Assembly (NCBI GenBank): GCA_012514535.1
Contig: JAAZAA010000275.1
Coordinates: 1-58,156 of the forward strand
DNA: 58,156 nucleotides
DNA from: Myxococcales bacterium
GTDB taxonomy: Bacteria; Myxococcota_A; Polyangia; Polyangiales; Polyangiaceae
Direction: 5' to 3'
Numbering within the stretch: position 1 is the first letter of the stretch; the number at the start of each line of letters is the position of its first letter. The translations under genes and the position numbers were made by a program. Positions 1 to 58,156 of the stretch are shown here, in pieces. Under the pieces are notes generated by a model that was not told the origin of the DNA, ran no database searches, and saw nothing but the letters and a program-made list of their open reading frames with translations.

Positions 1-51
1 GACCTCCGGGGTGACAGGAGAGGGAACCGCGCGCCGGCCTGCCAGGAGACC

Positions 52-759
52 TCACCAGCGGGGGAGGGGGTCCCGGAGCTCCACGCCGAGCTCGATGGAG
101 ATGAGGTGGGCGAGCCCGAAGCCCGCCAGGGCGTCCGCCCGGAGCTGGCCGGCGCTGTCCGTCCACTGGCGCAGGAGCAACGGCCGATAGGCCAGGGCGC
201 CCCCGACCACGAGCTCAGGGGAGACCTGAAACTCGAGCCCGAGCCCCAGGGCTCCGACCGCTCCGGCGGTCTCCGCGGCCCACTCGTCACCGTAGAGGGC
301 GAAGCCCAGTCCACCGAGCAGGTAGGGCTGCAGGCGCTGCCCCTGATCCCAATAGTAACGCCCCTCCGCGCGGATCTGCTGGAGGATGGGGAGGACCAGC
401 AGGTTCGAGGAGTCGTGCCTCGAAAATTCGTAGGCCCCTCCGAGGTACCACGGGGAGCGCGAGCGGTAGCCCGCGCGGATCACCAGGCCGCCGCCGCCCT
501 GGAGGATGCAGGGCTGGACCGCGTCGCTCGGGCAGATGTGCCCCGCAGACGGTACGGTCTCCGCGGTGAGGGCACCCCCATACTGAAAGTAGTCGAAGCT
601 CGCGGGCGACGGGCCCACGTTGCCCTGGGCCGCGGCCCCCTCGGTGTGGAGCAGGACCAAGAGGAAGCAGCCTATGAGCCAGGGCGGAGCGGTCGTATCT
701 CCCCGCGGACATGACGCTGAAATGGGTGAGCTCGCTGCCGTCAACGTCCGCAGTGTCAA
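52..759 (-). CDS. Predicted outer-membrane beta-barrel protein
   Basis: About 235 codons. A hydrophobic stretch (WLIGCFLLVLL, near residue 30) followed by an A-A-A-Q type cleavage site indicates secretion. The mature part has alternating aromatic/hydrophobic and glycine-rich strands (for example AGYRSRSPWYLGGAYEF and LGGLGFALYG), typical of small porin-like barrels of the OmpW/OprF-N size class. No family can be named. The frame contains no ATG or GTG before the hydrophobic stretch, only TTG codons at 759 and 744, so the exact start is uncertain. It is divergent from the acidic-protein gene that starts at 884. Function is unknown. Confidence 0.6.
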   Translation of the reverse strand: MTLRTLTAASSPISASCPRGDTTAPPWLIGCFLLVLLHTEGAAAQGNVGPSPASFDYFQYGGALTAETVPSAGHICPSDAVQPCILQGGGGLVIRAGYRSRSPWYLGGAYEFSRHDSSNLLVLPILQQIRAEGRYYWDQGQRLQPYLLGGLGFALYGDEWAAETAGAVGALGLGLEFQVSPELVVGGALAYRPLLLRQWTDSAGQLRADALAGFGLAHLISIELGVELRDPLPRW

Positions 760-765
760 GCGGCC

Positions 766-804
766 TTGACGTCACTGCAAGCCTTGGCTTAAAGGCGAGC
801 CAAG
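766..804 (+). promoter_or_regulatory. Candidate promoter with overlapping 7-bp inverted repeat
   Basis: TTGACG (766-771) is followed after 17 nt by TTAAAG (789-794), a weak -10. A perfect 7-bp inverted repeat, CTTGGCT (783-789) and AGCCAAG (798-804), brackets the -10. This could be an operator or an RNA hairpin near the transcription start. It lies 80-118 nt upstream of the acidic-protein gene. The -10 matches only about 3 of 6 consensus bases, so this is tentative. Confidence 0.3.
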
Positions 805-883
805 CGCTGGGAGACGAGCCCGCGCCCCGCGCCCGCTGCTGCGGGCCCCAACGAGCTAGAGCTGAACCAGCCGAGCAACTTCC

Positions 884-1264
884 ATGGAAATGCATCTCGA
901 CAGGCGTGCGATTCGTCAGATTCGGGTCTCTGCGCAGGAAGCAATCGAGGAGGACGACACCGAGTCGCTTCGGGAGGACATCCTCGAGGCATTTTCGGAA
1001 GACCAAATCGAAGAAATCGAGCGACGGCTCGACCACGGCGACATGTTCGAGTTCCTCACGGACGTGATCGACGAGTGGGGTGGAGACGACGTCGACGAGC
1101 TGCTCGAGCTGCTCGAGAGCCAGCTCGGTGAGGTCGGGATCGATCTCAAGACCGACGTGAAGAGTGACGACGAGGACGAGATCGACGACGACGAGGACGA
1201 CCTCGACGATACGGACGACGAGGACGCCGAGTTCGAGCCCGAAGACGACTTCGTCGACGACTGA
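884..1264 (+). CDS. Small, extremely acidic conserved-looking protein
   Basis: 126 residues. Residues 1-85 look like a folded alpha-helical domain (helices around LREDILEAFSEDQIEEIERRL and MFEFLTDVIDEWG). The last 40 or so residues are almost entirely Asp/Glu, ending DDFVDD. There is no signal peptide or membrane segment, so it is probably cytoplasmic. Acidic tails of this type often mask basic surfaces or mimic nucleic acid, but nothing here proves that role. An ATG two codons in (MHL) is an alternative start. I recognise no family. Confidence 0.8.
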   Translation: MEMHLDRRAIRQIRVSAQEAIEEDDTESLREDILEAFSEDQIEEIERRLDHGDMFEFLTDVIDEWGGDDVDELLELLESQLGEVGIDLKTDVKSDDEDEIDDDEDDLDDTDDEDAEFEPEDDFVDD

Positions 1265-1276
1265 GTGAGCGCGGCG

Positions 1277-1317
1277 CGGCGCGCGGGTTCGAGCCGTCAG
1301 GCAGTGAGCCCGCGCCG
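1277..1317. terminator. Candidate bidirectional hairpin terminator
   Basis: This lies between the convergent acidic-protein gene and the trmJ-like gene. The arm at 1277-1287 (CGGCGCGCGGG) can pair with 1309-1317 (CCCGCGCCG) with a two-base bulge. There is no T-tract, so it would be an atypical terminator. Confidence 0.3.
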
Positions 1318-1328
1318 GAGCGCCGCCG

Positions 1329-1874
1329 TCAGGCGGACGACCCGCGGTCGAGCCGGGCCGCCCGGTCGATGAGCCCCGCCACGAACAGCTCGTAGCTCAC
1401 CAACTGCACCGCCTGGGCGAGGTTGAGCGAGGGTTGGTCCGCGGCGATGGGCACTCGCAAGAGCAGATCGGCGCGGGCGAGCTCGAGGTTCGTGAGACCG
1501 CTCTTCTCGTTGCCCCAGAGCACGACGATGCGCTGGCCCTGTGCCGCGTGGGCGACGAGGCGCGGGGCGAGATCGCGCGGTGTCTTGACCCCCGACAGGC
1601 CGCGCCGAGCGCTGGTGGCCACGACCACGTCACAACCGACGATCGCCTCGTCGACGTTGTCGTAGAGCTCCGCCCCGTCGAGGACGTCCCAGGACTTCAC
1701 CGCCATTTTCTGCGCCATGGGATGGCTCGGGAAGGCGAGGCGGCTCGGTCGGACGATGCCGAGGCGCGTGAATCCCATGGTCTTCAGGGCTCGCGCGCTC
1801 GCGCCCACGTTCTCCGGATAGTGGGGAGCGACGAGGACGAACTTCGTGCAGCGATGGATGGGGAGCTCGAGCAT
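1329..1874 (-). CDS. trmJ: TrmJ-like SPOUT RNA 2'-O-methyltransferase
   Basis: 181 residues. All three SPOUT motifs are visible: motif 1 NVGASARALKTMGF (residues 22-35, with the conserved Arg28), motif 2 GNEKSGL (121-127) and motif 3 SLNLAQAVQLVSYE (149-162). The trefoil-knot C-terminus binds S-adenosylmethionine. The N-terminal HYPENVGA pattern fits TrmJ, which methylates the ribose of tRNA position 32. Characterised TrmJ proteins are around 245 residues, so this one lacks the usual C-terminal extension. It could therefore be another SpoU-class methylase. It is the last gene of a leftward run, 30 nt after the FGE-fold gene. Confidence 0.85.
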   Translation of the reverse strand: MLELPIHRCTKFVLVAPHYPENVGASARALKTMGFTRLGIVRPSRLAFPSHPMAQKMAVKSWDVLDGAELYDNVDEAIVGCDVVVATSARRGLSGVKTPRDLAPRLVAHAAQGQRIVVLWGNEKSGLTNLELARADLLLRVPIAADQPSLNLAQAVQLVSYELFVAGLIDRAARLDRGSSA

Positions 1875-1904
1875 GGGGGCGTTCGGGACCTCGCACAGGT
1901 TCGC

Positions 1905-2756
1905 TCAAGGATCGGAGCGAGCGCAGCGGAAGCCGAGGTAGGCAGCTCGTGTGCTGGGGGGTTCGTGTAGACGGGCTGCTCCCCGAAGCCAAGCGGGAGG
2001 CGCGAGATAATGGCCACCCCGCACGACGCGATCGACGTTCGTCCCGGGAGGGTCGGTCTCGTCGTAGGGAGCGTAGGGCGTGCTCGTCCACTCGGCGACG
2101 TTTCCGGCGAGCTGGAGGATCCCTTCGGGTGTGGCGCCCGCTTCGAAGCTCGTCGTCGGCGCGAGCTCGTCGAAGCCGTCGCGTCCCTCGGTGCGCGAGA
2201 CGCCCCAGCGGCCATGATTGGCGAGGGCGCCGTGGAAGAGCTCACCCCAAGGATAACGGCGCCCCTGCGTGCCGCGGGCAGCGCGCTCGAACTCCGGTTC
2301 GGTGGGGAGCCGCGCGCCTCGAAACGCGCAGTAGCGCCGCGCGTCGTCCCAGGTGACGAAGACGGCGGGCAGCTCCGAGCGCGCCAGCCGCTCCGCCCCG
2401 CGCGCGTAGGGGAGGGGACGACAGCGTCCTTGGCGCACGCAGTGCTGATACTCTCCGAAGCTCACCTCGCGCCGATCGATCCAGAAGGCGGGCACCTCCA
2501 CGCGTGGCCCCCCGAGCTCGTTCGCGAAGGTTTCGGGACCGCAGGCGGTCGTTTTGGCATCGCGGTTACAGTGAGCGGCCGCGTCGAGCACCTCGTCCCT
2601 GCTCGAGCCGAGCTGGATCGTGGCGCGAGGGAGGCGCACCATCGCCGGCGGCGGTGGCACCAGGACCTTCGTGGATCCGGCCGCCGCGGCGTCCTCGTCG
2701 AGGAGCGCGCCGAGGAGGCTGCCGGCGACCAACAGCGCGGCCAGCGGGCGCTTCAC
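1905..2756 (-). CDS. Secreted formylglycine-generating-enzyme-fold (SUMF1-like) protein, no catalytic cysteines
   Basis: I place the start at a GTG at 2756. This GTG overlaps the kinase TGA (GTGA) and directly precedes a good signal peptide (KRPLAALLVAGSLLGALL). That gives 283 residues. FGE-sulfatase hallmarks are VEVPAFWIDRREVSFGEYQHC, VTWDDARRYCAFRGARLPTEPEFERAARG, GNVAEW, RGGHY and a final GFRCA. In true FGE the cysteine pair that oxidises substrate lies between the RGG(S/H) motif and GFR. Here that segment has no cysteine, so formylglycine synthesis is unlikely. Such domains are common next to Hanks kinases; a binding or sensor role is an inference. Confidence 0.85.
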   Translation of the reverse strand: MKRPLAALLVAGSLLGALLDEDAAAAGSTKVLVPPPPAMVRLPRATIQLGSSRDEVLDAAAHCNRDAKTTACGPETFANELGGPRVEVPAFWIDRREVSFGEYQHCVRQGRCRPLPYARGAERLARSELPAVFVTWDDARRYCAFRGARLPTEPEFERAARGTQGRRYPWGELFHGALANHGRWGVSRTEGRDGFDELAPTTSFEAGATPEGILQLAGNVAEWTSTPYAPYDETDPPGTNVDRVVRGGHYLAPPAWLRGAARLHEPPSTRAAYLGFRCARSDP

Positions 2757-3970
2757 GGAGCAGCCTGGCTGCGTCGCGCGGCGCCGCGCGCGGGCGCGGA
2801 GGGTGGGGCGGTGTTCGTGGGCGCCGCGATGTCGGTGGGCGCCGCGGTGGCGTCGCTCGGCGCAGGGCTCAGCCACGCTCCGCGCGGGCTCGTGGTGGGA
2901 CGTGGCGTTGCGGTCGTCTCCGTGAGCTCGGAGGCGATGCGCAGGGCGAGCAGGGTGACGAGCACGCCGACCACTGCGCCGCCCAGGGCGATGCGCACGG
3001 GGCGGGTGCTCCCGAAGTCTCCCTCGCTCGGGCGACGTCGGCGTGAGTCGGGGACGGTGGCCAGCGGCGCTCGGCTGGGGCGGTCCCCCGGAGAGAGGGC
3101 CTCCGCGAGGGCGTGCCCCATCTCCGCGCAGCTGGAGAAGCGACGCGCGGCCGACTTGTGGAGAGCGCGTGATAGGGCGGCGTCTACCGCAGGGTCCAGC
3201 CCGAGGCTGGCGGCGATCGGGAGCGGCTCCTCCGTCTGGATCCGGGTCGCCACGCCGACCGCGTCGTCTCCGGGGAAGGCGCGGTGCCCGCTGATGGCCT
3301 CGTAGAGGGTGGCCGCGAGGGAGAACTGATCGCTCGCCGCCGAATGCTCGCCGTGGGTGACGGACTCGGGGGCGCTGTAGGCGGGCGTTCCCAGGAGCCC
3401 GCCGCCTTTGGTGAGGGTCGACTCGGGCACCCGCGCCACACCGAAGTCGGCGATCTTGGCGCCGGTCTTGGTGAGGATGATGTTCTCGGGTTTCACGTCC
3501 CGGTGCAGCACCCCCGCCCGGTGCGCGGTGGTGAGGGCGTCGCCGAGCTCGAGGGCGAGGTTCGCCGCGGAGGTGGGCGACAGGGGGCCACGGGTGAGGC
3601 GGGCCTTGAGCGTCGTGCCCTCGGCGTGCTCGAAGACGAGCACGACGCCGAGCTTCGGGTCCTCGCTCATGTCGAAGAGCCCCACGATGTGCGGGTGGCT
3701 GACCCGCGCGGACGCCTTGGCTTCTTGGCGCATGCGCCGTGAGAGGCTCTCCCTCTCCTCTGCCCCGAGCCGCAGGTCCGGGCGCAGGTACTTCAGGGCG
3801 ACCTCACGATCGAGCACCGGATCCCGCGCGAGCAGCACCTGTCCCGTCGCCCCGCGTCCGATCGATCGGATCACCTCGTAGCGGCCGATCCGCGCCGGCG
3901 TGGAGGAGGGACCTTCATCCGGCGGAAGCGATGGCTCGGCGAGGGCGCTTTCCGGCATCGCTGGGCTCAT
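2753..3970 (-). CDS. Transmembrane Hanks-type Ser/Thr protein kinase
   Basis: 405 residues. Kinase domain about 30-295: glycine loop GRGATGQV (38-45), Lys60 in VALKYL, catalytic HRDVKPEN (Asp158), DFG at 175-177, and APE near 200-202. A single membrane helix lies at about 326-345. It is followed by a 60-residue Pro/Ala/Thr-rich tail predicted to be outside the membrane, with no PASTA or other sensor domain. All catalytic residues are present, so it should be active. Its stop overlaps the start of the FGE-fold gene, which implies translational coupling and a shared pathway. The start could also be ATG 3958. Confidence 0.93.
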   Translation of the reverse strand: MSPAMPESALAEPSLPPDEGPSSTPARIGRYEVIRSIGRGATGQVLLARDPVLDREVALKYLRPDLRLGAEERESLSRRMRQEAKASARVSHPHIVGLFDMSEDPKLGVVLVFEHAEGTTLKARLTRGPLSPTSAANLALELGDALTTAHRAGVLHRDVKPENIILTKTGAKIADFGVARVPESTLTKGGGLLGTPAYSAPESVTHGEHSAASDQFSLAATLYEAISGHRAFPGDDAVGVATRIQTEEPLPIAASLGLDPAVDAALSRALHKSAARRFSSCAEMGHALAEALSPGDRPSRAPLATVPDSRRRRPSEGDFGSTRPVRIALGGAVVGVLVTLLALRIASELTETTATPRPTTSPRGAWLSPAPSDATAAPTDIAAPTNTAPPSAPARGAARRSQAAP

Positions 3971-4030
3971 ATCGCGCGCAGTCCGACCAGGCCAGTCTGC
4001 GCGACGCCCGAACCCCGAGGTGGTGCGGTG

Positions 4031-4618
4031 TTACGGTTCGATTGCGCCGCAGTCGTACTGTTCGGAGCTCAGGACGGGGCCAGATACCGGGGCGGGGGAG
4101 TGGGAGGTGCTCTTCTCCCCGGTCTCACCATCGCGTCGAGGCGCGTCGCCCTTCTCGCCGCCCCCGTCGTTCCCTTCGCCGCCGTCCGGAGAGCGGTCGT
4201 CCGGACGGCGGATCACGTCGTCCTTCTCTTTCCGCTCGCGTCGGGGCGGCTCCCCGTACTCCTCCCGCAGCTTCCGATGCAGGCCGTCACTGAGCACCTG
4301 CTCGTGGTACTGGGGCATGCGGGGGAGCTGCACGATGTACTTCACGCGCTCCTGGACCTCCACCACTTCGATGCTCCCCGTGGAGGTGTCACCGTCGGAA
4401 CGGTACTTGAAGAGCAGGTATCCGTTCTCCTGGTCCTGCTCGATCAGCTCGAAGCCCTGATCGACACGGATGAAGCGCAGCGCGCCGTTGTAGGTCAGCG
4501 TCTTGCTATAAGGAGACTCGGTGGTGACCTTGGCGAACGCCGGGGCCTCCGTGAGGGCGACGGTGGCCAGGAGGGCGAGGGCCGCGGTGAGGCGTCGCAG
4601 GGAGGTGGCGTCGAGCAT
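4031..4618 (-). CDS. Secreted protein of unknown function with charged low-complexity tail
   Basis: 195 residues from the ATG at 4618, which precedes a clear signal peptide (LRRLTAALALLATVALTEAPAFA). Residues 30-125 form an alpha/beta-looking domain (TYNGALRFIRVDQGFELIEQ and similar). The remaining 70 residues are Arg/Asp/Glu/Gly-rich and probably disordered, ending in a segment with a single Cys. It lies 60 nt upstream of the kinase gene on the same strand and may share its transcript. I recognise no family. Confidence 0.75.
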   Translation of the reverse strand: MLDATSLRRLTAALALLATVALTEAPAFAKVTTESPYSKTLTYNGALRFIRVDQGFELIEQDQENGYLLFKYRSDGDTSTGSIEVVEVQERVKYIVQLPRMPQYHEQVLSDGLHRKLREEYGEPPRRERKEKDDVIRRPDDRSPDGGEGNDGGGEKGDAPRRDGETGEKSTSHSPAPVSGPVLSSEQYDCGAIEP

Positions 4619-4819
4619 GCCAGGCGGATTAGGGGGGAGACTCCCGCAGAGGGCCAAGTTCGTGGGGGCTTCGTGGACCCTGTGGTGTCCCGGTCCGCGC
4701 GAGCCCACCGGCTTCCTTGTGCAGTCGCTCAGCGGAGCGGCGCTCGTCGAGCCGCGCCAAGGCAGCTCCGCTCGGAGCTCGTCTGCACGTCCCCACCGAG
4801 CAGCGCGGAGCGACCAGGC

Positions 4820-5587
4820 TCAGAGGCTCGTCGGTGCGCCCCCGCCGAGGAGCTGGAGGGGGCCTTCCCGAAACAGATACGTAAGCTCGTCCGCGCCGTA
4901 CCGCGCCTCGATCCAGTGGAACGCGCGCTCGAGCTCATCCACGTCGCTGGGGCGATGAGCGTCGCTGCAGGCGGCCCCGTAGAGTTCCCGTTCGAGTAGC
5001 GCGGTGGCGCAGGCTCGCACCTGCTCCCCGTACTTCCCCACCAGGGCGCAAGCGTCGAGCAGCGGCACGCAACCGAGCTCGACGAGCCGACTCAAGCGAT
5101 CCGGTTGGTTCCACAGGGGCCGGTAGCGCTCTGGATGGGCGATCACCGGGGTGAGTCCTTGACGCTGGATCCGGAAGAGGGACTGCTCGACCGCGGGCGA
5201 GAAAGCGACCTCATAGAACTCGAGCAGGATCGCGCTCCCCCCTGGATAGGGCAACGCGTCGCCGCGCAGGATGCGCTGGAGCACGACCTCGTCGAAGTAG
5301 TGCTCACAGCTCAGGCTCACCTCCGGCAGGGGACCTGCGGCGCCCGCCGGTCGGGTGACGTCGCCGAGCTCGGGCGATGACATTTGCGTCCGCGCACGCT
5401 CGAAGGCGTCGCGCAGCTCCGCAGCCGAGTTGTCGAACAAGCCAGGGCGCATGTGCGGGGTCGCCACGACGTGGTCGAAGCCGAGCCGACGCAGGCGTCT
5501 CAAAATGTCCGCGCCCTCTCCCGGCGTGCGAGCACCATCGTCGATACCGGGCACCCAATGGCAGTGCAGGTCGATCATGCCTGGCAT
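4820..5587 (-). CDS. PHP-fold phosphatase of the CpsB/YwqE polysaccharide family
   Basis: 255 residues from MPGMIDLHCH; ATG 5578 is an alternative start. PHP metal ligands are visible: HCH at 8-10, ATPH at about 41-44, CEH at 94-96, AHPER at 150-154 and SDAH at 208-211. This matches CpsB/Wzb-type manganese-dependent protein-tyrosine phosphatases. Those dephosphorylate the BY-kinase that controls capsule or exopolysaccharide chain length. No BY-kinase is in this window, so its partner must be elsewhere. The export genes at 24-27 kb may belong to the same pathway. The start codon lies only 27 bp from the divergent ArsA-like gene. Confidence 0.85.
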   Translation of the reverse strand: MPGMIDLHCHWVPGIDDGARTPGEGADILRRLRRLGFDHVVATPHMRPGLFDNSAAELRDAFERARTQMSSPELGDVTRPAGAAGPLPEVSLSCEHYFDEVVLQRILRGDALPYPGGSAILLEFYEVAFSPAVEQSLFRIQRQGLTPVIAHPERYRPLWNQPDRLSRLVELGCVPLLDACALVGKYGEQVRACATALLERELYGAACSDAHRPSDVDELERAFHWIEARYGADELTYLFREGPLQLLGGGAPTSL

Positions 5588-5614
5588 CGCGGCTATGCTA
5601 GCTCCATCAGCGTG

Positions 5615-6766
5615 ATGCCCGAGAACCGAGGTCTCGTTCCGCTGCTCGACCGACACCGCATGCTCGTCTGCGTTGGCTCGGGGGGCGTGGGCAAGACGAC
5701 CGTAGCCGCCGCTCTGGCGCTGGCGGCCGCCCAGCGCGGGCGTCGTACCCTTTGCTTGACCATCGATCCCGCGCGGCGGCTCGCCAACAGTCTCGGGCTG
5801 GACAGCATGCCGCCGGAGCAGGTGACCATCGCGCCCGAATGGCTGCGTGAGCACGGTGTCGAGCTGGGGCGCGGGAGCCTCACGGTGATGATGCTCGACA
5901 CCAAGCACACCTTCGACGAGCTCGTGCGGAGCAAGGCGAGCAGCGCGGAGTCGCGGGATCGCATCCTGAACAACCACCTGTACCAGTACATCTCGACCCA
6001 CCTCGCGGGCACCCAGTCCTACATGGCGATGGAGAAGGTGCTCATGGTGGAGGAAGATGACTCTTACGACACCATCGTCCTCGACACACCTCCGATGCAT
6101 CACGCCCTCGACTTCTTCGAGGCGCCCGAGCGCATGGTGGAGGTCATCGACAGCCCAGCGCTGCGCGGTCTGGTGCAGGCGATGCAGACCTCCGGGCGGT
6201 TCAGTCTGAACGTCGTCGCTCGCAGCATCGGGGCGGTCTTGCGCACGATCGGGCGGATCACCGGCGGGCCCCTGCTCGAGGAGATGGCGGGCCTGGTGAG
6301 CGCCATGAACGAGCTCTTCGGTGGCTTTCAGGAGCGGGCGGGGCGCGTGCTCGAGCAGATGCGGAGCTCACGCTTCGGATACATCGCGGTGAGCACCCCT
6401 GCGTCCCTCCGGTGGAGCGAGGTCGACGTGCTCACGGATCGCATGCGCGAGCGCGGGCTGCGCACGGACGCTCTGGTCATCAACCGCGTGCACCCGGCGC
6501 GCGGGCGGCTCCCGGAGCTCGGGGACGTCGCGTCCCTCTTGAGCGCGCGCGGCATCGAGCTCGGGGCGAGCGGGCCGGAGCGGGTGCTCCAGGCCGCCAG
6601 GGAGGAGTCGGCGCTGGCGGAGCGTCAGAAGCAGGAGCTCGAGCAACTCCAAGAGCGGCTGCGTGCCTGGGGTGCCCCGATCCAGGTGACGGTCCCGGCC
6701 TTCGCCGTGGACGTCCACCACCCGGAGCGCCTCCGTGAGGTGGCGGGGTTCCTGTGCGGCGCTTGA
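5615..6766 (+). CDS. ArsA/Get3-family ATPase
   Basis: 383 residues from the ATG at 5615. Deviant P-loop CVGSGGVGKTTVAAA starts about 18 residues in. Next come the family signature IDPARRLANSLG and the switch motif LDTPPMHH. Family members use ATP-driven dimer motions to handle arsenite (ArsA) or tail-anchored membrane proteins (Get3). No arsenic-resistance gene is nearby, and I see no ArsA-type metal-binding cysteine cluster. A protein-targeting or unknown role is therefore more likely than arsenic export. It ends 18 bp from the convergent der gene. Its promoter must overlap the divergent phosphatase gene. Confidence 0.88.
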   Translation: MPENRGLVPLLDRHRMLVCVGSGGVGKTTVAAALALAAAQRGRRTLCLTIDPARRLANSLGLDSMPPEQVTIAPEWLREHGVELGRGSLTVMMLDTKHTFDELVRSKASSAESRDRILNNHLYQYISTHLAGTQSYMAMEKVLMVEEDDSYDTIVLDTPPMHHALDFFEAPERMVEVIDSPALRGLVQAMQTSGRFSLNVVARSIGAVLRTIGRITGGPLLEEMAGLVSAMNELFGGFQERAGRVLEQMRSSRFGYIAVSTPASLRWSEVDVLTDRMRERGLRTDALVINRVHPARGRLPELGDVASLLSARGIELGASGPERVLQAAREESALAERQKQELEQLQERLRAWGAPIQVTVPAFAVDVHHPERLREVAGFLCGA

Positions 6767-6784
6767 GGCGCGCCGAGGACCAGC

Positions 6785-8218
6785 TCACTCCTCCTTGCGA
6801 CCACGCTTGCGGTAGAAGACCCGGAGCGGCACGGCTTGGAAGCCGAACTGCTGTCGGATCTGGTTCGTGACGAAGCGCCGGTAGCTCTCGACGATGTTCT
6901 CGGGGGCGTTGCTCCAGGCCACGAAGGTCGGCGGGTACACGCCCGCTTGAGTGATGTAGTAGATGCGCGGCGAGCGGCCGCCCTTGGTCGGAGGTGGCCG
7001 CTTGCTGAGCACCTGCTCGAAGAATCGGTTCAGCTCCGAGGTGCCCACGCGCCGGCCCATCTCTTCGCCGGCCGCCTGGACCTGGTCCATCAGCTTGCGG
7101 ACGCCGTGGCCCGTCTTCGCGCTGAGGCCGACGATGGGGGCCCAGCGGGCGAAATCGAGGGCATGGCGCGCGTCCTCGATGCGCTCTCCGAGCTCCCGGG
7201 GGGACAGCAGGTCCGCCTTGTTGAGCCCCACCACGATGGCGCGTCCGCGCTCGGCGCAGAGCCCGAGGAGGCGCGCGTCCTGCTCCGCCACGCCTTCGGT
7301 GGCGTCACACATCAGCACGATCACCTGGGCGCGCGCCACGGCGCGGAGCGAGCGCATGACGCTCTCCGCCTCCACCCCCGCGCTGACGCGAGACTTGCGC
7401 CGGATCCCCGCCGTGTCGACGACGAGGAAGCGCCGCTTTCCGACTTCGACGAGGCTGTCGACGGGATCCCGCGTGGTGCCCGGCCGATCGTCGACGAGAG
7501 AGCGCTCCGTGCCCGCCAGGCGATTGAAGAGGGACGACTTGCCGGCGTTGGGGCGCCCGATGAGGGCGATGCGGATCGGCTCCTCGGGCGCTGCGGAGCG
7601 GGATGCGTCTGCGGCGGCCTCGTCGAGCTGCGCTCCCTCGTCGAGCTGCGCTCCCTCGTCGAGCTGCGCTTCGTCCTCGAGTTCGTCCAGCGCCAGCGAG
7701 GGCTTCGCACCGGGCGCGCGCGGGGGCAGCTGCTCCACGATGGCGGCCTCGAGCTTGCCGACGTTGCGGCCGTGCAAGGCGGAGATCGGGATCAGGTGAT
7801 CGATGCCGAGGGAGTAGAGGTCCGTGGCGAGGGCCTCGCGACCGGGGCCGTCCGCCTTGTTCGCGGCGTAGACGACCGGCTTGGAGCTCCGCCGGAGGAG
7901 TTCGACGGCGTCGCGATCGGGCCCTGTCGGAGGAGCGCTGCCGTCGAGGACGCACAGGACCACGTCCGCTTCGGCGATGGCGGCGTGCACGTGACGGGCG
8001 ATCCCCTGACCCATCGGATCGTCCGTGGTCGGGTCGAAGCCGCCCGTGTCGACGAAGGTGACGTCACGTCCCTGGATGTGAGTGTCCGCGTAGTGTCGAT
8101 CCCGCGTGACGCCTGGCGCGTCGTGCACGATGGCGAGCTTCTCGCCCACCAGACGATTGAAGAGCGTGCTCTTGCCGACGTTGGGGCGCCCGACGATTGC
8201 AACGATGGGTGTCGTCAT
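6785..8218 (-). CDS. der: Ribosome-assembly GTPase Der (EngA)
   Basis: 477 residues with two tandem G domains: first GRPNVGKS (9-16), DTGGF and NKAD; second GRPNAGKS, DTAGIRR and NKAD. A C-terminal KH-like domain ends IRQQFGFQAVPLRVFYRKRG, the typical Der ending. Der acts in 50S subunit maturation. The linker between the G domains is acidic and contains three copies of a hexapeptide resembling AQLDEG, encoded by an 18-bp tandem repeat. The start ATG overlaps the era stop (ATGA), so the two GTPases are translationally coupled. Confidence 0.97.
   Translation of the reverse strand: MTTPIVAIVGRPNVGKSTLFNRLVGEKLAIVHDAPGVTRDRHYADTHIQGRDVTFVDTGGFDPTTDDPMGQGIARHVHAAIAEADVVLCVLDGSAPPTGPDRDAVELLRRSSKPVVYAANKADGPGREALATDLYSLGIDHLIPISALHGRNVGKLEAAIVEQLPPRAPGAKPSLALDELEDEAQLDEGAQLDEGAQLDEAAADASRSAAPEEPIRIALIGRPNAGKSSLFNRLAGTERSLVDDRPGTTRDPVDSLVEVGKRRFLVVDTAGIRRKSRVSAGVEAESVMRSLRAVARAQVIVLMCDATEGVAEQDARLLGLCAERGRAIVVGLNKADLLSPRELGERIEDARHALDFARWAPIVGLSAKTGHGVRKLMDQVQAAGEEMGRRVGTSELNRFFEQVLSKRPPPTKGGRSPRIYYITQAGVYPPTFVAWSNAPENIVESYRRFVTNQIRQQFGFQAVPLRVFYRKRGRKEE
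7619..7672. repeat. 18-bp tandem repeat (3 copies) inside der
   Basis: Units at 7619-7636, 7637-7654 and 7655-7672 read CTCGTCGAGCTGCGCTCC on the plus strand. The first two are identical and the third differs at one position. The repeat stays in frame and encodes three acidic hexapeptides in the linker between the two GTPase domains of Der. Confidence 0.95.
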
Positions 8219-9222
8219 GACGGATCCGTCTCGGGGGCGTCGGGCTCTTCGCCTCGCAGGACCTCGGGCGCGACGATGCCCTGGGCGGGATCGTAGCCCA
8301 TCTCCGAGAGCTGCCTGGGCATGTCCTTCCAGTGAGGGGTCACGCGGACGAAGAGCTTGAGGTGCACCTGCTTGTCCACCAACGACTCGATGCGCTGGCG
8401 CGCGGCGATGCCGATGGCCTTGATCTGCTCGCCTCCGTGCCCCACCAGGATCTTCCGTTGCCCGACCTTCTCGACGTGGATCGTCGCGGCCAGGGACAAC
8501 AGCTGGGCCGACTCCTCCGCCGCGTCGATCGAGACGGCGACGGCGTGGGGCACCTCGCGCTCGAACTGGTTGAGGATGGCCTCCCGGACGTACTCCCGGA
8601 CGAAGAACAACACGGGGCGGTTGGTGAGGGTGTCCTCGTCGAACCCCGCGGGCCCCTCCGGGAGCAGGCGCGCGATCTCGTCGAGCGCGGCGTCCACCCC
8701 GTCGTTGCGCCGTACGCTCACCGGGATGAAGGCCTCGAACTCCTGGGCTTTCGCGTAGGCGTCGAGCTGCGGCAACAGCTGCGTCTTGTCGCGGAGCAGG
8801 TCGACCTTGTTGACGAGCAAGATGCGCGGTCCGGGCGCGAAGCCCGCGAGCGTCTCCAGCACCTCCCGATCCCCCGGGCGGAGCCAGGGGTTGTCCAGAG
8901 GCCCACCCCCGGGAAGCGCACGCTGCTCCTTCGGGGGCTTGGTCCAGACGTCGGTCATCATCACGACCAGGTCCGCGGAGCGGGCCGACTCGTAGGCGGC
9001 GGCGTTCATCCGGCGCCCGAGCTCGGTCCGGGGACGATGTAGGCCCGGTGTGTCCAGGAAGGCGATCTGGGCGGCGCCGCGGCGCACGACGCCCAGGAGG
9101 GCGTCCCGCGTCGTCTGGGGGAGTGGAGAGGTGATGGCCAACGGCTCCCCGAGCGCTGCGTTGAGCAGCGTGGACTTGCCGACATTGGTGCGGCCCACGA
9201 GGGCGACGGTTCCGAATCGCAT
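8215..9222 (-). CDS. era: GTPase Era
   Basis: 335 residues from the ATG at 9222. G1 is GRTNVGKST, G2 the TTRDALLG region, G3 DTPGLHRP, and G4 NKVD. A C-terminal KH domain contains the GHGGEQIKAIGIAAR segment, which binds the 3' end of 16S rRNA during 30S maturation. Before the KH domain there is a REYVREAILNQFEREVPHAVAV segment typical of Era. A short insertion after DVWTKPPKEQ (GGGPLDNPW) is unusual. The rnc gene often found next to era is absent. It is coupled to der through an ATGA overlap. Confidence 0.96.
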   Translation of the reverse strand: MRFGTVALVGRTNVGKSTLLNAALGEPLAITSPLPQTTRDALLGVVRRGAAQIAFLDTPGLHRPRTELGRRMNAAAYESARSADLVVMMTDVWTKPPKEQRALPGGGPLDNPWLRPGDREVLETLAGFAPGPRILLVNKVDLLRDKTQLLPQLDAYAKAQEFEAFIPVSVRRNDGVDAALDEIARLLPEGPAGFDEDTLTNRPVLFFVREYVREAILNQFEREVPHAVAVSIDAAEESAQLLSLAATIHVEKVGQRKILVGHGGEQIKAIGIAARQRIESLVDKQVHLKLFVRVTPHWKDMPRQLSEMGYDPAQGIVAPEVLRGEEPDAPETDPS

Positions 9223-9562
9223 GCGAAGGGGGCTCTTCCTGCCAGAGGCGGCCTCCCCTGGCAATTCGAAGGTCCGTGGGCCCCACTTTGACCCATCGGA
9301 GGCGGTCGCGCCGGTGCTCGGCGCCGCCCACGAATCCAGGCGATCGGAGCCCTCGCCCCGCGCGGCGAGCCCCCGCGCCTTCCGCCTTGGCCCCCTGCAG
9401 GTTGGCGCGGCGGCACGCACGGCGGGTCCCGAGTCGAGCGCCCGCGAGCATGTCGGGGGGGGGCCGGGCCCGCTCTGCGGGGGTGACCCCTCCGTGACCC
9501 GGGAACCCGCGGGCGCTGGGAACCTCGGTGACACGGAGGCCAAATGCGGCTATGGCGCAAGA
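9223..9562. other. Intergenic region between divergent era and PilZ gene
   Basis: This stretch of 340 bp has no convincing gene. It must carry promoters for era-der (leftward) and the PilZ gene (rightward). I saw no clear -35/-10 pair, tRNA or strong hairpin. Both strands are open in places only because GC is very high. Confidence 0.6.
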
Positions 9563-9964
9563 ATGGCTGCCGGTGGACCGCCTCCTCCATTTGCGCCTCC
9601 CCCCGACGAGGGGGCAGAGCGTCGCGAGGCGGAGCGAGTCGAAGTCGAGTGGGCGGTGGACTGCGAGACGGAAGACACCTTCCTCTTCGCGAACATCACG
9701 AACATCAGCGCGCTCGGGATTTTCGTGCGCTCCCTGGAGCCCCTCCCGCCGGGCACGAGCATGACCCTGCGCTTCTCGCCGCCCGGTGGTCAGGAGCCCT
9801 TCGTGCTGCGGGGTGAGGTGACGTGGGTCAACCCGGTGCGGCTGCTCGGGGCGAACAAGAACCCCGGTATGGGGATCCGCTTCGTAGAGCTCCGTCGGGA
9901 GGAGCGCCTGCGGCTCGTCGAGACGATCCGCACGATCGCCTACGTCCGCGAACGCTCGAACTGA
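9563..9964 (+). CDS. PilZ-domain protein (TIGR02266 type)
   Basis: 133 residues. The central segment (VEVEWAVDCETEDTFLFANITNISALGIFVRS, then LPPGTSMTLRF, VTWVNP and NPGMGIRFVEL) matches the PilZ subtype abundant in Myxococcus (TIGR02266). PilZ domains can bind cyclic-di-GMP through an RxxxR motif and D/N-x-S-x-x-G. Here N-I-S-A-L-G is present and R-R-E-A-E-R could provide the arginines, so binding is possible but unproven. It is probably cytoplasmic. The neighbouring sigma/anti-sigma pair is convergent, 14 bp away. Confidence 0.9.
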   Translation: MAAGGPPPPFAPPPDEGAERREAERVEVEWAVDCETEDTFLFANITNISALGIFVRSLEPLPPGTSMTLRFSPPGGQEPFVLRGEVTWVNPVRLLGANKNPGMGIRFVELRREERLRLVETIRTIAYVRERSN

Positions 9965-9978
9965 GAAGCGCCGAAGGC

Positions 9979-11151
9979 TCAGTCGTTCGAAGCCGGCGGA
10001 GCGCTGTCTGCCCCCTTCGCCGTGTCTTGGGGCCGCGGCGCCGCGGGGGCCGGGGCTGCCGGCGCTGGCCCGGCGACGCTCCCCGTCGTCGCAGCCCCCG
10101 GCTTGGTCGGCTTGCTCTCCTTGCGGGCGGCGATGGCGTCCGCGCTGGAGGGCGCGTCCGCCTCGAGGGCGGCGAGGGCCTGACTGGCGCGCTCGGCGTA
10201 GCCGGGCTGAGACGCGAGGCGTCGATAGTGGGCGGCCGCTCGCTCCTGCTGTCCGACGGCGCGGTAGCAGGAGGCAGCGTGCCACGAGGCTTCGTCGGCG
10301 ATCGGAGTGCCGGCGTAGCGAGCGGCGACGGTGTCGTAGAGATCCGCCGCTTGCTGACAACCGGATCCGTTCCGCGCAGCGTGGGCTTCGTGGAGCGCCG
10401 CCCGCGGCGCCTGGGGACCTCCGGCCGCGGCCACGCGACGGAACTGCCGCTCCGCCTCGGCGTAGCGACCAGCGTGGTAGGCCTCGAGAGCTCGCTCGAA
10501 GGTGGGCGGCGGCGCGTCTTGCGCGGCTCCTTCGGCGGCGGCCTCCGGCTCCGCGGCGCGCTTCGTCCGCGCGGGGCTGGACGTCTCGGCGCGGAGGGCG
10601 CGGCTCTCGGAGCGGGCAGGGGCGGACGGTATCGCGGGGCGGGGGATGGACCGCTCTTCCTGCGCCGGAGCCTCCGGTGGTAACGCCTCGGTCACGATGG
10701 AGTGGCGCGGCATCGCCTCCGCTTCGAGGCCAGGGACGCCACGCTCCGTGACGCTCACCTGATCGTGCTCGGTGGGGCGCGCCCGCAGGAAGACGAGGCT
10801 GGTGGACACCATCAGCAAGAGCAGCGCGGCCATGGCGAGCTGCGGGCGCATCGCGTAGCCCGCCAGCACCGACACCGTGCGACCGATCCTCTCCCGCAGG
10901 GAGAGCTCTTTGTGAGCGAGGCGCTCTGCCTGGAGGATGCGCGCGTGCAAGCCCACCGGAGGATCCAACAGCGGCACGCTGGCCAGCTCCTTGGTCGCCT
11001 GCATCCCGGAGCTGATGCCCTTGCAGCGAGTGCAGTGGTGCAAGTGGCGCTTCGCCGCGGCCGCAGTGAGCTCGTCCAGCTCACCGTAGAGGAGGTTCAG
11101 CGCGATCTTGTCGTACCGTTCGCAATCCATGAGCTCGGCGTCTCGGTTCAT
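9979..11151 (-). CDS. Membrane anti-sigma factor with TPR-like extracytoplasmic domain
   Basis: 390 residues. The N-terminus carries a zinc-finger anti-sigma motif (HLHHCTRCKG, residues 36-45). One membrane helix follows (about 104-122, LAMAALLLLMVSTSLVFL). The Pro/Ala/Glu-rich linker leads to TPR-like helices (FERALEAYHAGRYAEAERQFRRVA, then SCYRAVGQQERAAAHYRRLA). The last 50 residues are Ala/Pro-rich and disordered. By analogy with ZAS proteins, the N-terminus should hold the neighbouring sigma factor inactive while the outer part senses an envelope signal. The gene lies 72 nt downstream of the sigma gene. ATG 11130 is an alternative start. Confidence 0.85.
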   Translation of the reverse strand: MNRDAELMDCERYDKIALNLLYGELDELTAAAAKRHLHHCTRCKGISSGMQATKELASVPLLDPPVGLHARILQAERLAHKELSLRERIGRTVSVLAGYAMRPQLAMAALLLLMVSTSLVFLRARPTEHDQVSVTERGVPGLEAEAMPRHSIVTEALPPEAPAQEERSIPRPAIPSAPARSESRALRAETSSPARTKRAAEPEAAAEGAAQDAPPPTFERALEAYHAGRYAEAERQFRRVAAAGGPQAPRAALHEAHAARNGSGCQQAADLYDTVAARYAGTPIADEASWHAASCYRAVGQQERAAAHYRRLASQPGYAERASQALAALEADAPSSADAIAARKESKPTKPGAATTGSVAGPAPAAPAPAAPRPQDTAKGADSAPPASND

Positions 11152-11223
11152 TGCTCCCTGCCTGATGCGCTCCGCTCGGCCGCTGCCGTCGGAGGTTCGA
11201 CGGGAGGCAGCGCGGCGCGCGGC

Positions 11224-11841
11224 TCAGCGCAGCGCGCGGGCATACTCCTCGAACTCGCACAATGCCTTCTGGAGGCGTTCCAGCGCGTAGCGCATGCGGC
11301 TCTTGACCGTGTTTTCTCCGACTCCAGTGATGACGGCGATCTCCTGAAAGGGCACATCTCCGATGTGCCGCAGCAAAAACACCTCCTTTTGCTCCTCGGG
11401 GAGCTCCTCGACCGCCAGGGCGACGCGCTCGCGGATCTCGCTGGCAACGACGACCCTCTCGGTGCTCGCCGCAGGGTGCGGATCGGCGAACCGGTCGCCG
11501 AGCGTCGAGCGGCCTTCGCCGTCGTCGGAGCCGCCGTCGAGGGACGCATGGCGGCGGTGCTTCTGTCGGCGGAGGTGGTCGACGCAGAGGTTCCGGGTGA
11601 TCGTGTACAGCCACGTCGAGAAGCGGGACTCGTGCTTGAACTCGCCCGCGCGCTGGACCAGCCGCAAGAAGGCCTCCTGGGTCACGTCTTCGGCCCATGA
11701 CGCGTGGCGCAGATAGCGCAGCGCGAAGTTGTAGACGGGCCGCTCATAGCGGCGCAGGAGCTCGGCGAACGCCTCGCGGTCACCCCTCTGATAGCGGACC
11801 ATGAGCACCTCATCGCTCGTCTCCCCGTGCGCCGCGGTCAT
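11224..11841 (-). CDS. ECF (RpoE-like) sigma factor
   Basis: 205 residues from MTAAHGETSDEV at 11841. The longer frame upstream is not needed. Region 2 is seen in AFAELLRRYERPVYNFALRYL, EDVTQEAFLRL and RFSTWLYTITRNLCVDHLRR. Region 4 is seen in LPEEQKEVFLLRHIGDVPFQEIA followed by TVKSRMRYALERL. It would direct RNA polymerase to envelope-stress-type promoters once released by the anti-sigma factor encoded directly downstream. The target genes are unknown. Confidence 0.95.
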   Translation of the reverse strand: MTAAHGETSDEVLMVRYQRGDREAFAELLRRYERPVYNFALRYLRHASWAEDVTQEAFLRLVQRAGEFKHESRFSTWLYTITRNLCVDHLRRQKHRRHASLDGGSDDGEGRSTLGDRFADPHPAASTERVVVASEIRERVALAVEELPEEQKEVFLLRHIGDVPFQEIAVITGVGENTVKSRMRYALERLQKALCEFEEYARALR

Positions 11842-12373
11842 GGCTTCGCTCCCGATGGAAGGATGGTAGGGCGGGGCCCGGCGGCGAACAGGCCCCGGCG
11901 TCGGCACCTGGCCGACGCACGCCTCCCGAAGGGGTGGCTATGGGTTCGACGTTCCAGCACGTGGTTCGATCTGGAGGGAGGGGAGCAAGGGCCGGTGCGA
12001 AGAACGGTACGCTCTCCCAGCGGCCCACCCTGGATCCGGTCAGAGTACGCCGACGCTAGTCCTTTGTCCGGGCCCCGTGCAAGCGCACCCGGCCCGGGAA
12101 AATCGCCCCAGATCCCGGGCGCTTTGGGACCGTCGGGGCTGCCCGATGCGGGCTCCGTTCCGAGGGTGTCGCCCGTGGAGCGGAGGTGGGCCTCTTCGGC
12201 CATCCTCACCCGGCTGGTGGAATGGGTGGCGGCCGCGCCTGGGAAATCGGGGGCTTGGCAGCGGTGGAATGCGGAAGGATCATCCGTGCTTGCCGACACC
12301 CCGGCTTGGCCCCCTAAGATGCGGGGGAGCAGCCCGCCCCCGGCGCCGCCGCGGGCAGCTCGGGAGAGGAACG
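11842..12373. other. 532-bp divergent intergenic region
   Basis: This separates the leftward sigma factor operon from the rightward Glt/Nfs-like cluster and should hold promoters for both. Apart from one weak candidate promoter for the cluster at 12290-12320, I see no gene, tRNA or clear repeat. Confidence 0.6.
12290..12320 (+). promoter_or_regulatory. Weak candidate promoter for the envelope cluster
   Basis: TTGCCG (12290-12295) and TAAGAT (12315-12320) are separated by 19 nt. They lie about 54 nt upstream of the first ATG, which is preceded by a GGGAGAGGA ribosome-binding site. The spacing is long and the -35 matches only partly. Confidence 0.3.
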
Positions 12374-13276
12374 ATGTCTCGATTCAGTAGCTCGACTCGA
12401 ATGATCGCAGTGGCGCTGGCCGTGGTCGGCTGGCCCGCTCTGGGGCTCGCCCAAGGGGCGGCAGGAGAGGGGGCTTCGCAGACGGGCTCTGGCGCTGCCA
12501 CGGCTGCGCAGGACTCGGGATGGACCTCCGACTCCGAGGTCCCGGAGGCGGGGGAGCGGGCGGAGGCCGTCGCGCAGGCGCCGACGGAGGAAGATGCGTC
12601 GCCGACCCAGGGCGAGGCGAGCCCGGCGAGACCAGAGGCGCCCGCATCCCGGGAGCTGGACGGAGCGACGTATCAGATCCGCCTGCGCGACCTCGAGCAG
12701 CGCGTGGACGAGCTCAAGGAGCAGATCCGCCGAAGCCACACCCGGCTCAGCCTCCTGAGCGACACGATCCTGGCGGCCGGGGTCGGCGGAGCGCGCGCGG
12801 AGATCGTCTTCCAGAACGAGCTCAGCAGCGCTTTCCGGCTGACGGAGGCGGTGTTCGTCCTCGACGGGGCGGTGCAGTACCGCAAGCAGGACGAGACGGG
12901 GACCCTCGCGGCCCAGGAGACGATCCCGATCTTCAGCGGTTCGATCCCCTCGGGGGACCACACCCTCCAGGTCCTCATCAAGCTTCGCGGTCACGGTTAT
13001 GGCGTCTTCTCGTATCTGCGGGGCTACGAGGTCGAGCTGCGTGACGCGCACTCGTTCACGGTGACGGACGGCAAGCTCATCGAGGTCAAGGCGACCGCCT
13101 GGGAGCGCGGAGGAGCTACCACGCCCCTCGAGGAGCGTCCCGCCATGCGCTACACGAGCAACCTGCGGAGCCTGGGGGACGTTCCCGCCACGCCCGCGAA
13201 GGGGGGCGCCGGGAGTTCGAAGGGGTCCGGGTCGGGACGGGTCGGCGGCAGCGTGTCCGTGGGCGGAGGAAACTGA
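12374..13276 (+). CDS. Secreted coiled-coil/beta protein, first gene of Glt/Nfs-like cluster
   Basis: 300 residues. The signal peptide (MIAVALAVVGWPALGLAQG, starting near residue 10) gives a periplasmic or exported product. Residues 30-90 are Ala/Glu-rich and disordered. A short coiled coil follows (YQIRLRDLEQRVDELKEQIRR). A beta-rich domain comes next (AEIVFQNELSSAFRLTEAVFVLDG, then FSGSIPSGDHTLQVLIKLRG), and the C-terminus is Gly/Ser-rich. From memory, similar myxobacterial proteins were mislabelled dihydrolipoamide acetyltransferase, but nothing here supports an enzyme. It ends 2 nt before the next gene. It probably scaffolds the envelope assembly encoded downstream (inference). Confidence 0.85.
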   Translation: MSRFSSSTRMIAVALAVVGWPALGLAQGAAGEGASQTGSGAATAAQDSGWTSDSEVPEAGERAEAVAQAPTEEDASPTQGEASPARPEAPASRELDGATYQIRLRDLEQRVDELKEQIRRSHTRLSLLSDTILAAGVGGARAEIVFQNELSSAFRLTEAVFVLDGAVQYRKQDETGTLAAQETIPIFSGSIPSGDHTLQVLIKLRGHGYGVFSYLRGYEVELRDAHSFTVTDGKLIEVKATAWERGGATTPLEERPAMRYTSNLRSLGDVPATPAKGGAGSSKGSGSGRVGGSVSVGGGN

Positions 13277-13278
13277 CG

Positions 13279-15726
13279 GTGGATGGGCGCCTCGCGCCTC
13301 CGCCGGGGGGCCGCTCGAGCACCGCAGTTCGCTCGAGCTCCGCAGTGCGCTACGCGCTCTTGGCGCTGGCCTTTGGGGTCTTCCCCACGCCCGCGGGGGC
13401 GGTGTCCGCGGACGAGGCTCGCGCCAACGCGACGAAGGCGATCACCGCGGTCGAGGCGCAGGCGAGCTCCCTGCGGCGAGTGACCGCGGAGACCCGCCGC
13501 CTCGATCCCAGCCGGCTCGTCACTGCGGGGGAGCTCCACCTTCGGACGAAGGACTACGAGCGGGCCATCGATCAGCTGAACAAGGTGATCGAGCTCGATC
13601 AGCAGGGGCGCGTCCCCGAGGCGGTCGCCGCGGACGCGACCTTCCTCCTGGCGGAGGCGTACTTCGCCGACGGGCAGCTGTACTCGGCGCGGCGCTACTA
13701 CGAGCGCATCGCGGAGCGGGCGGAGCAAACGGCCTACCGCGGGTTCGCGGGGCGCGCCGCGAGCCGCCTGGTGGACGTCGCCCTGCGAACGCGCCGCACC
13801 GAGGGTCTCGACGGGATCCTCGCGCAGGTCGAACGCCTCGCCCCGACCGATCCCACGGGCTCCTTGCAGTACGCGCGGGCCAAGCTCCTCTTCGCCAAGA
13901 ACGACCTGAACGGTGCGCGCAGCGCCGCCAGCGCCGTGCCCGAAGGGTCCGAGTACATCCACCGATCGGCCTATCTGGTTGGCGTGACCCTGGCCAAGGA
14001 GGCGGGGCTGATGCAGGGCACTCCGCGCGGGACGCAGCCGGGGGGCAAGCCCGGCGCCACGGCCTCGACGTCGGGGGAGGCGGCGGGACCCTCACCGGCG
14101 CTCCAGCAAGCCATCGCGGCGTTTCGCCGCGCGGCGGAGCTGCCGACGAAGGATCCGGAACAAGAGCACGTCGTGCACCTCTCCTGGATGGCCATCGGGC
14201 GCTTGCTCTACGAGGAGGGGGCCTACCTGGAGGCTACCGAGGCCTACGCGAAGGTGCCGCGCACCTCGCCGGAGTTCACGACGGCCCTGTACGAACTGGG
14301 CTGGGCCTATGTTCGGCTCGGGGACTACGATCGCGGGCAACGGGCCCTCGAGCTACTGAGCGTGCTCGACCCGGGCCGCGTGGACGCCGCAGACGGAGCG
14401 TTGCTGCGGGCGGATCTCCTCCTGCGCTCCGGGCGGTTCGAGCAGGCGCTCGCGGCCTACCACCAGGCGCGCGACGAGTACGATCCGCTTCAAAAGCAGG
14501 TCGCCGCCTTCTTGAGCGCACACACGGATCCCGCGGACTACTACGACGTGCTCACCGCGGACGGCTTGGAGCTCGGCGGGGAGCTGCCCACCGTGGCCGT
14601 GGAGTGGGCGCGGGAAGAAGCGGCGGAGGACCGGATGTTCGCGGTCACCGACGACGTCGCGCGTTCGAGGCGCCTCGTGAAGCGATCGCGTCAGCTCATC
14701 CAGCAGCTGGAGGCCACGCTGGCGTCGAGCTCTCGGGCGAAGATGTTCCCGGAGCTCTACGGGGAGCTCGAGAAGGCCCTCGGGCTCCTGAATCAGGTTG
14801 CGCTGGCGCGACGGCAGCTCGCCCTCGGCATGGATGACGAGGCAGGGAACGAGGGGCAGGGAGAGCTCGCGCAGGTGCGGGCCGAGCGTCGTCGCTTGAT
14901 GGCGCGTCTCGGTGAGGTGCCGGCCTATCCCGCCGACTTCAACCGACGTCAGAGCGAAGCCGAGAGCGGGTTCAACGCGGTGTCCCAGGAGCTGCAGCGG
15001 CTGACGCTCCGGGCCGACTACCTGCAAGCGATGGTGAACGGCCTGCGGCGGGTCCTGGTCGACGGCGCTCAGGCGACGAGCTCCTCGGCGTCGCGGGCGC
15101 GCTTCGAGGAGGAGCTCCGGGTGGGTGAGGAGGAGCTCGCGGCCCACCGCCGCCGCATCGACGAGCTCCGCCAACACGTCGAGATCGGACGGGTGCAGAT
15201 CGGGCTGGGCGACGAGCGCTTCTCGGAGGACGACACCGTACGCCGCCGCTTCCGCGAGCTGTTCGCGCGTGAGGTGGCGCTCGCGGCGAGCGGAGCGGAT
15301 CGCGACGCCGCCGACTACGCCCGGGGGATCCAACCGCTGCTCCAGAGAGCGGACGCCGTCGAGGACCGAATCGAGCGGGCTCGGGCCGCCCTCGAGGCCG
15401 CGGGGGAAGCGCGCAGTCGGGACGTAGCCGCCACGGTCGCCCAGGAGCGCGAGTTGATGGAGGGGTATGTGTCGCACCTCGACGAGCTGGATCGGAGCGC
15501 GCGGGTGCTGCTCGGCGAGATGGCCATGGAGAACCTCGAGCTCGTCCGCAAGCGGCTGAAGAACGTGGTGCAGCGCGCGGACGTGGGGATCGTGCAGCAC
15601 GCCTGGGAGCTGCGCGAAGATCAGATGCACCGACTGCGCCAGCTCCAGCGGGAGCGCGCGCGGGAGGAGAGCTTCCTCAACGACGAGCTCCGCGAGGTAC
15701 TCGACGACGCGGAGGAGCTGCCATGA
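13279..15726 (+). CDS. Periplasmic TPR plus coiled-coil protein
   Basis: 815 residues with a GTG start 2 nt after the preceding stop. Signal peptide YALLALAFGVFPTPAGA. The N-terminal two-thirds hold TPR-like repeats (LVTAGELHLRTKDYERAIDQLNKVIEL, LLYEEGAYLEATEAYAKVP and YELGWAYVRLGDYDRGQRALELL). The C-terminal third is strongly helical and heptad-like (RARFEEELRVGEEELAAHRRRIDEL and more), suggesting a long coiled coil. It overlaps the next gene by ATGA. It is likely a periplasmic scaffold that bridges the inner and outer membrane parts of the machine. I cannot match it to a single named Glt protein. Confidence 0.88.
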   Translation: MDGRLAPPPGGRSSTAVRSSSAVRYALLALAFGVFPTPAGAVSADEARANATKAITAVEAQASSLRRVTAETRRLDPSRLVTAGELHLRTKDYERAIDQLNKVIELDQQGRVPEAVAADATFLLAEAYFADGQLYSARRYYERIAERAEQTAYRGFAGRAASRLVDVALRTRRTEGLDGILAQVERLAPTDPTGSLQYARAKLLFAKNDLNGARSAASAVPEGSEYIHRSAYLVGVTLAKEAGLMQGTPRGTQPGGKPGATASTSGEAAGPSPALQQAIAAFRRAAELPTKDPEQEHVVHLSWMAIGRLLYEEGAYLEATEAYAKVPRTSPEFTTALYELGWAYVRLGDYDRGQRALELLSVLDPGRVDAADGALLRADLLLRSGRFEQALAAYHQARDEYDPLQKQVAAFLSAHTDPADYYDVLTADGLELGGELPTVAVEWAREEAAEDRMFAVTDDVARSRRLVKRSRQLIQQLEATLASSSRAKMFPELYGELEKALGLLNQVALARRQLALGMDDEAGNEGQGELAQVRAERRRLMARLGEVPAYPADFNRRQSEAESGFNAVSQELQRLTLRADYLQAMVNGLRRVLVDGAQATSSSASRARFEEELRVGEEELAAHRRRIDELRQHVEIGRVQIGLGDERFSEDDTVRRRFRELFAREVALAASGADRDAADYARGIQPLLQRADAVEDRIERARAALEAAGEARSRDVAATVAQERELMEGYVSHLDELDRSARVLLGEMAMENLELVRKRLKNVVQRADVGIVQHAWELREDQMHRLRQLQRERAREESFLNDELREVLDDAEELP

Positions 15727-18700
15727 GCGCGCTTCGTCGAGACACGCCGGCGCAGGCCTCGGAGAGGTCGTCGCGTCGGGGGACGAGCCGTGGCGCGGGT
15801 GGTCAGCGCGGCGGCGGTCTGCGCGGCCGTGCGTGGGACTGGCGCGGGTGGCTCATCGCGGGCCTGTGCGCCGGGGTGACCGCCTCGGCTCAGGTGGCCG
15901 GCGCGGCGGAGAGTGCGGCGGGCGGCGCGGTGGCCGAGAGCGAAGCCGCCTCGAAGACCAGCACGCCACCGGTGTATCCCCTCCAGTGTGGCGGCGCGGC
16001 GGCCCTGCGGGTGGTCGACGCGCCCCGCTTGCCGCCTCCGACGCCGGAGCAGGTGCGTGCGCTCCGCCTGCTCGAGGAGGAAGCGGAGGGGTACCTCGCC
16101 GATGCCAAGCGGTTCCAGGGCACCCTCACGACGATCGTGCGCCACCACTACGAAGAACGGCGCCGCCGCGTGCTGTCGACCCTCGATCGAGAGATCGACA
16201 TGGAGCGCAAGGAGCTGCTGGAGGCGCGCGCGGAGGCGATCCGCCGGCTCGAGGACTTCGTGGCGCGCTACAGCGGCGCGAACGCCGATCCCCAGGCGAC
16301 CCCGGACGCCATGTTCCGGCTCGCGGCGCTCTACGAGGAGCGCGCCCGTGACGACTACGACGCGGACCTCACGGAGGGCTTGCGCCCCGCGATCGACATC
16401 TACCGGAGCATCGTCGAGCAGTATCCCGCCTACCAGGAGAGCGCCGCCGTGCACTACTACCTGGGTCACGCGCTCACCGACGCGGGACGACTCGAGGAAG
16501 GGCAACAAGCCTGGCGGTCCCTGGTGTGCGCCAACCGCTACCAGGTCACGTCCGCGCCCGCCTCGGGCGGCCAAGGAGGTGACGCGCAGGGGACCGTGCT
16601 CGTGCAGCGCCTCCCCCAGGACCACGACCGGCGGTTCTGGAACGAGTGGTACAACAAGAACCCCGTGCCCCTCGATCAGCTGGGGGGACCGCGGGCGAGC
16701 TCGAGCCAGCTCGGCGTGAAGGAGGAGGAGCTGACCTTCGTCGATCCTTACGCGGGCTGCGAACCGCTGCCCCAGGATCTCGCGCCGGGCGACGAGCCCC
16801 GCTACCTCGCCGAGATCTGGTGGCAGATCGGCAACTTCCACTTCGACGCCCTGGGCCACGGGGGGCCTTACGCCCTGAATCGCGCGGTCAGCGCCTATGA
16901 CCACGCGCTCCAGTTCCGCAAGCCGCCATTGTACGGCGTCGCGCTTTACAAGCAGGCGTGGGCCTACTTCAAGCAGCAGCGCTACAAGACCGCCGTCCAG
17001 GCGTTCGTCGAGCTGCTGCGGTACGCGGACGAGCAGGAGAAGAAGACCGGCGACGCGGGCGCCGATTTCCGCTCCGAGGCGTACACCTACATCGCCGGCT
17101 CCCTCACGTACGTCGACTTCGACGGCCCCCCTGCCGACGACCCCAACATCCCGCGCAGCGACGTGCTCGACGTCGAGCTCGATCCCCTCATCGCCGAAGA
17201 GCGAATGAGCGTGGCCATCGATCGCGTCCAGGATCCCGCGCTGATCCCTCAAGATCAGAAGTGGACGTCCGCGATCTACAAGGCGCTGGCCCAGGAGTTC
17301 ATCGAGATCAGCCAACATCGCAACGCGATCCGCGCCCTGGAGATCACGGCGAACAAGTTCCCACTGGATCGCGACGCCCCGGCGATCGTCAATCGTATCG
17401 CGGAACTCTACGATCAGCTCTCGCGCTACGCCCCCGACGGCTCTCCGGCGCGCGCCGAGTACGCCGGGCGCGCCCTGTCTGCGCGGATGCAGCTCGCCAA
17501 CTACGTCGGGGAGACGGTCTGGACGGAGGCGAACCGCGACGACCCCGAGGCGCTGGGCGCAGCCGAAGAGCTCGTCCGGGTGGGGCTCCGGCGCGCCGCT
17601 GCGGATCACACGAACTACGCGCGGGCGTACAAGGATCGGGCCCTTCAGCTGAGCGACCCGCAGGAGCAGACGCGTCTGCTCGACAAGGCGATCGAGGAAT
17701 ACCGCCTGGCCGCGCGCGGCTGGCAGGCGTACTTGGATCAGGACTCCACCGCGAGCGACGCGTACGAGAGCCGCTTCTGGCTGGCGGACGCGCGCTTCTG
17801 GTCCACGGTGCTGCAGGTGCCGTTGGGGCGCTCGCCAACCGCGGAGGAGGCCAAGCTCGCCCGGGACGCGGCGGTGGCCGTGCGCGACTCGAACGAGGAC
17901 GACAAGTACCGGCAGCCGGCGGCGTACTACGTCGTCACCCTGGCCGAGAAGATCCTCGAGGACGAGTACCGCAAGTACGAAGAGACCGGCGGCGCGCAGG
18001 GGATCCGTCAGCGCTCCGAGGTGAGCTTCGAAGGCGACGGAGCGGAGCGCAGGGTGCTACGGCAGGAGCTCGAACCCCAGGTGCAGCTGGCCGTCTGTGC
18101 CCGCGACGAATACAACGCGCGCATCCCTCTCGCGGAAGATCCGGAGAAGAACGGCCTGCTCTATGCCTTCCAGGCGGCGGACTACTTCTTCCTGTACGGG
18201 CAGTTCGAAGAGGCGGCGCGGCGCTTTCGACCCATCTACGAGGAGCACTGCGGCAAGAACGAGTGGGGCTACCGCGCCTGGGAGAAGCTCATCAGCATGA
18301 GCAACTTCGAGGGCCGAGCGGACGAGAGCCGCCGGCTCGCCGAAGGGAGGAGCTGCGCCTACGACGAGGAGTCTCGGCGCGCGGAGGAGTCGATCCGGAA
18401 GCCCGTCAAGCAGGGCGTCGCGTACCTGGACGCGCGGCGCCTGTACGAGGAGGCGGAGCAAATGCCCGACGGCCCCGAGCGCGATGGGAAGTGGCGGGCG
18501 GCAGCGGCGGCCTACAAGGTCGCCCTCGACGCGGCGCCGGATCGCGACGAGGCCCCCGAAGCGGCCATGAACGGCGCGTACGCCTACAAGCAGGTGGGAG
18601 AGTACGATCGGGCGATCGCCATGTATCGGCTCTTCATCGAGCGGTACGGCGACGATGCGACGCTGCGTAGGTTGCGGAGCGGAGACCCCAAGGCGCAGCC

Positions 18701-19970
18701 GCCCCAGGCGGCGGACCCGGCGAAGTACGAGGAGCGCGTCGGGTTCCTGAGCGGCGCCTACGAGGCGTTGGCCGGAGCGTACGTCTTGTTCTTCGACTAC
18801 CCCAAGGCCGCCGAGACCTTCGATCACATCAGCGGCAACGATCATTTCCCGGCGGAGAACCGCAAGTCCGCGGCGCTGCAGGCCCTCGGGCTCTACGCGA
18901 ACCTCGATGACACCTCGGGGATGCAGCGGGTGCGGAAGCGTCTGCCGACCCTCGGCGCCACCGCCGAGGAGCTGGCGGAGGCGGACTTCATCATCGCGAG
19001 CGCGCCCCTCGGGAAGTGGGACGAGCGTAGCCCCCAGGAGGGAGCGAACCGCCAGGCACGGCTTGCGGCGGAGGCAGCCATGGAGGGCTACTACGAGCGT
19101 CACCGGACGCAGCCAGCCGCCGCCAAGTTCGTGGTGCGCGCGGCCTACCACATGGCGCGGGCCAAGCGCGCCGTTCGATCGCCGACCACGAACACGTGGT
19201 GGAAGCGGACCATCGAGAGCTTCGAGCGCTACCGCCAGGTGGCGCCGCGCCAGGACGGTCGCAGCGCGGCCCTGGGCTCACCGGAGGCGAGCATGGCGGC
19301 GGAGGCCGACTACACGATGCTCGACGCGGAGCTGAAGGCGAAGTTCGACTACGAGAGCGGCTTCCACCGCTACAAGGGCACCGTCGTCGAGGTGGTGAAG
19401 GAATACCAGAACGACGCGATCGAAGCGAAGCGCTGGTACGACCGGCTCCAGCACGTGGTGGACGCCTACCTCTCCCAGGAGTGGGCCACCGTCGCCATCG
19501 CGCGGCAGGGGTCGGTGTATGACTCGCTTCGCACGGGCCTGTACAACACGCGCCCCCCGGAGCTGAAGATGTTCACGGACGCGCAGGAGCGGGCGCTGCG
19601 GGCCGCGGAGGAGAGCGACAACCTCGATCTCCAGGACAAGGCCGACGAGATCCGCTTGTCCGTGCAGACCGCGTGGCGGGACAAGCGGGATCAGGAGCTC
19701 GACAGCGCCGACCAGGTGGCGGTGGATCGCTACGCGACCGCCGTGATCCTCGCGCGGCGTTACAATCTGTCGAACGCCGCCGTCACCCGCGCGATTCGGC
19801 GCCTCGCGTTCCTCACGGACGTCGTGGGGGAGGCGAAGATGGCGCAGTTCACGGCGGGCAAGCCCGAGCTGGAGTACACCCCGGGGATGTTCCAGCGCAT
19901 GAGACCTGGTGTGGTGACGGCGCCCGAGCCCAATGGCCTGCCCGAACCTTTGCCCGTGAGCGTGCGATGA
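15723..19970 (+). CDS. Giant periplasmic TPR protein, GltD/AgmU-like
   Basis: 1415 residues. The N-terminal basic stretch and hydrophobic segment (WLIAGLCAGVTASAQVAGAA, near residue 40) serve as a signal or anchor. Many TPR-like units follow, for example AAVHYYLGHALTDAGRLEEGQQAW, YGVALYKQAWAYFKQQRYKTAVQAF and AMNGAYAYKQVGEYDRAIAMYRLF. Size, TPR content and position directly before a GltE-like lipoprotein match GltD (AgmU) of Myxococcus or its sporulation paralogue NfsD. Those are periplasmic core parts of trans-envelope machines. ATGA overlaps on both sides show strict co-translation. Homology to GltD is inferred from architecture and synteny. Confidence 0.85.
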   Translation: MSALRRDTPAQASERSSRRGTSRGAGGQRGGGLRGRAWDWRGWLIAGLCAGVTASAQVAGAAESAAGGAVAESEAASKTSTPPVYPLQCGGAAALRVVDAPRLPPPTPEQVRALRLLEEEAEGYLADAKRFQGTLTTIVRHHYEERRRRVLSTLDREIDMERKELLEARAEAIRRLEDFVARYSGANADPQATPDAMFRLAALYEERARDDYDADLTEGLRPAIDIYRSIVEQYPAYQESAAVHYYLGHALTDAGRLEEGQQAWRSLVCANRYQVTSAPASGGQGGDAQGTVLVQRLPQDHDRRFWNEWYNKNPVPLDQLGGPRASSSQLGVKEEELTFVDPYAGCEPLPQDLAPGDEPRYLAEIWWQIGNFHFDALGHGGPYALNRAVSAYDHALQFRKPPLYGVALYKQAWAYFKQQRYKTAVQAFVELLRYADEQEKKTGDAGADFRSEAYTYIAGSLTYVDFDGPPADDPNIPRSDVLDVELDPLIAEERMSVAIDRVQDPALIPQDQKWTSAIYKALAQEFIEISQHRNAIRALEITANKFPLDRDAPAIVNRIAELYDQLSRYAPDGSPARAEYAGRALSARMQLANYVGETVWTEANRDDPEALGAAEELVRVGLRRAAADHTNYARAYKDRALQLSDPQEQTRLLDKAIEEYRLAARGWQAYLDQDSTASDAYESRFWLADARFWSTVLQVPLGRSPTAEEAKLARDAAVAVRDSNEDDKYRQPAAYYVVTLAEKILEDEYRKYEETGGAQGIRQRSEVSFEGDGAERRVLRQELEPQVQLAVCARDEYNARIPLAEDPEKNGLLYAFQAADYFFLYGQFEEAARRFRPIYEEHCGKNEWGYRAWEKLISMSNFEGRADESRRLAEGRSCAYDEESRRAEESIRKPVKQGVAYLDARRLYEEAEQMPDGPERDGKWRAAAAAYKVALDAAPDRDEAPEAAMNGAYAYKQVGEYDRAIAMYRLFIERYGDDATLRRLRSGDPKAQPPQAADPAKYEERVGFLSGAYEALAGAYVLFFDYPKAAETFDHISGNDHFPAENRKSAALQALGLYANLDDTSGMQRVRKRLPTLGATAEELAEADFIIASAPLGKWDERSPQEGANRQARLAAEAAMEGYYERHRTQPAAAKFVVRAAYHMARAKRAVRSPTTNTWWKRTIESFERYRQVAPRQDGRSAALGSPEASMAAEADYTMLDAELKAKFDYESGFHRYKGTVVEVVKEYQNDAIEAKRWYDRLQHVVDAYLSQEWATVAIARQGSVYDSLRTGLYNTRPPELKMFTDAQERALRAAEESDNLDLQDKADEIRLSVQTAWRDKRDQELDSADQVAVDRYATAVILARRYNLSNAAVTRAIRRLAFLTDVVGEAKMAQFTAGKPELEYTPGMFQRMRPGVVTAPEPNGLPEPLPVSVR

Positions 19971-21316
19971 ACAGACGTGCCTCGTCTCCGCTGGGTCCGA
20001 CTTGGGCGTCTTGGGGGGCGCTCGGGCTCGGGGTGATGCTCGCCGTGAGCGGGTGCTCCAAAGGTGGGTCGACCTCGGGGCCCACGGGCCCGTCCGCGAT
20101 CGATCATGAGGTGCCCGCGGGGACGGCGGGACAAGGGACAGGAGACGCCGGGTACCAGTTCGCCGTGGACGAGAGCGCCGCGGAGGGGACGGGGCCGCGC
20201 CCGGAGATGTCCGCCCGGGCCAAGGAGGCCTACCAGGCCGGCTTGCGCGCCTTCTCCGTGGGGGACTTGAACGGCGCGCGGACGCAGTTTCTGGCGGCCA
20301 TCGCCGCGGACGGGAAGGCCTACCAGGCCCACTACTCCCTGGGGGTGGTGGAGGAGCGACTCGGGTCGCCGGCGGCCGCCGCTGCGGCGTACCGGAAGGC
20401 CCTCGACGTCGTTCCCGACTACGAGCAGGCGGCCGCGGCTCAGGCGCTCTTGATGGCGAAGCGAGGCGATCACGAGAGCGCCGCGCGGGACCTGAGGGCG
20501 CGCCTGTCGCGCCTCCCCAAGAGCGCGATCCTCACGGGCGCGCTCGCGGAGGTGAGATCGATGCAGGGCGAGTCCGGCGAGGCGCAGCGTCTCGCCCAGG
20601 AGGCCCTGAAGAAGAACCCCGATTATCGTCCGGCGATGGTGACCCTCGCGCGCGATCATTACCGGCGTCGTCGCCTCGATCTCGCCCTCTACACGCTCCA
20701 GGGGATCCTCGACGGCTACGGGCCCGAGAACCCACCGCGGGACAAGAACAACGCGGAGGCGAGGCTCCTGCGCGGGCTCATCTATCGAGAACGAAACCAA
20801 CGGGGCTTGGCCATCGACGAGCTGACCCGGGCCGTGGAGCTCCGCCCCGATCTGGTGGAGGCGCGGCTGCAGCTCGCCACCTACATGCTCGAGGCGGGCA
20901 ATGCCCAGGGGGCGCTGCCCCACCTCGAGGCCGCCGTCCGCTACGACCACAAGAACGTGCTGGCCCGCCTCAACCTGGGCGACGCCTATCGACTGGCGGA
21001 ACGCCCCGCGGACGCACGACGGGAGCTCGAGTGGGTGGCGAAGGCCGCCCCCGAGCGGGTCGAAGTGCACTACAATCTCGGTTTGTTGTTCCTGCTCAGC
21101 AAATCCATCCCCGGCATGACCCCGATCCAGGCCACGAACAAGGCGATCGAGCACCTCGAAGCCTACCGGGAGCGCGGCGTCCGGGGCGGACCGGACGACA
21201 CCGAGGAGCTGATCACCCGCGCCAAGACGCGCAAGGCGTTGCTCGAGGCGGAAGCGCAGGAGGCGAAGGGTGCTCGAGACACGGCGGCGGAGCCGCCCAC
21301 GGAGGAGGCGCCATGA
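19967..21316 (+). CDS. TPR lipoprotein, GltE/AglT-like
   Basis: 449 residues from the ATG overlapping the GltD-like stop. A lipobox (LAVSGC, about residues 26-31) predicts a lipid-anchored product, probably in the outer membrane. TPR motifs recur: AYQAGLRAFSVGDLNGARTQFLAAI, AHYSLGVVEERLGSPAAAAAAYRKAL, LQLATYMLEAGNAQGALPHLEAAV and ARLNLGDAYRLAERPADARRELEWV. Architecture and order fit GltE (AglT) or NfsE, the lipoprotein that pairs with GltD. It overlaps the next small gene by ATGA. Confidence 0.87.
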   Translation: MNRRASSPLGPTWASWGALGLGVMLAVSGCSKGGSTSGPTGPSAIDHEVPAGTAGQGTGDAGYQFAVDESAAEGTGPRPEMSARAKEAYQAGLRAFSVGDLNGARTQFLAAIAADGKAYQAHYSLGVVEERLGSPAAAAAAYRKALDVVPDYEQAAAAQALLMAKRGDHESAARDLRARLSRLPKSAILTGALAEVRSMQGESGEAQRLAQEALKKNPDYRPAMVTLARDHYRRRRLDLALYTLQGILDGYGPENPPRDKNNAEARLLRGLIYRERNQRGLAIDELTRAVELRPDLVEARLQLATYMLEAGNAQGALPHLEAAVRYDHKNVLARLNLGDAYRLAERPADARRELEWVAKAAPERVEVHYNLGLLFLLSKSIPGMTPIQATNKAIEHLEAYRERGVRGGPDDTEELITRAKTRKALLEAEAQEAKGARDTAAEPPTEEAP

Positions 21317-21588
21317 CGTTCTCGAAACCACTGCCACGCGGGCGTCGGAGGTCGGGACGCGGCGCCCTGGGGCTCGCCGTTTTTCTGTTGGCCGGGAGCG
21401 GCTGGGCCCAGGACACCCAGAGCAAGGGGCGGGTGGTGACGATCAGCGAGGTGACCATCGTAGGTCGCGTGCAGAAGCCGATCGCCGCGGTGGATGTGAG
21501 CCGCATCCAGCCGCGTCTCACCTTGGCGGAGCTCGATCAACCCTTCGCGAACCGAATCGAGAAGGCGTTGTATCGCGCTCCATTCTGA
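21313..21588 (+). CDS. Small secreted protein within the Glt/Nfs-like cluster
   Basis: 91 residues. The start ATG overlaps the preceding TGA. Signal peptide ALGLAVFLLAGSGWAQ. The mature protein is about 60 residues and includes RVVTISEVTIVGRVQKPIAAVDVSRI, then PRLTLAELDQPFANRIEKAL. It is likely periplasmic. Its place between a GltE-like and a GltG-like gene is where M. xanthus keeps small accessory genes such as gltF, but I cannot show homology. Co-translation argues that it is a real part of the complex. Confidence 0.75.
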   Translation: MTFSKPLPRGRRRSGRGALGLAVFLLAGSGWAQDTQSKGRVVTISEVTIVGRVQKPIAAVDVSRIQPRLTLAELDQPFANRIEKALYRAPF

Positions 21589-21612
21589 GCCGTTCCACGG
21601 GGGAGTCGGCTC

Positions 21613-22203
21613 GTGTCCACGCTCCAGCCCTTTCTGCTCATCCTGACGCTGGTCCTCGTGGGGGGCTGCGCGCGGGTCTGCGCGCGGGTGTACGCTCGAC
21701 ACCGGGCGGCGCTCCCGAGCGATGGAACCATGCAGCGCTTGCGTCGCGCGGCGACGTCCGGCGAGGGAGCCGCGTCCGAGAAACCGCAGGAAAGCCCCGG
21801 GTCCGCGGGGTCCGGCGGGCGCGGATCGGAGCGACCCCTGGAGGAGAAGGTGATCTCCGAGGTGCTCGGCGCTCGCAACCGTCCTCTGGCGGTGCTGGCG
21901 TTGAACGAGCTCACCACGGAGGTGAGCATCGCCCTGCAGGACGCCCGGACGCTCCCGCCCGCCGTCGGGCGTGTCGCGTTGCTGGGTGGCACCGCCCTCG
22001 GCTTGACCGCGATGGCCACCGCGCTCCGCAACGAGCAGGGCGCGACGGCGGCGATGTGGGGCGGCGCGTGCCTGCTGCTCGCGGTCGCGGGTGCCGGTGT
22101 GTGTGGGGTCTATGGGCGTCTCGCACGTCGTGCGGCCGAACGGCGTCGTGAGCAGACCCGTGAGCTGATCCGACTCCTCGAACGACGCTTGCCCTCGACG
22201 TGA
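21613..22203 (+). CDS. Three-helix inner-membrane protein with ExbB/TolQ-like topology
   Basis: 196 residues, GTG start. A membrane helix lies at about 6-20 (FLLILTLVLVGG). Then come a Gly/Ser-rich cytoplasmic loop, a helical segment (RPLAVLALNELTTEVSIALQDA), and two adjacent membrane helices (RVALLGGTALGLTAMATAL and AAMWGGACLLLAVAGAGVCGVYG). A charged amphipathic tail (RREQTRELIRLLERRL) ends the protein. This TM1-loop-TM2-TM3 order, with GLLGT-like glycines at TM2, resembles MotA/TolQ/ExbB proton channels. The similarity is weak and judged by eye. No ExbD/TolR partner is in the window. It could be the energising or anchoring subunit of the cluster (inference). Confidence 0.7.
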   Translation: MSTLQPFLLILTLVLVGGCARVCARVYARHRAALPSDGTMQRLRRAATSGEGAASEKPQESPGSAGSGGRGSERPLEEKVISEVLGARNRPLAVLALNELTTEVSIALQDARTLPPAVGRVALLGGTALGLTAMATALRNEQGATAAMWGGACLLLAVAGAGVCGVYGRLARRAAERRREQTRELIRLLERRLPST

Positions 22204-22617
22204 GGGAGGCCCGGCGCAGCCGAAGCGTACGCCCAGGATGCGCCGTCCTCGAGGACCGGGGTCTCGAGCGTTGCAAACGCAAACGCTGGCGTTCCGAAGG
22301 AATCCCGAGCAACGGAATGAAGGAGCGCGGCGGACTGCGGGCAGAGCGGTCTTGGTCCGTCGAAGTGTCCGTGATGCCTCCGGGGCCGAAGCGTACGTCC
22401 CGGTAGTGGGAGGTAGGCCGGCCGTCAGCGGAGCCAGAGCACCGTTTCAGAAACGACCGCCAGGAACGACGCCACCGGCGCGTCGAAGCCGCCTCGGGAG
22501 TGGACCGAGACGAGACCCAAATGGAGGGCCCCAGGGGAGCGAGCTGGTGACGGGAATGCGGTGGAAGCGGTGGACCCGCGCAAGACAACTCGATAACCTC
22601 CGGAGCTGGTTCTCGTC
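22204..22617. other. 414-bp gap inside the Glt/Nfs-like cluster
   Basis: No gene is supported. The only structure seen is a short inverted repeat at 22282-22293 (AACGC-TG-GCGTT) beside a repeated AAACGC motif, a possible operator. The gap suggests the GltG-like gene downstream has its own promoter, but no clear -35/-10 is visible. Confidence 0.5.
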
Positions 22618-24024
22618 ATGACGCAACCTCAGCAGCAAGTCCAACCGCAGTCCCGTCCCGGACAGATGACGGCGGTGATGCGGGCCGTCGCGTCGACCGG
22701 TCCGAAAGTGCTCCGCATCGGTCTGGTGCGCGGCGGACGTGTGCTCGAGGAGCGCGTCATCAAGCAGCGGACCGACGTGACCATCGGCCCGAGCGAGAAG
22801 AGCATGTTCGTGCTCGCGGACCGCAGCCTGCCGTCGGGCTTCAAGCTCTTTGAGCTCGTGCAGGGCGAGTACGTGCTCAATTTCCTCGAAGAGATGAGCG
22901 GTCGCGTCGCGTTGCCGACGGGCATCTCCGAGCTGCAGGTGCTCAAGGGGCAGGCTCGGCGGACCGACGAGGGGGCGTACCAGCTGCGGCTCACCGAGGA
23001 TTCTCGGGGCAAGATCGTCGTGGGGGACACGACGTTCCTCTTCCAGTTCGTCGCGCCCCCGCCCGTGCAGCCGAAGCCGCAGCTCCCGGTCGCCGTCCTG
23101 CGCGGCGCCACGGGGATCGACTGGCGCACGACGATCATCGCTGCGTTCGCCTTCTTGGCGCACTTCCTGGCCATCGGGGCCATGTACTCCGATTGGCTCG
23201 ACCCGATCGTCGACGAGGAGCTGAGCCTCGCGGGGCTGGTCGACACCTTCGACAAACTGCCCCCGCCGCCGCCCATCGAGGAAAAGGTGGAGGAGGTCAC
23301 GGAGACCGCCACCGAAGCGAAGGAAGAGGCTCCGACCACCCCGCGCCCCACGCCCTCGAAGGGCAAGACCGCGCCGGACAAGGGGAGCAGCGGCGGCTCG
23401 ATGAGCTCGGCGGAGGTCGCCGCCCTCAGCAACGAGCTGGATCAGCTCTCGATGCTCACCCTCGGCGCGCTCGCCTCGACGGGGCCCGCGACGGCGGGGG
23501 TGCTCCAGGGCGGCGACGTCCCGACGGGCGCCCTCGACGCGGCCGCCGCGAGCAACGCGGGGGTCGGGGTCGGGGGAGGGTTGAAGCTCGGCTCGGGGGG
23601 AGGCGCCATTCGCCCGGGGCAGGGCACCGGCTTGGGGAGCATCGGCACCACGGGCAAGGGGACCGAGGGCGGCACGGGCACCGTCCAGGAGGTGAAGGGG
23701 CCGACGGGCAACGCTCAGGTCTCGTCCTCCGTCACGGTGGGCACCGTGAGCAACGCCCAGTCGGTCATCGCCGGCATGCGAGCGGGCTTCCGGCGTTGCT
23801 ACCAGCAGGCCCTCAACCAGAACCCCGACATCCAGGGATCGATCAAGCTCACGATTCGCGTGGGGCCGGGCGGTGAGGTCTCTGGGGTGAGCGCCACCCC
23901 CTCGGGCAACCTGCCGCCGTCGGTGGTGGCCTGTGTCGAAGCGCGGGCCCGCGCCGGGCAGTTCGCGCCTCCGGACGGCGGGAGCGCCGTCGTGCAAGCG
24001 CCGGTCACGTTCGTGAAGCAATGA
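22618..24024 (+). CDS. GltG-like TonB-family protein with AgmX/PglI C-terminal domain
   Basis: 468 residues. The N-terminal 150 form a beta-rich, FHA-like domain (KVLRIGLVRGGRVLEERVI, then DVTIGPSEKSMFVL). One membrane helix lies at about 170-190 (TIIAAFAFLAHFLAIGAMY). A Pro/Glu then Gly-rich stretch reaches the periplasm. The last 100 residues match the AgmX/PglI C-terminal tail, with two conserved cysteines (FRRCYQQALNQNPDIQG and VVACVEARARAGQFAPP). In the Glt machine such proteins (GltG, GltJ) are inner-membrane, TonB-like transducers passing motor force to periplasmic parts. GltG fits better because no GYF or zinc-finger region is present. Confidence 0.87.
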   Translation: MTQPQQQVQPQSRPGQMTAVMRAVASTGPKVLRIGLVRGGRVLEERVIKQRTDVTIGPSEKSMFVLADRSLPSGFKLFELVQGEYVLNFLEEMSGRVALPTGISELQVLKGQARRTDEGAYQLRLTEDSRGKIVVGDTTFLFQFVAPPPVQPKPQLPVAVLRGATGIDWRTTIIAAFAFLAHFLAIGAMYSDWLDPIVDEELSLAGLVDTFDKLPPPPPIEEKVEEVTETATEAKEEAPTTPRPTPSKGKTAPDKGSSGGSMSSAEVAALSNELDQLSMLTLGALASTGPATAGVLQGGDVPTGALDAAAASNAGVGVGGGLKLGSGGGAIRPGQGTGLGSIGTTGKGTEGGTGTVQEVKGPTGNAQVSSSVTVGTVSNAQSVIAGMRAGFRRCYQQALNQNPDIQGSIKLTIRVGPGGEVSGVSATPSGNLPPSVVACVEARARAGQFAPPDGGSAVVQAPVTFVKQ

Positions 24025-24168
24025 GCCGTTCTTCGCGGCAGATGCCCTTCCCGAGGGGAGCTTCTCCAAAGAAGCCGTCCTGATCGTGGAGCCCTCCTCC
24101 TGGAGCGCCGGCCTGCGAGCCGGTCCCGGAGAGCGCCGCCCGGGCGGCACGTCGGCGCCGGGTCTGGT

Positions 24169-24198
24169 TTGACATGCCCGCAGCGGCCTTTTTATACT
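24169..24198 (+). promoter_or_regulatory. Strong sigma-70-type promoter for the export module
   Basis: A perfect -35 TTGACA (24169-24174) is followed after 18 nt by TATACT (24193-24198), 5 of 6 consensus bases. Start of transcription would be near 24205. A GGAGGA ribosome-binding site (24215-24220) precedes the ATG at 24224. It stands out against the GC-rich background. Confidence 0.8.
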
Positions 24199-24223
24199 GA
24201 TCGAAACGGTTCGTGGAGGATAT

Positions 24224-24820
24224 ATGGGGCAGCACGAGCAGCGAAGCAGGCACCGGAGAGACCCGAAGATACTCGGAGGCTTGCTGCTCGGTCTGGTCCT
24301 GTTGGCGGTCGGCGTGGCGGGGGCCCAGCAGAGTGACGCCGACGCCGAGCCGGCCGTCCCCGCGGCCCCGGCTCCGTCCTCGCTGACGCCCGGACAGATG
24401 CTGGAGCAGTCGCGCAACACCCTCGAGCGGATGCAAATGAGCGCGGACTCGATCCGACGGCAGCTCGCCGAGGCCCGCGAGGCCCGCGACGTCGTGAAGT
24501 CTTTGTGTCTCGACGACAAGCTCAGCCAGATGGACGTGGCGCGCCGCTCCGCGGGCGATCGGGTCAGCGGCCTCGAGTCCGCCGTGAGCAGCGGGAACGC
24601 CGAGCGGGCTCGCCATGAGTTCGCCGTCATCACCGCGCTGCAGGAGCGCATGGAGGCGCTGACCGCGGAGGCCAGCCAGTGCATCGGGGAGGAGACCGGA
24701 GCCATCGGCGACGCGACCTTGTCGGTCACGGTCGACGCCGAGATCGCGGCGATGGAGCCGACCATCCCTCTGGATCCCCTCGTCAGCGCGCCGCCGGTGC
24801 TCGCCAGCCCCACGCTGTGA
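24224..24820 (+). CDS. Secreted helical protein of the polysaccharide-export module
   Basis: 198 residues. The basic N-terminus and hydrophobic core (ILGGLLLGLVLLAVGVAGAQ) form a signal peptide. Residues 50-165 are helical and heptad-like (QMLEQSRNTLERMQMSADSIRRQLAEA and others). Two cysteines (SLCLDD and SQCIGE) could form a disulfide clamping the helices. The C-terminus is Pro-rich. It is probably periplasmic. It has its own strong promoter and precedes the barrel and OPX genes, so a role in polymer export or its assembly is likely but unproven. Confidence 0.82.
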   Translation: MGQHEQRSRHRRDPKILGGLLLGLVLLAVGVAGAQQSDADAEPAVPAAPAPSSLTPGQMLEQSRNTLERMQMSADSIRRQLAEAREARDVVKSLCLDDKLSQMDVARRSAGDRVSGLESAVSSGNAERARHEFAVITALQERMEALTAEASQCIGEETGAIGDATLSVTVDAEIAAMEPTIPLDPLVSAPPVLASPTL

Positions 24821-24958
24821 ACCGCCGCGATGCTCAGGCGTTGTCCCCCTGGCCTGCCCAGCGCGCTTTCCTCTCGCTTTCTTTGCTGGGCGCACGAGAG
24901 TGGTGCCTCGCTCCCCAATGGCGGGGTCGCGTGGTGTCCGCTCCGTAGCCCTTGGCGC

Positions 24959-24991
24959 CAGACCGCTTTCGGGTGAGAAAGCGCTGGTCTG
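24959..24991 (+). promoter_or_regulatory. Strong RNA hairpin upstream of the barrel gene
   Basis: The stem CAGACC/GGTCTG (24959-24964 with 24986-24991) stacks on GCTTTC/GAAAGC (24965-24970 with 24977-24982), with a 3-nt bulge and a 6-nt loop. It ends 24 nt before the ATG of the barrel gene. With no T-tract it is more likely a leader structure than a classical terminator. Confidence 0.55.
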
Positions 24992-25015
24992 ATCGTTCCC
25001 CCATCTGAGTCCCTC

Positions 25016-26464
25016 ATGAAGTCGTGGTCGAAGCTCGCGGTGCTCCTGGGCGCCATCACCTGGTCGGGCATGGCTCGAGCCCAGGCGCCGGACGCCACGA
25101 ACGGGCAACCGTGGATCTCGGATCGAGCGCTCGGGGAGGGGCCGGGGATCCGCGTGGGCGACTTCGAGCTCCATCCGGGGCTCGCGGCGGAGTTCGGCTA
25201 CGACTCGAACTTCTTTCAGCGGGCGGACTCGGAGATCGAGCGGGACACGATGGGGCCCGTCATCGATACGCTGCGCCTACGCATCACCCCCAGCCTGACG
25301 CTGCGCAACCTGGACCGCCGCGCGTCCTTGGCCCCCGGCGAGCGCGGCGCGCCCCCGAAGATCAAGTTCCAGCTGGCTGCGGACGCCGCCTACAACGAGT
25401 TCTTCGCCCTCGATTCACGCTACACCTCCATGCTGAATCGACAGCGGCGCCTCTCGGGAGGCGCCGGGGCGGACCTGGTCCTGCTGCCGGAGCGTCCCTG
25501 GAGCGTGGACACCCGCGTGGCCTACCGGCGCACCGTCGAGCCCTCGAACCTCGGCTCCCTGGCGGGCGACTTCGATCGCCATACGCTCGGCGCTGGGGCA
25601 GGGCTCACGTGGCGCCCGGGGGGTGGCCTCTTCGAGTGGCGCTTCGTCGGATACGATCTGCGCGCGACGTTCTTCGAGGACACGGGCTTCGACTCCTTCA
25701 ACAACCTCGATCATCGCTTCGAGACGCGCGGACGCTGGAAATTCTTGCCGCGCTCGGCGCTCGTGTACGACGCGCACTACCAGCTGATCCGGTACACGGG
25801 CGACGCGCTCGGCACCCCGCCAGCGGGGCCTCGCAACCGCCTCACGGATCAGAACAACGGGGACATCATCCGCGCCCGCGCGGGGTACAGCGGCCTGCTC
25901 ACCCCGCGCCTCGGCGTGACGGCCCTCGGCGGTTGGGCGGCGAGCTTCTACGATCAGCGCATCCAGCCCTCGCTCAACTTCGACGACTTCATCGCGCACG
26001 CGGAGCTGACGTGGTTCTTGAATGCGCAGCCGCGGCTACAGCCGGGGTTTGCGTCCGTCGGGCTCTCGTCGATCGCGGTGGGCTACGATCGAAACTTCCT
26101 CAACGGGTATTTGGGGAACTTCTACCAGCGCGACCGCGGCTACGCGGCGGTGACCTACTCCTTCGCTGGCCGCTTCGTCAGCGCGCTCTCGGGTGGTCTG
26201 TCACACATCAGCTACCCGGACTTTTCCCTGGCGCCCCTCCCGAACGAGCCACGGTTCACTCGCCCCGGGTTCTCGGAGAACCGGATCGACGCCATGTTCT
26301 TTGGTGAGTACCGCCCGGCGCCCACGGTGGGGATCAACACCACCGTTCGTTATGATCGGAACTTCTCCCAGGTCGTGCCCTTCAGCGAGACCGATCCGGA
26401 CATCGGCGACGATCTGTCGTTCCAGCGCTGGTCGGTGTTCCTGGGCGCGCGCTGGTTCATGTGA
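25016..26464 (+). CDS. Large outer-membrane beta-barrel, probable polysaccharide-export porin
   Basis: 482 residues. Signal peptide (KLAVLLGAITWSGMARAQ). The mature protein begins with VGDFELHPGLAAEFGYDSNFFQ. It then runs through many amphipathic strands and finishes with a C-terminal aromatic strand ending ARWFM, typical of BAM-inserted barrels. The architecture and its place before a helix-less OPX gene match the 18-stranded Wzp-type barrels that secrete exopolysaccharide, spore-coat or biosurfactant polymers in M. xanthus. Strand number cannot be confirmed by eye. An alternative is a general BBP2-type barrel. Confidence 0.85.
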   Translation: MKSWSKLAVLLGAITWSGMARAQAPDATNGQPWISDRALGEGPGIRVGDFELHPGLAAEFGYDSNFFQRADSEIERDTMGPVIDTLRLRITPSLTLRNLDRRASLAPGERGAPPKIKFQLAADAAYNEFFALDSRYTSMLNRQRRLSGGAGADLVLLPERPWSVDTRVAYRRTVEPSNLGSLAGDFDRHTLGAGAGLTWRPGGGLFEWRFVGYDLRATFFEDTGFDSFNNLDHRFETRGRWKFLPRSALVYDAHYQLIRYTGDALGTPPAGPRNRLTDQNNGDIIRARAGYSGLLTPRLGVTALGGWAASFYDQRIQPSLNFDDFIAHAELTWFLNAQPRLQPGFASVGLSSIAVGYDRNFLNGYLGNFYQRDRGYAAVTYSFAGRFVSALSGGLSHISYPDFSLAPLPNEPRFTRPGFSENRIDAMFFGEYRPAPTVGINTTVRYDRNFSQVVPFSETDPDIGDDLSFQRWSVFLGARWFM

Positions 26465-26765
26465 CGACGGTGGGCGCCCGAGCTCGGGAAGCAGCCCGTC
26501 CGTCATCGCGCCAGAGCCCGTTCGTCGCCGCCCCGGTGGACGAGAGTCGACCGGGGAGCAGGACGGCTGACCCTCGTGAGCCTCCCTGACGGGGGCAAGG
26601 CCCGATCCGCGATCGCGCGTGGGGCGAACCGATCCGAGCGACGCGGCCGGGCGAGCGACTCCGCGCGGCTCTGGGGGCGCGGCTCTGGGGGGCGCGGCGC
26701 CAGGTGCCGACGGCCGCACTCCTGGGTCTTGGCCATCGGTGGCGGTTCTGGTCATAGTCCCGGCG
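26465..26765. other. Gap between barrel and OPX genes
   Basis: Three hundred bases without a supported gene. No clear promoter or hairpin is visible. The OPX reading frame stays open upstream, but the signal peptide fixes the start near 26766-26781. Confidence 0.5.
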
Positions 26766-26780
26766 ATGCGAGGTCCCGCG

Positions 26781-27401
26781 ATGCCCGATCTTCCGGCGAG
26801 GTGCCTGACGCGCCGCCGTCTGTGCGCGGGGTTGCTCGGTGGAGCGCTGTTGGTCGCGTGCGGGGGCTCGAATCGGAACACGCGGGTGGACCTCGAACCT
26901 CCGACGGAGCACACGACCCTCGGCCCCGGCGACATCTTCAACCTGGAGATCGTGGGCGAAAAGGACCTGCCCACGGAGTACCAGGTGGCGAGTGACGGGA
27001 CGGTCACCGTGCCCTACATCCACGAGCTCGAGGTGGCGGGCTTGGAGCCCCAGGAAGTCGCGGCGCTCGTGCGCAAGCGCTTGATGGAGCGCAAGATCCT
27101 CACGGACCCGAGCGTCGTGGTCACGGTGAAGGAGTACCGCAGCAAGCGCGTGACGCTGCTCGGTCAGGTGCAGAAACCGGGGAGCTTCCCCTTGGCTCCG
27201 GACATGACGCTTCTGCAGGCCATCTCCCTCGCGGGGGGCATGACGAGCATCGCCCAGGCGTCGCGGGTGAACCTGACGCGCAAGACCAAGAACGGCACGA
27301 GGACCGTGGTCGTCAACGTGGAGGAGATCTACGAGGGGCGGGCGCCTGACATCCCGCTCCAGGCGGGCGACAGCGTGTACGTCCGCGAGCGGATCTTCTG
27401 A
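26781..27401 (+). CDS. Short OPX (Wza-like) polysaccharide-export lipoprotein
   Basis: 206 residues from the ATG at 26781, which has a better-spaced GAGG upstream than the ATG at 26766. Lipobox LLVAC. The export (PES) domain is seen in LGPGDIFNLEIVGEKDLPTEYQVASDG and PYIHELEVAGL. One SLBB-type domain follows (VTLLGQVQKPGSFPL, then LLQAISLAGGM). The protein stops at GDSVYVRERIF, so the C-terminal amphipathic helix by which Wza spans the outer membrane is missing. Such short OPX proteins need a partner barrel, here encoded 316 bp upstream. Confidence 0.92.
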   Translation: MPDLPARCLTRRRLCAGLLGGALLVACGGSNRNTRVDLEPPTEHTTLGPGDIFNLEIVGEKDLPTEYQVASDGTVTVPYIHELEVAGLEPQEVAALVRKRLMERKILTDPSVVVTVKEYRSKRVTLLGQVQKPGSFPLAPDMTLLQAISLAGGMTSIAQASRVNLTRKTKNGTRTVVVNVEEIYEGRAPDIPLQAGDSVYVRERIF

Positions 27402-27428
27402 CCGTGCGCTCCCGTCACTCGCCTCGAG

Positions 27429-28421
27429 TCATTCGGTGACGCGGATGAGGGCGAGGGCTCGCCACGCGGGCGTGCCGACGCCGACGAAGTGCTCCCGACC
27501 GTCGTCGTCGATCGCGCCTTGGCTCGAGAGGGGGAGCCCCGTCCCGGCGCCGAGCTGGACCCAGAGGCGCTCCGTCAGAGGGGAGCCGACGCTCGCGTGC
27601 CATTCGGCGGGGACGTGACGTGCGCGGCCCCAGGGTGTGAGCGGCTGCTCGAGCAAGGTGGGCGCGAGCCAGCCCTCGACGCCGACGCTCAGCAAGCGGA
27701 AGAGCGAGTAACGCACGCCCAGGGCGAAGCGCAGCTGGTTGCCCAGGCGGACGTCACCGAAGCGGGTGGTGGAGCGAAAGGTCGCGCCGAGCTCGGCGGC
27801 GACGTGCCAAGGGCCCCACTCGTTCGAGGTCGCCACGAAGGACGGGGCCGCGGTGAGCCCCGAGGTGCCGGCGAAGGCCCCTTCGTCTCCGAGGGGGAGC
27901 TTCACCTTCAGCTGGAGGCGCCCCACTACGGGTCCCCGCGGGAGGACGCGCCAACCCAAGATGACGCGGGGATCCGCGACGGCAGAGCCCCGCAGCGTCC
28001 CCCCGACGCGCGAGGTGACCGCGTCGGCGCCGCCGCCCTCCTGGGCGGGGCGCAAGGGCAAACCGATGCCGAGGTGGAGCTCCTCGAGCAGGCCAACGGC
28101 GATCAGCAGGTCCGCTTGCCAAAGATCGGAGACGAGCGGCACACGCCGCCCCTCGGGGTCCGGGCTCGGGGCGGTCACCACGACGGGCTCACGCAGGTAG
28201 CTGAAGCCCAGGCCGAAGGAGAGCCGCCCCGGGGCGAGCTGAGCGCTTGCGTCCTCCACCGCGGCGAAGCGCGTCGGCGCTACGGGCAGATCGAGGTCGT
28301 TCGCGTCGAAGCACGGGGACAGGGCGCTCGAGCACTCCTGTGCTCGGGCCTCTCCGACGCCGAGAAGGCCCGTCAGCGACAGCGAGCCGAGGAGGAGAGC
28401 AGACAAGCGTCGCAGTAGCAT
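27429..28421 (-). CDS. Predicted outer-membrane barrel protein
   Basis: 330 residues from the ATG at 28421. Signal peptide LLRRLSALLLGSLSLTGLLGVGEARAQ. The mature part starts with a cysteine-containing segment (ECSSALSPCFDANDLDLP). Repeated glycine/aromatic strands follow (LSFGLGFSYL, LHLGIGLPL, RFALGVRYSLF, WVQLGAGTGLP). Similar proteins in myxobacteria often carry a C-terminal OmpA domain; this one does not. It converges on the OPX gene with a 27-bp gap. Function is unknown; a passive transporter is one possibility. Confidence 0.75.
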   Translation of the reverse strand: MLLRRLSALLLGSLSLTGLLGVGEARAQECSSALSPCFDANDLDLPVAPTRFAAVEDASAQLAPGRLSFGLGFSYLREPVVVTAPSPDPEGRRVPLVSDLWQADLLIAVGLLEELHLGIGLPLRPAQEGGGADAVTSRVGGTLRGSAVADPRVILGWRVLPRGPVVGRLQLKVKLPLGDEGAFAGTSGLTAAPSFVATSNEWGPWHVAAELGATFRSTTRFGDVRLGNQLRFALGVRYSLFRLLSVGVEGWLAPTLLEQPLTPWGRARHVPAEWHASVGSPLTERLWVQLGAGTGLPLSSQGAIDDDGREHFVGVGTPAWRALALIRVTE

Positions 28422-28502
28422 TGCAAGCCTCCGCTGGGCACTAACAGCCGCGGCACCCAACCACAATGCCTCAGCAGCGGCGGCCTGTGGTATTCGGGCC
28501 CC

Positions 28503-29240
28503 ATGATCGGCGCCCATCGACCGCTCGTGCTCGGTTCTCAATCTCCGCGACGCTTCGACATCCTGAGCGGGCTCGGCATCCCCCTCCGCGTTCGTCCCGC
28601 CGACGTGGACGAGACGCGCAGGGAAGGGGAGAGCGCGGTTCGCTACGTGGAGCGCGTGACGACCGCCAAGCTCGAGGCGGTGGGGCGGGAGCTGGCGGTG
28701 GAGCGCGAGGGTGACATTGGAGGTGTGCTGACCGCCGACACGACCGTCGTGGTGGACGGCGACGTCCTCGGCAAGCCCATGGACGTGGCGGACGCCGTGC
28801 GTCTGCTCGGGCGCATCGCCGGGCGCGCCCACCAGGTGCTCACCTGCTACGCGATCGGGACACCAGACGCGCCGGGGAGGGTCGCGGCGCTCCGCACCGT
28901 CGAGTCTCGCGTGTTCATGCGGGGCGCCAGCCTCGAGGAGCTCGAGCGCTACGCCCGCACGGGGGAGGGGTTGGACAAGGCCGGCGCCTACGCCGTCCAG
29001 GGAATCGGCGCGTTCCTGGTGGAGCGCATCGACGGCTCCTACACGAACGTGGTGGGCCTGCCCGCGTGCGAGGTCGTGGTGGACCTGCAGCGCCTGGGCT
29101 TGCTGGGAGCCTTCCCGAGCAGCCCTTCCCCGAACGGCTCGTCTCTGCGCGGGGCGTCCCCGAGCGAGCCGCCCGTTGGTGAGCCGTCCGGGGACGAGTC
29201 GTCCGCGGGGGCGAGTGTGTCGGAGCACGGCGCTCGATGA
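28503..29240 (+). CDS. maf: Maf-family nucleotide pyrophosphatase
   Basis: 245 residues. Family motifs are SQSPRRFDILSGLG (13-26), the catalytic TADTTVVVDG with Asp, LGKPMD, and GLDKAGAYAVQGIG. Maf enzymes hydrolyse non-canonical or pyrimidine nucleoside triphosphates to monophosphates. The ADT and KAGAY pattern fits the YhdE (dTTP/UTP) branch. About 45 residues at the C-terminus (from roughly 200) are a Ser/Pro/Gly-rich tail absent from typical members of around 195 residues. The stop overlaps the next start (ATGA). Confidence 0.92.
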   Translation: MIGAHRPLVLGSQSPRRFDILSGLGIPLRVRPADVDETRREGESAVRYVERVTTAKLEAVGRELAVEREGDIGGVLTADTTVVVDGDVLGKPMDVADAVRLLGRIAGRAHQVLTCYAIGTPDAPGRVAALRTVESRVFMRGASLEELERYARTGEGLDKAGAYAVQGIGAFLVERIDGSYTNVVGLPACEVVVDLQRLGLLGAFPSSPSPNGSSLRGASPSEPPVGEPSGDESSAGASVSEHGAR

Positions 29241-30778
29241 CGAGCGCGGCGGGCGGACAGAGCCCGCGCGCGGGTGTGGTCCCGTGCCAAGCGACGAACG
29301 CACTCAGCGAGATGCCCGAGCGTGAGGTGCTGCTCCGTGACGGCGTCGCGCTGACGGCGGCTGCGTTCCTCCTGCGGATGGCGCTCGTGCTCGCCTACGG
29401 GCATGACGTCCCGCCCACGGACGACGGCGCGTTCTATCACGTGGTGGCAGAGCGCATCGCGCGAGGGGAGGGATACACGTGGTTGTGGCCGGACGGCGTC
29501 GTCACCTTCGCCGCCCACTATCCGGTGGGCTACGCCGCCCTGCTCGGCGCGGCCTACGCCGTGCTCGGAGCACATCCAGTCGTCGCCCTCGGGGTGAACG
29601 CGGTCCTCGGTGCGGCGGCGGTGTTCGCGACGCATCGGCTGGCCACGAGGGTCACGGGTCGAGCTGGGGCGCTCTGTGCCGCGGCCTTCGTGGCCCTCTC
29701 GCCGACCCTCATGGGCTACACCTTGGCGATCATGACGGAGGGCGCCGTCGCGGCCGGCCTCGTCCTCGGGACATGGTTCACGGTACGCTGCGCGGAGCAG
29801 GCCGCTCGGGGATCTCTCCCGACGCGGGAGGTGATCCTGATCGGGCTCACCCTGGGGCTGACGACGCTCGTGCGCCCGCAGAGCCTGCTCATGGCCCCCG
29901 TGCTCGGGGCTCTGGCGGCGGCGAGCCCCCTGCGCGGCGCTACGGCGCTGTGGAGACGTGGGGCGGGCGCCGTGGCCGTCACCGTGCTCTGTCTCGTCGT
30001 CTGCGCGCCCTGGACCATCCGCAACTGCTCACGCATGGACCGGTGCGCGTTCGTGAGCGCCAACGGGGGCTGGAACCTCCTCATCGGGACCTTCCCGGAG
30101 GGGGAAGGAGCCTTCGTCCCCATCGTGGAGCACCGCGTCCCGGAGGCGTGCCGCGAGGTGTTCGGGGAGGCGGAGAAGGACGCGTGTTTCGGGGCCGCGG
30201 GGCGCGAGCGCATCGCCGGGGATCCGGTGGGCTGGCTGAGCTTGGTGCCCGCGAAGTGGCGGATGACCTTCGACTTCACGGCGAGCGCGAGCTCCTACCT
30301 GTCCGCGGCGAAGCTGCCCTGGCCCGAGGCGGTGGAGCGGAACGTGAGCACGGTGGAGATCGGGGCGCGTCGTCTGCTCGTGGCGCTGGCGCTCTTCGCC
30401 GCGTGGAGGGCGGGCAGGAGTCGGCCGGCGCCGGGGGGTGCGTGGGAGCGAGTCCGACATCTCGGGCGGGGTGCGCTCCTCGTCGGCGGGGTGATGAGTC
30501 TCTTGGGAGCCGTCTCCTGGTTCGCCCACATCGCCTTCGTCTGGCTCGGGGCGACGGTGCAGGGGTCGCTCCGCCGGCCCGTGTTCCTCGCCGCGGCCGC
30601 GGCGGTCGCCATCACCCTGCTGGTGCACGCCGTCTTCTTCGGCGCGGGGCGCTACTCGATGGTGCTCGAGCCGCTCCTCGCCGGAGCCGCGGCGGCCGCG
30701 TGGCCTCGGGCGCGTCGGGCCGCCGATCGAGGACCCGAGCCGGCGGCTCTCTTTGACACCCCCATTCGAACCGGGTGA
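29237..30778 (+). CDS. GT39/PMT-like polytopic glycosyltransferase
   Basis: 513 residues with about 9-11 hydrophobic segments. After the first helix a periplasmic loop carries PPTDDGAFYHVVAERIARGEGY. The acidic DD pair resembles the catalytic Asp of ArnT/PMT-type (GT-C) enzymes that use polyprenyl-phosphate sugars. The mid-protein loop (WNLLIGTFPEGEGAF) is also typical. Substrate is unknown; lipid A, protein or wall glycosylation are options. It is coupled to maf by ATGA, which is probably economy rather than shared function. Confidence 0.8.
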   Translation: MTSAAGGQSPRAGVVPCQATNALSEMPEREVLLRDGVALTAAAFLLRMALVLAYGHDVPPTDDGAFYHVVAERIARGEGYTWLWPDGVVTFAAHYPVGYAALLGAAYAVLGAHPVVALGVNAVLGAAAVFATHRLATRVTGRAGALCAAAFVALSPTLMGYTLAIMTEGAVAAGLVLGTWFTVRCAEQAARGSLPTREVILIGLTLGLTTLVRPQSLLMAPVLGALAAASPLRGATALWRRGAGAVAVTVLCLVVCAPWTIRNCSRMDRCAFVSANGGWNLLIGTFPEGEGAFVPIVEHRVPEACREVFGEAEKDACFGAAGRERIAGDPVGWLSLVPAKWRMTFDFTASASSYLSAAKLPWPEAVERNVSTVEIGARRLLVALALFAAWRAGRSRPAPGGAWERVRHLGRGALLVGGVMSLLGAVSWFAHIAFVWLGATVQGSLRRPVFLAAAAAVAITLLVHAVFFGAGRYSMVLEPLLAGAAAAAWPRARRAADRGPEPAALFDTPIRTG

Positions 30779-30782
30779 TACT
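30753..30782 (+). promoter_or_regulatory. Promoter inside the 3' end of the GT39-like gene
   Basis: A perfect -35 TTGACA (30753-30758) is followed after 18 nt by GATACT (30777-30782). Transcription from about 30789 would give a leader of only about 13 nt that still keeps the AGGAG ribosome-binding site of the 87-residue gene. The -35/-10 layout resembles the promoter at 24169. Confidence 0.6.
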
Positions 30783-30801
30783 CCCGTCAGGAGTTGCGCC
30801 G

Positions 30802-31065
30802 ATGCCCTTGATCGATACGGAAGAAGCCGCCCGTCGTCTCGCTCGCGCCATCGCCAGCGACCTCTCCCTCTACAATGAGGACAAGATCGTGCGCGGGATC
30901 GAGGAGGATCGCTTGTTCGAGGAGCTCGAAGACGAGATCGAGGAGGGCCGCGCCCTGTACAAGAGCCGTGTCTCCCCGGAGCTCTATCAGCGCAACTTCT
31001 ACGATCGCGCGCTCGTGGACATCCTCGTGCGCTCCAAGGGTCACGTCAAAAGCGAGATCTGGTGA
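30802..31065 (+). CDS. Small conserved-looking cytoplasmic protein
   Basis: 87 residues, helical and acidic in the middle (GIEEDRLFEELEDEIEEGRALYKSRV), ending FYDRALVDILVRSKGHVKSEIW. There is a good ribosome-binding site (AGGAG) and a dedicated promoter. From memory, similar short proteins occur widely in myxobacteria and relatives without a known role. It has no signal or membrane segment. It precedes an RluD-like gene by 141 bp. Confidence 0.85.
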   Translation: MPLIDTEEAARRLARAIASDLSLYNEDKIVRGIEEDRLFEELEDEIEEGRALYKSRVSPELYQRNFYDRALVDILVRSKGHVKSEIW

Positions 31066-31206
31066 GGCCACGCCGCGGAGCGCTCGGCGAGTGACGAGCT
31101 CGCGCGTTCCGTGCTGCGTCCCTCTCGAACTCGGTACTGCTCGAGTGGCGCCGGGTACTCCTCGAGTGGTCCTGGTGCCCGAGAGGCCGCGGCGCCGAGG
31201 CGATCG

Positions 31207-32166
31207 ATGATCACGCGACTGGTGTGGGGCCCATCGAGCCCCAAGGGGCGGATCGACAAGGTCCTCGCGGACGAGCTGCCTGGGGTCACCCGCGCCACGG
31301 TCCAGCGTTGGATCGAGGAGGGGCGGGTACGCATCGACGGGCGCCCCTGCCGCGCTCGGGATCGGGTCGACGTGGGGAGCGTGATCGAGGTGGAGCCCGG
31401 CCCGCCGCCGCCGAGCCGGGCGGAGCCCGACGCCAGCGTGGAGCTGAACGTGCTCCACGAGGATCCTCACTTGCTCGTCATCGAGAAGCAGGCGGGGCTC
31501 GTCGTCCACCCGGGGCGCGGCCACATGTCGGGCACCCTCGTCAACGGGCTGCTCGCGCGCCCTGGCTTCTCACAGGCTCCCGCCGATCCGCGGGATCCTG
31601 CGGGGGCGCTGCGCCCGGGCATCGTCCACCGCATCGACAAGGACACGTCGGGGGTGCTGGTCGTCGCCAAGAGCGCGGAGGCTCGCGAGGGGCTGAAGGC
31701 GCAGCTGAGCGAGCACACGGTCGAGCGGGTGTACCGCGCCCTCACCGTCGGGGTGCCCGTCGCCGGGACGATCGAGACCCTGCACGGTCGCGATCCGAGC
31801 TCGCGGCTCCGGTTCACCTCACGGGTCCTCCGCGGGCGGAGGGCGGTCACCCACGTCGCGCCGCTGGAGGTGCTCGCCGCGGGGCGGGCGGCGCTGGTCG
31901 AGTGTCGGCTGGAGACGGGGCGCACGCATCAAATCCGTGTGCACCTCAGCGAGCGCGCGGGGACCCCGATCCTCGCGGACGCCCTCTACGGAGGCAAGCG
32001 CGGCGCTCCCGAGGTGGTAGCGATCGGTGAGGAGCTCGGCAGGCACGCTCTCCACGCCGCGGTGCTGGGCTTCACGCACCCGGTGACGGGCCAGTCCCTG
32101 CGCTTCGAGACGCCTCTCCCCAGCGACATGCAGGCCGCTCTGGAGAATCTGCGACGACTCGGCTGA
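31207..32166 (+). CDS. RluD-like rRNA pseudouridine synthase
   Basis: 319 residues from the ATG at 31207. The N-terminal S4 RNA-binding domain (RIDKVLADELPGVTRATVQRWIEEGRVRIDG) is followed by the RluA-class catalytic domain. It has HRIDKDTSG with catalytic Asp144, ERVYRALTVG, GRTHQIRVHL and LADALYGG. RluD makes the 23S pseudouridines at 1911/1915/1917. RluC is a less likely alternative given the S4 spacing and gene size. Confidence 0.92.
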   Translation: MITRLVWGPSSPKGRIDKVLADELPGVTRATVQRWIEEGRVRIDGRPCRARDRVDVGSVIEVEPGPPPPSRAEPDASVELNVLHEDPHLLVIEKQAGLVVHPGRGHMSGTLVNGLLARPGFSQAPADPRDPAGALRPGIVHRIDKDTSGVLVVAKSAEAREGLKAQLSEHTVERVYRALTVGVPVAGTIETLHGRDPSSRLRFTSRVLRGRRAVTHVAPLEVLAAGRAALVECRLETGRTHQIRVHLSERAGTPILADALYGGKRGAPEVVAIGEELGRHALHAAVLGFTHPVTGQSLRFETPLPSDMQAALENLRRLG

Positions 32167-32253
32167 GCCAGTCGCTGCCCGCTCGTCCGGGTGCGCCGCT
32201 CTGTCGTGCTCCGGACGAAGCTGCTCCGTGGAAGGGGCTGCGGCGGTGAGCGG

Positions 32254-33237
32254 TCAGAGCTCCGGCTGCGCCAGACGGGGCTGAGCGCCTCCGAGCAGGC
32301 CCGGGTACCGCCCACGCAGGATCCCGAGCGCGACGAAGCCGACGACGACCGCCCACCACAGGGTGGCCAGGCGGATGAGGAGCATCGAGGCGGTGGCGGG
32401 TCCGGGCGCGACGCCGCCGAGCTGGACGAACTGGGACTGGAGGAGTCCTTCCGCGACCCCCAGGCCCCCCGGGACAGGGATCAGCGCCCCCGCCAGGGTC
32501 GCGGTGGCATAGAAGAACACCGCGAGGGGGAGGCTCACCTCGGCGCCGAACCCGAGCAGGATCCACCACAGGGCGACCCCCTCGGCGCCCCACCCGACGA
32601 GGGACAGGAGCGTGGGCCAGATCAACGTCGCGGGGCTGGCCAGCAGGCGGAGGCTCTCTCCCGCCTCGCGAAGCCGGGGCGCGAGCCGCTGCCAGACGCC
32701 CGCGCGTCGCTCCATCCAGGCGATCGCGATCTCGAGGGGCGCGCGCCAGAGGATCAGGATCAGCCCGCAGGTGACGGCCGCGGCGCCTGCGGCGGCCCAG
32801 GGGAGGCCGCCGGCGAAGCCGAGGCTGCCCAACAAGACGAGCACGACGATCGCGACCACGTCCGTGAGGCGCTCCGCCACCACGATGGGAGCCGTCCGGG
32901 CAGCGCTGACGCCATGGGTCTGCTGAAGGACGGCGCTCTTGAACACCTCACCGAGCTTGCCCGGCGTCACGGTGAGCACGAACCCCGAGAGGAAGATCAA
33001 CAGGCTGTCCACGGCGCGGACGCCGCGGATCTCCAGGCGGGCCAGATAGTACTGCCACTTCAAGAAGCGGAGGCCGTAGTTGAAGCTGGCCAGGCCGAGC
33101 GCGCCGACGAACGTCCACCAGGAGTAGCTCGTGAGGGCCGCGCCGAGCTTCTGATAGCCCGTGTAGAGCACGAAGGCCCCGTACACGGCGACGCCGAGCA
33201 GCAGCGCGAGGACGAGCCTGCGGAGGAACGGCTGCAT
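32254..33237 (-). CDS. LPG-synthase-type integral membrane protein (flippase-like)
   Basis: 327 residues with about seven or eight membrane helices. The family motifs are TPGKLGEVFKSAVLQ (near 90-105) and PVPGGLGVAEGLLQ (near 270-283), which define the lysylphosphatidylglycerol synthase TM region (UPF0104). It has no aminoacyltransferase domain. It is probably a lipid or polyprenol-linked transport protein in the inner membrane rather than an LPG synthase. The start ATG directly follows the stop of a 70-residue membrane gene (TAGATG). Confidence 0.9.
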   Translation of the reverse strand: MQPFLRRLVLALLLGVAVYGAFVLYTGYQKLGAALTSYSWWTFVGALGLASFNYGLRFLKWQYYLARLEIRGVRAVDSLLIFLSGFVLTVTPGKLGEVFKSAVLQQTHGVSAARTAPIVVAERLTDVVAIVVLVLLGSLGFAGGLPWAAAGAAAVTCGLILILWRAPLEIAIAWMERRAGVWQRLAPRLREAGESLRLLASPATLIWPTLLSLVGWGAEGVALWWILLGFGAEVSLPLAVFFYATATLAGALIPVPGGLGVAEGLLQSQFVQLGGVAPGPATASMLLIRLATLWWAVVVGFVALGILRGRYPGLLGGAQPRLAQPEL

Positions 33238-33450
33238 CTAGCGCTCTCCTCGACGTCGGAGGGTGAGGTGGGCGAGCGTCCCGAGCACGAGGAGACCCGC
33301 AACCGCGAGGACGACCCACGCCGGCACGGACACGAGCCCCCGAGCGAGGCCCGGCGGAGGGCGCCCCTCCGTCGCGTCGACGGGCCCCCAGAGGGCCCCG
33401 GCGACGCCGACCCGAGACCAGAGCCACGCGGGGAGCCCAGCGAACGACAT
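33238..33450 (-). CDS. Small single-pass membrane protein
   Basis: 70 residues. One clear membrane helix (VPAWVVLAVAGLLVLGTLAHLTL) ends in RRRGER, the positive-inside side. The N-terminal half (LPAWLWSRVGVAGALWG) may be a second hydrophobic element. Its stop abuts the start of the LPG-synthase-type gene with no spacer, so the two are likely co-translated. No family is recognised. The short length and a start based only on an ATG make this less certain. Confidence 0.55.
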   Translation of the reverse strand: MSFAGLPAWLWSRVGVAGALWGPVDATEGRPPPGLARGLVSVPAWVVLAVAGLLVLGTLAHLTLRRRGER

Positions 33451-33661
33451 CCCTGGGGCGCATACTCCCTCTCCTCGGAAGGGCAAGGGGCGGCGTGCGA
33501 TCGGGTCGCCGGCAGGGAGGGACGGGCGGATCGGGCCGGGGATCGAGCCGAGGCGCGCCGACGCCCGGTCCGGGCCCTCGGAGCCGCGAGAGGGCGGGAA
33601 CCATGGGCTTTTTCGAGGTGGTCGCTGGCCGTCTGGTGGGCCTTTGATTAGGGTCGTCGAG

Positions 33662-34675
33662 GTGTCGGAACCTACAGTGACGGGCGGCGACGTCGAGCTC
33701 CTCCGGCGTTGCCACGACGCGTGTACCCGGTTGGAGCAGCAGCTCGCGCGCATCGTGGTCGGGCAGACCGAGGTGGTGCACCTGATGCTCACGGCCCTGC
33801 TCGCCCGTGGGCACGCCCTGCTCGTCGGTGTCCCGGGCCTGGCGAAGACTCTCCTGGTGTCCAGCGTCGCCCAGGCCCTCGATTTGTCCTTCGGGCGCGT
33901 CCAGTTCACGCCCGATCTGCTGCCCGCGGACATCACCGGCACCGACGTCTTGCACGAGATGGAGCACGAGCGGGGGGTGCGGCGCGAGGTGCAGTTCATG
34001 CCAGGGCCGATCTTCCGCAACCTCGTGTTGGCGGACGAGATCAACCGCACACCGCCGAAGACCCAGGCAGCGCTGCTCCAGGCGATGCAGGAACAGCACG
34101 TCACCGTAGGAGGCACGACGCACCCGCTCCCGAACCCCTTCCAGGTGTTCGCCACGCGGAACCCCATCGAGCAGGAGGGGACCTATCCCCTGCCCGAGGC
34201 GCAGCTCGACCGATTCCTCCTGGAGGTCCACGTGGGCTACCCCAGCGCCGACGAAGAGCTGGAGATCGCCCGGCGGACGACCTCGGGGGAGCCGCCCCAG
34301 CTCGAGCCCGTGGTGGGCGCCGACGAGGTCCGCGAGCTGGGCGATCTCGTGCCGCGCATCCCCGTGACGGAGGAAGCGGTGGCCTTGGCGGTCCGCTTGG
34401 CCCGCTCGTCGCGCCCCGACGAGCCCAACGCGCCGGAGCTGGTCCGCAAGTACGTGCGGTTCGGAGCCGGGCCCCGCGGGAGCCGCGCGTTGGTGCTGGC
34501 GGCCAAGGCGCGGGCGGCGGTCCGTGGTGAGGCCGCGGCGGACGTCGACGACGTCCTCGCCCTGGCGCTCCCCGCCTTGAGGCACCGGCTGGTGCTCAGC
34601 TACCGGGCGGACGCCGACGGGGTGAGCGACGCGGACATCGTGGGTGAGCTCGTCGCGCGGGCTCGGCCCCGCTGA
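33662..34675 (+). CDS. MoxR-family AAA+ ATPase
   Basis: 337 residues from GTG 33662; a TTG at 33644 is an alternative. Walker A-like GVPGLAKT, Walker B LVLADEINRTPPKTQAALLQAMQE, sensor FATRNPIEQEGTYPLPEAQLDRFL, and the C-terminal lid are all present. MoxR proteins act as chaperones that mature metalloproteins or VWA-containing complexes. Usually DUF58 and VWA genes follow; here none does. It is divergent from the small membrane and flippase-like genes, and its client is unknown. Confidence 0.94.
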   Translation: MSEPTVTGGDVELLRRCHDACTRLEQQLARIVVGQTEVVHLMLTALLARGHALLVGVPGLAKTLLVSSVAQALDLSFGRVQFTPDLLPADITGTDVLHEMEHERGVRREVQFMPGPIFRNLVLADEINRTPPKTQAALLQAMQEQHVTVGGTTHPLPNPFQVFATRNPIEQEGTYPLPEAQLDRFLLEVHVGYPSADEELEIARRTTSGEPPQLEPVVGADEVRELGDLVPRIPVTEEAVALAVRLARSSRPDEPNAPELVRKYVRFGAGPRGSRALVLAAKARAAVRGEAAADVDDVLALALPALRHRLVLSYRADADGVSDADIVGELVARARPR

Positions 34676-34798
34676 GCCAATCGGGCCGGATTCCGCGCCG
34701 GTGGCCCCTTGCTCGCGGCCCCTCGCTTTGGCAGGGTGCGCGCGGCTGGAATGGCCGCGCCGGTTCGAGCGTTTGAGGCCTGGCTGGAGTCACGATTC

Positions 34799-35290
34799 AT
34801 GCGCTGTTCGTCGACGGTCTGGAAAATCGCCTTACTGGTGTGCATGGCTGTGGTGGGACTCTCCGGGTGTCGACCCCGGGTGATCCCCAACACCGACGTG
34901 CGCGACACGGAGTTCAACCGCCGGGTGGTCGAGTTCTGTGAGGAATACCGGCGGGCCGTGGAGCGGCGCAACGTCGCTTTGCTCCTGAAGTTCGCCGACC
35001 CGAACTACTACGAGGACGGCGGGAACATCGACGCCACGGACGACATCGACTACGCGGGGCTGCGGGAGTACCTGCAGACGCGCTTCGCCGAGGCGCGCGC
35101 GATCCGCTACGAGATCCGTTATCGGGACGTCTCCCAGGGGCCCGACGACGTCGTGTTCGTCGATTACACCTACAGCGCGAGCTACAAGCTGCCCACCGAA
35201 GACGGAGAGGTGTGGCGGCGGCAGGTGGCGGACAACCGCCTGGAGCTGCTCCCCCAAGGGGACACCTTCACGATCCTCCGCGGCATGTGA
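34799..35290 (+). CDS. Lipoprotein with NTF2-like (SnoaL) fold
   Basis: 163 residues. Lipobox GLSGC at about residues 20-24. The mature part has a helix-sheet order typical of NTF2-like proteins: FNRRVVEFCEEYRRAVERRNVALLLKFADPNYYEDGG, followed by strands IRYEIRYRDVSQGPDDVVFVDYTYSASYKL. No catalytic residues are evident; it is probably a binding or structural domain in the periplasm. It converges on another lipoprotein gene. Confidence 0.8.
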   Translation: MRCSSTVWKIALLVCMAVVGLSGCRPRVIPNTDVRDTEFNRRVVEFCEEYRRAVERRNVALLLKFADPNYYEDGGNIDATDDIDYAGLREYLQTRFAEARAIRYEIRYRDVSQGPDDVVFVDYTYSASYKLPTEDGEVWRRQVADNRLELLPQGDTFTILRGM

Positions 35291-35414
35291 GCGCCCGCCG
35301 GGCGCAGACCGAGGGTCGGGCGCACGCCGAGAACGAGCCGACCGCGACGCGCGCGGCGCCGGTGCTGCCCGCCCACGGCACGGGGGAAGCAGCGGAGACG
35401 GCAGGACCGCCCGA

Positions 35415-36098
35415 TCAGAGCAGCTGAAAGTCCTCGAGGATGCGGGCGATCACGAGCCGCTCACCGTCGTCGACGATCACGAAGGTGAGCTCCGGCCCGA
35501 AGAGGCGGACGTTGCCCGCGTGGGTCGTCGACGGGCGGACGGTCAGGGCGATCTCGCCCTCCGCGCGCGGGCGATAGCCGCTGTCGCTCGCCGAGCCGAC
35601 GAACGAGGGAGCGTCGTCCGCGCGGCGGATCTGGACGTCTCCCGGGCGGAACAGGGACGTGGCGGGGAGCGCGTCGTAGTTTAAACGTGTCAGCCGTCGT
35701 CGCCAGTACTCGCGGGCGCTGCGAAAGTCTCGCCCCGAGGTGAGCTGCTGGACCGCCCCCGGGCTCAGCAGCGCGTCGAGGGCCGTGGCGTCTTCGCGCT
35801 GGACGGCGCGGAGGAACGCCTCCACGAGCTCCAGCGCCTGGCTGGCGTCGAGGGGCGGGGCCAACACCCGCGTCCGCTCGTCGTGGGAGGCGGGGGTCGG
35901 CGCGGCGAAGCGCGGCTCGATGGACACCCCGGGCGCGCGACGGGGTCCGCCCGGCGGCTCGAGGCGAGTCGGGTAATCGGGGGGAGAGCTCGCGCAGCCC
36001 AGGGGGCCCAGGGCGCAGCTCACGCCGAGCGCCCAGCGCCAGCTCCCTGCGGCGGAGGCGCTCTGGAGGAGCCGGCGAGCGCGTCGACGTCGGGTCAC
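35415..36098 (-). CDS. Lipoprotein of unknown function
   Basis: 227 residues from GTG 36098. Basic N-terminus, hydrophobic stretch and lipobox (LGPLGC). After a Pro/Arg-rich linker, residues 80-227 have a helix then strand pattern (LVEAFLRAVQREDATALDALLSPGAV, then EIALTVRPSTTHAGNVRL and LTFVIVDDGERLVIARIL). This again suggests an NTF2-like fold, as in the convergent neighbour. The two may be distant relatives. No enzyme function can be assigned. Confidence 0.72.
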   Translation of the reverse strand: MTRRRRARRLLQSASAAGSWRWALGVSCALGPLGCASSPPDYPTRLEPPGGPRRAPGVSIEPRFAAPTPASHDERTRVLAPPLDASQALELVEAFLRAVQREDATALDALLSPGAVQQLTSGRDFRSAREYWRRRLTRLNYDALPATSLFRPGDVQIRRADDAPSFVGSASDSGYRPRAEGEIALTVRPSTTHAGNVRLFGPELTFVIVDDGERLVIARILEDFQLL

Positions 36099-36222
36099 GG
36101 CCTGGTCATGGCAAGGAGCCGGCCCAGGGCGCAAGCGTCGGAGCGCACTCCCTGCGCCCAGCGGCCGGCCGCACCCCTACTCCGCCTGGACGTATCGGGG
36201 AGGGAGAGGCCGGGGAGGGGCC

Positions 36223-37041
36223 TCACAGGGGTTCGGTCTCCGGAGCTCCCGTCGGCTCGGCGCTCACGCAGATCCCGTCGGGGAGCCGCTCCCACCCCGG
36301 AGGAGTGGACTCGAGCCCGGAGACGAGCAACGTGAAGCGGCTGCTCTCGACGGTGGGCACGTTCGCCCCCTCGGGGCCCAGCACCGCCTCGATGTCCGCG
36401 CGCCCGCGGAACACGCGCATCGCCAGGGCGCCGGAGCGGTGCGCCACCACCAGGTGCTCGCCGTTGCTCACGAACCAGTCACCGTCGCCCTTCTCCTGAC
36501 CTTGCTCGGCGGACATGCGATCGATGAGCGCGATCGCGGAGCGCAGGGCGTCACGAATCTGCGCGGGGCGCACGCCGTTCTCCCGGAGCACGTTCGCGTC
36601 GTGCAGGAAGGAGAGGAACGTGTAGAACACGAGCTCGGAGTCCGTCTCGCCGCGCACGTTCTGGCGCAGGAACGTCGGCAGCGCCTCGAGCAAGCGCGGC
36701 CGGAGGTGCTCGTAGTCGGGCAGAGTGCCGCTGCTGCCGAACAGCCAGCCACCGTAGCGGAAGGGTTGGGTGTTCTCCGTGCGCAGCTCCCCCGTGGTCG
36801 GGGTGCGCACATGGCCGAGCAGCGCGGTGGTGCGGATCGCGAGGACGGTCTCGCTCAGGTCCACCACGTCTCGATCGTCGGTGGGCCGCCGGCGCAAGAG
36901 GGTCTCACCCGACTGGAAGAACCCCACGCCCCAGCCGAGCGCATGATCGGCCCTCTTCACTCGCACCACCTCCGGGTGGGCGGTGAGCAGCTGCGCCCCG
37001 AGATCGGGTCGGTTGCCGATGAATGCGAAGATCCTAGCCAT
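36223..37041 (-). CDS. Class II glutamine-amidotransferase-fold protein without the N-terminal cysteine
   Basis: 272 residues from the ATG at 37041 (MARIFAFIGNRPD). Fold motifs of GATase class II are present: HVRTPTTGELRTENTQPFRYGGWLFGSSGTLPD corresponds to the glutamine-binding region (R-x-x-T, N-x-Q-P, hNG-like segment). True enzymes expose Cys at position 2 as the nucleophile. Here residue 2 is Ala, so glutaminase activity is not expected. Similar MAR- starts occur, from memory, in myxobacteria. It is divergent from the haem-oxygenase-like gene with a shared 160-bp promoter region. Confidence 0.8.
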   Translation of the reverse strand: MARIFAFIGNRPDLGAQLLTAHPEVVRVKRADHALGWGVGFFQSGETLLRRRPTDDRDVVDLSETVLAIRTTALLGHVRTPTTGELRTENTQPFRYGGWLFGSSGTLPDYEHLRPRLLEALPTFLRQNVRGETDSELVFYTFLSFLHDANVLRENGVRPAQIRDALRSAIALIDRMSAEQGQEKGDGDWFVSNGEHLVVAHRSGALAMRVFRGRADIEAVLGPEGANVPTVESSRFTLLVSGLESTPPGWERLPDGICVSAEPTGAPETEPL

Positions 37042-37090
37042 CGTTTCGTCCTGAGCCTCCGGAGGATGTCGCACCGGTACCAGCGGTGGC

Positions 37091-37101
37091 ATCGTAACGA
37101 T
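37091..37101. promoter_or_regulatory. Short palindrome in a divergent promoter region
   Basis: ATCGT-A-ACGAT is an inverted repeat with 5-bp arms. It sits between the two divergent starts (37041 and 37209), a position suitable for an operator shared by both genes. It is short and could be chance. Confidence 0.3.
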
Positions 37102-37196
37102 ACAATTGAAGCAGGTCCGGTGCAGCCGACAATGGCGGAACCTCGGCTGGAGCATCTCGAGCAGCGCTCGAGGTATCCAAGGGGGTTCGAGGTCCG

Positions 37197-37202
37197 AGGA
37201 GG
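37197..37202 (+). promoter_or_regulatory. Ribosome-binding site deciding a GTG start
   Basis: AGGAGG lies 6 nt upstream of GTG 37209. It directly abuts GTG 37203, which is too close for initiation, so 37209 is the preferred start. Confidence 0.7.
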
Positions 37203-37208
37203 GTGAAG

Positions 37209-37937
37209 GTGGAGCGCGACGATTTTCGAGAGGCCTTGTTGTCCGTCATGGAGGGGAAGCGACACTGGGCGTGGCCTGCCTTCGAGCGAGGCGAGGTGCC
37301 CAAGGACCTCCTGCACATCCACCTGGAGCAGGAGTACGCGGTGTACGTGCGGGACTTCCCGGTGCTCGTCGGGCGCGCCTACGTGCAGTGTCCCATTCCG
37401 GTGGTGCGTCGCGAGCTCATCGAGAACATGTACGAGGAGGAGACGGGCGCGTTGGTCGCAGGAGAACCCCACCCGGAGCTCTTTCTTCGGTACCCGGCGG
37501 CCCTCGGCATGGACTTGCGACGCTTCGAGGCGGTCGAGCTCCTCCCGGGGGCGCGCCGCTACCGCGCCGTGCTCGACGACGCGACCACCTCGCGCGGGTG
37601 GGCGCCCGCCGCGGCGGTGACGACCCTCTTCTTGGAGGGTACCCCGTACGAGCGCGGCGAACTCGATCCATCTGCTCCCAAACGACCTCAGCCACCTCTC
37701 GAAGACCACCCCCTCGTCCGGCACTACGGCTGCTCCCTCGAGGCCCTTGCCCTCGTCAAAGCGCACCGCCAAGTGGAGGGGGACCACAGGCAGGCGGCCT
37801 GGCGCGTCGTGCTGGACCACACCCCGGCCGAAGAGCGGGCGGTCGTGGTCCGCGCCATGGAAGAGGTCGCTCGACACTGGCAGACCTACCGCGACGACGT
37901 CGCCGAGGCCTGCGGTCTGCGGCGGCCAACCCCCTAG
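37209..37937 (+). CDS. Haem-oxygenase-like diiron family protein (TenA/PqqC-like fold)
   Basis: 242 residues, all-helical. Candidate metal-ligand segments are NMYEEETGALVAGEPHPELF in the first half and KAHRQVEGDHRQ in the second. The latter reads H-x3-E-x2-H, comparable with the H-x3-D-x2-H of CADD-type diiron oxidases. Members of this superfamily oxidise varied small molecules using two irons and oxygen. Substrate cannot be told. It is divergent from the Cys-less amidotransferase homologue, and the pair may act together (inference). Confidence 0.75.
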   Translation: MERDDFREALLSVMEGKRHWAWPAFERGEVPKDLLHIHLEQEYAVYVRDFPVLVGRAYVQCPIPVVRRELIENMYEEETGALVAGEPHPELFLRYPAALGMDLRRFEAVELLPGARRYRAVLDDATTSRGWAPAAAVTTLFLEGTPYERGELDPSAPKRPQPPLEDHPLVRHYGCSLEALALVKAHRQVEGDHRQAAWRVVLDHTPAEERAVVVRAMEEVARHWQTYRDDVAEACGLRRPTP

Positions 37938-38168
37938 CGAAGGGGCGTCGAGCGCCGTGCCGATGGTGCCTGGTGGTGGCCTCCCCTGCGGCACGGCACC
38001 CCACTGCAGAGCGGGGGCGGAGCGGGGGAGAGCCCCCTCTTTCGGGAGTGGCGGGTGTGGGTGCGTTCCGCCCACAGGCGCGCTATCAAGCGCCTACATG
38101 GACGTTTCTCGCCTGAACGGACGACAGTGGGGAGGACCTCGGCGGGCTCTCTGGGGAGGCTGGAGGTC

Positions 38169-38993
38169 GTGAGCGCGCGCCGATGGCCCGTGGGGGTGGG
38201 ATGGCCCGTGTGGGTGATGTGTTGGTCGCTCGTCGTCGCCCTGGGGTGTGGCGCGATGTATCCCGAGGTGCGCGCGCCCGTGCGCCCATTTCCCTCGGCC
38301 TGGACCCCCGAACCGCCCCCTCCAGAGGAGGTGGTGTATCTGGAGTTCGTCGAGGCTTACATCCCCAAGCGCACCCGCGACGGTCGCGAGTGGGGCACGC
38401 GTGGGCCCGCGTCCTTTGGAAAGATCGTGGTGGACGGTCGTGAGATCTTGGTGACTCCGGTCAACTCGGGGAGCTTTCAGCCGACGTGGCCCGAGCAGCG
38501 GCGCGCGAACTATCGGATCCGCCGCGGGGCGGACGTGCGCATCGAGCTCTGGGACGCGAGGACCATCAAGAACCGCCCCATTTGCCTCAAGCAGTTGGGG
38601 AGCCTCCACGACGAGGTGTCTCCGGCGCCCGTGGAGTTCGTCTGCGAGGAGACGGGCGCGCGCGTGCTGGTGAACATCGCGCCGGGGCGACCGCTGCTCG
38701 GCCTGGGGATGTACTACGAGCTCCAGGGATCGGGGGGCGTGCGCGTGACCCGGGTCGTCGAGGAGTCGCCCGCCAGCCGAGCGGGGATCGGGGCGGGGAC
38801 ACGGATTTTGACGCTGCAGGGGCGCTCGGTGCAGGAGCTCGACGCCCTCGACATCAAGAGCCTCGTCAACGCGAACTCACGCACGGGGCTGGAGATGGAT
38901 CTGCTCTTCCCCGACGGGAAGCGGCAGAGCGTCACCCTGAAGGAGGAGGCGATGTACCCCCTGGTACACGAGCCTTTGAGTTTGGAGCAATGA
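38169..38993 (+). CDS. PDZ-domain lipoprotein
   Basis: 274 residues from GTG 38169. Lipobox VALGC (Cys27). A beta-rich domain at about 45-150 (VYLEFVEAYIPKRTRDGREWG, then RRGADVRIELWDAR) looks C2-like. A PDZ domain at about 180-265 has GSGGVRVTRVVEESPASRAGIGAGTRILTLQGRSV. PDZ domains bind C-terminal tails of other proteins, so a periplasmic scaffold or chaperone role is likely. There is no protease domain. Its stop overlaps the start of ygfZ. Confidence 0.82.
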   Translation: MSARRWPVGVGWPVWVMCWSLVVALGCGAMYPEVRAPVRPFPSAWTPEPPPPEEVVYLEFVEAYIPKRTRDGREWGTRGPASFGKIVVDGREILVTPVNSGSFQPTWPEQRRANYRIRRGADVRIELWDARTIKNRPICLKQLGSLHDEVSPAPVEFVCEETGARVLVNIAPGRPLLGLGMYYELQGSGGVRVTRVVEESPASRAGIGAGTRILTLQGRSVQELDALDIKSLVNANSRTGLEMDLLFPDGKRQSVTLKEEAMYPLVHEPLSLEQ

Positions 38994-39949
38994 TGACGGT
39001 CGATCGTGGGAAAGAGCAGGGGACCAGGAGCGGGCGCCCCGAAGCGGCAGGCTTCACCGTGGCCCTGCGCCGCCCCGAGTGGGGCACCCTGCGCGTCACG
39101 GGGCCCGATCGCGCCACCTGGCTGAACGGGATCGTCACCTGCGACGTGAGCGCGGCGACGCAGGACCAGGGCGCGTGGGGGTTGCTCCTCTCGAAGCAGG
39201 GCAAGATCGAGGCGGAGCTGCAGATCGTCGAATCTGGGGACGCCCTGTTCATCGCGGTGCCCCCGGGGAAGGCCGACGAGGTGGCCGCGACCCTCGATCG
39301 CTACCTCGTGATGGAGGACGCGGAGATCGAGGTGGTGCCGGGGTGCGCTTGGTGGGAGCTCCACGGCGCGGGCGCGGCGACGACGGCCCACGAGGTGAAG
39401 GAGGAGACGAGCAGCGACGGCGCCGTCTTCGCGGCGGGCGCGATGAGCTGGACCGCGCTGGGCGGCGCCGCCCTGGTGGGGCCCGCCGAGGGGCTTGCCA
39501 CCATCGAGGCAGCCCTGGAGCGGGCGGGGGTGCGCGTCCTGGAGCCGGCGGCGTGGGAGGCAGAGCGGATCCGCCTCGGGCTGCCCCGCTACGGGGTGGA
39601 CTATGGGGGGCAGGACAACCCGCACGCGGCGGGCCTCGAGCGGCGCACCGTGAGCTGGAGCAAGGGCTGCTACCTCGGCCAGGAGGTGGTGTGCATGCAG
39701 GACATGCGGGGCAAGGTGAAGCGGACGCTCATGCGTCTCGAGCTGGACGACCCGGAGGTGGCCGACGTCGAGGCGGACGCGGAGGTGACCGAAGGGTCCC
39801 CGGGGCAAGCGTGCGGGCGCGTGACGAGCCGAGCGGGCGGGTTCGCCCTGGCGTCCCTGAAGGCGCCAGCGACCGAGCCCGGGACTCGCGTCGGCGTCGG
39901 GAGCACGATGGCCACCGTGCGCGCCCTCGAGCTCTCGGAGAGCCAATGA
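38993..39949 (+). CDS. ygfZ: Folate-binding YgfZ-family protein
   Basis: 318 residues from ATG 38993, which has a GGAG 5 nt upstream; ATG 38990 is also possible. GcvT-like fold, with LRVTGPDRATWLNGIVTCDV at the N-terminus and the diagnostic SKGCYLGQEVV motif (K-G-C-Y-x-G-Q-E). It ends with FALASLKAPATEPGTRV. YgfZ uses tetrahydrofolate to help repair or assemble iron-sulfur clusters. Clients here may include RlmN, a radical SAM enzyme two genes downstream. Confidence 0.93.
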   Translation: MTVDRGKEQGTRSGRPEAAGFTVALRRPEWGTLRVTGPDRATWLNGIVTCDVSAATQDQGAWGLLLSKQGKIEAELQIVESGDALFIAVPPGKADEVAATLDRYLVMEDAEIEVVPGCAWWELHGAGAATTAHEVKEETSSDGAVFAAGAMSWTALGGAALVGPAEGLATIEAALERAGVRVLEPAAWEAERIRLGLPRYGVDYGGQDNPHAAGLERRTVSWSKGCYLGQEVVCMQDMRGKVKRTLMRLELDDPEVADVEADAEVTEGSPGQACGRVTSRAGGFALASLKAPATEPGTRVGVGSTMATVRALELSESQ

Positions 39950-39998
39950 GCGTCGGCCTCGTTCCCTCGTCGCCTCGGGTGATGCTACCGTGCTCTCG

Positions 39999-40967
39999 AT
40001 GACGCAGGAGAGCAGTCGCCTAGGCGGAGTGGGTGCGGGCAGCGGTTTTCGGCGCACGAGCTCGGGGTACCGGGTCGCGGAGGACGCCCTCGGGCTCGTC
40101 GCGGGCACCCCGCTGGTCCGCCTCGGCCGCCTCAGCCCCGCGGGGGGCGCGACGGTCTGGGGGAAGTGTGAGTTCATGAACCCCGCCGGCAGCGTCAAGG
40201 ATCGTCCGGCGCTCGCCATGATCCTCGACGCGGAGCAGTCCGGGCAGATCGCCCCGGGGAGCACCATCGTCGAGGCGACCAGCGGCAACACGGGCATCAG
40301 CCTGGCGATGATCGCCTCGGTGCGCGGGTACCGCTGCGTGCTGGTCATGCCCGAGGACATGAGCCTGGAGCGCCGCTACATCCTGCGGGCCTACGGGGCG
40401 GAGATCGTCCTCACGCCGGCCCACCTGGGCATGTCGGGGGCGGTCGAGAAGGCGGAGGCGCTGCTGCGTCAGACGGCGGGCGCCTTCATGCCGAGTCAGT
40501 TCGACAACCCGGCGAACCCCGCGAGCCACGAGCAGGGCACGGCCCTCGAGATCCTCGAGCAGCTGGAGGGCGCGGTGGACGCCTTCGTCGCCGGGGTGGG
40601 CACCGGCGGGACGGTCACCGGCGTGGGGCGTGTGCTCAAGCAGCGGCTCGACACCGTGCGGGTCGTGGCCGTGGAGCCGGCCAACAGCGCCGTCCTCGCC
40701 GGGAAGAGCCCGGGGTCCCATGGCATCCAGGGGCTCGGCGCGGGGTTCATCCCCGAGAACGTCGACCGCGATGTGATCGATTCCATCGTCGAGGTGAGCG
40801 ACGTCGCGGCCGAGAAGATGGCGCGGCGCCTGGCGCGGGAGGCGGGGCTCTTGGTGGGCCCGTCCTCGGGGGCGAACGTGCACGCCGCCTGTGAGGTGGC
40901 CGCCCAGCTCGACGGCGGCAACGTCGTGACGATCCTGTGCGACTCGGGGGAGCGCTACCTGTTCTGA
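39999..40967 (+). CDS. cysK: Cysteine synthase (O-acetylserine sulfhydrylase family)
   Basis: 322 residues from ATG 39999; GTG 39990 is an alternative. Pyridoxal-phosphate Lys67 lies in MNPAGSVKDR. Next come the substrate loop EATSGNTGISLA, phosphate-binding GVGTGGTVTGVGR, and PSSGANVHA. The enzyme makes cysteine from O-acetylserine and sulfide. CysM or a cystathionine beta-synthase-like enzyme cannot be fully excluded. The neighbours use cysteine-derived iron-sulfur clusters, so the placement is logical. Confidence 0.92.
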   Translation: MTQESSRLGGVGAGSGFRRTSSGYRVAEDALGLVAGTPLVRLGRLSPAGGATVWGKCEFMNPAGSVKDRPALAMILDAEQSGQIAPGSTIVEATSGNTGISLAMIASVRGYRCVLVMPEDMSLERRYILRAYGAEIVLTPAHLGMSGAVEKAEALLRQTAGAFMPSQFDNPANPASHEQGTALEILEQLEGAVDAFVAGVGTGGTVTGVGRVLKQRLDTVRVVAVEPANSAVLAGKSPGSHGIQGLGAGFIPENVDRDVIDSIVEVSDVAAEKMARRLAREAGLLVGPSSGANVHAACEVAAQLDGGNVVTILCDSGERYLF

Positions 40968-40981
40968 GTTCCGAGCCTTTC

Positions 40982-41824
40982 ATGGGAGACCCTTTCGACA
41001 TCCCCGACGCCCTGCCCCTCGACGCGCAGGGTGGACAGACCTTCCCCGCGCTGGTCGCGCTGATGCGCCGCTTGCTCGCCCCCGACGGGTGCCCGTGGGA
41101 CCGGGAGCAGGATTTCGCCTCCCTCCGCCAGTACGTGCTGGAGGAGGCCTGCGAGGTGATCGACGCCATCGACGAGGACGATCGAGCGGCTCTGCGGGAG
41201 GAGCTCGGTGATCTGGCGTTGCAGGTCGTGTTCCTGTCCGAGCTGGCTCGGCGTGAGGGGACCTTCGGGCTCGACGACGTGATTCGGGAGGTCGTCGAGA
41301 AGCTCGTGCGGCGCCACCCGCACGTCTTCGGTGACGGCACGGCGGACGACTCCGTGGAGGTCTTGCGGAGCTGGGAGGCGATCAAGGCGCGCGAGAAGCG
41401 GGCGCGTCCGTTGCTCGACAACATCCCGCGCTCGCTCCCGGCGCTGTTGGGAGCCCAGAAGATGAGCGACCGCGTCGCCCGGGTGGGCTTCGACTGGCCG
41501 GACGTGGCAGGCTCCCGTGGCAAGGTGAGCGAGGAGCTGGAAGAGCTCGACGAGGCCGTCGCCGCCGGCGATCGGGCGGCGATCGAGCACGAACTCGGCG
41601 ACCTCTTCTTCGCCCTGGTGAACTTCGCCCGGCATCACGGCCTGGACGCGGAGCAGGCCTTGCGCAAGAGCAACGATCGCTTTCGTCGGCGCTTCGACCA
41701 CGTGGAGCGCAAGGTCCGCGTAGCCCACGGCGATTGGCCCCGCAGGGAAGGCAAGCCCACGACGGGCGTCCCCCTGGAGGAGCTGGAAGGCTACTGGCAG
41801 GACGCCAAGAGGAACGGGCTGTGA
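40982..41824 (+). CDS. mazG: Nucleoside triphosphate pyrophosphohydrolase MazG
   Basis: 280 residues. Tandem MazG domains carry LLAPDGCPWDREQDFASLRQYVLEEACEVIDAI with EELGDLALQVVF, then SEELEELDEAVAAGD with HELGDLFFALVNFARHHG. The E-E-x-x-E and E-x-x-D metal-binding patterns are intact in both halves. It hydrolyses nucleoside triphosphates to monophosphates, clearing damaged nucleotides and lowering ppGpp. Its stop overlaps the rlmN start (GTGA). Confidence 0.95.
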   Translation: MGDPFDIPDALPLDAQGGQTFPALVALMRRLLAPDGCPWDREQDFASLRQYVLEEACEVIDAIDEDDRAALREELGDLALQVVFLSELARREGTFGLDDVIREVVEKLVRRHPHVFGDGTADDSVEVLRSWEAIKAREKRARPLLDNIPRSLPALLGAQKMSDRVARVGFDWPDVAGSRGKVSEELEELDEAVAAGDRAAIEHELGDLFFALVNFARHHGLDAEQALRKSNDRFRRRFDHVERKVRVAHGDWPRREGKPTTGVPLEELEGYWQDAKRNGL

Positions 41825-43086
41825 GCGAAGTTTCGGAACACCCTCTGCCGGACGTCACCGTGACGCGCGGCAGGGAACCCGCCCAAATTCATCCGGTGGC
41901 GCGGTTGCCGGAAGAGTGGCACGCCTGCCTCGCGGAACGCGGCGAGCGACCGTTCCGAGCCAAGCAGCTGTTTCGCTGGATCCACGGTCGTGGGGTCATC
42001 GATCCCGACGGGATGACGGATCTCTCCAAGCCGCTCCGGGAGAGCCTGCGCCAAGACGGGCTCGCGGAGCCCGGCCGAGTGGAGCAGGTGCACGAGTCGC
42101 GAGACGGGACACGGAAGCTCGTGCTCGATCTCGCGCACGGCGCGCGCGTCGAGTGCGTCATCATCCCGATGACGCCCCAGGCACACCTCGACGCGGACGC
42201 TGGCGCGCTCGCTGACGAAGGTGATGGGGCCGACGACGGAGATGGGGGCGACGAAGGGGACCGTGAGGAGCTCGCGGCCACGGCCGCCCCTGCCGGCAAG
42301 GATCGCGTCACCCTCTGCATCTCGACCCAGTTCGGTTGCGCCATGGGGTGCGTCTTCTGCGCGAGCGGGCAGGCGGGGTTGTTCCGCGGGCTCGGGGCCG
42401 CCGAGGTGGTCTACCAGGTGCTGGTGGCACGTCGTTACCTCGGCCCGCGCGAGGAGCTGAAGAATCTCGTCTTCATGGGCATGGGCGAGCCGCTGCACCA
42501 CTACGACGAGACCGCCCGCGCGATCCGGCTGTTGACCCACCCGGATGGGGGCGGGATGAGCCCTCGGCGCATCACGGTGAGCACGGTCGGGCTCGTGCCG
42601 GGGATCCGCCGGCTGGGCGAGGAGTTCGACGGCAAGATCGGGCTCGCCATCTCCTTGCACGCCCCCGACGACGAGATCCGCAGCCGCATTTTGCCCATGA
42701 ACCGGCGCTACCCCATCGCCGAACTCATGCGGGCGCTTCGAGAGTATCCGCTGCCGCCTCGTCGCCGCATCACCATCGAGTACACCCTGATCGGGGGCGT
42801 GAACGACTCCCTCGAGCACGCGGATTCCTTGGCGCGGCTGCTGCGACCGTTGCGGGTGAAGGTGAACCTGATCCCGATGAACCCGATCGACGCCTCGGAC
42901 CTCCGCGCGCCCCACCCCGAGCAGGTGGCGGCGTTCCGAGAGCGGCTGGCGGACGCGGGCTACAGCTGCTTCGTCCGCACGCGCCGCGGCGACGACGTGT
43001 CCGCCGCTTGTGGGCAGCTCGCCATGCGGAGCGCCGAGCAGACGGTTCCGGAGCGAGCGCTCCTCCGTAAGGATCGAGCGACGTGA
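41821..43086 (+). CDS. rlmN: Dual-specificity 23S rRNA/tRNA adenine C2-methyltransferase RlmN
   Basis: 421 residues. N-terminal RNA-binding part FRAKQLFRWIHGRGV. Radical SAM cluster CAMGCVFCASG (C-x3-C-x2-C). Then NLVFMGMGEPL and the C-terminal methyl-carrier cysteine in DDVSAACGQLA. It methylates A2503 of 23S rRNA and A37 of some tRNAs. Between ECVIIPMTPQ and RVTLCISTQFGC there is an acidic, Gly/Asp-rich insertion of roughly 40 residues not found in E. coli RlmN. GTGA overlaps on both sides show tight coupling. Confidence 0.95.
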   Translation: MSEVSEHPLPDVTVTRGREPAQIHPVARLPEEWHACLAERGERPFRAKQLFRWIHGRGVIDPDGMTDLSKPLRESLRQDGLAEPGRVEQVHESRDGTRKLVLDLAHGARVECVIIPMTPQAHLDADAGALADEGDGADDGDGGDEGDREELAATAAPAGKDRVTLCISTQFGCAMGCVFCASGQAGLFRGLGAAEVVYQVLVARRYLGPREELKNLVFMGMGEPLHHYDETARAIRLLTHPDGGGMSPRRITVSTVGLVPGIRRLGEEFDGKIGLAISLHAPDDEIRSRILPMNRRYPIAELMRALREYPLPPRRRITIEYTLIGGVNDSLEHADSLARLLRPLRVKVNLIPMNPIDASDLRAPHPEQVAAFRERLADAGYSCFVRTRRGDDVSAACGQLAMRSAEQTVPERALLRKDRAT

Positions 43087-44831
43087 CCATCGAGGGGCTG
43101 GCGCGGCACTGGCTCGAGACGGATCCCGATCCGGTGACCCGAGCGGAGCTGCAGCAGCTGCTCGACGCTGGGGACGAGGGGGCGCTGCGGGCCCGCTTCG
43201 AGGCCCCCCTCGAGTTCGGGACTGCCGGGCTGCGGGGCCCTGTCGGCGCGGGGCCCGCTCGCATGAACCGGGCCGTGGTGCGCCAGGCGGCCTGGGCCCT
43301 CGGCGCGTTCTTGAAGGAGGAGGGCCTCGCAGGGCGCCCGGTGATCGTGGGGTTCGACGCGCGCCCGACGAGCCACGGGTTTGCGCAGGACACGGCGGCG
43401 GTCCTCTCGGGACAAGGGCTGACCGTGCAGTACTTCGAGGAGCCCTGCCCGACGCCGTGGGTAGCCTACGCGTGCCGCGCCCTCGGCGCGGCGGCGGGCG
43501 TGGTGGTCACGGCGAGCCACAATCCCGCGGAGGACAACGGCTACAAGGTCTACGACGATCGTGGGGTGCAGATCGTCGCCCCCTGGGACGTGCGCATCCG
43601 CGCGCTCATGGACCAGGCTCCCGCGCCGAACGCCATGGCGCTCGCCCCGGAACGCGCACGCCCCATTGGACAGGAGCTGATCGACGCCTATTTCGCCCCG
43701 TGGAGCGCCGTGCCGACGGAGGGCGCTCCGTTACGGGTGGCGTACACGCCGCTGCATGGAGTGGGGCTCCGCTCCATCCGGCGCGCCCTCGAGGCCACCG
43801 GGCGGGCGGAGCTCGTCGTCGTCGCCGAGCAGGCAGAGCCCGATGGCTTCTTTCCGACGGTGCGCTTCCCCAACCCCGAGGAGCCGGGCACCCTGGATGC
43901 GCTCCTCGCCTTGGCGTCTCGCGCGGGCTGTGAGCTAGCCCTCGCCAACGATCCGGACGCGGATCGCCTCGCCGTGTGCATTCCCGAGGGAGGCGTGTGG
44001 CGGCGGCTCAGCGGCGACGAGGTAGGCATCCTGTTGGCGGACCACCTGCTGACGGCGGCGGCGAGGGCCGGGGTGCAGGCCCCCGTGGTGAGCTCTTCCA
44101 TCGTGTCGTCGCCGTGGCTCGACGAGGTGGCGGCGAGCCATGGAGCGCGCGTGGCGCGATCCCTCACCGGGTTCAAGTGGTTGTGCCGCGTTCCGGAGTC
44201 CCTCGGGGAGGGGGAGCGGTTCGTGTTCGGGTACGAAGAGGCCCTGGGCTACGCCGCGGACGAGCGCGTGCGAGACAAGGACGGGATCGGCGCGGCCGTT
44301 CGCTTCGTGGATCTGGCCCGCTCGCTGCGGGCGCAGGGCCTCACGATCGCGCAGCGTCTCGTGTCCTTGTTCGAGCGCTTCGGTCTGTGGGTGAGCTGCC
44401 CGATGAGCGTTCGCTTGACGGGCGCGGAGGGCCCACGGCAGATGCGCGGGGCGCTGGAGCAGCTGCGGAGGGCTCGTCCGCCGGCGCTCGGGGGCGTTCC
44501 GATCGTGGACTTCGTCGACTACGCGACCGGCGCCGAGCGGCGCCCGACGTACCTCGGCACCCAGGATCTGCTGCAGCTCGAGCTGGGGGCAGCGAACGAG
44601 ATCGCGTCGGACGTCGACGGGCCGGAGCCTGGCGCGGTGCTCGGCGGACGGATCCTGGTGCGCCCGAGCGGGACCGAGCCCAAGTTGAAGCTGTACATCC
44701 ACCTGCGGGGGCACCTCGGGGCGTCGGTCGCGGACGACGAGAGGGGGCTGCCGGCCCTCCGGGCGAGCCTCGAAGGGCGAGGCGCTCGGATCGGGGCGGA
44801 GCTCTGCGCCGCGCTGGGCTTGCCCAGCTGA
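43083..44831 (+). CDS. Alpha-D-phosphohexomutase (PgcA-type phosphoglucomutase)
   Basis: 582 residues. Catalytic serine in TASHNP (Ser145), metal loop DPDADR (290-295), sugar loop GYEEALGY, and phosphate loop RPSGTEPKLK. Size and an extended N-terminus (LEFGTAGLRGPVGAGPARMN) match Bacillus PgcA-type phosphoglucomutases, which interconvert glucose 1- and 6-phosphates. Phosphomannomutase or bifunctional activity is possible. The products feed polysaccharide precursors, useful to the export module at 24-27 kb. Confidence 0.93.
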   Translation: MTIEGLARHWLETDPDPVTRAELQQLLDAGDEGALRARFEAPLEFGTAGLRGPVGAGPARMNRAVVRQAAWALGAFLKEEGLAGRPVIVGFDARPTSHGFAQDTAAVLSGQGLTVQYFEEPCPTPWVAYACRALGAAAGVVVTASHNPAEDNGYKVYDDRGVQIVAPWDVRIRALMDQAPAPNAMALAPERARPIGQELIDAYFAPWSAVPTEGAPLRVAYTPLHGVGLRSIRRALEATGRAELVVVAEQAEPDGFFPTVRFPNPEEPGTLDALLALASRAGCELALANDPDADRLAVCIPEGGVWRRLSGDEVGILLADHLLTAAARAGVQAPVVSSSIVSSPWLDEVAASHGARVARSLTGFKWLCRVPESLGEGERFVFGYEEALGYAADERVRDKDGIGAAVRFVDLARSLRAQGLTIAQRLVSLFERFGLWVSCPMSVRLTGAEGPRQMRGALEQLRRARPPALGGVPIVDFVDYATGAERRPTYLGTQDLLQLELGAANEIASDVDGPEPGAVLGGRILVRPSGTEPKLKLYIHLRGHLGASVADDERGLPALRASLEGRGARIGAELCAALGLPS

Positions 44832-44898
44832 TCAACCTTCGCGGACCCGGCTGACGCGGGGAGGCAAGACCGTCGGGATCGGTCCGTAACGGAGCGTG

Positions 44899-45741
44899 AT
44901 GGCGACGCGTTGGAGTGGGCTGGTCGGACTGGTGGCGGCTGTCTCGTTGAGCTGCGCGGGAGATCGGGTGGAGCCCGACACGCCACAGGGAGGGCGAGCC
45001 GCAGAGGCGGAGACACGGGAGGCGGCGAAGCCGACGGATCCGTCCGGTGCCACCGCGCTCACCGAGGTCCGCGATTTTCGCGAGAGCATCGCCGATCGCG
45101 GAACGCTGCTGAGCCGCACGGCGGCGCCCTCGGTGGGACAGGCGCTGGTCACGGTGGCGGACGGGTTCTATCGAGATCATCAGCAACGCCTGCACCAGGC
45201 GTTCGATGCCAGCCTGGGAGAGCTCCCCAATGGCGCTCCTCCCGGGCCCACGAACGCGCGCCTGGTGGGCACCGTCGACGCGGCCATCCCGGAGGACGCC
45301 GACGAGCAGCGGCAGCTCGCTCAGTTCCACCTCGTGTTCTCCCCGGATATCCGGGAGCTCGCCAGCAGCGCGTTCGACGCGGCCTTCGCGCCGCTCGCCT
45401 CGGCCCAGGCGGAGATGCCGGTGTCGACCGCGGGGGAGCTCTACGGCTTCTTCGCCATCGCAGAGCCGACGTACGAGCGCTGCGGCGACAGCGACGTTTG
45501 TATCCACTACGGCGACAGCGACGTCTTCGTCGTGAACTTCACGCGGATCGACGAGAACCTCTGGACCCCTGCGGCGGTGTCCTGGTGGACACGCATGCCT
45601 CCGAGCGTGCCGCAGGAGGGCATCGGAAAGAAGGACGGCGCGCCCACGCCGCAGGGGGGCGGCGCCGTCGGCGCACACGGCGCGGCGCCCCCGAAGGCGC
45701 AGCCGGCGAGCGCCGCAGGGGGACCTACCCGCACGCCCTGA
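44899..45741 (+). CDS. Lipoprotein of unknown function
   Basis: 280 residues. Lipobox VSLSC near residue 19. A disordered Glu/Ala-rich part is followed by a domain (residues 55-235) containing YRDHQQRLHQAFDASLGELP, then FHLVFSPDIRELASSAF and YGFFAIAEPTYERCGDSDVCIHYGDSDVFVVNFTRI. The C-terminal 45 residues are Gly/Ala/Pro-rich. A CGDSDVCIHYGDSDV repeat is notable. No family is recognised. It probably faces the periplasm. Confidence 0.72.
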   Translation: MATRWSGLVGLVAAVSLSCAGDRVEPDTPQGGRAAEAETREAAKPTDPSGATALTEVRDFRESIADRGTLLSRTAAPSVGQALVTVADGFYRDHQQRLHQAFDASLGELPNGAPPGPTNARLVGTVDAAIPEDADEQRQLAQFHLVFSPDIRELASSAFDAAFAPLASAQAEMPVSTAGELYGFFAIAEPTYERCGDSDVCIHYGDSDVFVVNFTRIDENLWTPAAVSWWTRMPPSVPQEGIGKKDGAPTPQGGGAVGAHGAAPPKAQPASAAGGPTRTP

Positions 45742-45815
45742 GTCCCACCTTTCCGACCGCTCGAGGCCGAATGGGTGCCTTCTGGAGGCGCCCCCGCGTT
45801 AGGGTGTGATGAGAC

Positions 45816-47177
45816 ATGTCATTGCACCTTCGGAGATGCTTCGGGCCGGCGGGGCTGCTCTCCCTCGCGTCGCTCGTGTTCGGTTCGTATGTGGCTGCCT
45901 GCAGCAGCGAGCAGGCCAAGGTCGAGGGGGGCGGTTCCGGGGCGGACGCCGGAAACGGAGCGACCTCGGGCGGCGGCGCGGGCAACGGGAACGGCAGCGG
46001 CGGCCTCCAGATCGGAGAAGGCGGGCTGGGCAGCGGGGCGCAAAACGGTGAGGGGGGCGCGGGGCAGGCCTGCGAGAGCAGTGAGAGCCAGGCGGAGCTC
46101 GCCCCCATCTACCTGGCGTTCGCCTTCGACGTGTCCGGGAGCATGGGGCACCTCGACTGCCCCTTCTGGAACCACGATCCCGTCGTGAAGTGGACGCCCG
46201 TCGTGGAGGCGACCACGGAGTTCTTCGGGGACGCGTCCTCCGTGAACATCAACGCCTCGATGACGTTGTTCCCTTCTCTGGGCGACAACTCGGTGAAATG
46301 CGATCCCGCCACCTACGCGGACCCCGACGTGGCGATGCAGGCGCTGCCGTCGGCTGAGTTCGCGGCGGTGCTGGCGGCCTACGAGGACGAGGTGGGCCTG
46401 AGCGACTACACGGATCCCGTGCCGATCGACGGCGGGGGGCCCTGGCGCGGGGGCACACCGACGCGAGCGGTCGTCGGTGGCGTCCTCGAGACCCTGCGCC
46501 CGCTGCGCGACGAGCACCCGGACGCGAAGGTGGCGCTCGTGCTGGTCACCGACGGGGTGCCCCAGGGCTGCACCGGCAATACGATCCCCGACGTGGTGGA
46601 CGCGGTCAGCGCCGCCCTCGAAGAAGACGACATCCCCACCTACGTCATCGGCGTGAAGGACCCGGCCACGCCTCCGGACGTGGCGCCCTGGGAGGAGGAG
46701 GGCCAGCGGGTCTGGGCCTGCGGCGGCCCGGCGTGGGAAAGCGGATACTCGGACGTCGACACCCCGCGGCCCACCAACCCGGACGCGCTGGACAACCTCG
46801 GTCAGATCGCCGTGGCGGGGGGAACGGGCGAGGCGATCCTGATCGACACGGGCAACCCCTCGGGGACCAAGGCCGCGCTCCGCCTCGCCATCGACCGGAT
46901 CCGGGCCGAGGCGGTCTCCTGCAAGCTCGATCGACCGCCGCCGCCCCCAGGAGAGACCTTCGATCCCGATCGAGTGAACGTGCGCTACGACAGCGGCGAC
47001 GACAGCGTCCCGCTCGGCTTCGATCCGGAGTGCGAAGCGGACGACGCCTGGCGCTACGAGGGGAGCGGGACCGACGTCATCGAGCTCTGCCCCACCACGT
47101 GCGAGCGGATCCAACAGGATCCGTACGCCACCATCCAGGTGGAGTTCGGCTGCCTGCGGCGCACGATCGTGCGTTGA
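45816..47177 (+). CDS. VWA-domain lipoprotein with Gly-rich linker
   Basis: 453 residues. Lipobox YVAAC (Cys29). A roughly 55-residue Gly/Asn/Ser-rich linker leads to a von Willebrand A domain with the metal site DVSGSM (Asp105, Ser107, Ser109), a threonine in GGTPTRAV and VTDGVPQGC. Several cysteines (LDCPF, KCDP, QGCTG, WACGG and the last three in ECEADDAW, LCPTTC, FGCLR) suggest disulfides in an exposed protein. Such lipoproteins are numerous in myxobacteria, probably surface adhesion or binding proteins. A GC-rich hairpin lies just downstream. Confidence 0.88.
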   Translation: MSLHLRRCFGPAGLLSLASLVFGSYVAACSSEQAKVEGGGSGADAGNGATSGGGAGNGNGSGGLQIGEGGLGSGAQNGEGGAGQACESSESQAELAPIYLAFAFDVSGSMGHLDCPFWNHDPVVKWTPVVEATTEFFGDASSVNINASMTLFPSLGDNSVKCDPATYADPDVAMQALPSAEFAAVLAAYEDEVGLSDYTDPVPIDGGGPWRGGTPTRAVVGGVLETLRPLRDEHPDAKVALVLVTDGVPQGCTGNTIPDVVDAVSAALEEDDIPTYVIGVKDPATPPDVAPWEEEGQRVWACGGPAWESGYSDVDTPRPTNPDALDNLGQIAVAGGTGEAILIDTGNPSGTKAALRLAIDRIRAEAVSCKLDRPPPPPGETFDPDRVNVRYDSGDDSVPLGFDPECEADDAWRYEGSGTDVIELCPTTCERIQQDPYATIQVEFGCLRRTIVR

Positions 47178-47182
47178 CGAAG

Positions 47183-47217
47183 ACGCCCCGCGTCGCCAGC
47201 AGGCGCCGCGGGGGCGT
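47183..47217 (+). terminator. GC-rich hairpin after the VWA gene
   Basis: Arms ACGCCCCGCG (47183-47192) and CGCGGGGGCGT (47207-47217) pair with one bulged G around a 14-nt loop. It starts 6 nt after the stop codon. No T-tract follows. Confidence 0.45.
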
Positions 47218-47241
47218 GTCACGAGCGGGCGAGCAGGGCCT

Positions 47242-47300
47242 CTGAGCGCGCTCAGTATCCGCTGAGCGACCGCCCCAACGGGCGCTCGGCGACCGCTCAG
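47242..47300. repeat. Cluster of CTGAGCG inverted repeats between convergent genes
   Basis: A perfect 14-bp palindrome CTGAGCGCGCTCAG (47242-47255) is followed by another CTGAGCG (47262-47268). The latter pairs with CGCTCAG (47294-47300), with inner GCCC/GGGC pairing. The last arm overlaps the stop codon of the M16 gene. A bidirectional terminator or protein-binding site is likely. Confidence 0.6.
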
Positions 47301-48640
47301 TCGTTGCGGTCGAAGGGGATCACCTCGACGTCGGCGAGGTCCGGGATGGCCTCGCGGAGCGCCCCGCCGATGTGGGCTTCCGTGCCGAGGACCGTGACGA
47401 GGAGGTCCCGCTCGGGGAGACGGTTGCGAATGGCGGCGTTGACCTGCTCGAGGGTCACGGCTTGCACGCGATCGGTGTACTCCTCGAAGTAGCGCGCGGG
47501 CAGATCGTAGATCACGCTGTCGACTCGGAGGCCCGCCCGCTTGCTCGGCGTATCCACGGAGAAGGCGTGGGAGCGGCACAGGTATTTCTTCGCGCGGGCG
47601 AGCTCGCTCTTCGTCACGCCCCGCTCCCGGAGGTCCCGCAGCATCGCGAGCTGCAGGGCGATGCAGGGACCCGCGTCCTCGGCCTTGGGGAACGTCCACA
47701 TGCTGAAGGCCTGGCGCTGCCGGTCGAAGGGCAGGCTACTGTACGCCCCATAGGACCAGCCGCGCTTGGCGCGCACCTCCTGGGTCAGGCGCGCCGTGAA
47801 CGTGCCGCCGAAGATGGTGTTGGCGACGTAGAGGGCCGTGTGATCTTCGTCGCGAGGGTGTGAACCGAGCCCGCCGATGAAAATCTGCGTCTGGGTGCGC
47901 TCCGGTTTGTCCACGATCACCAGGCGCCGCCCCTCGATCCCCTTCGGCTCGCCCACTTCGTCGGGCACCGCGGGACCATCGGGGAGAGACGCGGTGAGCT
48001 GCCTGCCGAACTCGAGGGCAGCCTCCGGCGTGAGGTCGCCGGCGAAGGCCAGGACGACGTGAGCCTTGACGAACAGGCGCCGATACAGGGCCTCCAGGTC
48101 GTCCAGAGCGATGCGCCGGAGGCTCTCGGGGGTGCCGCTGGTCGGTCGCCCGTAGGGGTGCCCCGCGAAGAGGCGACGTCGGAACCAACGTCGCGCCAGG
48201 GTGCGGTCGTCGTCGAGCGCCTCGATCAGCTCGCCCTCGGTCTCTCGCAAGAGCAAGCGAAACTCGTCCTCGCGGAACGTCGGCGCCTGGACGACCTCCT
48301 CGATGACCCGCGTGAAGCGCTCCAGGGAGCGGGTGATGACGTGGCCGTGCACGCCGACGGTCGAGCTGGTGGCCTCGACGGCCAGAGAGCCGCCCAAAGA
48401 GTCGATGAGCTCGTCCGACTCGGTGGCAGTGCGGTTGCCGCCAGTGCGCCGCAGGAGCCGCGCCATCAGGCGGGTCGCCCCTTCCTTGCCGGGAGGGTCG
48501 AGGGCGGCGCCGCGAGTCAACGCGAAGGAGACGCCCACCATGGGCAACGCAGGGCTGGGTTCGACGAACAGCGCCGGGACGCCGAGGCGTGCGGCGGTGT
48601 CCTCGGTGGGGGCCGCGGGAGCGGAGGGGCGAGGGCTCAC
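47297..48640 (-). CDS. M16-family peptidase homologue lacking the zinc motif
   Basis: 447 residues, GTG start overlapping the stop of the partner gene (GTGA). M16 fold features are GVSFALTRGAALDPPGKEGATRLMARLLRRTGG at the N-terminus, and RAKRGWSYGAYSSLPF plus AGLRVDSVIYDLPARYFEEY later. At the position of the HxxEH zinc site the sequence is TRLMARL, so it is not catalytic. In M16 pairs (mitochondrial-peptidase-like) such subunits bind substrate while the partner cleaves. The catalytic partner is the directly upstream gene. Confidence 0.9.
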   Translation of the reverse strand: MSPRPSAPAAPTEDTAARLGVPALFVEPSPALPMVGVSFALTRGAALDPPGKEGATRLMARLLRRTGGNRTATESDELIDSLGGSLAVEATSSTVGVHGHVITRSLERFTRVIEEVVQAPTFREDEFRLLLRETEGELIEALDDDRTLARRWFRRRLFAGHPYGRPTSGTPESLRRIALDDLEALYRRLFVKAHVVLAFAGDLTPEAALEFGRQLTASLPDGPAVPDEVGEPKGIEGRRLVIVDKPERTQTQIFIGGLGSHPRDEDHTALYVANTIFGGTFTARLTQEVRAKRGWSYGAYSSLPFDRQRQAFSMWTFPKAEDAGPCIALQLAMLRDLRERGVTKSELARAKKYLCRSHAFSVDTPSKRAGLRVDSVIYDLPARYFEEYTDRVQAVTLEQVNAAIRNRLPERDLLVTVLGTEAHIGGALREAIPDLADVEVIPFDRND

Positions 48641-50004
48641 GAGGTTCCTCCCGAGCGAACGAAGATGACGGTGCGCGCGCGGGGGACCAGGTACCGTCGC
48701 GCCATGCGGAGCAAATCGCCCGCGTCGACGCGCTGCATGGCGCGCAGGCGGGAGAAGGCGGCGGCCGGTTCTCCGAGCACGGTCTCATAGAAGCCGAGGG
48801 TCGAGGCCTTGCCGTCAGCCGTCTCGAGCCCGCCGACGAGGCCGAGCTCCGCCCGAGCGCGTGCTCGCTCGATCTCCGCGTTGGTCACGGGCTCCCGACG
48901 GACGCGGTCGAGCTCCCGATCGATCACCTCGAGGACCTCCTCGGCGCGCCGCCCCTCCCGGGCGGAGACGAAGACCTCGATGAGGGCGGGATCGCGGTGC
49001 GGCCCCACGCTCGCTCGGAGATCCGTGGCGAGCTCGAGCTCGCGGATCAAGAGCTTCTGGAGTCGGCTCGCGCGACCTCCGAACAGCACCTCCAAGAGCA
49101 GAGACACCGCGATGTGATCCGCGTCCCCGAGGGCCGGGCCCTTGTAGCCGACGGCGAGCTTCTCGGTGGGGGTCGGCTTGACGACCTCGAGGCGACGCTC
49201 CTCCTGCTGCGGAGGCTCCGGCTCCAGATCCTCGATGGGGAGCTCCGCCGGCGCCAGATCCCCGTAGCTCTGGCTGATTTTCTCGAGGAGGCTGGCTTCG
49301 GAGAAATCGCCGACCACCACGACCGTCGCGTTGTTGGGCGCGTAGTACGTCGAGTAGAAGGCGGCGCAGTCCTCGGTCGTGAAGTTCTGGATGTCCTCCA
49401 TCCAGCCGATCGTCGGCCAACGATAGGGGTGCACCTGGAAGGCGGTCTTCCAGAGCAGCTCGTCCACGGCGCCCTCCACATCGTCGTCGACCCGGTAGCG
49501 GCGCTCGTTCGCCACGACCTCCTTCTCGCTCGTCACCTGAGGATCTCGGAGCACGAGCTTCGACATCCGGGCCGCCTCGAGCTTCACCACGAGCCCGATC
49601 TGGTTCTTCGGGAGGGACTCGTTGTACTGGGTGAAGTCGAGCCAGGTGGACGCGTTGTTCTCCGCGCCGGCCTCCTCGAGCTTGCGATCGAACTCACCCG
49701 CGGGGAGGCCCTCCACCTCGTTGAACATCAGGTGCTCGAACAGGTGGGCCAGCCCCGTCTTGCCGGGCTTTTCATGGCGCGAGCCGACGCGGAACCAGGT
49801 GTGATAGGCGACGACGGGCGCGCTCTTGTCCTGGAGCAGCAGCACCCCCAGGCCGTTGTCCAGGCGAAAGCGCTCGACGGTGAGCGCGCGGCCGAAGGGG
49901 ATGGTCTCCAAGTGGCTGACACGACCGAAGCGCGGGGCCTTCGCGTTGATCTTCTCCAGTCGCCGCGCGCGACCGGACGCCCCGGAGGGAGTCGGAACCG
50001 CCAT
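48637..50004 (-). CDS. M16-family zinc metallopeptidase (catalytic subunit)
   Basis: 455 residues from ATG 50004; ATG 50016 is possible but poorly placed relative to the SD. The inverted zinc motif HLFEH (87-91) lies in GLAHLFEHLMF, and the third ligand is the Glu in VANERRYRVDDD. No signal peptide is evident, so it may act in the cytoplasm. M16B enzymes degrade peptides or process precursors, usually as dimers. It forms an operon with the inactive homologue and lies 19 nt after lepA. Confidence 0.93.
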   Translation of the reverse strand: MAVPTPSGASGRARRLEKINAKAPRFGRVSHLETIPFGRALTVERFRLDNGLGVLLLQDKSAPVVAYHTWFRVGSRHEKPGKTGLAHLFEHLMFNEVEGLPAGEFDRKLEEAGAENNASTWLDFTQYNESLPKNQIGLVVKLEAARMSKLVLRDPQVTSEKEVVANERRYRVDDDVEGAVDELLWKTAFQVHPYRWPTIGWMEDIQNFTTEDCAAFYSTYYAPNNATVVVVGDFSEASLLEKISQSYGDLAPAELPIEDLEPEPPQQEERRLEVVKPTPTEKLAVGYKGPALGDADHIAVSLLLEVLFGGRASRLQKLLIRELELATDLRASVGPHRDPALIEVFVSAREGRRAEEVLEVIDRELDRVRREPVTNAEIERARARAELGLVGGLETADGKASTLGFYETVLGEPAAAFSRLRAMQRVDAGDLLRMARRYLVPRARTVIFVRSGGTS

Positions 50005-50006
50005 CA

Positions 50007-50014
50007 CTCTCCCC
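50007..50014 (-). promoter_or_regulatory. Ribosome-binding site deciding the M16 start
   Basis: GGGGAGAG on the minus strand ends 2 nt before the ATG at 50004 and lies within the region that would be coding if ATG 50016 were used. It favours the shorter protein. Confidence 0.6.
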
Positions 50015-50023
50015 ATAGGACAC

Positions 50024-51835
50024 CTACTTGGTGTCGTCGAGCTTGAGGATCGCGAGGAACGCCTCCTGGGGCACCTCCACGTTGCCCACGGCCTTCATGC
50101 GGCGTTTGCCCTCCTTCTGCTTCTCGAGCAGCTTGCGCTTGCGGCTGATGTCACCGCCGTAGCACTTGGCGGTGACGTCCTTGCGCAGGGCCCGCACCGT
50201 GGTGCGGGCGATCACCTTGCTGCCGATCGCTGCCTGGATCGCGACCTCGTACTGCTGCTGCGGGACGAGCTCCTTGAGCTTCGCCGTGAGGGCGCGCCCG
50301 CGGAAGAAGGCGCTGTCCCGGTGCAGAATCACGCTCAGGGCGTCGAGGGGTTCGCCGTTCACCAGCAGGTCCAGCTTGATGAGGTCGTCCGGTCGATACC
50401 CGGCCAGCTCGTACTCCATGCTGGCGAACCCGCGGGAGACGCTCTTGAGCCGATCGTGCAGGTCGATGATGACCTCGGCCAGGGGGAGCTCGTAGGTGAT
50501 GACGACGTGCTCGGGCGTGGCGTAGTGGAGGTTCAGCTGCACTCCCCGGCGCTCTTCACAGAGCTTCACGACGGCGCCGACGTAGTCCGAGGGGACGTGG
50601 ATCGCGACCTTGACGATGGGCTCCTCGATGAGCTCGAGGTCGCCGGGGCTCGGCATCTTCGAGGGGTTGTCCACCTCGATGACCTCACCGGTCTTTTTCT
50701 TGGCCCGGTACACCACGCTCGGCGCGGTGGTGATCAGGTCCAGGCCGTACTCCCGCTCGAGGCGCTCCTGGATGATCTCCATGTGCAGCAGCCCGAGGAA
50801 GCCGCAGCGGAAGCCGAAGCCGAGGGCCTCCGAGGTATCCGGCTCGTACTGGAAGGAGGAGTCGTTGAGGTGGAGCTTCGACAGGGCGTCCCGGAGGTCC
50901 TCGTAGTCCGCGGAGTCCGTCGGGAAGAGGCCCGCGTAGACCATCGGCTTGACCTCCTCGAAGCCGGGGAGGGGCTCGGTGGCGCCGTTCGTGGCGTGGG
51001 TCACCGTGTCGCCGATCTTGGTGTCGCCGACGCTCTTGATGTGGGCCGCCGCGAACCCCACCTCGCCGGGGCCCAGCTCCGTCAGGGCGACCGGGTGGGG
51101 GCTGAAACAACCGAGCTCCGTGACCTCGTAGGTGCGCCCCGTGGCCATGAGCTTGATCTTGTCCCCCTTACGGAGCAACCCCTCGACCACCTTGAGCATG
51201 ATCACCGCCCCGCGATAGCTGTCGTACCAGCAGTCGAACAGCAGAGCCCGCAGCGGCGCGTCGGGCGAACCTTGTGGCGGGGGGACGCGCTGTACGACCG
51301 CCTCGAGGAGCTCGGGCACCCCGATGCCGGTCTTGCCGCTCGTGAAGATGGCGCCGCTGCAGTCGAGGCCGATGACCTCTTCGATGTCCCGGGCCGCTCG
51401 ATCCACGTCGGCGGAGGGGAGGTCGACCTTGTTGAGGACGGGGATGATCTCGAGGTCGTTCTTCAGCGCCAGGTACGTGTTGGCGACCGTCTGCGCCTGA
51501 ACGCTCTGGGTGGCATCGACGACGAGCAGGGCCCCTTCGCAAGCGCGGAGGCTCGAGGACACCTCGTAGCTGAAATCCACGTGTCCGGGCGTGTCGATCA
51601 GCTGCAGCTGGTACTCCAGCCCATCCTGGGCCTTGTACCTCAGGCGCACCGACTGCGCCTTGATGGTGATGCCGCGCTCCCGCTCGAGCTCCAGCTTGTC
51701 GAGGAACTGCTCCATGCGCTCCCGGGCGGAGAGGGCGCCGGTCACGTCCATGATGCGGTCCGCCAGCGTGCTCTTGCCGTGGTCGACGTGGGCGATGATC
51801 GAGAAGTTGCGGATCCGGGACGGGTCGACGGACAT
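50024..51835 (-). CDS. lepA: Elongation factor 4 (LepA)
   Basis: 603 residues, full length for LepA. G1 [10 protein letters not shown] (15-24), G3 DTPGHVDF, G4 NKVD. The C-terminus has the LepA-specific domain ([35 protein letters not shown]). LepA is a ribosomal GTPase that aids translation under stress and ribosome biogenesis. A large perfect inverted repeat lies in its upstream region. Confidence 0.98.
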
Positions 51836-51870
51836 GATCGAGTCAGGGGGCTAGAGCGACCAGAAGGAGA

Positions 51871-51943
51871 CTAGAGCACCGAGCCGCGAGCAAGACTGAG
51901 GCTTGGGCGAGCTCTCCCGATGGCGAACCGATCGGTGCTCTAG
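51871..51943. repeat. Perfect 12-bp inverted repeat upstream of lepA
   Basis: CTAGAGCACCGA (51871-51882) and TCGGTGCTCTAG (51932-51943) are exact reverse complements separated by 49 nt. A third CTAGAGC occurs at 51851-51857. The arms lie between the ribbon-helix-helix gene and lepA, both leftward. They could form a leader or terminator hairpin or a regulator-binding site. Confidence 0.8.
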
Positions 51944-52065
51944 AGAGAGGGCCAGGCGGGCGCTCTTACTCGGCTCCACCGGCTCCTGGCAACCGCCGCA
52001 TTACCCCAAGGAGCACGCGGGCACGGGAGCCGAGAGCGGACACCGCCGAATCCAGCCGCTCGTCG

Positions 52066-52263
52066 TCACTTCTTCACGGGCGTCGTGGGCTCCACCAGGC
52101 TGAGCTGTCCAGGGAGCTGATCCGCGTAGCGCTCGAGCACGAGGTCGATCCCCTCCCTGATGAACACGGCGACGGGCACCTTGGTGCGCTCATGGAGCAG
52201 GTGCAGCGCCTCGTTCTGCTCGGGCGTGATGTAGACCGTTGTGGAAATCTTCTTGCGTGCCAT
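52066..52263 (-). CDS. Ribbon-helix-helix DNA-binding protein
   Basis: 65 residues. MARKKISTTVYITPEQNEALHLLHERTKVPVAVFIREGIDLVLERY shows the strand (KISTTVYI) and two helices of the MetJ/Arc/CopG fold. It should bind DNA as a dimer, with the basic strand in the major groove. No toxin gene is next to it, so it is probably a stand-alone regulator and not an antitoxin. A very good promoter lies just upstream. Its targets are unknown; lepA 230 nt downstream and its inverted repeat are candidates. Confidence 0.9.
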   Translation of the reverse strand: MARKKISTTVYITPEQNEALHLLHERTKVPVAVFIREGIDLVLERYADQLPGQLSLVEPTTPVKK

Positions 52264-52290
52264 CGAAGCAGTCGCGAATGACCAGCCGTT

Positions 52291-52319
52291 ACAATAGGTT
52301 CCAATACGTGTGGCGTCAA
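52291..52319 (-). promoter_or_regulatory. Sigma-70-type promoter of the ribbon-helix-helix gene
   Basis: On the minus strand, TTGACG (52319-52314) and TATTGT (52296-52291) are separated by exactly 17 nt. Transcription would start near 52284, about 20 nt before the ATG. The local sequence is unusually AT-rich for this window. Confidence 0.75.
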
Positions 52320-52781
52320 ACCCGGAAAGTTGCGGTGCGTCTTGCGGAAATCCAGTGATTCCGGTGACTTGTGTCCGTTGTGGCGCCACAGGGGGGCCTC
52401 TGTGGCACCCCTGGAGGGGAGGTCGGAGGGGGGCGGCCCCCGCCGCGGGGCGCTCTAGCGCTCCTGGCTCTCCGGCGCCACCCAGGGTCCGAGCTCCCGG
52501 AATGTCTCGCGGATCCTGGAGCCCCGAGGCGAGCTCCGAGTGACTCTCAGGGCCCCTTCCGGAGCCGCCGTGGGCCTTGCCAGCTGCCCTGCCGCCGGCA
52601 CGCCCCGCCTGTCCGGGCGCCCCGCGCTGCGGCCTTCCCGCACGCCGAAGCGACCGCCGACCCTCTCGGGTGACGGCCGATGGGCCGGTCGGCGGTCCCT
52701 CGACATGCGTCCCTGGCGGGAGCCGACGAGCGCGACTGGCGCGGTTCCCTCGCCGGGGTCCTCCTGTAGGATGTCCCGAGC
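52320..52781. other. 462-bp gap upstream of the paired lipoproteins
   Basis: No gene is supported. The region is GC-rich, with a short TAGGAT element about 13 nt before the first lipoprotein ATG that could be a -10. No good -35, repeat or RNA gene was seen. Confidence 0.5.
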
Positions 52782-53558
52782 ATGATCCCCAGAACGTGTC
52801 TCGGCTCGGGTGGGAGCCGTTGGGTGCCGCTGGTGCGATGGATCCTCACCGCGGGCCTCGTGGTCGTGGGGCTGTCCGGGTGCGGGGGCGCCCAGGCGCG
52901 CCCGGGTCTGTCCGAGGGGGCGCAGCGTCGCGACACGGCGGTCGAGCACGAACCCTGCGACGTCGACGGAGAAGGCGCGGAGCGGGTGGACGCGAACGGC
53001 GACGGGCGGCCGGACATCGTGATCGTGCGAGACGGGGGGCGCGAGGTGTGCCGCGCGGTGGATCTGAACCTGGACGGCACCTTCGACCGCTGGACCTACC
53101 TGGACGAGGGGGGCGCGGTGCGCCGTCAGGAGAGCGACTACGATCGGGACGGTCGCATCGACGAGATCGCGATTTTCCGGGGGGGCGTCGTGATCGAGCG
53201 GCACGCCGCCACCACGCTGCACCACCAGCTCGACACCTGGCATTTCTATGACCAGGGCAAGCTGGTGCGGACCGAGCGCGATTCCAACGGGGACGGCGTG
53301 GTGGACCAGTGGTGGGAGTATCGCTCCCCGGAGTGCCCGCTGATCCACTCGGACGTGAACAACGATGGCCGCCCCGATCCCGGCGCGACGATCGACTACT
53401 GCAAGGAGACCGGCTCTGCGCCGCCCCTCCCCGCCGAGCAGCAGGCGGAGCTGCGGCGCTTCGACCAACCCCTCGAGACCGTCACGGAAGTGGAGGGGCC
53501 GCCGGCGGAAGCGACGGGGGAGGAGTCGCCCGCAGAGGAAGCTGGAGGTGACCAGTGA
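52782..53558 (+). CDS. Lipoprotein with EF-hand-like Ca-binding loops (1)
   Basis: 258 residues. Lipobox GLSGC (Cys34). Five D-x-N/D-x-D-G-x-x-D loops are visible: DANGDGRPD, DLNLDGTFD, DYDRDGRID, DSNGDGVVD and DVNNDGRPD. They are separated by short beta-like segments (CRAVDLNLDGTFDRWTYLDEGG). These loops normally bind calcium. The C-terminal 40 residues are Glu/Pro-rich. It is followed immediately by a paralogue-like gene, so the two probably work together at the envelope. Confidence 0.85.
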   Translation: MIPRTCLGSGGSRWVPLVRWILTAGLVVVGLSGCGGAQARPGLSEGAQRRDTAVEHEPCDVDGEGAERVDANGDGRPDIVIVRDGGREVCRAVDLNLDGTFDRWTYLDEGGAVRRQESDYDRDGRIDEIAIFRGGVVIERHAATTLHHQLDTWHFYDQGKLVRTERDSNGDGVVDQWWEYRSPECPLIHSDVNNDGRPDPGATIDYCKETGSAPPLPAEQQAELRRFDQPLETVTEVEGPPAEATGEESPAEEAGGDQ

Positions 53559-54322
53559 TGGGGCGTCGCGCGGCGTCACGCTCCGAGCGGCTCGGCGGGG
53601 TGGCTGTCCAGGGCATGACGGTGGTGCAGGGCGTGACGGTGGCGTTGGCCACGACGGTCGCGCTGGGCTGCGGTGGTGGTCAACAGACGCCGAAGGAGGC
53701 CTCCGACGCTCGGACCCTGGAGGGGCTCGCCGTCGACGACCGCTCGCGGTGTGAGTTCCAGGGGCGGGAGGATCGGGACGTGCGGGAGACGTCCGCACCG
53801 AACTCGGTGGTGTCCAACGTGCGCCGCGTCTACGGCTTCGTGGGGACGGGCGAGGAGCGCCGCAGGGTGCTCTTGTGTCGGGAGGTCGACACGAACCTGG
53901 ACGGGGTGAAGGACGTCGTCCGGACCTACACGGAGGACGGCGAGAAGCTGAGTGAGGTGGCCGACTCCGACTACGACGGTCGCGTGGACACCTGGATCAC
54001 CTTCGCCGCAGGGCGAGTGCACAAGGCGGAGTTCGATCGCGATGGGGACGGCAAGGCCGACGAGGTGCGTCACTACGTCGGCGGGCGTCTCTCGCGGGTG
54101 CAGCGGGACACCAACGGGGACGGTCGTCCGGACGTGTTCGAGGTGTACAGCGCCGGTCGCCTCGAGCGCATCGGGGTGGACGTGAACCACGACGGCAGCG
54201 TCGACCGCTGGGATCGGGACGAGGCGCGCGTCCGCGAGGAGGAGGCCCGCGAAGAGGAGACCCGCGAAAAGGAGACGGAGCGTGGCGGCGGAGATCAGCG
54301 AGCCACCTCGGGGAGCGACTGA
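53558..54322 (+). CDS. Lipoprotein with EF-hand-like Ca-binding loops (2)
   Basis: 254 residues from ATG 53558 (TGATG overlap); GTG 53555 is an alternative, and a GGAGGTG precedes both. Lipobox VALGC (Cys38). Five calcium-type loops: DTNLDGVKD, DSDYDGRVD, DRDGDGKAD, DTNGDGRPD and DVNHDGSVD. The spacing and flanking segments (LLCREVDTNLDGVKDVVRTYTEDG) parallel the upstream gene, so they likely arose by duplication. The tail is Glu/Arg-rich and helical. The role is unknown. Confidence 0.85.
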   Translation: MGRRAASRSERLGGVAVQGMTVVQGVTVALATTVALGCGGGQQTPKEASDARTLEGLAVDDRSRCEFQGREDRDVRETSAPNSVVSNVRRVYGFVGTGEERRRVLLCREVDTNLDGVKDVVRTYTEDGEKLSEVADSDYDGRVDTWITFAAGRVHKAEFDRDGDGKADEVRHYVGGRLSRVQRDTNGDGRPDVFEVYSAGRLERIGVDVNHDGSVDRWDRDEARVREEEAREEETREKETERGGGDQRATSGSD

Positions 54323-54385
54323 CACCACCCCTCGTTGCGCGCCGCGCTTGGTCGGCGTCGTGGCCTCCGCTACGGTCCGGCGTCC

Positions 54386-55477
54386 ATGACCGCGGAGCGG
54401 CTGCAGAAGATTCTGGCAAGGGCGGGCGTCACCTCACGGCGCAAGGCCGAGGAGTTGATCCTGGCGGGTCGGGTACGGGTAGACGGTCAAGTCGTCACCG
54501 AGCTCGGCACCAAGGCGGATCCCCGGTCGTCGAAGATCGAGCTCGACGGGAAGCGACTCGTCGCGGAGCCGCTGGTCTACGGCGTGCTCCACAAGCCTCG
54601 CGGCATGGTCAGTACGCTCTCGGATCCCGAGGGCCGGCCGACCGTGCGGCAGCTGTTGAGCCGCGTGGGCGCCCGCGTCGTCCCCGTGGGGCGCCTCGAT
54701 TTCCACACGAGCGGCACCCTGCTCTTCACCAACGACGGCGAGTTCGCCGCAAAGCTCGCCCACCCGAGCACGAAGGCCCCGAAGGTCTACGTGGCGAAGG
54801 TGAAGGGCTCCCTGGACGAGCGGCACCTCGCGCGCTGGTGTGAGAGCATCGAGATCGAGGGGCGCACGACGCGACCTGCGGACGTGCGCGTGCTGCGCGA
54901 CGAAGGGGACAAGACCTGGATCGAGGTGACCCTGCGCGAGGGGCGCAACCGTCAGGTGCGCCGGCTCGGAGAGCACGCGCGGACTCCCGTCATGCGGTTG
55001 GCCCGCATCTCCCAGGCGGGGATCACCAGCGACGGACTCCGCCCTGGACAGTGGCGCTGGCTCACCGTGGATGAGCTGACTGCGCTCCGGCGCGCGTACG
55101 GTGTCCCACAGCGGGTGCGCGCGCCGGGCGTCGCCCAGGGCAAGCAGCGTCCTGCGAGCACCGCGCGGACCCCCGCAGGGGGGCCTCCCCGGCGATCGGA
55201 GCGGCGCCCGATGAGGGCACACGCGAAGCGTGGTTCGGGAGAGCAGCTCGGGGAGGCGGCGGGCCAAGGCGCTCGTGGCGCCGTCGCATCCGGGTCGACC
55301 CGCGACGCCGCGCGCGGAGGGGCCGCGAGCGACCGCGCCGCCCGGGGGAGCAGGAAAAAGGGCGGAGGCGCATCCGCCGGAAAGCGCGACGTCCGGTCCG
55401 GCGAGGGACCGCGTCGCGAGGGAAGGACGTCGCGCGGCGCGCGCGCCGCCGACGAGCGTCCGGGGCGGCGGCGCTGA
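54386..55477 (+). CDS. rluB: RsuA/RluB-family pseudouridine synthase with long basic tail
   Basis: 363 residues. S4 domain (MTAERLQKILARAGVTSRRKAEELILAGRVRVDG), then catalytic GRLDFHTSGTLLFTNDG with the active Asp, and REGRNRQVRRLGEH. Together these mark RluB-class enzymes, which modify 23S position 2605. RluE or RsuA are alternatives. From about residue 245 a 118-residue Arg/Gly/Ala-rich tail follows with no predicted fold, probably binding RNA. The stop codon region leads directly into a 16-bp tandem repeat. Confidence 0.92.
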   Translation: MTAERLQKILARAGVTSRRKAEELILAGRVRVDGQVVTELGTKADPRSSKIELDGKRLVAEPLVYGVLHKPRGMVSTLSDPEGRPTVRQLLSRVGARVVPVGRLDFHTSGTLLFTNDGEFAAKLAHPSTKAPKVYVAKVKGSLDERHLARWCESIEIEGRTTRPADVRVLRDEGDKTWIEVTLREGRNRQVRRLGEHARTPVMRLARISQAGITSDGLRPGQWRWLTVDELTALRRAYGVPQRVRAPGVAQGKQRPASTARTPAGGPPRRSERRPMRAHAKRGSGEQLGEAAGQGARGAVASGSTRDAARGGAASDRAARGSRKKGGGASAGKRDVRSGEGPRREGRTSRGARAADERPGRRR

Positions 55478-55482
55478 GTCTC

Positions 55483-55560
55483 TGAGCTACGGCGCCGCTG
55501 AGTTACGGCGCCGCTGAGTTACGGCGCCGCTGAGTTACGGCGCCGCTGAGCTACGGCGCA
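55483..55560. repeat. 16-bp intergenic tandem repeat, five copies
   Basis: Units start at 55483, 55499, 55515, 55531 and 55547. Units 2-4 are identical (TGAGTTACGGCGCCGC). Units 1 and 5 have C for T at the fifth base, and unit 5 is truncated. Each unit boundary forms a GCCG/CGGC mini-stem. The array lies between two convergent genes. Confidence 0.95.
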
Positions 55561-55616
55561 GAGCCGCTCCCGAGCGGGCGCTCGTCGTCGGAGTGTCGCC
55601 CCCCCCTCGGGCGACC

Positions 55617-56090
55617 TCAGGCGTCCTTGTTCTGGGCGAGCGTCTTTTCGCCGTCGCGAAAAACGATGGTGACCTTGTCGGAACTCGGGATGCCGGACAC
55701 GAAGCCCTCGCCGAACTTCTTGTGGGTGACCAGCTGATCCACGCGGAAGGTTTGATCCATCGAGTAGCGAGTGAAGGCGCTGAGCGCCTGGCCATTGACG
55801 CGGGCCTCCCACTCGGCCCGTGCCCCCGAGGCGGCCTTGGGCTTGGCCGCGGCCCTGCTCGCGGTCGTGGTGGTGCGTCGTGGAACGGCGGGCGACCGCT
55901 CTTCTGATTTGGGAGCCCGGTAGTTGTGCTCGGAGCCACAGGTCATGCAGACGACCCGTTTGGGGCGACCGCTCACCAGGGCGACGATGCGGTGGCCGAG
56001 ATCGAGGCGGCAGCGGGTGCACCAAGAGTCGATCTCACCGCCAGCGGTGAGGCCTTTGCGCGGGGTTGGTTTTTCCGTCAGCGGATTCAC
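55617..56090 (-). CDS. Zinc-ribbon protein with C-terminal UvrD/PcrA-type tudor-like domain
   Basis: 157 residues from GTG 56090. The N-terminal half has CTRCRLDLGHR and CMTCGSEHNY, forming a C-x2-C/C-x2-C zinc ribbon. A basic Ala/Lys/Arg-rich linker follows. The last 45 residues (FRVDQLVTHKKFGEGFVSGIPSSDKVTIVFRDGEKTL) resemble the tudor-like C-terminal domain of PcrA/UvrD, where GDxVxHxxFGxGxV binds RNA polymerase. There is no helicase. A transcription or RNA-polymerase-associated role is plausible. The start overlaps the stop of its partner gene. Confidence 0.8.
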   Translation of the reverse strand: MNPLTEKPTPRKGLTAGGEIDSWCTRCRLDLGHRIVALVSGRPKRVVCMTCGSEHNYRAPKSEERSPAVPRRTTTTASRAAAKPKAASGARAEWEARVNGQALSAFTRYSMDQTFRVDQLVTHKKFGEGFVSGIPSSDKVTIVFRDGEKTLAQNKDA

Positions 56091-56611
56091 GCGTTCTTTT
56101 TCCCAGAGTCGTTCGTGGTTTCGGGCGGGTGGGGTTCGGGGGAGGGGGGCGCGCCGTCCTCGTGGCGAACCCGGACGTTGTGCTTGATGTGGGGCCGCGC
56201 CTTGCCGGCGTCGTTCGGGACCAACCGGATCTCCGTCTTGATCTCGAAGGACAGCATCGTCAGGGCGCGGACGAACTCCTCCGTGAAGTTCGTGCTCTCC
56301 AGGAAGTCGCGTACTTCCTTGGCGACGACGCGATAGAGACCCGACTTGCCTTCGTCGAGCTGGTTCAGGAGGTTCGCCAGCGCCTCCTTGGGGAGCTTGA
56401 GCTCTCCGAGGCGTTGGCGCACCCCCTCGGGTTTCTCCGCGAGGCGTTCGAGCCCCGCTTCGACGATCTTGCGGACGAGCTCGGGGAGGAGGCCCTTCGC
56501 GTCGTCCTCGGAGGTGGGGCGCGGGCCCGGCGGCGCCGAGGAGCCCTCGCTGCGATCTCGCGGCGCCCTCTGCATCACTGGGTCTGCGCCAGGGGGATCG
56601 CTGTCCTTCAC
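56087..56611 (-). CDS. Conserved-looking cytoplasmic protein, partner of the zinc-ribbon gene
   Basis: 174 residues. Residues 40-135 are helical then beta: LLPELVRKIVEAGLERLAEKPEGVRQRLGELKLPKEALANLLNQLDEGKSGLYRVVAKEVRDFLESTNFTEEFVRALTMLSFEIKTEIRLVPN. Both ends are Pro/charged and disordered. No signal, membrane segment or known domain is seen. Its stop overlaps the zinc-ribbon start (GTGA), so they are co-translated and probably functionally linked. Confidence 0.8.
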   Translation of the reverse strand: MKDSDPPGADPVMQRAPRDRSEGSSAPPGPRPTSEDDAKGLLPELVRKIVEAGLERLAEKPEGVRQRLGELKLPKEALANLLNQLDEGKSGLYRVVAKEVRDFLESTNFTEEFVRALTMLSFEIKTEIRLVPNDAGKARPHIKHNVRVRHEDGAPPSPEPHPPETTNDSGKKNA

Positions 56612-56664
56612 GGCCCGTGGGGGTAGCCCGCGTGCCCGGGCCAGTCAAATGCTAGAAGAACGGT

Positions 56665-57975
56665 GTGCTGAACCAGGACTTTCGACGGGAACTCGAGGCG
56701 CGGCGCGCGGCCGTGTGTGCGCAGCTGGGCGACGGCGTGCTCGTGTTGCCCTCCGCGCCCGTGGCGCTCCGCAACAACGACGTCGACCACGAGTTCCGAC
56801 AGAGCTCGGACTTCTTCTACCTGACGGGCTTCGAGGAGCCGGATTGCGTTTTGGTCTTGAGCGGCCGCCCCGAGGGGTACGTGCTGTTCGTGCGACGGCG
56901 AGATCCCGAGCGTGAGATCTGGGACGGGCGGCGCGCGGGGCTCGAAGGGGCCGTGGAGATCTTCGGAGCCGATCGAGCCTTCGGCATCGACGAGCTCGAC
57001 CAGAAGCTGGTGGACCTGCTCGAGAACGTCACCCGGGTCCACTACCGGATCGGGGAGCGAAAGGACTTCGACGCGCGCTTCCTCGACGTGCTCGACCGCG
57101 TGCGCGCGCGAGGCCGGACGGGGTCGGACTGGCCCACGGAGATCGTGGACCCTCGCGTGATCCTGCATGAGCTGCGCCTGCTGAAGAGCCCGTTCGAGAT
57201 CGAGCGTATGCGCGAGGCCGCGGAGATCACCGTCGAGGCCCACCGGGCGGCCATGGCCGCGTGTCGGCCGGGGATGTACGAGTACGAGATCGAGGCGTTG
57301 CTGCTCCATCGATTCCGGCGGGCGGGGAGCCAGCGGGTCGCGTACCCCTCGATCGTGGGCAGCGGTCCGAACGCCACCATCCTGCACTACCGGGAGAACG
57401 ATCGCCGGATGCAGGACGGTGAGCTCCTGCTCATCGATGCGGGGGCGGAGTTCGCGTACTACGCCGCGGACGTCACCCGCACCTTCCCCGTCGGGGGGAA
57501 GTTCACTCCCGCCCAGCGCGATCTGTACCGGATCGTGCTCGACGCCCAGCTCGCGGCCATCGCTCGTTGCCGCGTCGGGGAGACTCTGGACGCTGTTCAC
57601 GAGGCGGCCGCGCGCGTCATCGCCGGTGGCCTGCTGGAGCTCGGCTTCCTGTCGGGGACCGTGGACGAGGTGATCGAGCAGAAGGGGCTCAAGCCGTTCT
57701 TCATGCACCGGACCAGTCACTGGCTCGGCATGGATGTCCACGACGTAGGTCGCTATCACCGCGAGCGCCAGCCGCGGCGGTTGGAGCCCGGGATGGTGAT
57801 CACCGTCGAGCCGGGCATCTACGTCGCCGAGGGGGACGAGAACGTGCCGCCGGAGTTCCGTGGGATCGGGATCCGCATCGAAGACGACGTCGTGATCACC
57901 GCGGGGGAGCCCGAGGTGATCACGGAGGGGGCCCCCAAGACGATCGAGGCCGTCGAGGAGGCCTGCCGAGGCTGA
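56665..57975 (+). CDS. pepP: Xaa-Pro aminopeptidase (PepP, M24B)
   Basis: 436 residues, GTG start. N-terminal creatinase-like domain (RQSSDFFYLTGFEEPDCVLVL), then the pita-bread fold. The five metal ligands are visible: Asp in LLIDAGAEF, Asp in AADVTRTFP, His in TSHWLGMDVHD, Glu in VEPGIYVAEG, and Glu in IRIEDDVV. It removes N-terminal residues next to proline using two manganese ions in the cytoplasm. It is divergent from the preceding 174-residue gene with a 53-bp gap. Confidence 0.96.
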   Translation: MLNQDFRRELEARRAAVCAQLGDGVLVLPSAPVALRNNDVDHEFRQSSDFFYLTGFEEPDCVLVLSGRPEGYVLFVRRRDPEREIWDGRRAGLEGAVEIFGADRAFGIDELDQKLVDLLENVTRVHYRIGERKDFDARFLDVLDRVRARGRTGSDWPTEIVDPRVILHELRLLKSPFEIERMREAAEITVEAHRAAMAACRPGMYEYEIEALLLHRFRRAGSQRVAYPSIVGSGPNATILHYRENDRRMQDGELLLIDAGAEFAYYAADVTRTFPVGGKFTPAQRDLYRIVLDAQLAAIARCRVGETLDAVHEAAARVIAGGLLELGFLSGTVDEVIEQKGLKPFFMHRTSHWLGMDVHDVGRYHRERQPRRLEPGMVITVEPGIYVAEGDENVPPEFRGIGIRIEDDVVITAGEPEVITEGAPKTIEAVEEACRG

Positions 57976-58052
57976 GCTGCGCCTTCGACCTGCGGTCCGA
58001 ACCAAGCTGCGGCCCATCGCCGGTATCTCAACGGACCAGGACGCCCGCCGAT

Positions 58053-58146
58053 CTCGGTTTTTGGCTTCGTTTCCGCTGCGCTCCGGTGCTCAAGTACCCA
58101 CGTACGTTCCGCTCCGGTGCTCGCGAAAGCCTCGCCAAAACCCGAG
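58053..58146. repeat. Intergenic composite inverted/direct repeat element
   Basis: The outer arms CTCGGTTTTTGGC (58053-58065) and GCCAAAACCCGAG (58134-58146) form a 13-bp inverted repeat with one mismatch. Inside, GCTCCGGTGCTC is repeated at 58080-58091 and 58111-58122, flanking CACGTACG. This organisation suggests a dispersed palindromic (REP/MITE-like) element or an elaborate terminator after pepP. It lies close to the end of the window. Confidence 0.65.
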
Positions 58147-58156
58147 CTTGACGGGC

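Follow-up and report, generated by a model that had tools for sequence, protein, structure and literature searches.

A conserved Glt/Nfs-type locus linked to predicted Wzp/OPX pore genes in a Myxococcales bacterium, with a probable role in handling secreted polysaccharide

A gene locus in a Myxococcales bacterium probably represents a distinct and ancient branch of the Agl-Glt/Nfs trans-envelope machines, one that works on secreted polysaccharide. The locus is found in a 58,156-bp stretch of DNA (the window), which corresponds to contig C208 of a genome assembled into 442 contigs (5.77 Mb). The original prediction described seven rightward genes between 12374 and 24024 as a compact Glt/Nfs-like cluster, and all seven ORFs were found at these coordinates. 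The locus was thought to end at 24024; the conserved part runs on to 27401. The genes of the locus and its neighbors on the opposite strand are as follows.

9982..11151, minus strand: putative membrane-bound anti-sigma protein with a periplasmic repeat-like part (conserved beside the sigma factor; Cys/His N-terminus; one TM)
11227..11907, minus strand: ECF sigma factor, divergent neighbor (Sigma70_r2 and r4_2 over cut-off; conserved neighbor in Polyangiales)
12374..13276, plus strand: A, secreted coiled-coil protein, first gene (64–70% identity in relatives over the conserved C-terminal part)
13279..15726, plus strand: GltC counterpart, secreted TPR protein, 815 aa (profile match; NF033756, 55 bits, below cut-off)
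15723..19970, plus strand: GltD counterpart, large secreted TPR protein, 1415 aa (profile match; 48–65% identity in relatives)
19967..21316, plus strand: GltE counterpart, TPR lipoprotein, start at 19967 (profile match; lipobox; NF033758, 103 bits, below cut-off)
21313..21588, plus strand: GltF counterpart, small secreted protein, 91 aa (family profile ranking)
21613..22203, plus strand: F, 196 aa with three long TM helices, a degenerate TolQ/ExbB/AglR relative occupying the motor slot
22618..24024, plus strand: GltG counterpart, TonB-like transducer with AgmX/PglI tail and without FHA domain (NF033760, 100 bits from model position 180; NF033768; tree)
24224..24820, plus strand: cc2, secreted coiled-coil protein (same place in Polyangiales and most other loci)
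25016..26464, plus strand: predicted Wzp-like outer-membrane barrel, 18 predicted strands, 482 aa (AlphaFold model; Foldseek; synteny)
26619..27401, plus strand: OPX (Wza-type) polysaccharide export lipoprotein, Poly_export and SLBB (PF02563, 65 bits; PF10531, 55 bits)

The first five genes abut or overlap as predicted: 2 bp lie between gene A and the GltC gene, and GltC/GltD, GltD/GltE and GltE/GltF each overlap by 4 bp. This spacing suggests that translation of the five is tightly coupled. The order and strand of the whole set are kept in Polyangiales-type loci, including that of Sorangium cellulosum, with approximately 40 to 75% amino acid sequence identity for six of the seven proteins. 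The set is considered real because order, strand and identity are conserved far beyond chance. A Pfam search of the window proteins found no family for gene A and no match for the putative anti-sigma protein. The ECF sigma factor is a possible regulator of the locus.

Homologs of GltC, GltD, GltE, GltF and GltG correspond one-to-one with window genes. The NCBIfam gliding equivalog cut-offs were not reached (55 of 450 bits for GltC, 103 of 225 for GltE and 100 of 650 for GltG), and the window-type family elsewhere in the phylum also often scores below them. Kinship beyond the shared TPR repeats was examined by comparing window-type with canonical GltC, GltD and GltE profiles (three genomes, all nine combinations). 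The matched pairs gave 1e-27 over 378 columns (GltC), 1e-73 over 948 columns (GltD) and 8e-38 over 381 columns (GltE), and the mismatched pairs only ~5e-5 to 4e-7. GltC had been called a barrel and listed among the missing parts; it is a TPR protein, and the profile match identifies the 815-aa protein as its counterpart. Plain sequence search of the same genome found no paralog of the window GltD, whose kinship is visible with profiles only. The GltE counterpart carries the lipobox AVSGC. When 8,040 ORFs were searched with the GltF family profile, canonical GltF proteins ranked right behind the family's own members. GltF of M. xanthus is reported to have 89 aa and to be encoded between gltE and gltG (PMC3169522); the GltF homolog is found in the same position here, as expected of an Agl-Glt machine. 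The GltG counterpart has one TM helix and a proline-rich linker, and its AgmX/PglI tail scores 52.6 bits with NF033768 (cut-off 40). The GltG profile gave only a marginal TonB match in PDB. Together, the GltC, GltD, GltE and GltG homologs make up the Glt/Nfs core complex (Group B of Luciano et al., 2011). No GltA-, GltB-, GltH-, GltI-, GltJ- or GltK-type gene was recognized in the locus.

A separate canonical-type glt locus (gltC-D-E-F-G, then a giant TPR gene, GltI-like) is located on contig C152 of the same genome. Its GltG (685 aa) bears an FHA domain and scores 348 bits to the gliding model; the window GltG is without this domain. A tree of window-type and canonical GltG proteins placed all 46 locus copies and two extra copies in one clade (SH-aLRT 98), apart from canonical GltG. 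A standard glt locus elsewhere with the present set unrelated had been named as an outcome that would overturn the assignment. The C152 locus exists, but the window set is homologous to it, and so the set is not unrelated. The assignment of parts D, E and G to a divergent Glt/Nfs-type system is borne out by the profile matches and the GltG tree. The description "minimal" did not hold: GltC and GltF are present, and a predicted outer-membrane barrel and an OPX protein directly follow.

Where Polyangiales loci extend far enough, conservation continues past GltG with genes for a secreted coiled-coil protein, the 482-aa protein and the Poly_export/SLBB protein. The AlphaFold model of the 482-aa protein has 18 long strands (pTM 0.73, shallow alignment), and Foldseek matched it to large outer-membrane barrels in PDB. 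The nearest PDB sequence to the OPX protein is the polysaccharide export protein 9n9a; its true start is probably internal, near MPDLPARC. A short OPX protein with an 18-stranded barrel is reported as the signature of a composite translocon, as in EpsY/EpsX, ExoA/ExoB and WzaB/WzpB of M. xanthus (PMC9601211, PMC9603273). The window locus has the same combination, a short OPX lipoprotein with Poly_export and SLBB adjoining a predicted 18-stranded barrel. From sequence and structural model, the cc2, barrel and OPX genes are predicted to complete the locus as a Wzp/OPX polysaccharide pore. Unlike the known translocon pairs, the window pair lies behind a Glt operon and not in a polysaccharide synthesis cluster: no Wzx/Wzy- or ABC-dependent synthesis genes were seen near the locus and no synthesis cluster was seen in the window. 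OPX genes outside synthesis clusters were excluded from one published survey (PMC9601211). The only Wzz-domain Wzc found in this genome is on contig C68, beside a Wzy_C protein. The split between the OPX gene on C208 and Wzc on C68 is similar to that in M. xanthus, where WzaB is reported to lie 1 Mb from the cluster for biosurfactant polysaccharide (BPS) (PMC7310880; PMC7484181). In one other genome (G121), a Wzc-type kinase gene directly adjoins the OPX gene.

We searched 113 Myxococcota genomes with the window-type GltG profile and inspected the regions around the matches. Three layouts of the locus were found. Type I (~20 loci in several families) reads A-GltC-GltD-GltE-GltF-TolQ-TolR-TolR-GltG-cc2-Wzp-OPX, with an AglRQS-like motor (TolQ-TolR-TolR) placed precisely between GltF and GltG; one of these genomes is a single contig. 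In type II (the family of the window and two neighbors) the motor slot is 600–1050 bp long and is occupied by gene F. In type III (several families) the locus has lost its motor, and almost no gap remains between GltF and GltG. Among the matches listed, an OPX gene is found ≤12 kb from the window-type GltG in 43 of 67 genomes, compared to ~0.4 by chance (one GltG counted per genome, positions taken from the GltG and OPX search tables). In 26 of these 43, again among the matches listed, it is the sole OPX detected in the genome. The other 24 of the 67 genomes have no OPX within 12 kb among the matches listed; some of their contigs end first, and some OPX matches are weaker than those listed. 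The comparison genomes are often fragmented, and a missing OPX or motor gene can be a contig-end artefact.

The gene F product has no Pfam match and shows only 15 to 28% identity among relatives. A profile of the window's F family was searched against the 8,040 ORFs: its seven own members came first and the next fourteen matches were all ExbB/TolQ (best E 0.0009). Reversed or shuffled ExbB controls scored ≤6.4 bits and real ExbB up to 17.8. A wider F profile gave the same ranking (E 8e-6), with the TolQ proteins of a triplet termed X (see below) scoring highest. In profile comparison, F matched the ExbB set of this genome collinearly over 177 columns at 89% probability, and the operonic TolQ set alone at 5.5%; the identity was decided on the 89% match to the wider TolQ set together with the ranking test and its controls. 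The AlphaFold model (pLDDT 78) resembles TolQ in having an initial TM helix and two helices of 50 residues. Its first twenty Foldseek matches are TolQ, MotA or PomA (E 0.1 or weaker); structural Z-scores of ~11 are mixed with those of unrelated helical bundles and were not used as proof. In one relative (L087) the slot protein passes the Pfam MotA_ExbB cut-off by itself. The profile rankings, alignments and models identify F as a degenerate relative of TolQ/ExbB/AglR at the motor's former site. It is improbable that F is an unrelated three-helix protein that happens to fill the slot, as its missing Pfam match, low identity, mixed Z-scores and 5.5% value could suggest; the ranking with silent controls, the collinear 89% match, the top TolQ/MotA chains, the L087 protein and the shared operon position all argue against it. 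In proteins of the TolQ/ExbB/MotA family, the ion path is lined by glycine/threonine channel motifs in TM2 and TM3 (GLLGT and NTA-GL), which F lacks by alignment. A role of F (21613–22203) as proton channel is unlikely because these motifs are missing and there is no TolR partner in the locus; it might still dock GltG.

The original prediction found no AglRQS-like motor genes. This is correct for the locus and for all of C208, which carries none of the eight MotA_ExbB matches in the genome; TolQ-TolR-TolR triplets do exist elsewhere in the genome. Contig C107 encodes two of them in divergent orientation, X (plus strand) and Y, with ExbB and ExbD confirmed by Pfam. All seven Polyangiales genomes examined, two of them from Sorangium, retain this divergent pair. 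In a TolQ tree, triplet X joins the operonic motors (support 81/35), and with the two TolR proteins added it nests within them (82/92, 88/92); support for the branch joining X to the operonic motors is incomplete (81/35; 82/92). Topologies with X and Y as sister copies (AU p 0.0006) or with Y grouped with the operonic motors (p 0.002) were rejected. A plain "AglRQS" label for Y was dropped, since the GltG beside its nearest relative in genome G040 is not of the canonical type. The working motor is probably triplet X (~C107:40673-42592, plus strand). With a degenerate TolQ in the slot and a candidate triplet on C107, the motor has probably moved, as opposed to never having been present. In the simplest history, which is moderately supported, the motor genes relocated to a site beside another triplet, leaving F behind. 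Type II loci would then show that a motor subunit can decay at its original site with the motor itself encoded in another part of the genome. It is unlikely that the Polyangiales machine is motorless, with the motor lost, F a relic and the Glt parts a passive periplasmic scaffold for the pore. The locus does lack a TolR gene and has only a degenerate TolQ, and the slot is closed altogether in some relatives. Against this loss, a triplet nesting with the operonic motors is kept in 7/7 Polyangiales genomes examined, and the TM helix, linker and TonB-like tail of GltG are retained at 55 to 65% identity.

Judged from the conserved linkage, the locus more probably encodes a proton-driven machine of Glt/Nfs type for exporting or handling secreted polysaccharide. 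The polymer handling suggested earlier is the best fit, as the Wzp/OPX pore genes are conserved with the locus and point to such a function. The earlier interpretation as a whole thus stands in part: divergent Glt/Nfs parts and polymer handling are retained, and a minimal machine without GltC is not. In the proposed mechanism, an inner-membrane TolQ-TolR-TolR motor would turn proton flow into motion and GltG (22618–24024) would carry the force into the periplasm to a GltC/GltD/GltE/GltF assembly. This assembly would act on the pore made of the Wzp-like barrel (25016–26464) and the OPX protein (26619–27401), or on the exiting polymer, and would thereby extrude or release polysaccharide or move it along the surface. 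We infer a single complex of motor, Glt parts and pore, with a polysaccharide resembling M. xanthus BPS as its cargo. By analogy, the machine may actively extrude or release polymer, or may move it after export as with Nfs. AglR is reported to bind GltG and NfsG, and the motor to be proton-driven (PMC3858216, PMC3169522); on spores, Agl-Nfs is described as moving a polymer that is exported by Wza along the surface (PMC3858216). The likely counterpart, BPS, is reported to be released and not cell-bound (PMC7310880), which would fit a release role.

A second gliding or surface-adhesion machine, in which Wzp/OPX would do no more than provide adhesive slime and adhesion sites would be moved by the Glt parts as in Agl-Glt gliding, is quite unlikely. 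The homology to the Glt core is consistent with it, and Glt gliding is reported to work with deposited slime polysaccharide (PMC7310880). However, all Glt matches fall far below the gliding cut-offs, the genome has a separate canonical-type glt locus on C152, and the locus itself contains none of the GltA/B/H/I/J/K-type genes. A polar mutant in MXAN_1922, the probable M. xanthus counterpart, is reported to glide normally (PMC3169522; the read-out was motility, not polysaccharide).

We consider it improbable that the locus is the Polyangiales counterpart of Nfs, the spore-coat machine. The locus is found across most of the phylum, including many lineages that we assume to be non-sporulating; to our knowledge, sporulation is not known in many of them. 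Nfs does act on polymer exported by a Wza-type pore and lacks a dedicated motor (PMC3858216), but it is reported to be closest to Glt (PMC3169522), and the window GltG stands apart from canonical GltG.

The polysaccharide-handling machine proposed here shares with the Agl-Glt gliding machine the one-to-one set of GltC/D/E/F/G and a TolQRR-type motor; it differs in a GltG without FHA and in having a barrel and OPX gene in the locus instead of GltA/B/H/I/J/K. With Agl-Nfs it shares a Glt-type core without nearby motor genes and a functional link to Wza-type exported polymer. The nfs and exo loci of M. xanthus are separate, whereas here the pore genes, and in other genomes also the motor, are within the locus. 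The core complex of Gammaproteobacteria, Geobacter and Fibrobacter (aglRQS with gltC, D, E and G) has motor and Glt core clustered as in type I loci; no OPX/Wzp pore link is described for it by Luciano et al. Conserved across much of the phylum sampled, the linkage of Glt and pore genes suggests that such machines first served to drive or handle secreted polysaccharide and not to move the cell. We tentatively extend this to a phylum-wide, proton-motor-driven outer-membrane secretion machine in which TolQRR, the Glt assembly and Wzp/OPX would pull or extrude polymer, gliding and spore-coat assembly would be later derivatives, and the Polyangiales motor would have moved, leaving a pseudo-TolQ. 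If true, polysaccharide secretion would here be assisted by a motor; no report of such a case was found in the parts of the literature searched.

On the basis of locus-tag proximity, the window locus probably corresponds to the G4 cluster of M. xanthus. Luciano et al. named G4 (gltD homolog MXAN_1922), G5 and M2, observed no motility defect and left their function open (PMC3169522). WzaB and WzpB are encoded by MXAN_1915/MXAN_1916, outside any synthesis cluster (PMC9603273, PMC7310880, PMC7484181). G4 resembles the window locus in having a gltD-type gene a few locus tags from the genes of an 18-stranded barrel and a short OPX protein (PMC3169522, PMC9603273). In the published accounts, G4 is a cluster of unknown function and WzaB an orphan (PMC3169522, PMC9603273); a text search found no paper joining AglRQS/Glt/Nfs with WzaB in the sections covered. 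The work of 2011 did not settle what the Glt core did ancestrally or what the spare clusters G4 and M2 do. A locus joining motor, Glt core and pore offers one explanation for G4 and M2 and for the position of WzaB/WzpB far from synthesis genes. M2 (MXAN_3003-3005) includes an AglR paralog that is reported not to interact with GltG or NfsG (PMC3858216), and this spare motor may serve G4. Mutants in G4, and perhaps in M2, are predicted to be altered in BPS rather than in gliding.

The genome (5.8 Mb) contains 14 matches to the AgmX/PglI tail (regions L009-L022), 11 of them above the curated cut-off; its set of TonB-like transducers is unusually large. One AgmX-tailed protein is encoded directly after a gene with weak similarity to gltF, and this pair is perhaps a further Glt-like remnant. 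An ECF sigma factor is also found on the same contig. A second GltG-like protein without an FHA domain (194 bits to the GltG model) is encoded on a 12-kb contig in which no other Glt genes were recognised. In the GltG tree its sister is the canonical GltG of contig C152.

L041 (contig C381), 5181-7081: protein with weak similarity to GltF, then AgmX-tailed TonB-like protein
L040 (contig C121), 3261-4916: second FHA-less GltG-like protein

A tandem arrangement of GltF-like genes was found in a class-level relative (genome G086).

L104, 10713-11326: two GltF-like genes in tandem

Motor genes are present on contig C107 as two adjoining triplets, and this divergent arrangement is found in all seven Polyangiales genomes examined.

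L038 (contig C107), 9510-14593: two divergent TolQ-TolR-TolR triplets

In many of the motors encoded between GltF and GltG in relatives of the locus (L092, L096, L101 and other motor-bearing loci), inspection by eye indicated that the first TolR seemingly carries Asn at the expected TM-helix Asp; the second TolR retains this Asp.

Upstream of the locus is a divergent gene pair.

Window 9982-11907, divergent: ECF sigma factor and putative anti-sigma membrane protein

The two proteins may regulate the locus. Neighbourhood comparison shows that the pair is retained next to it in Polyangiales.
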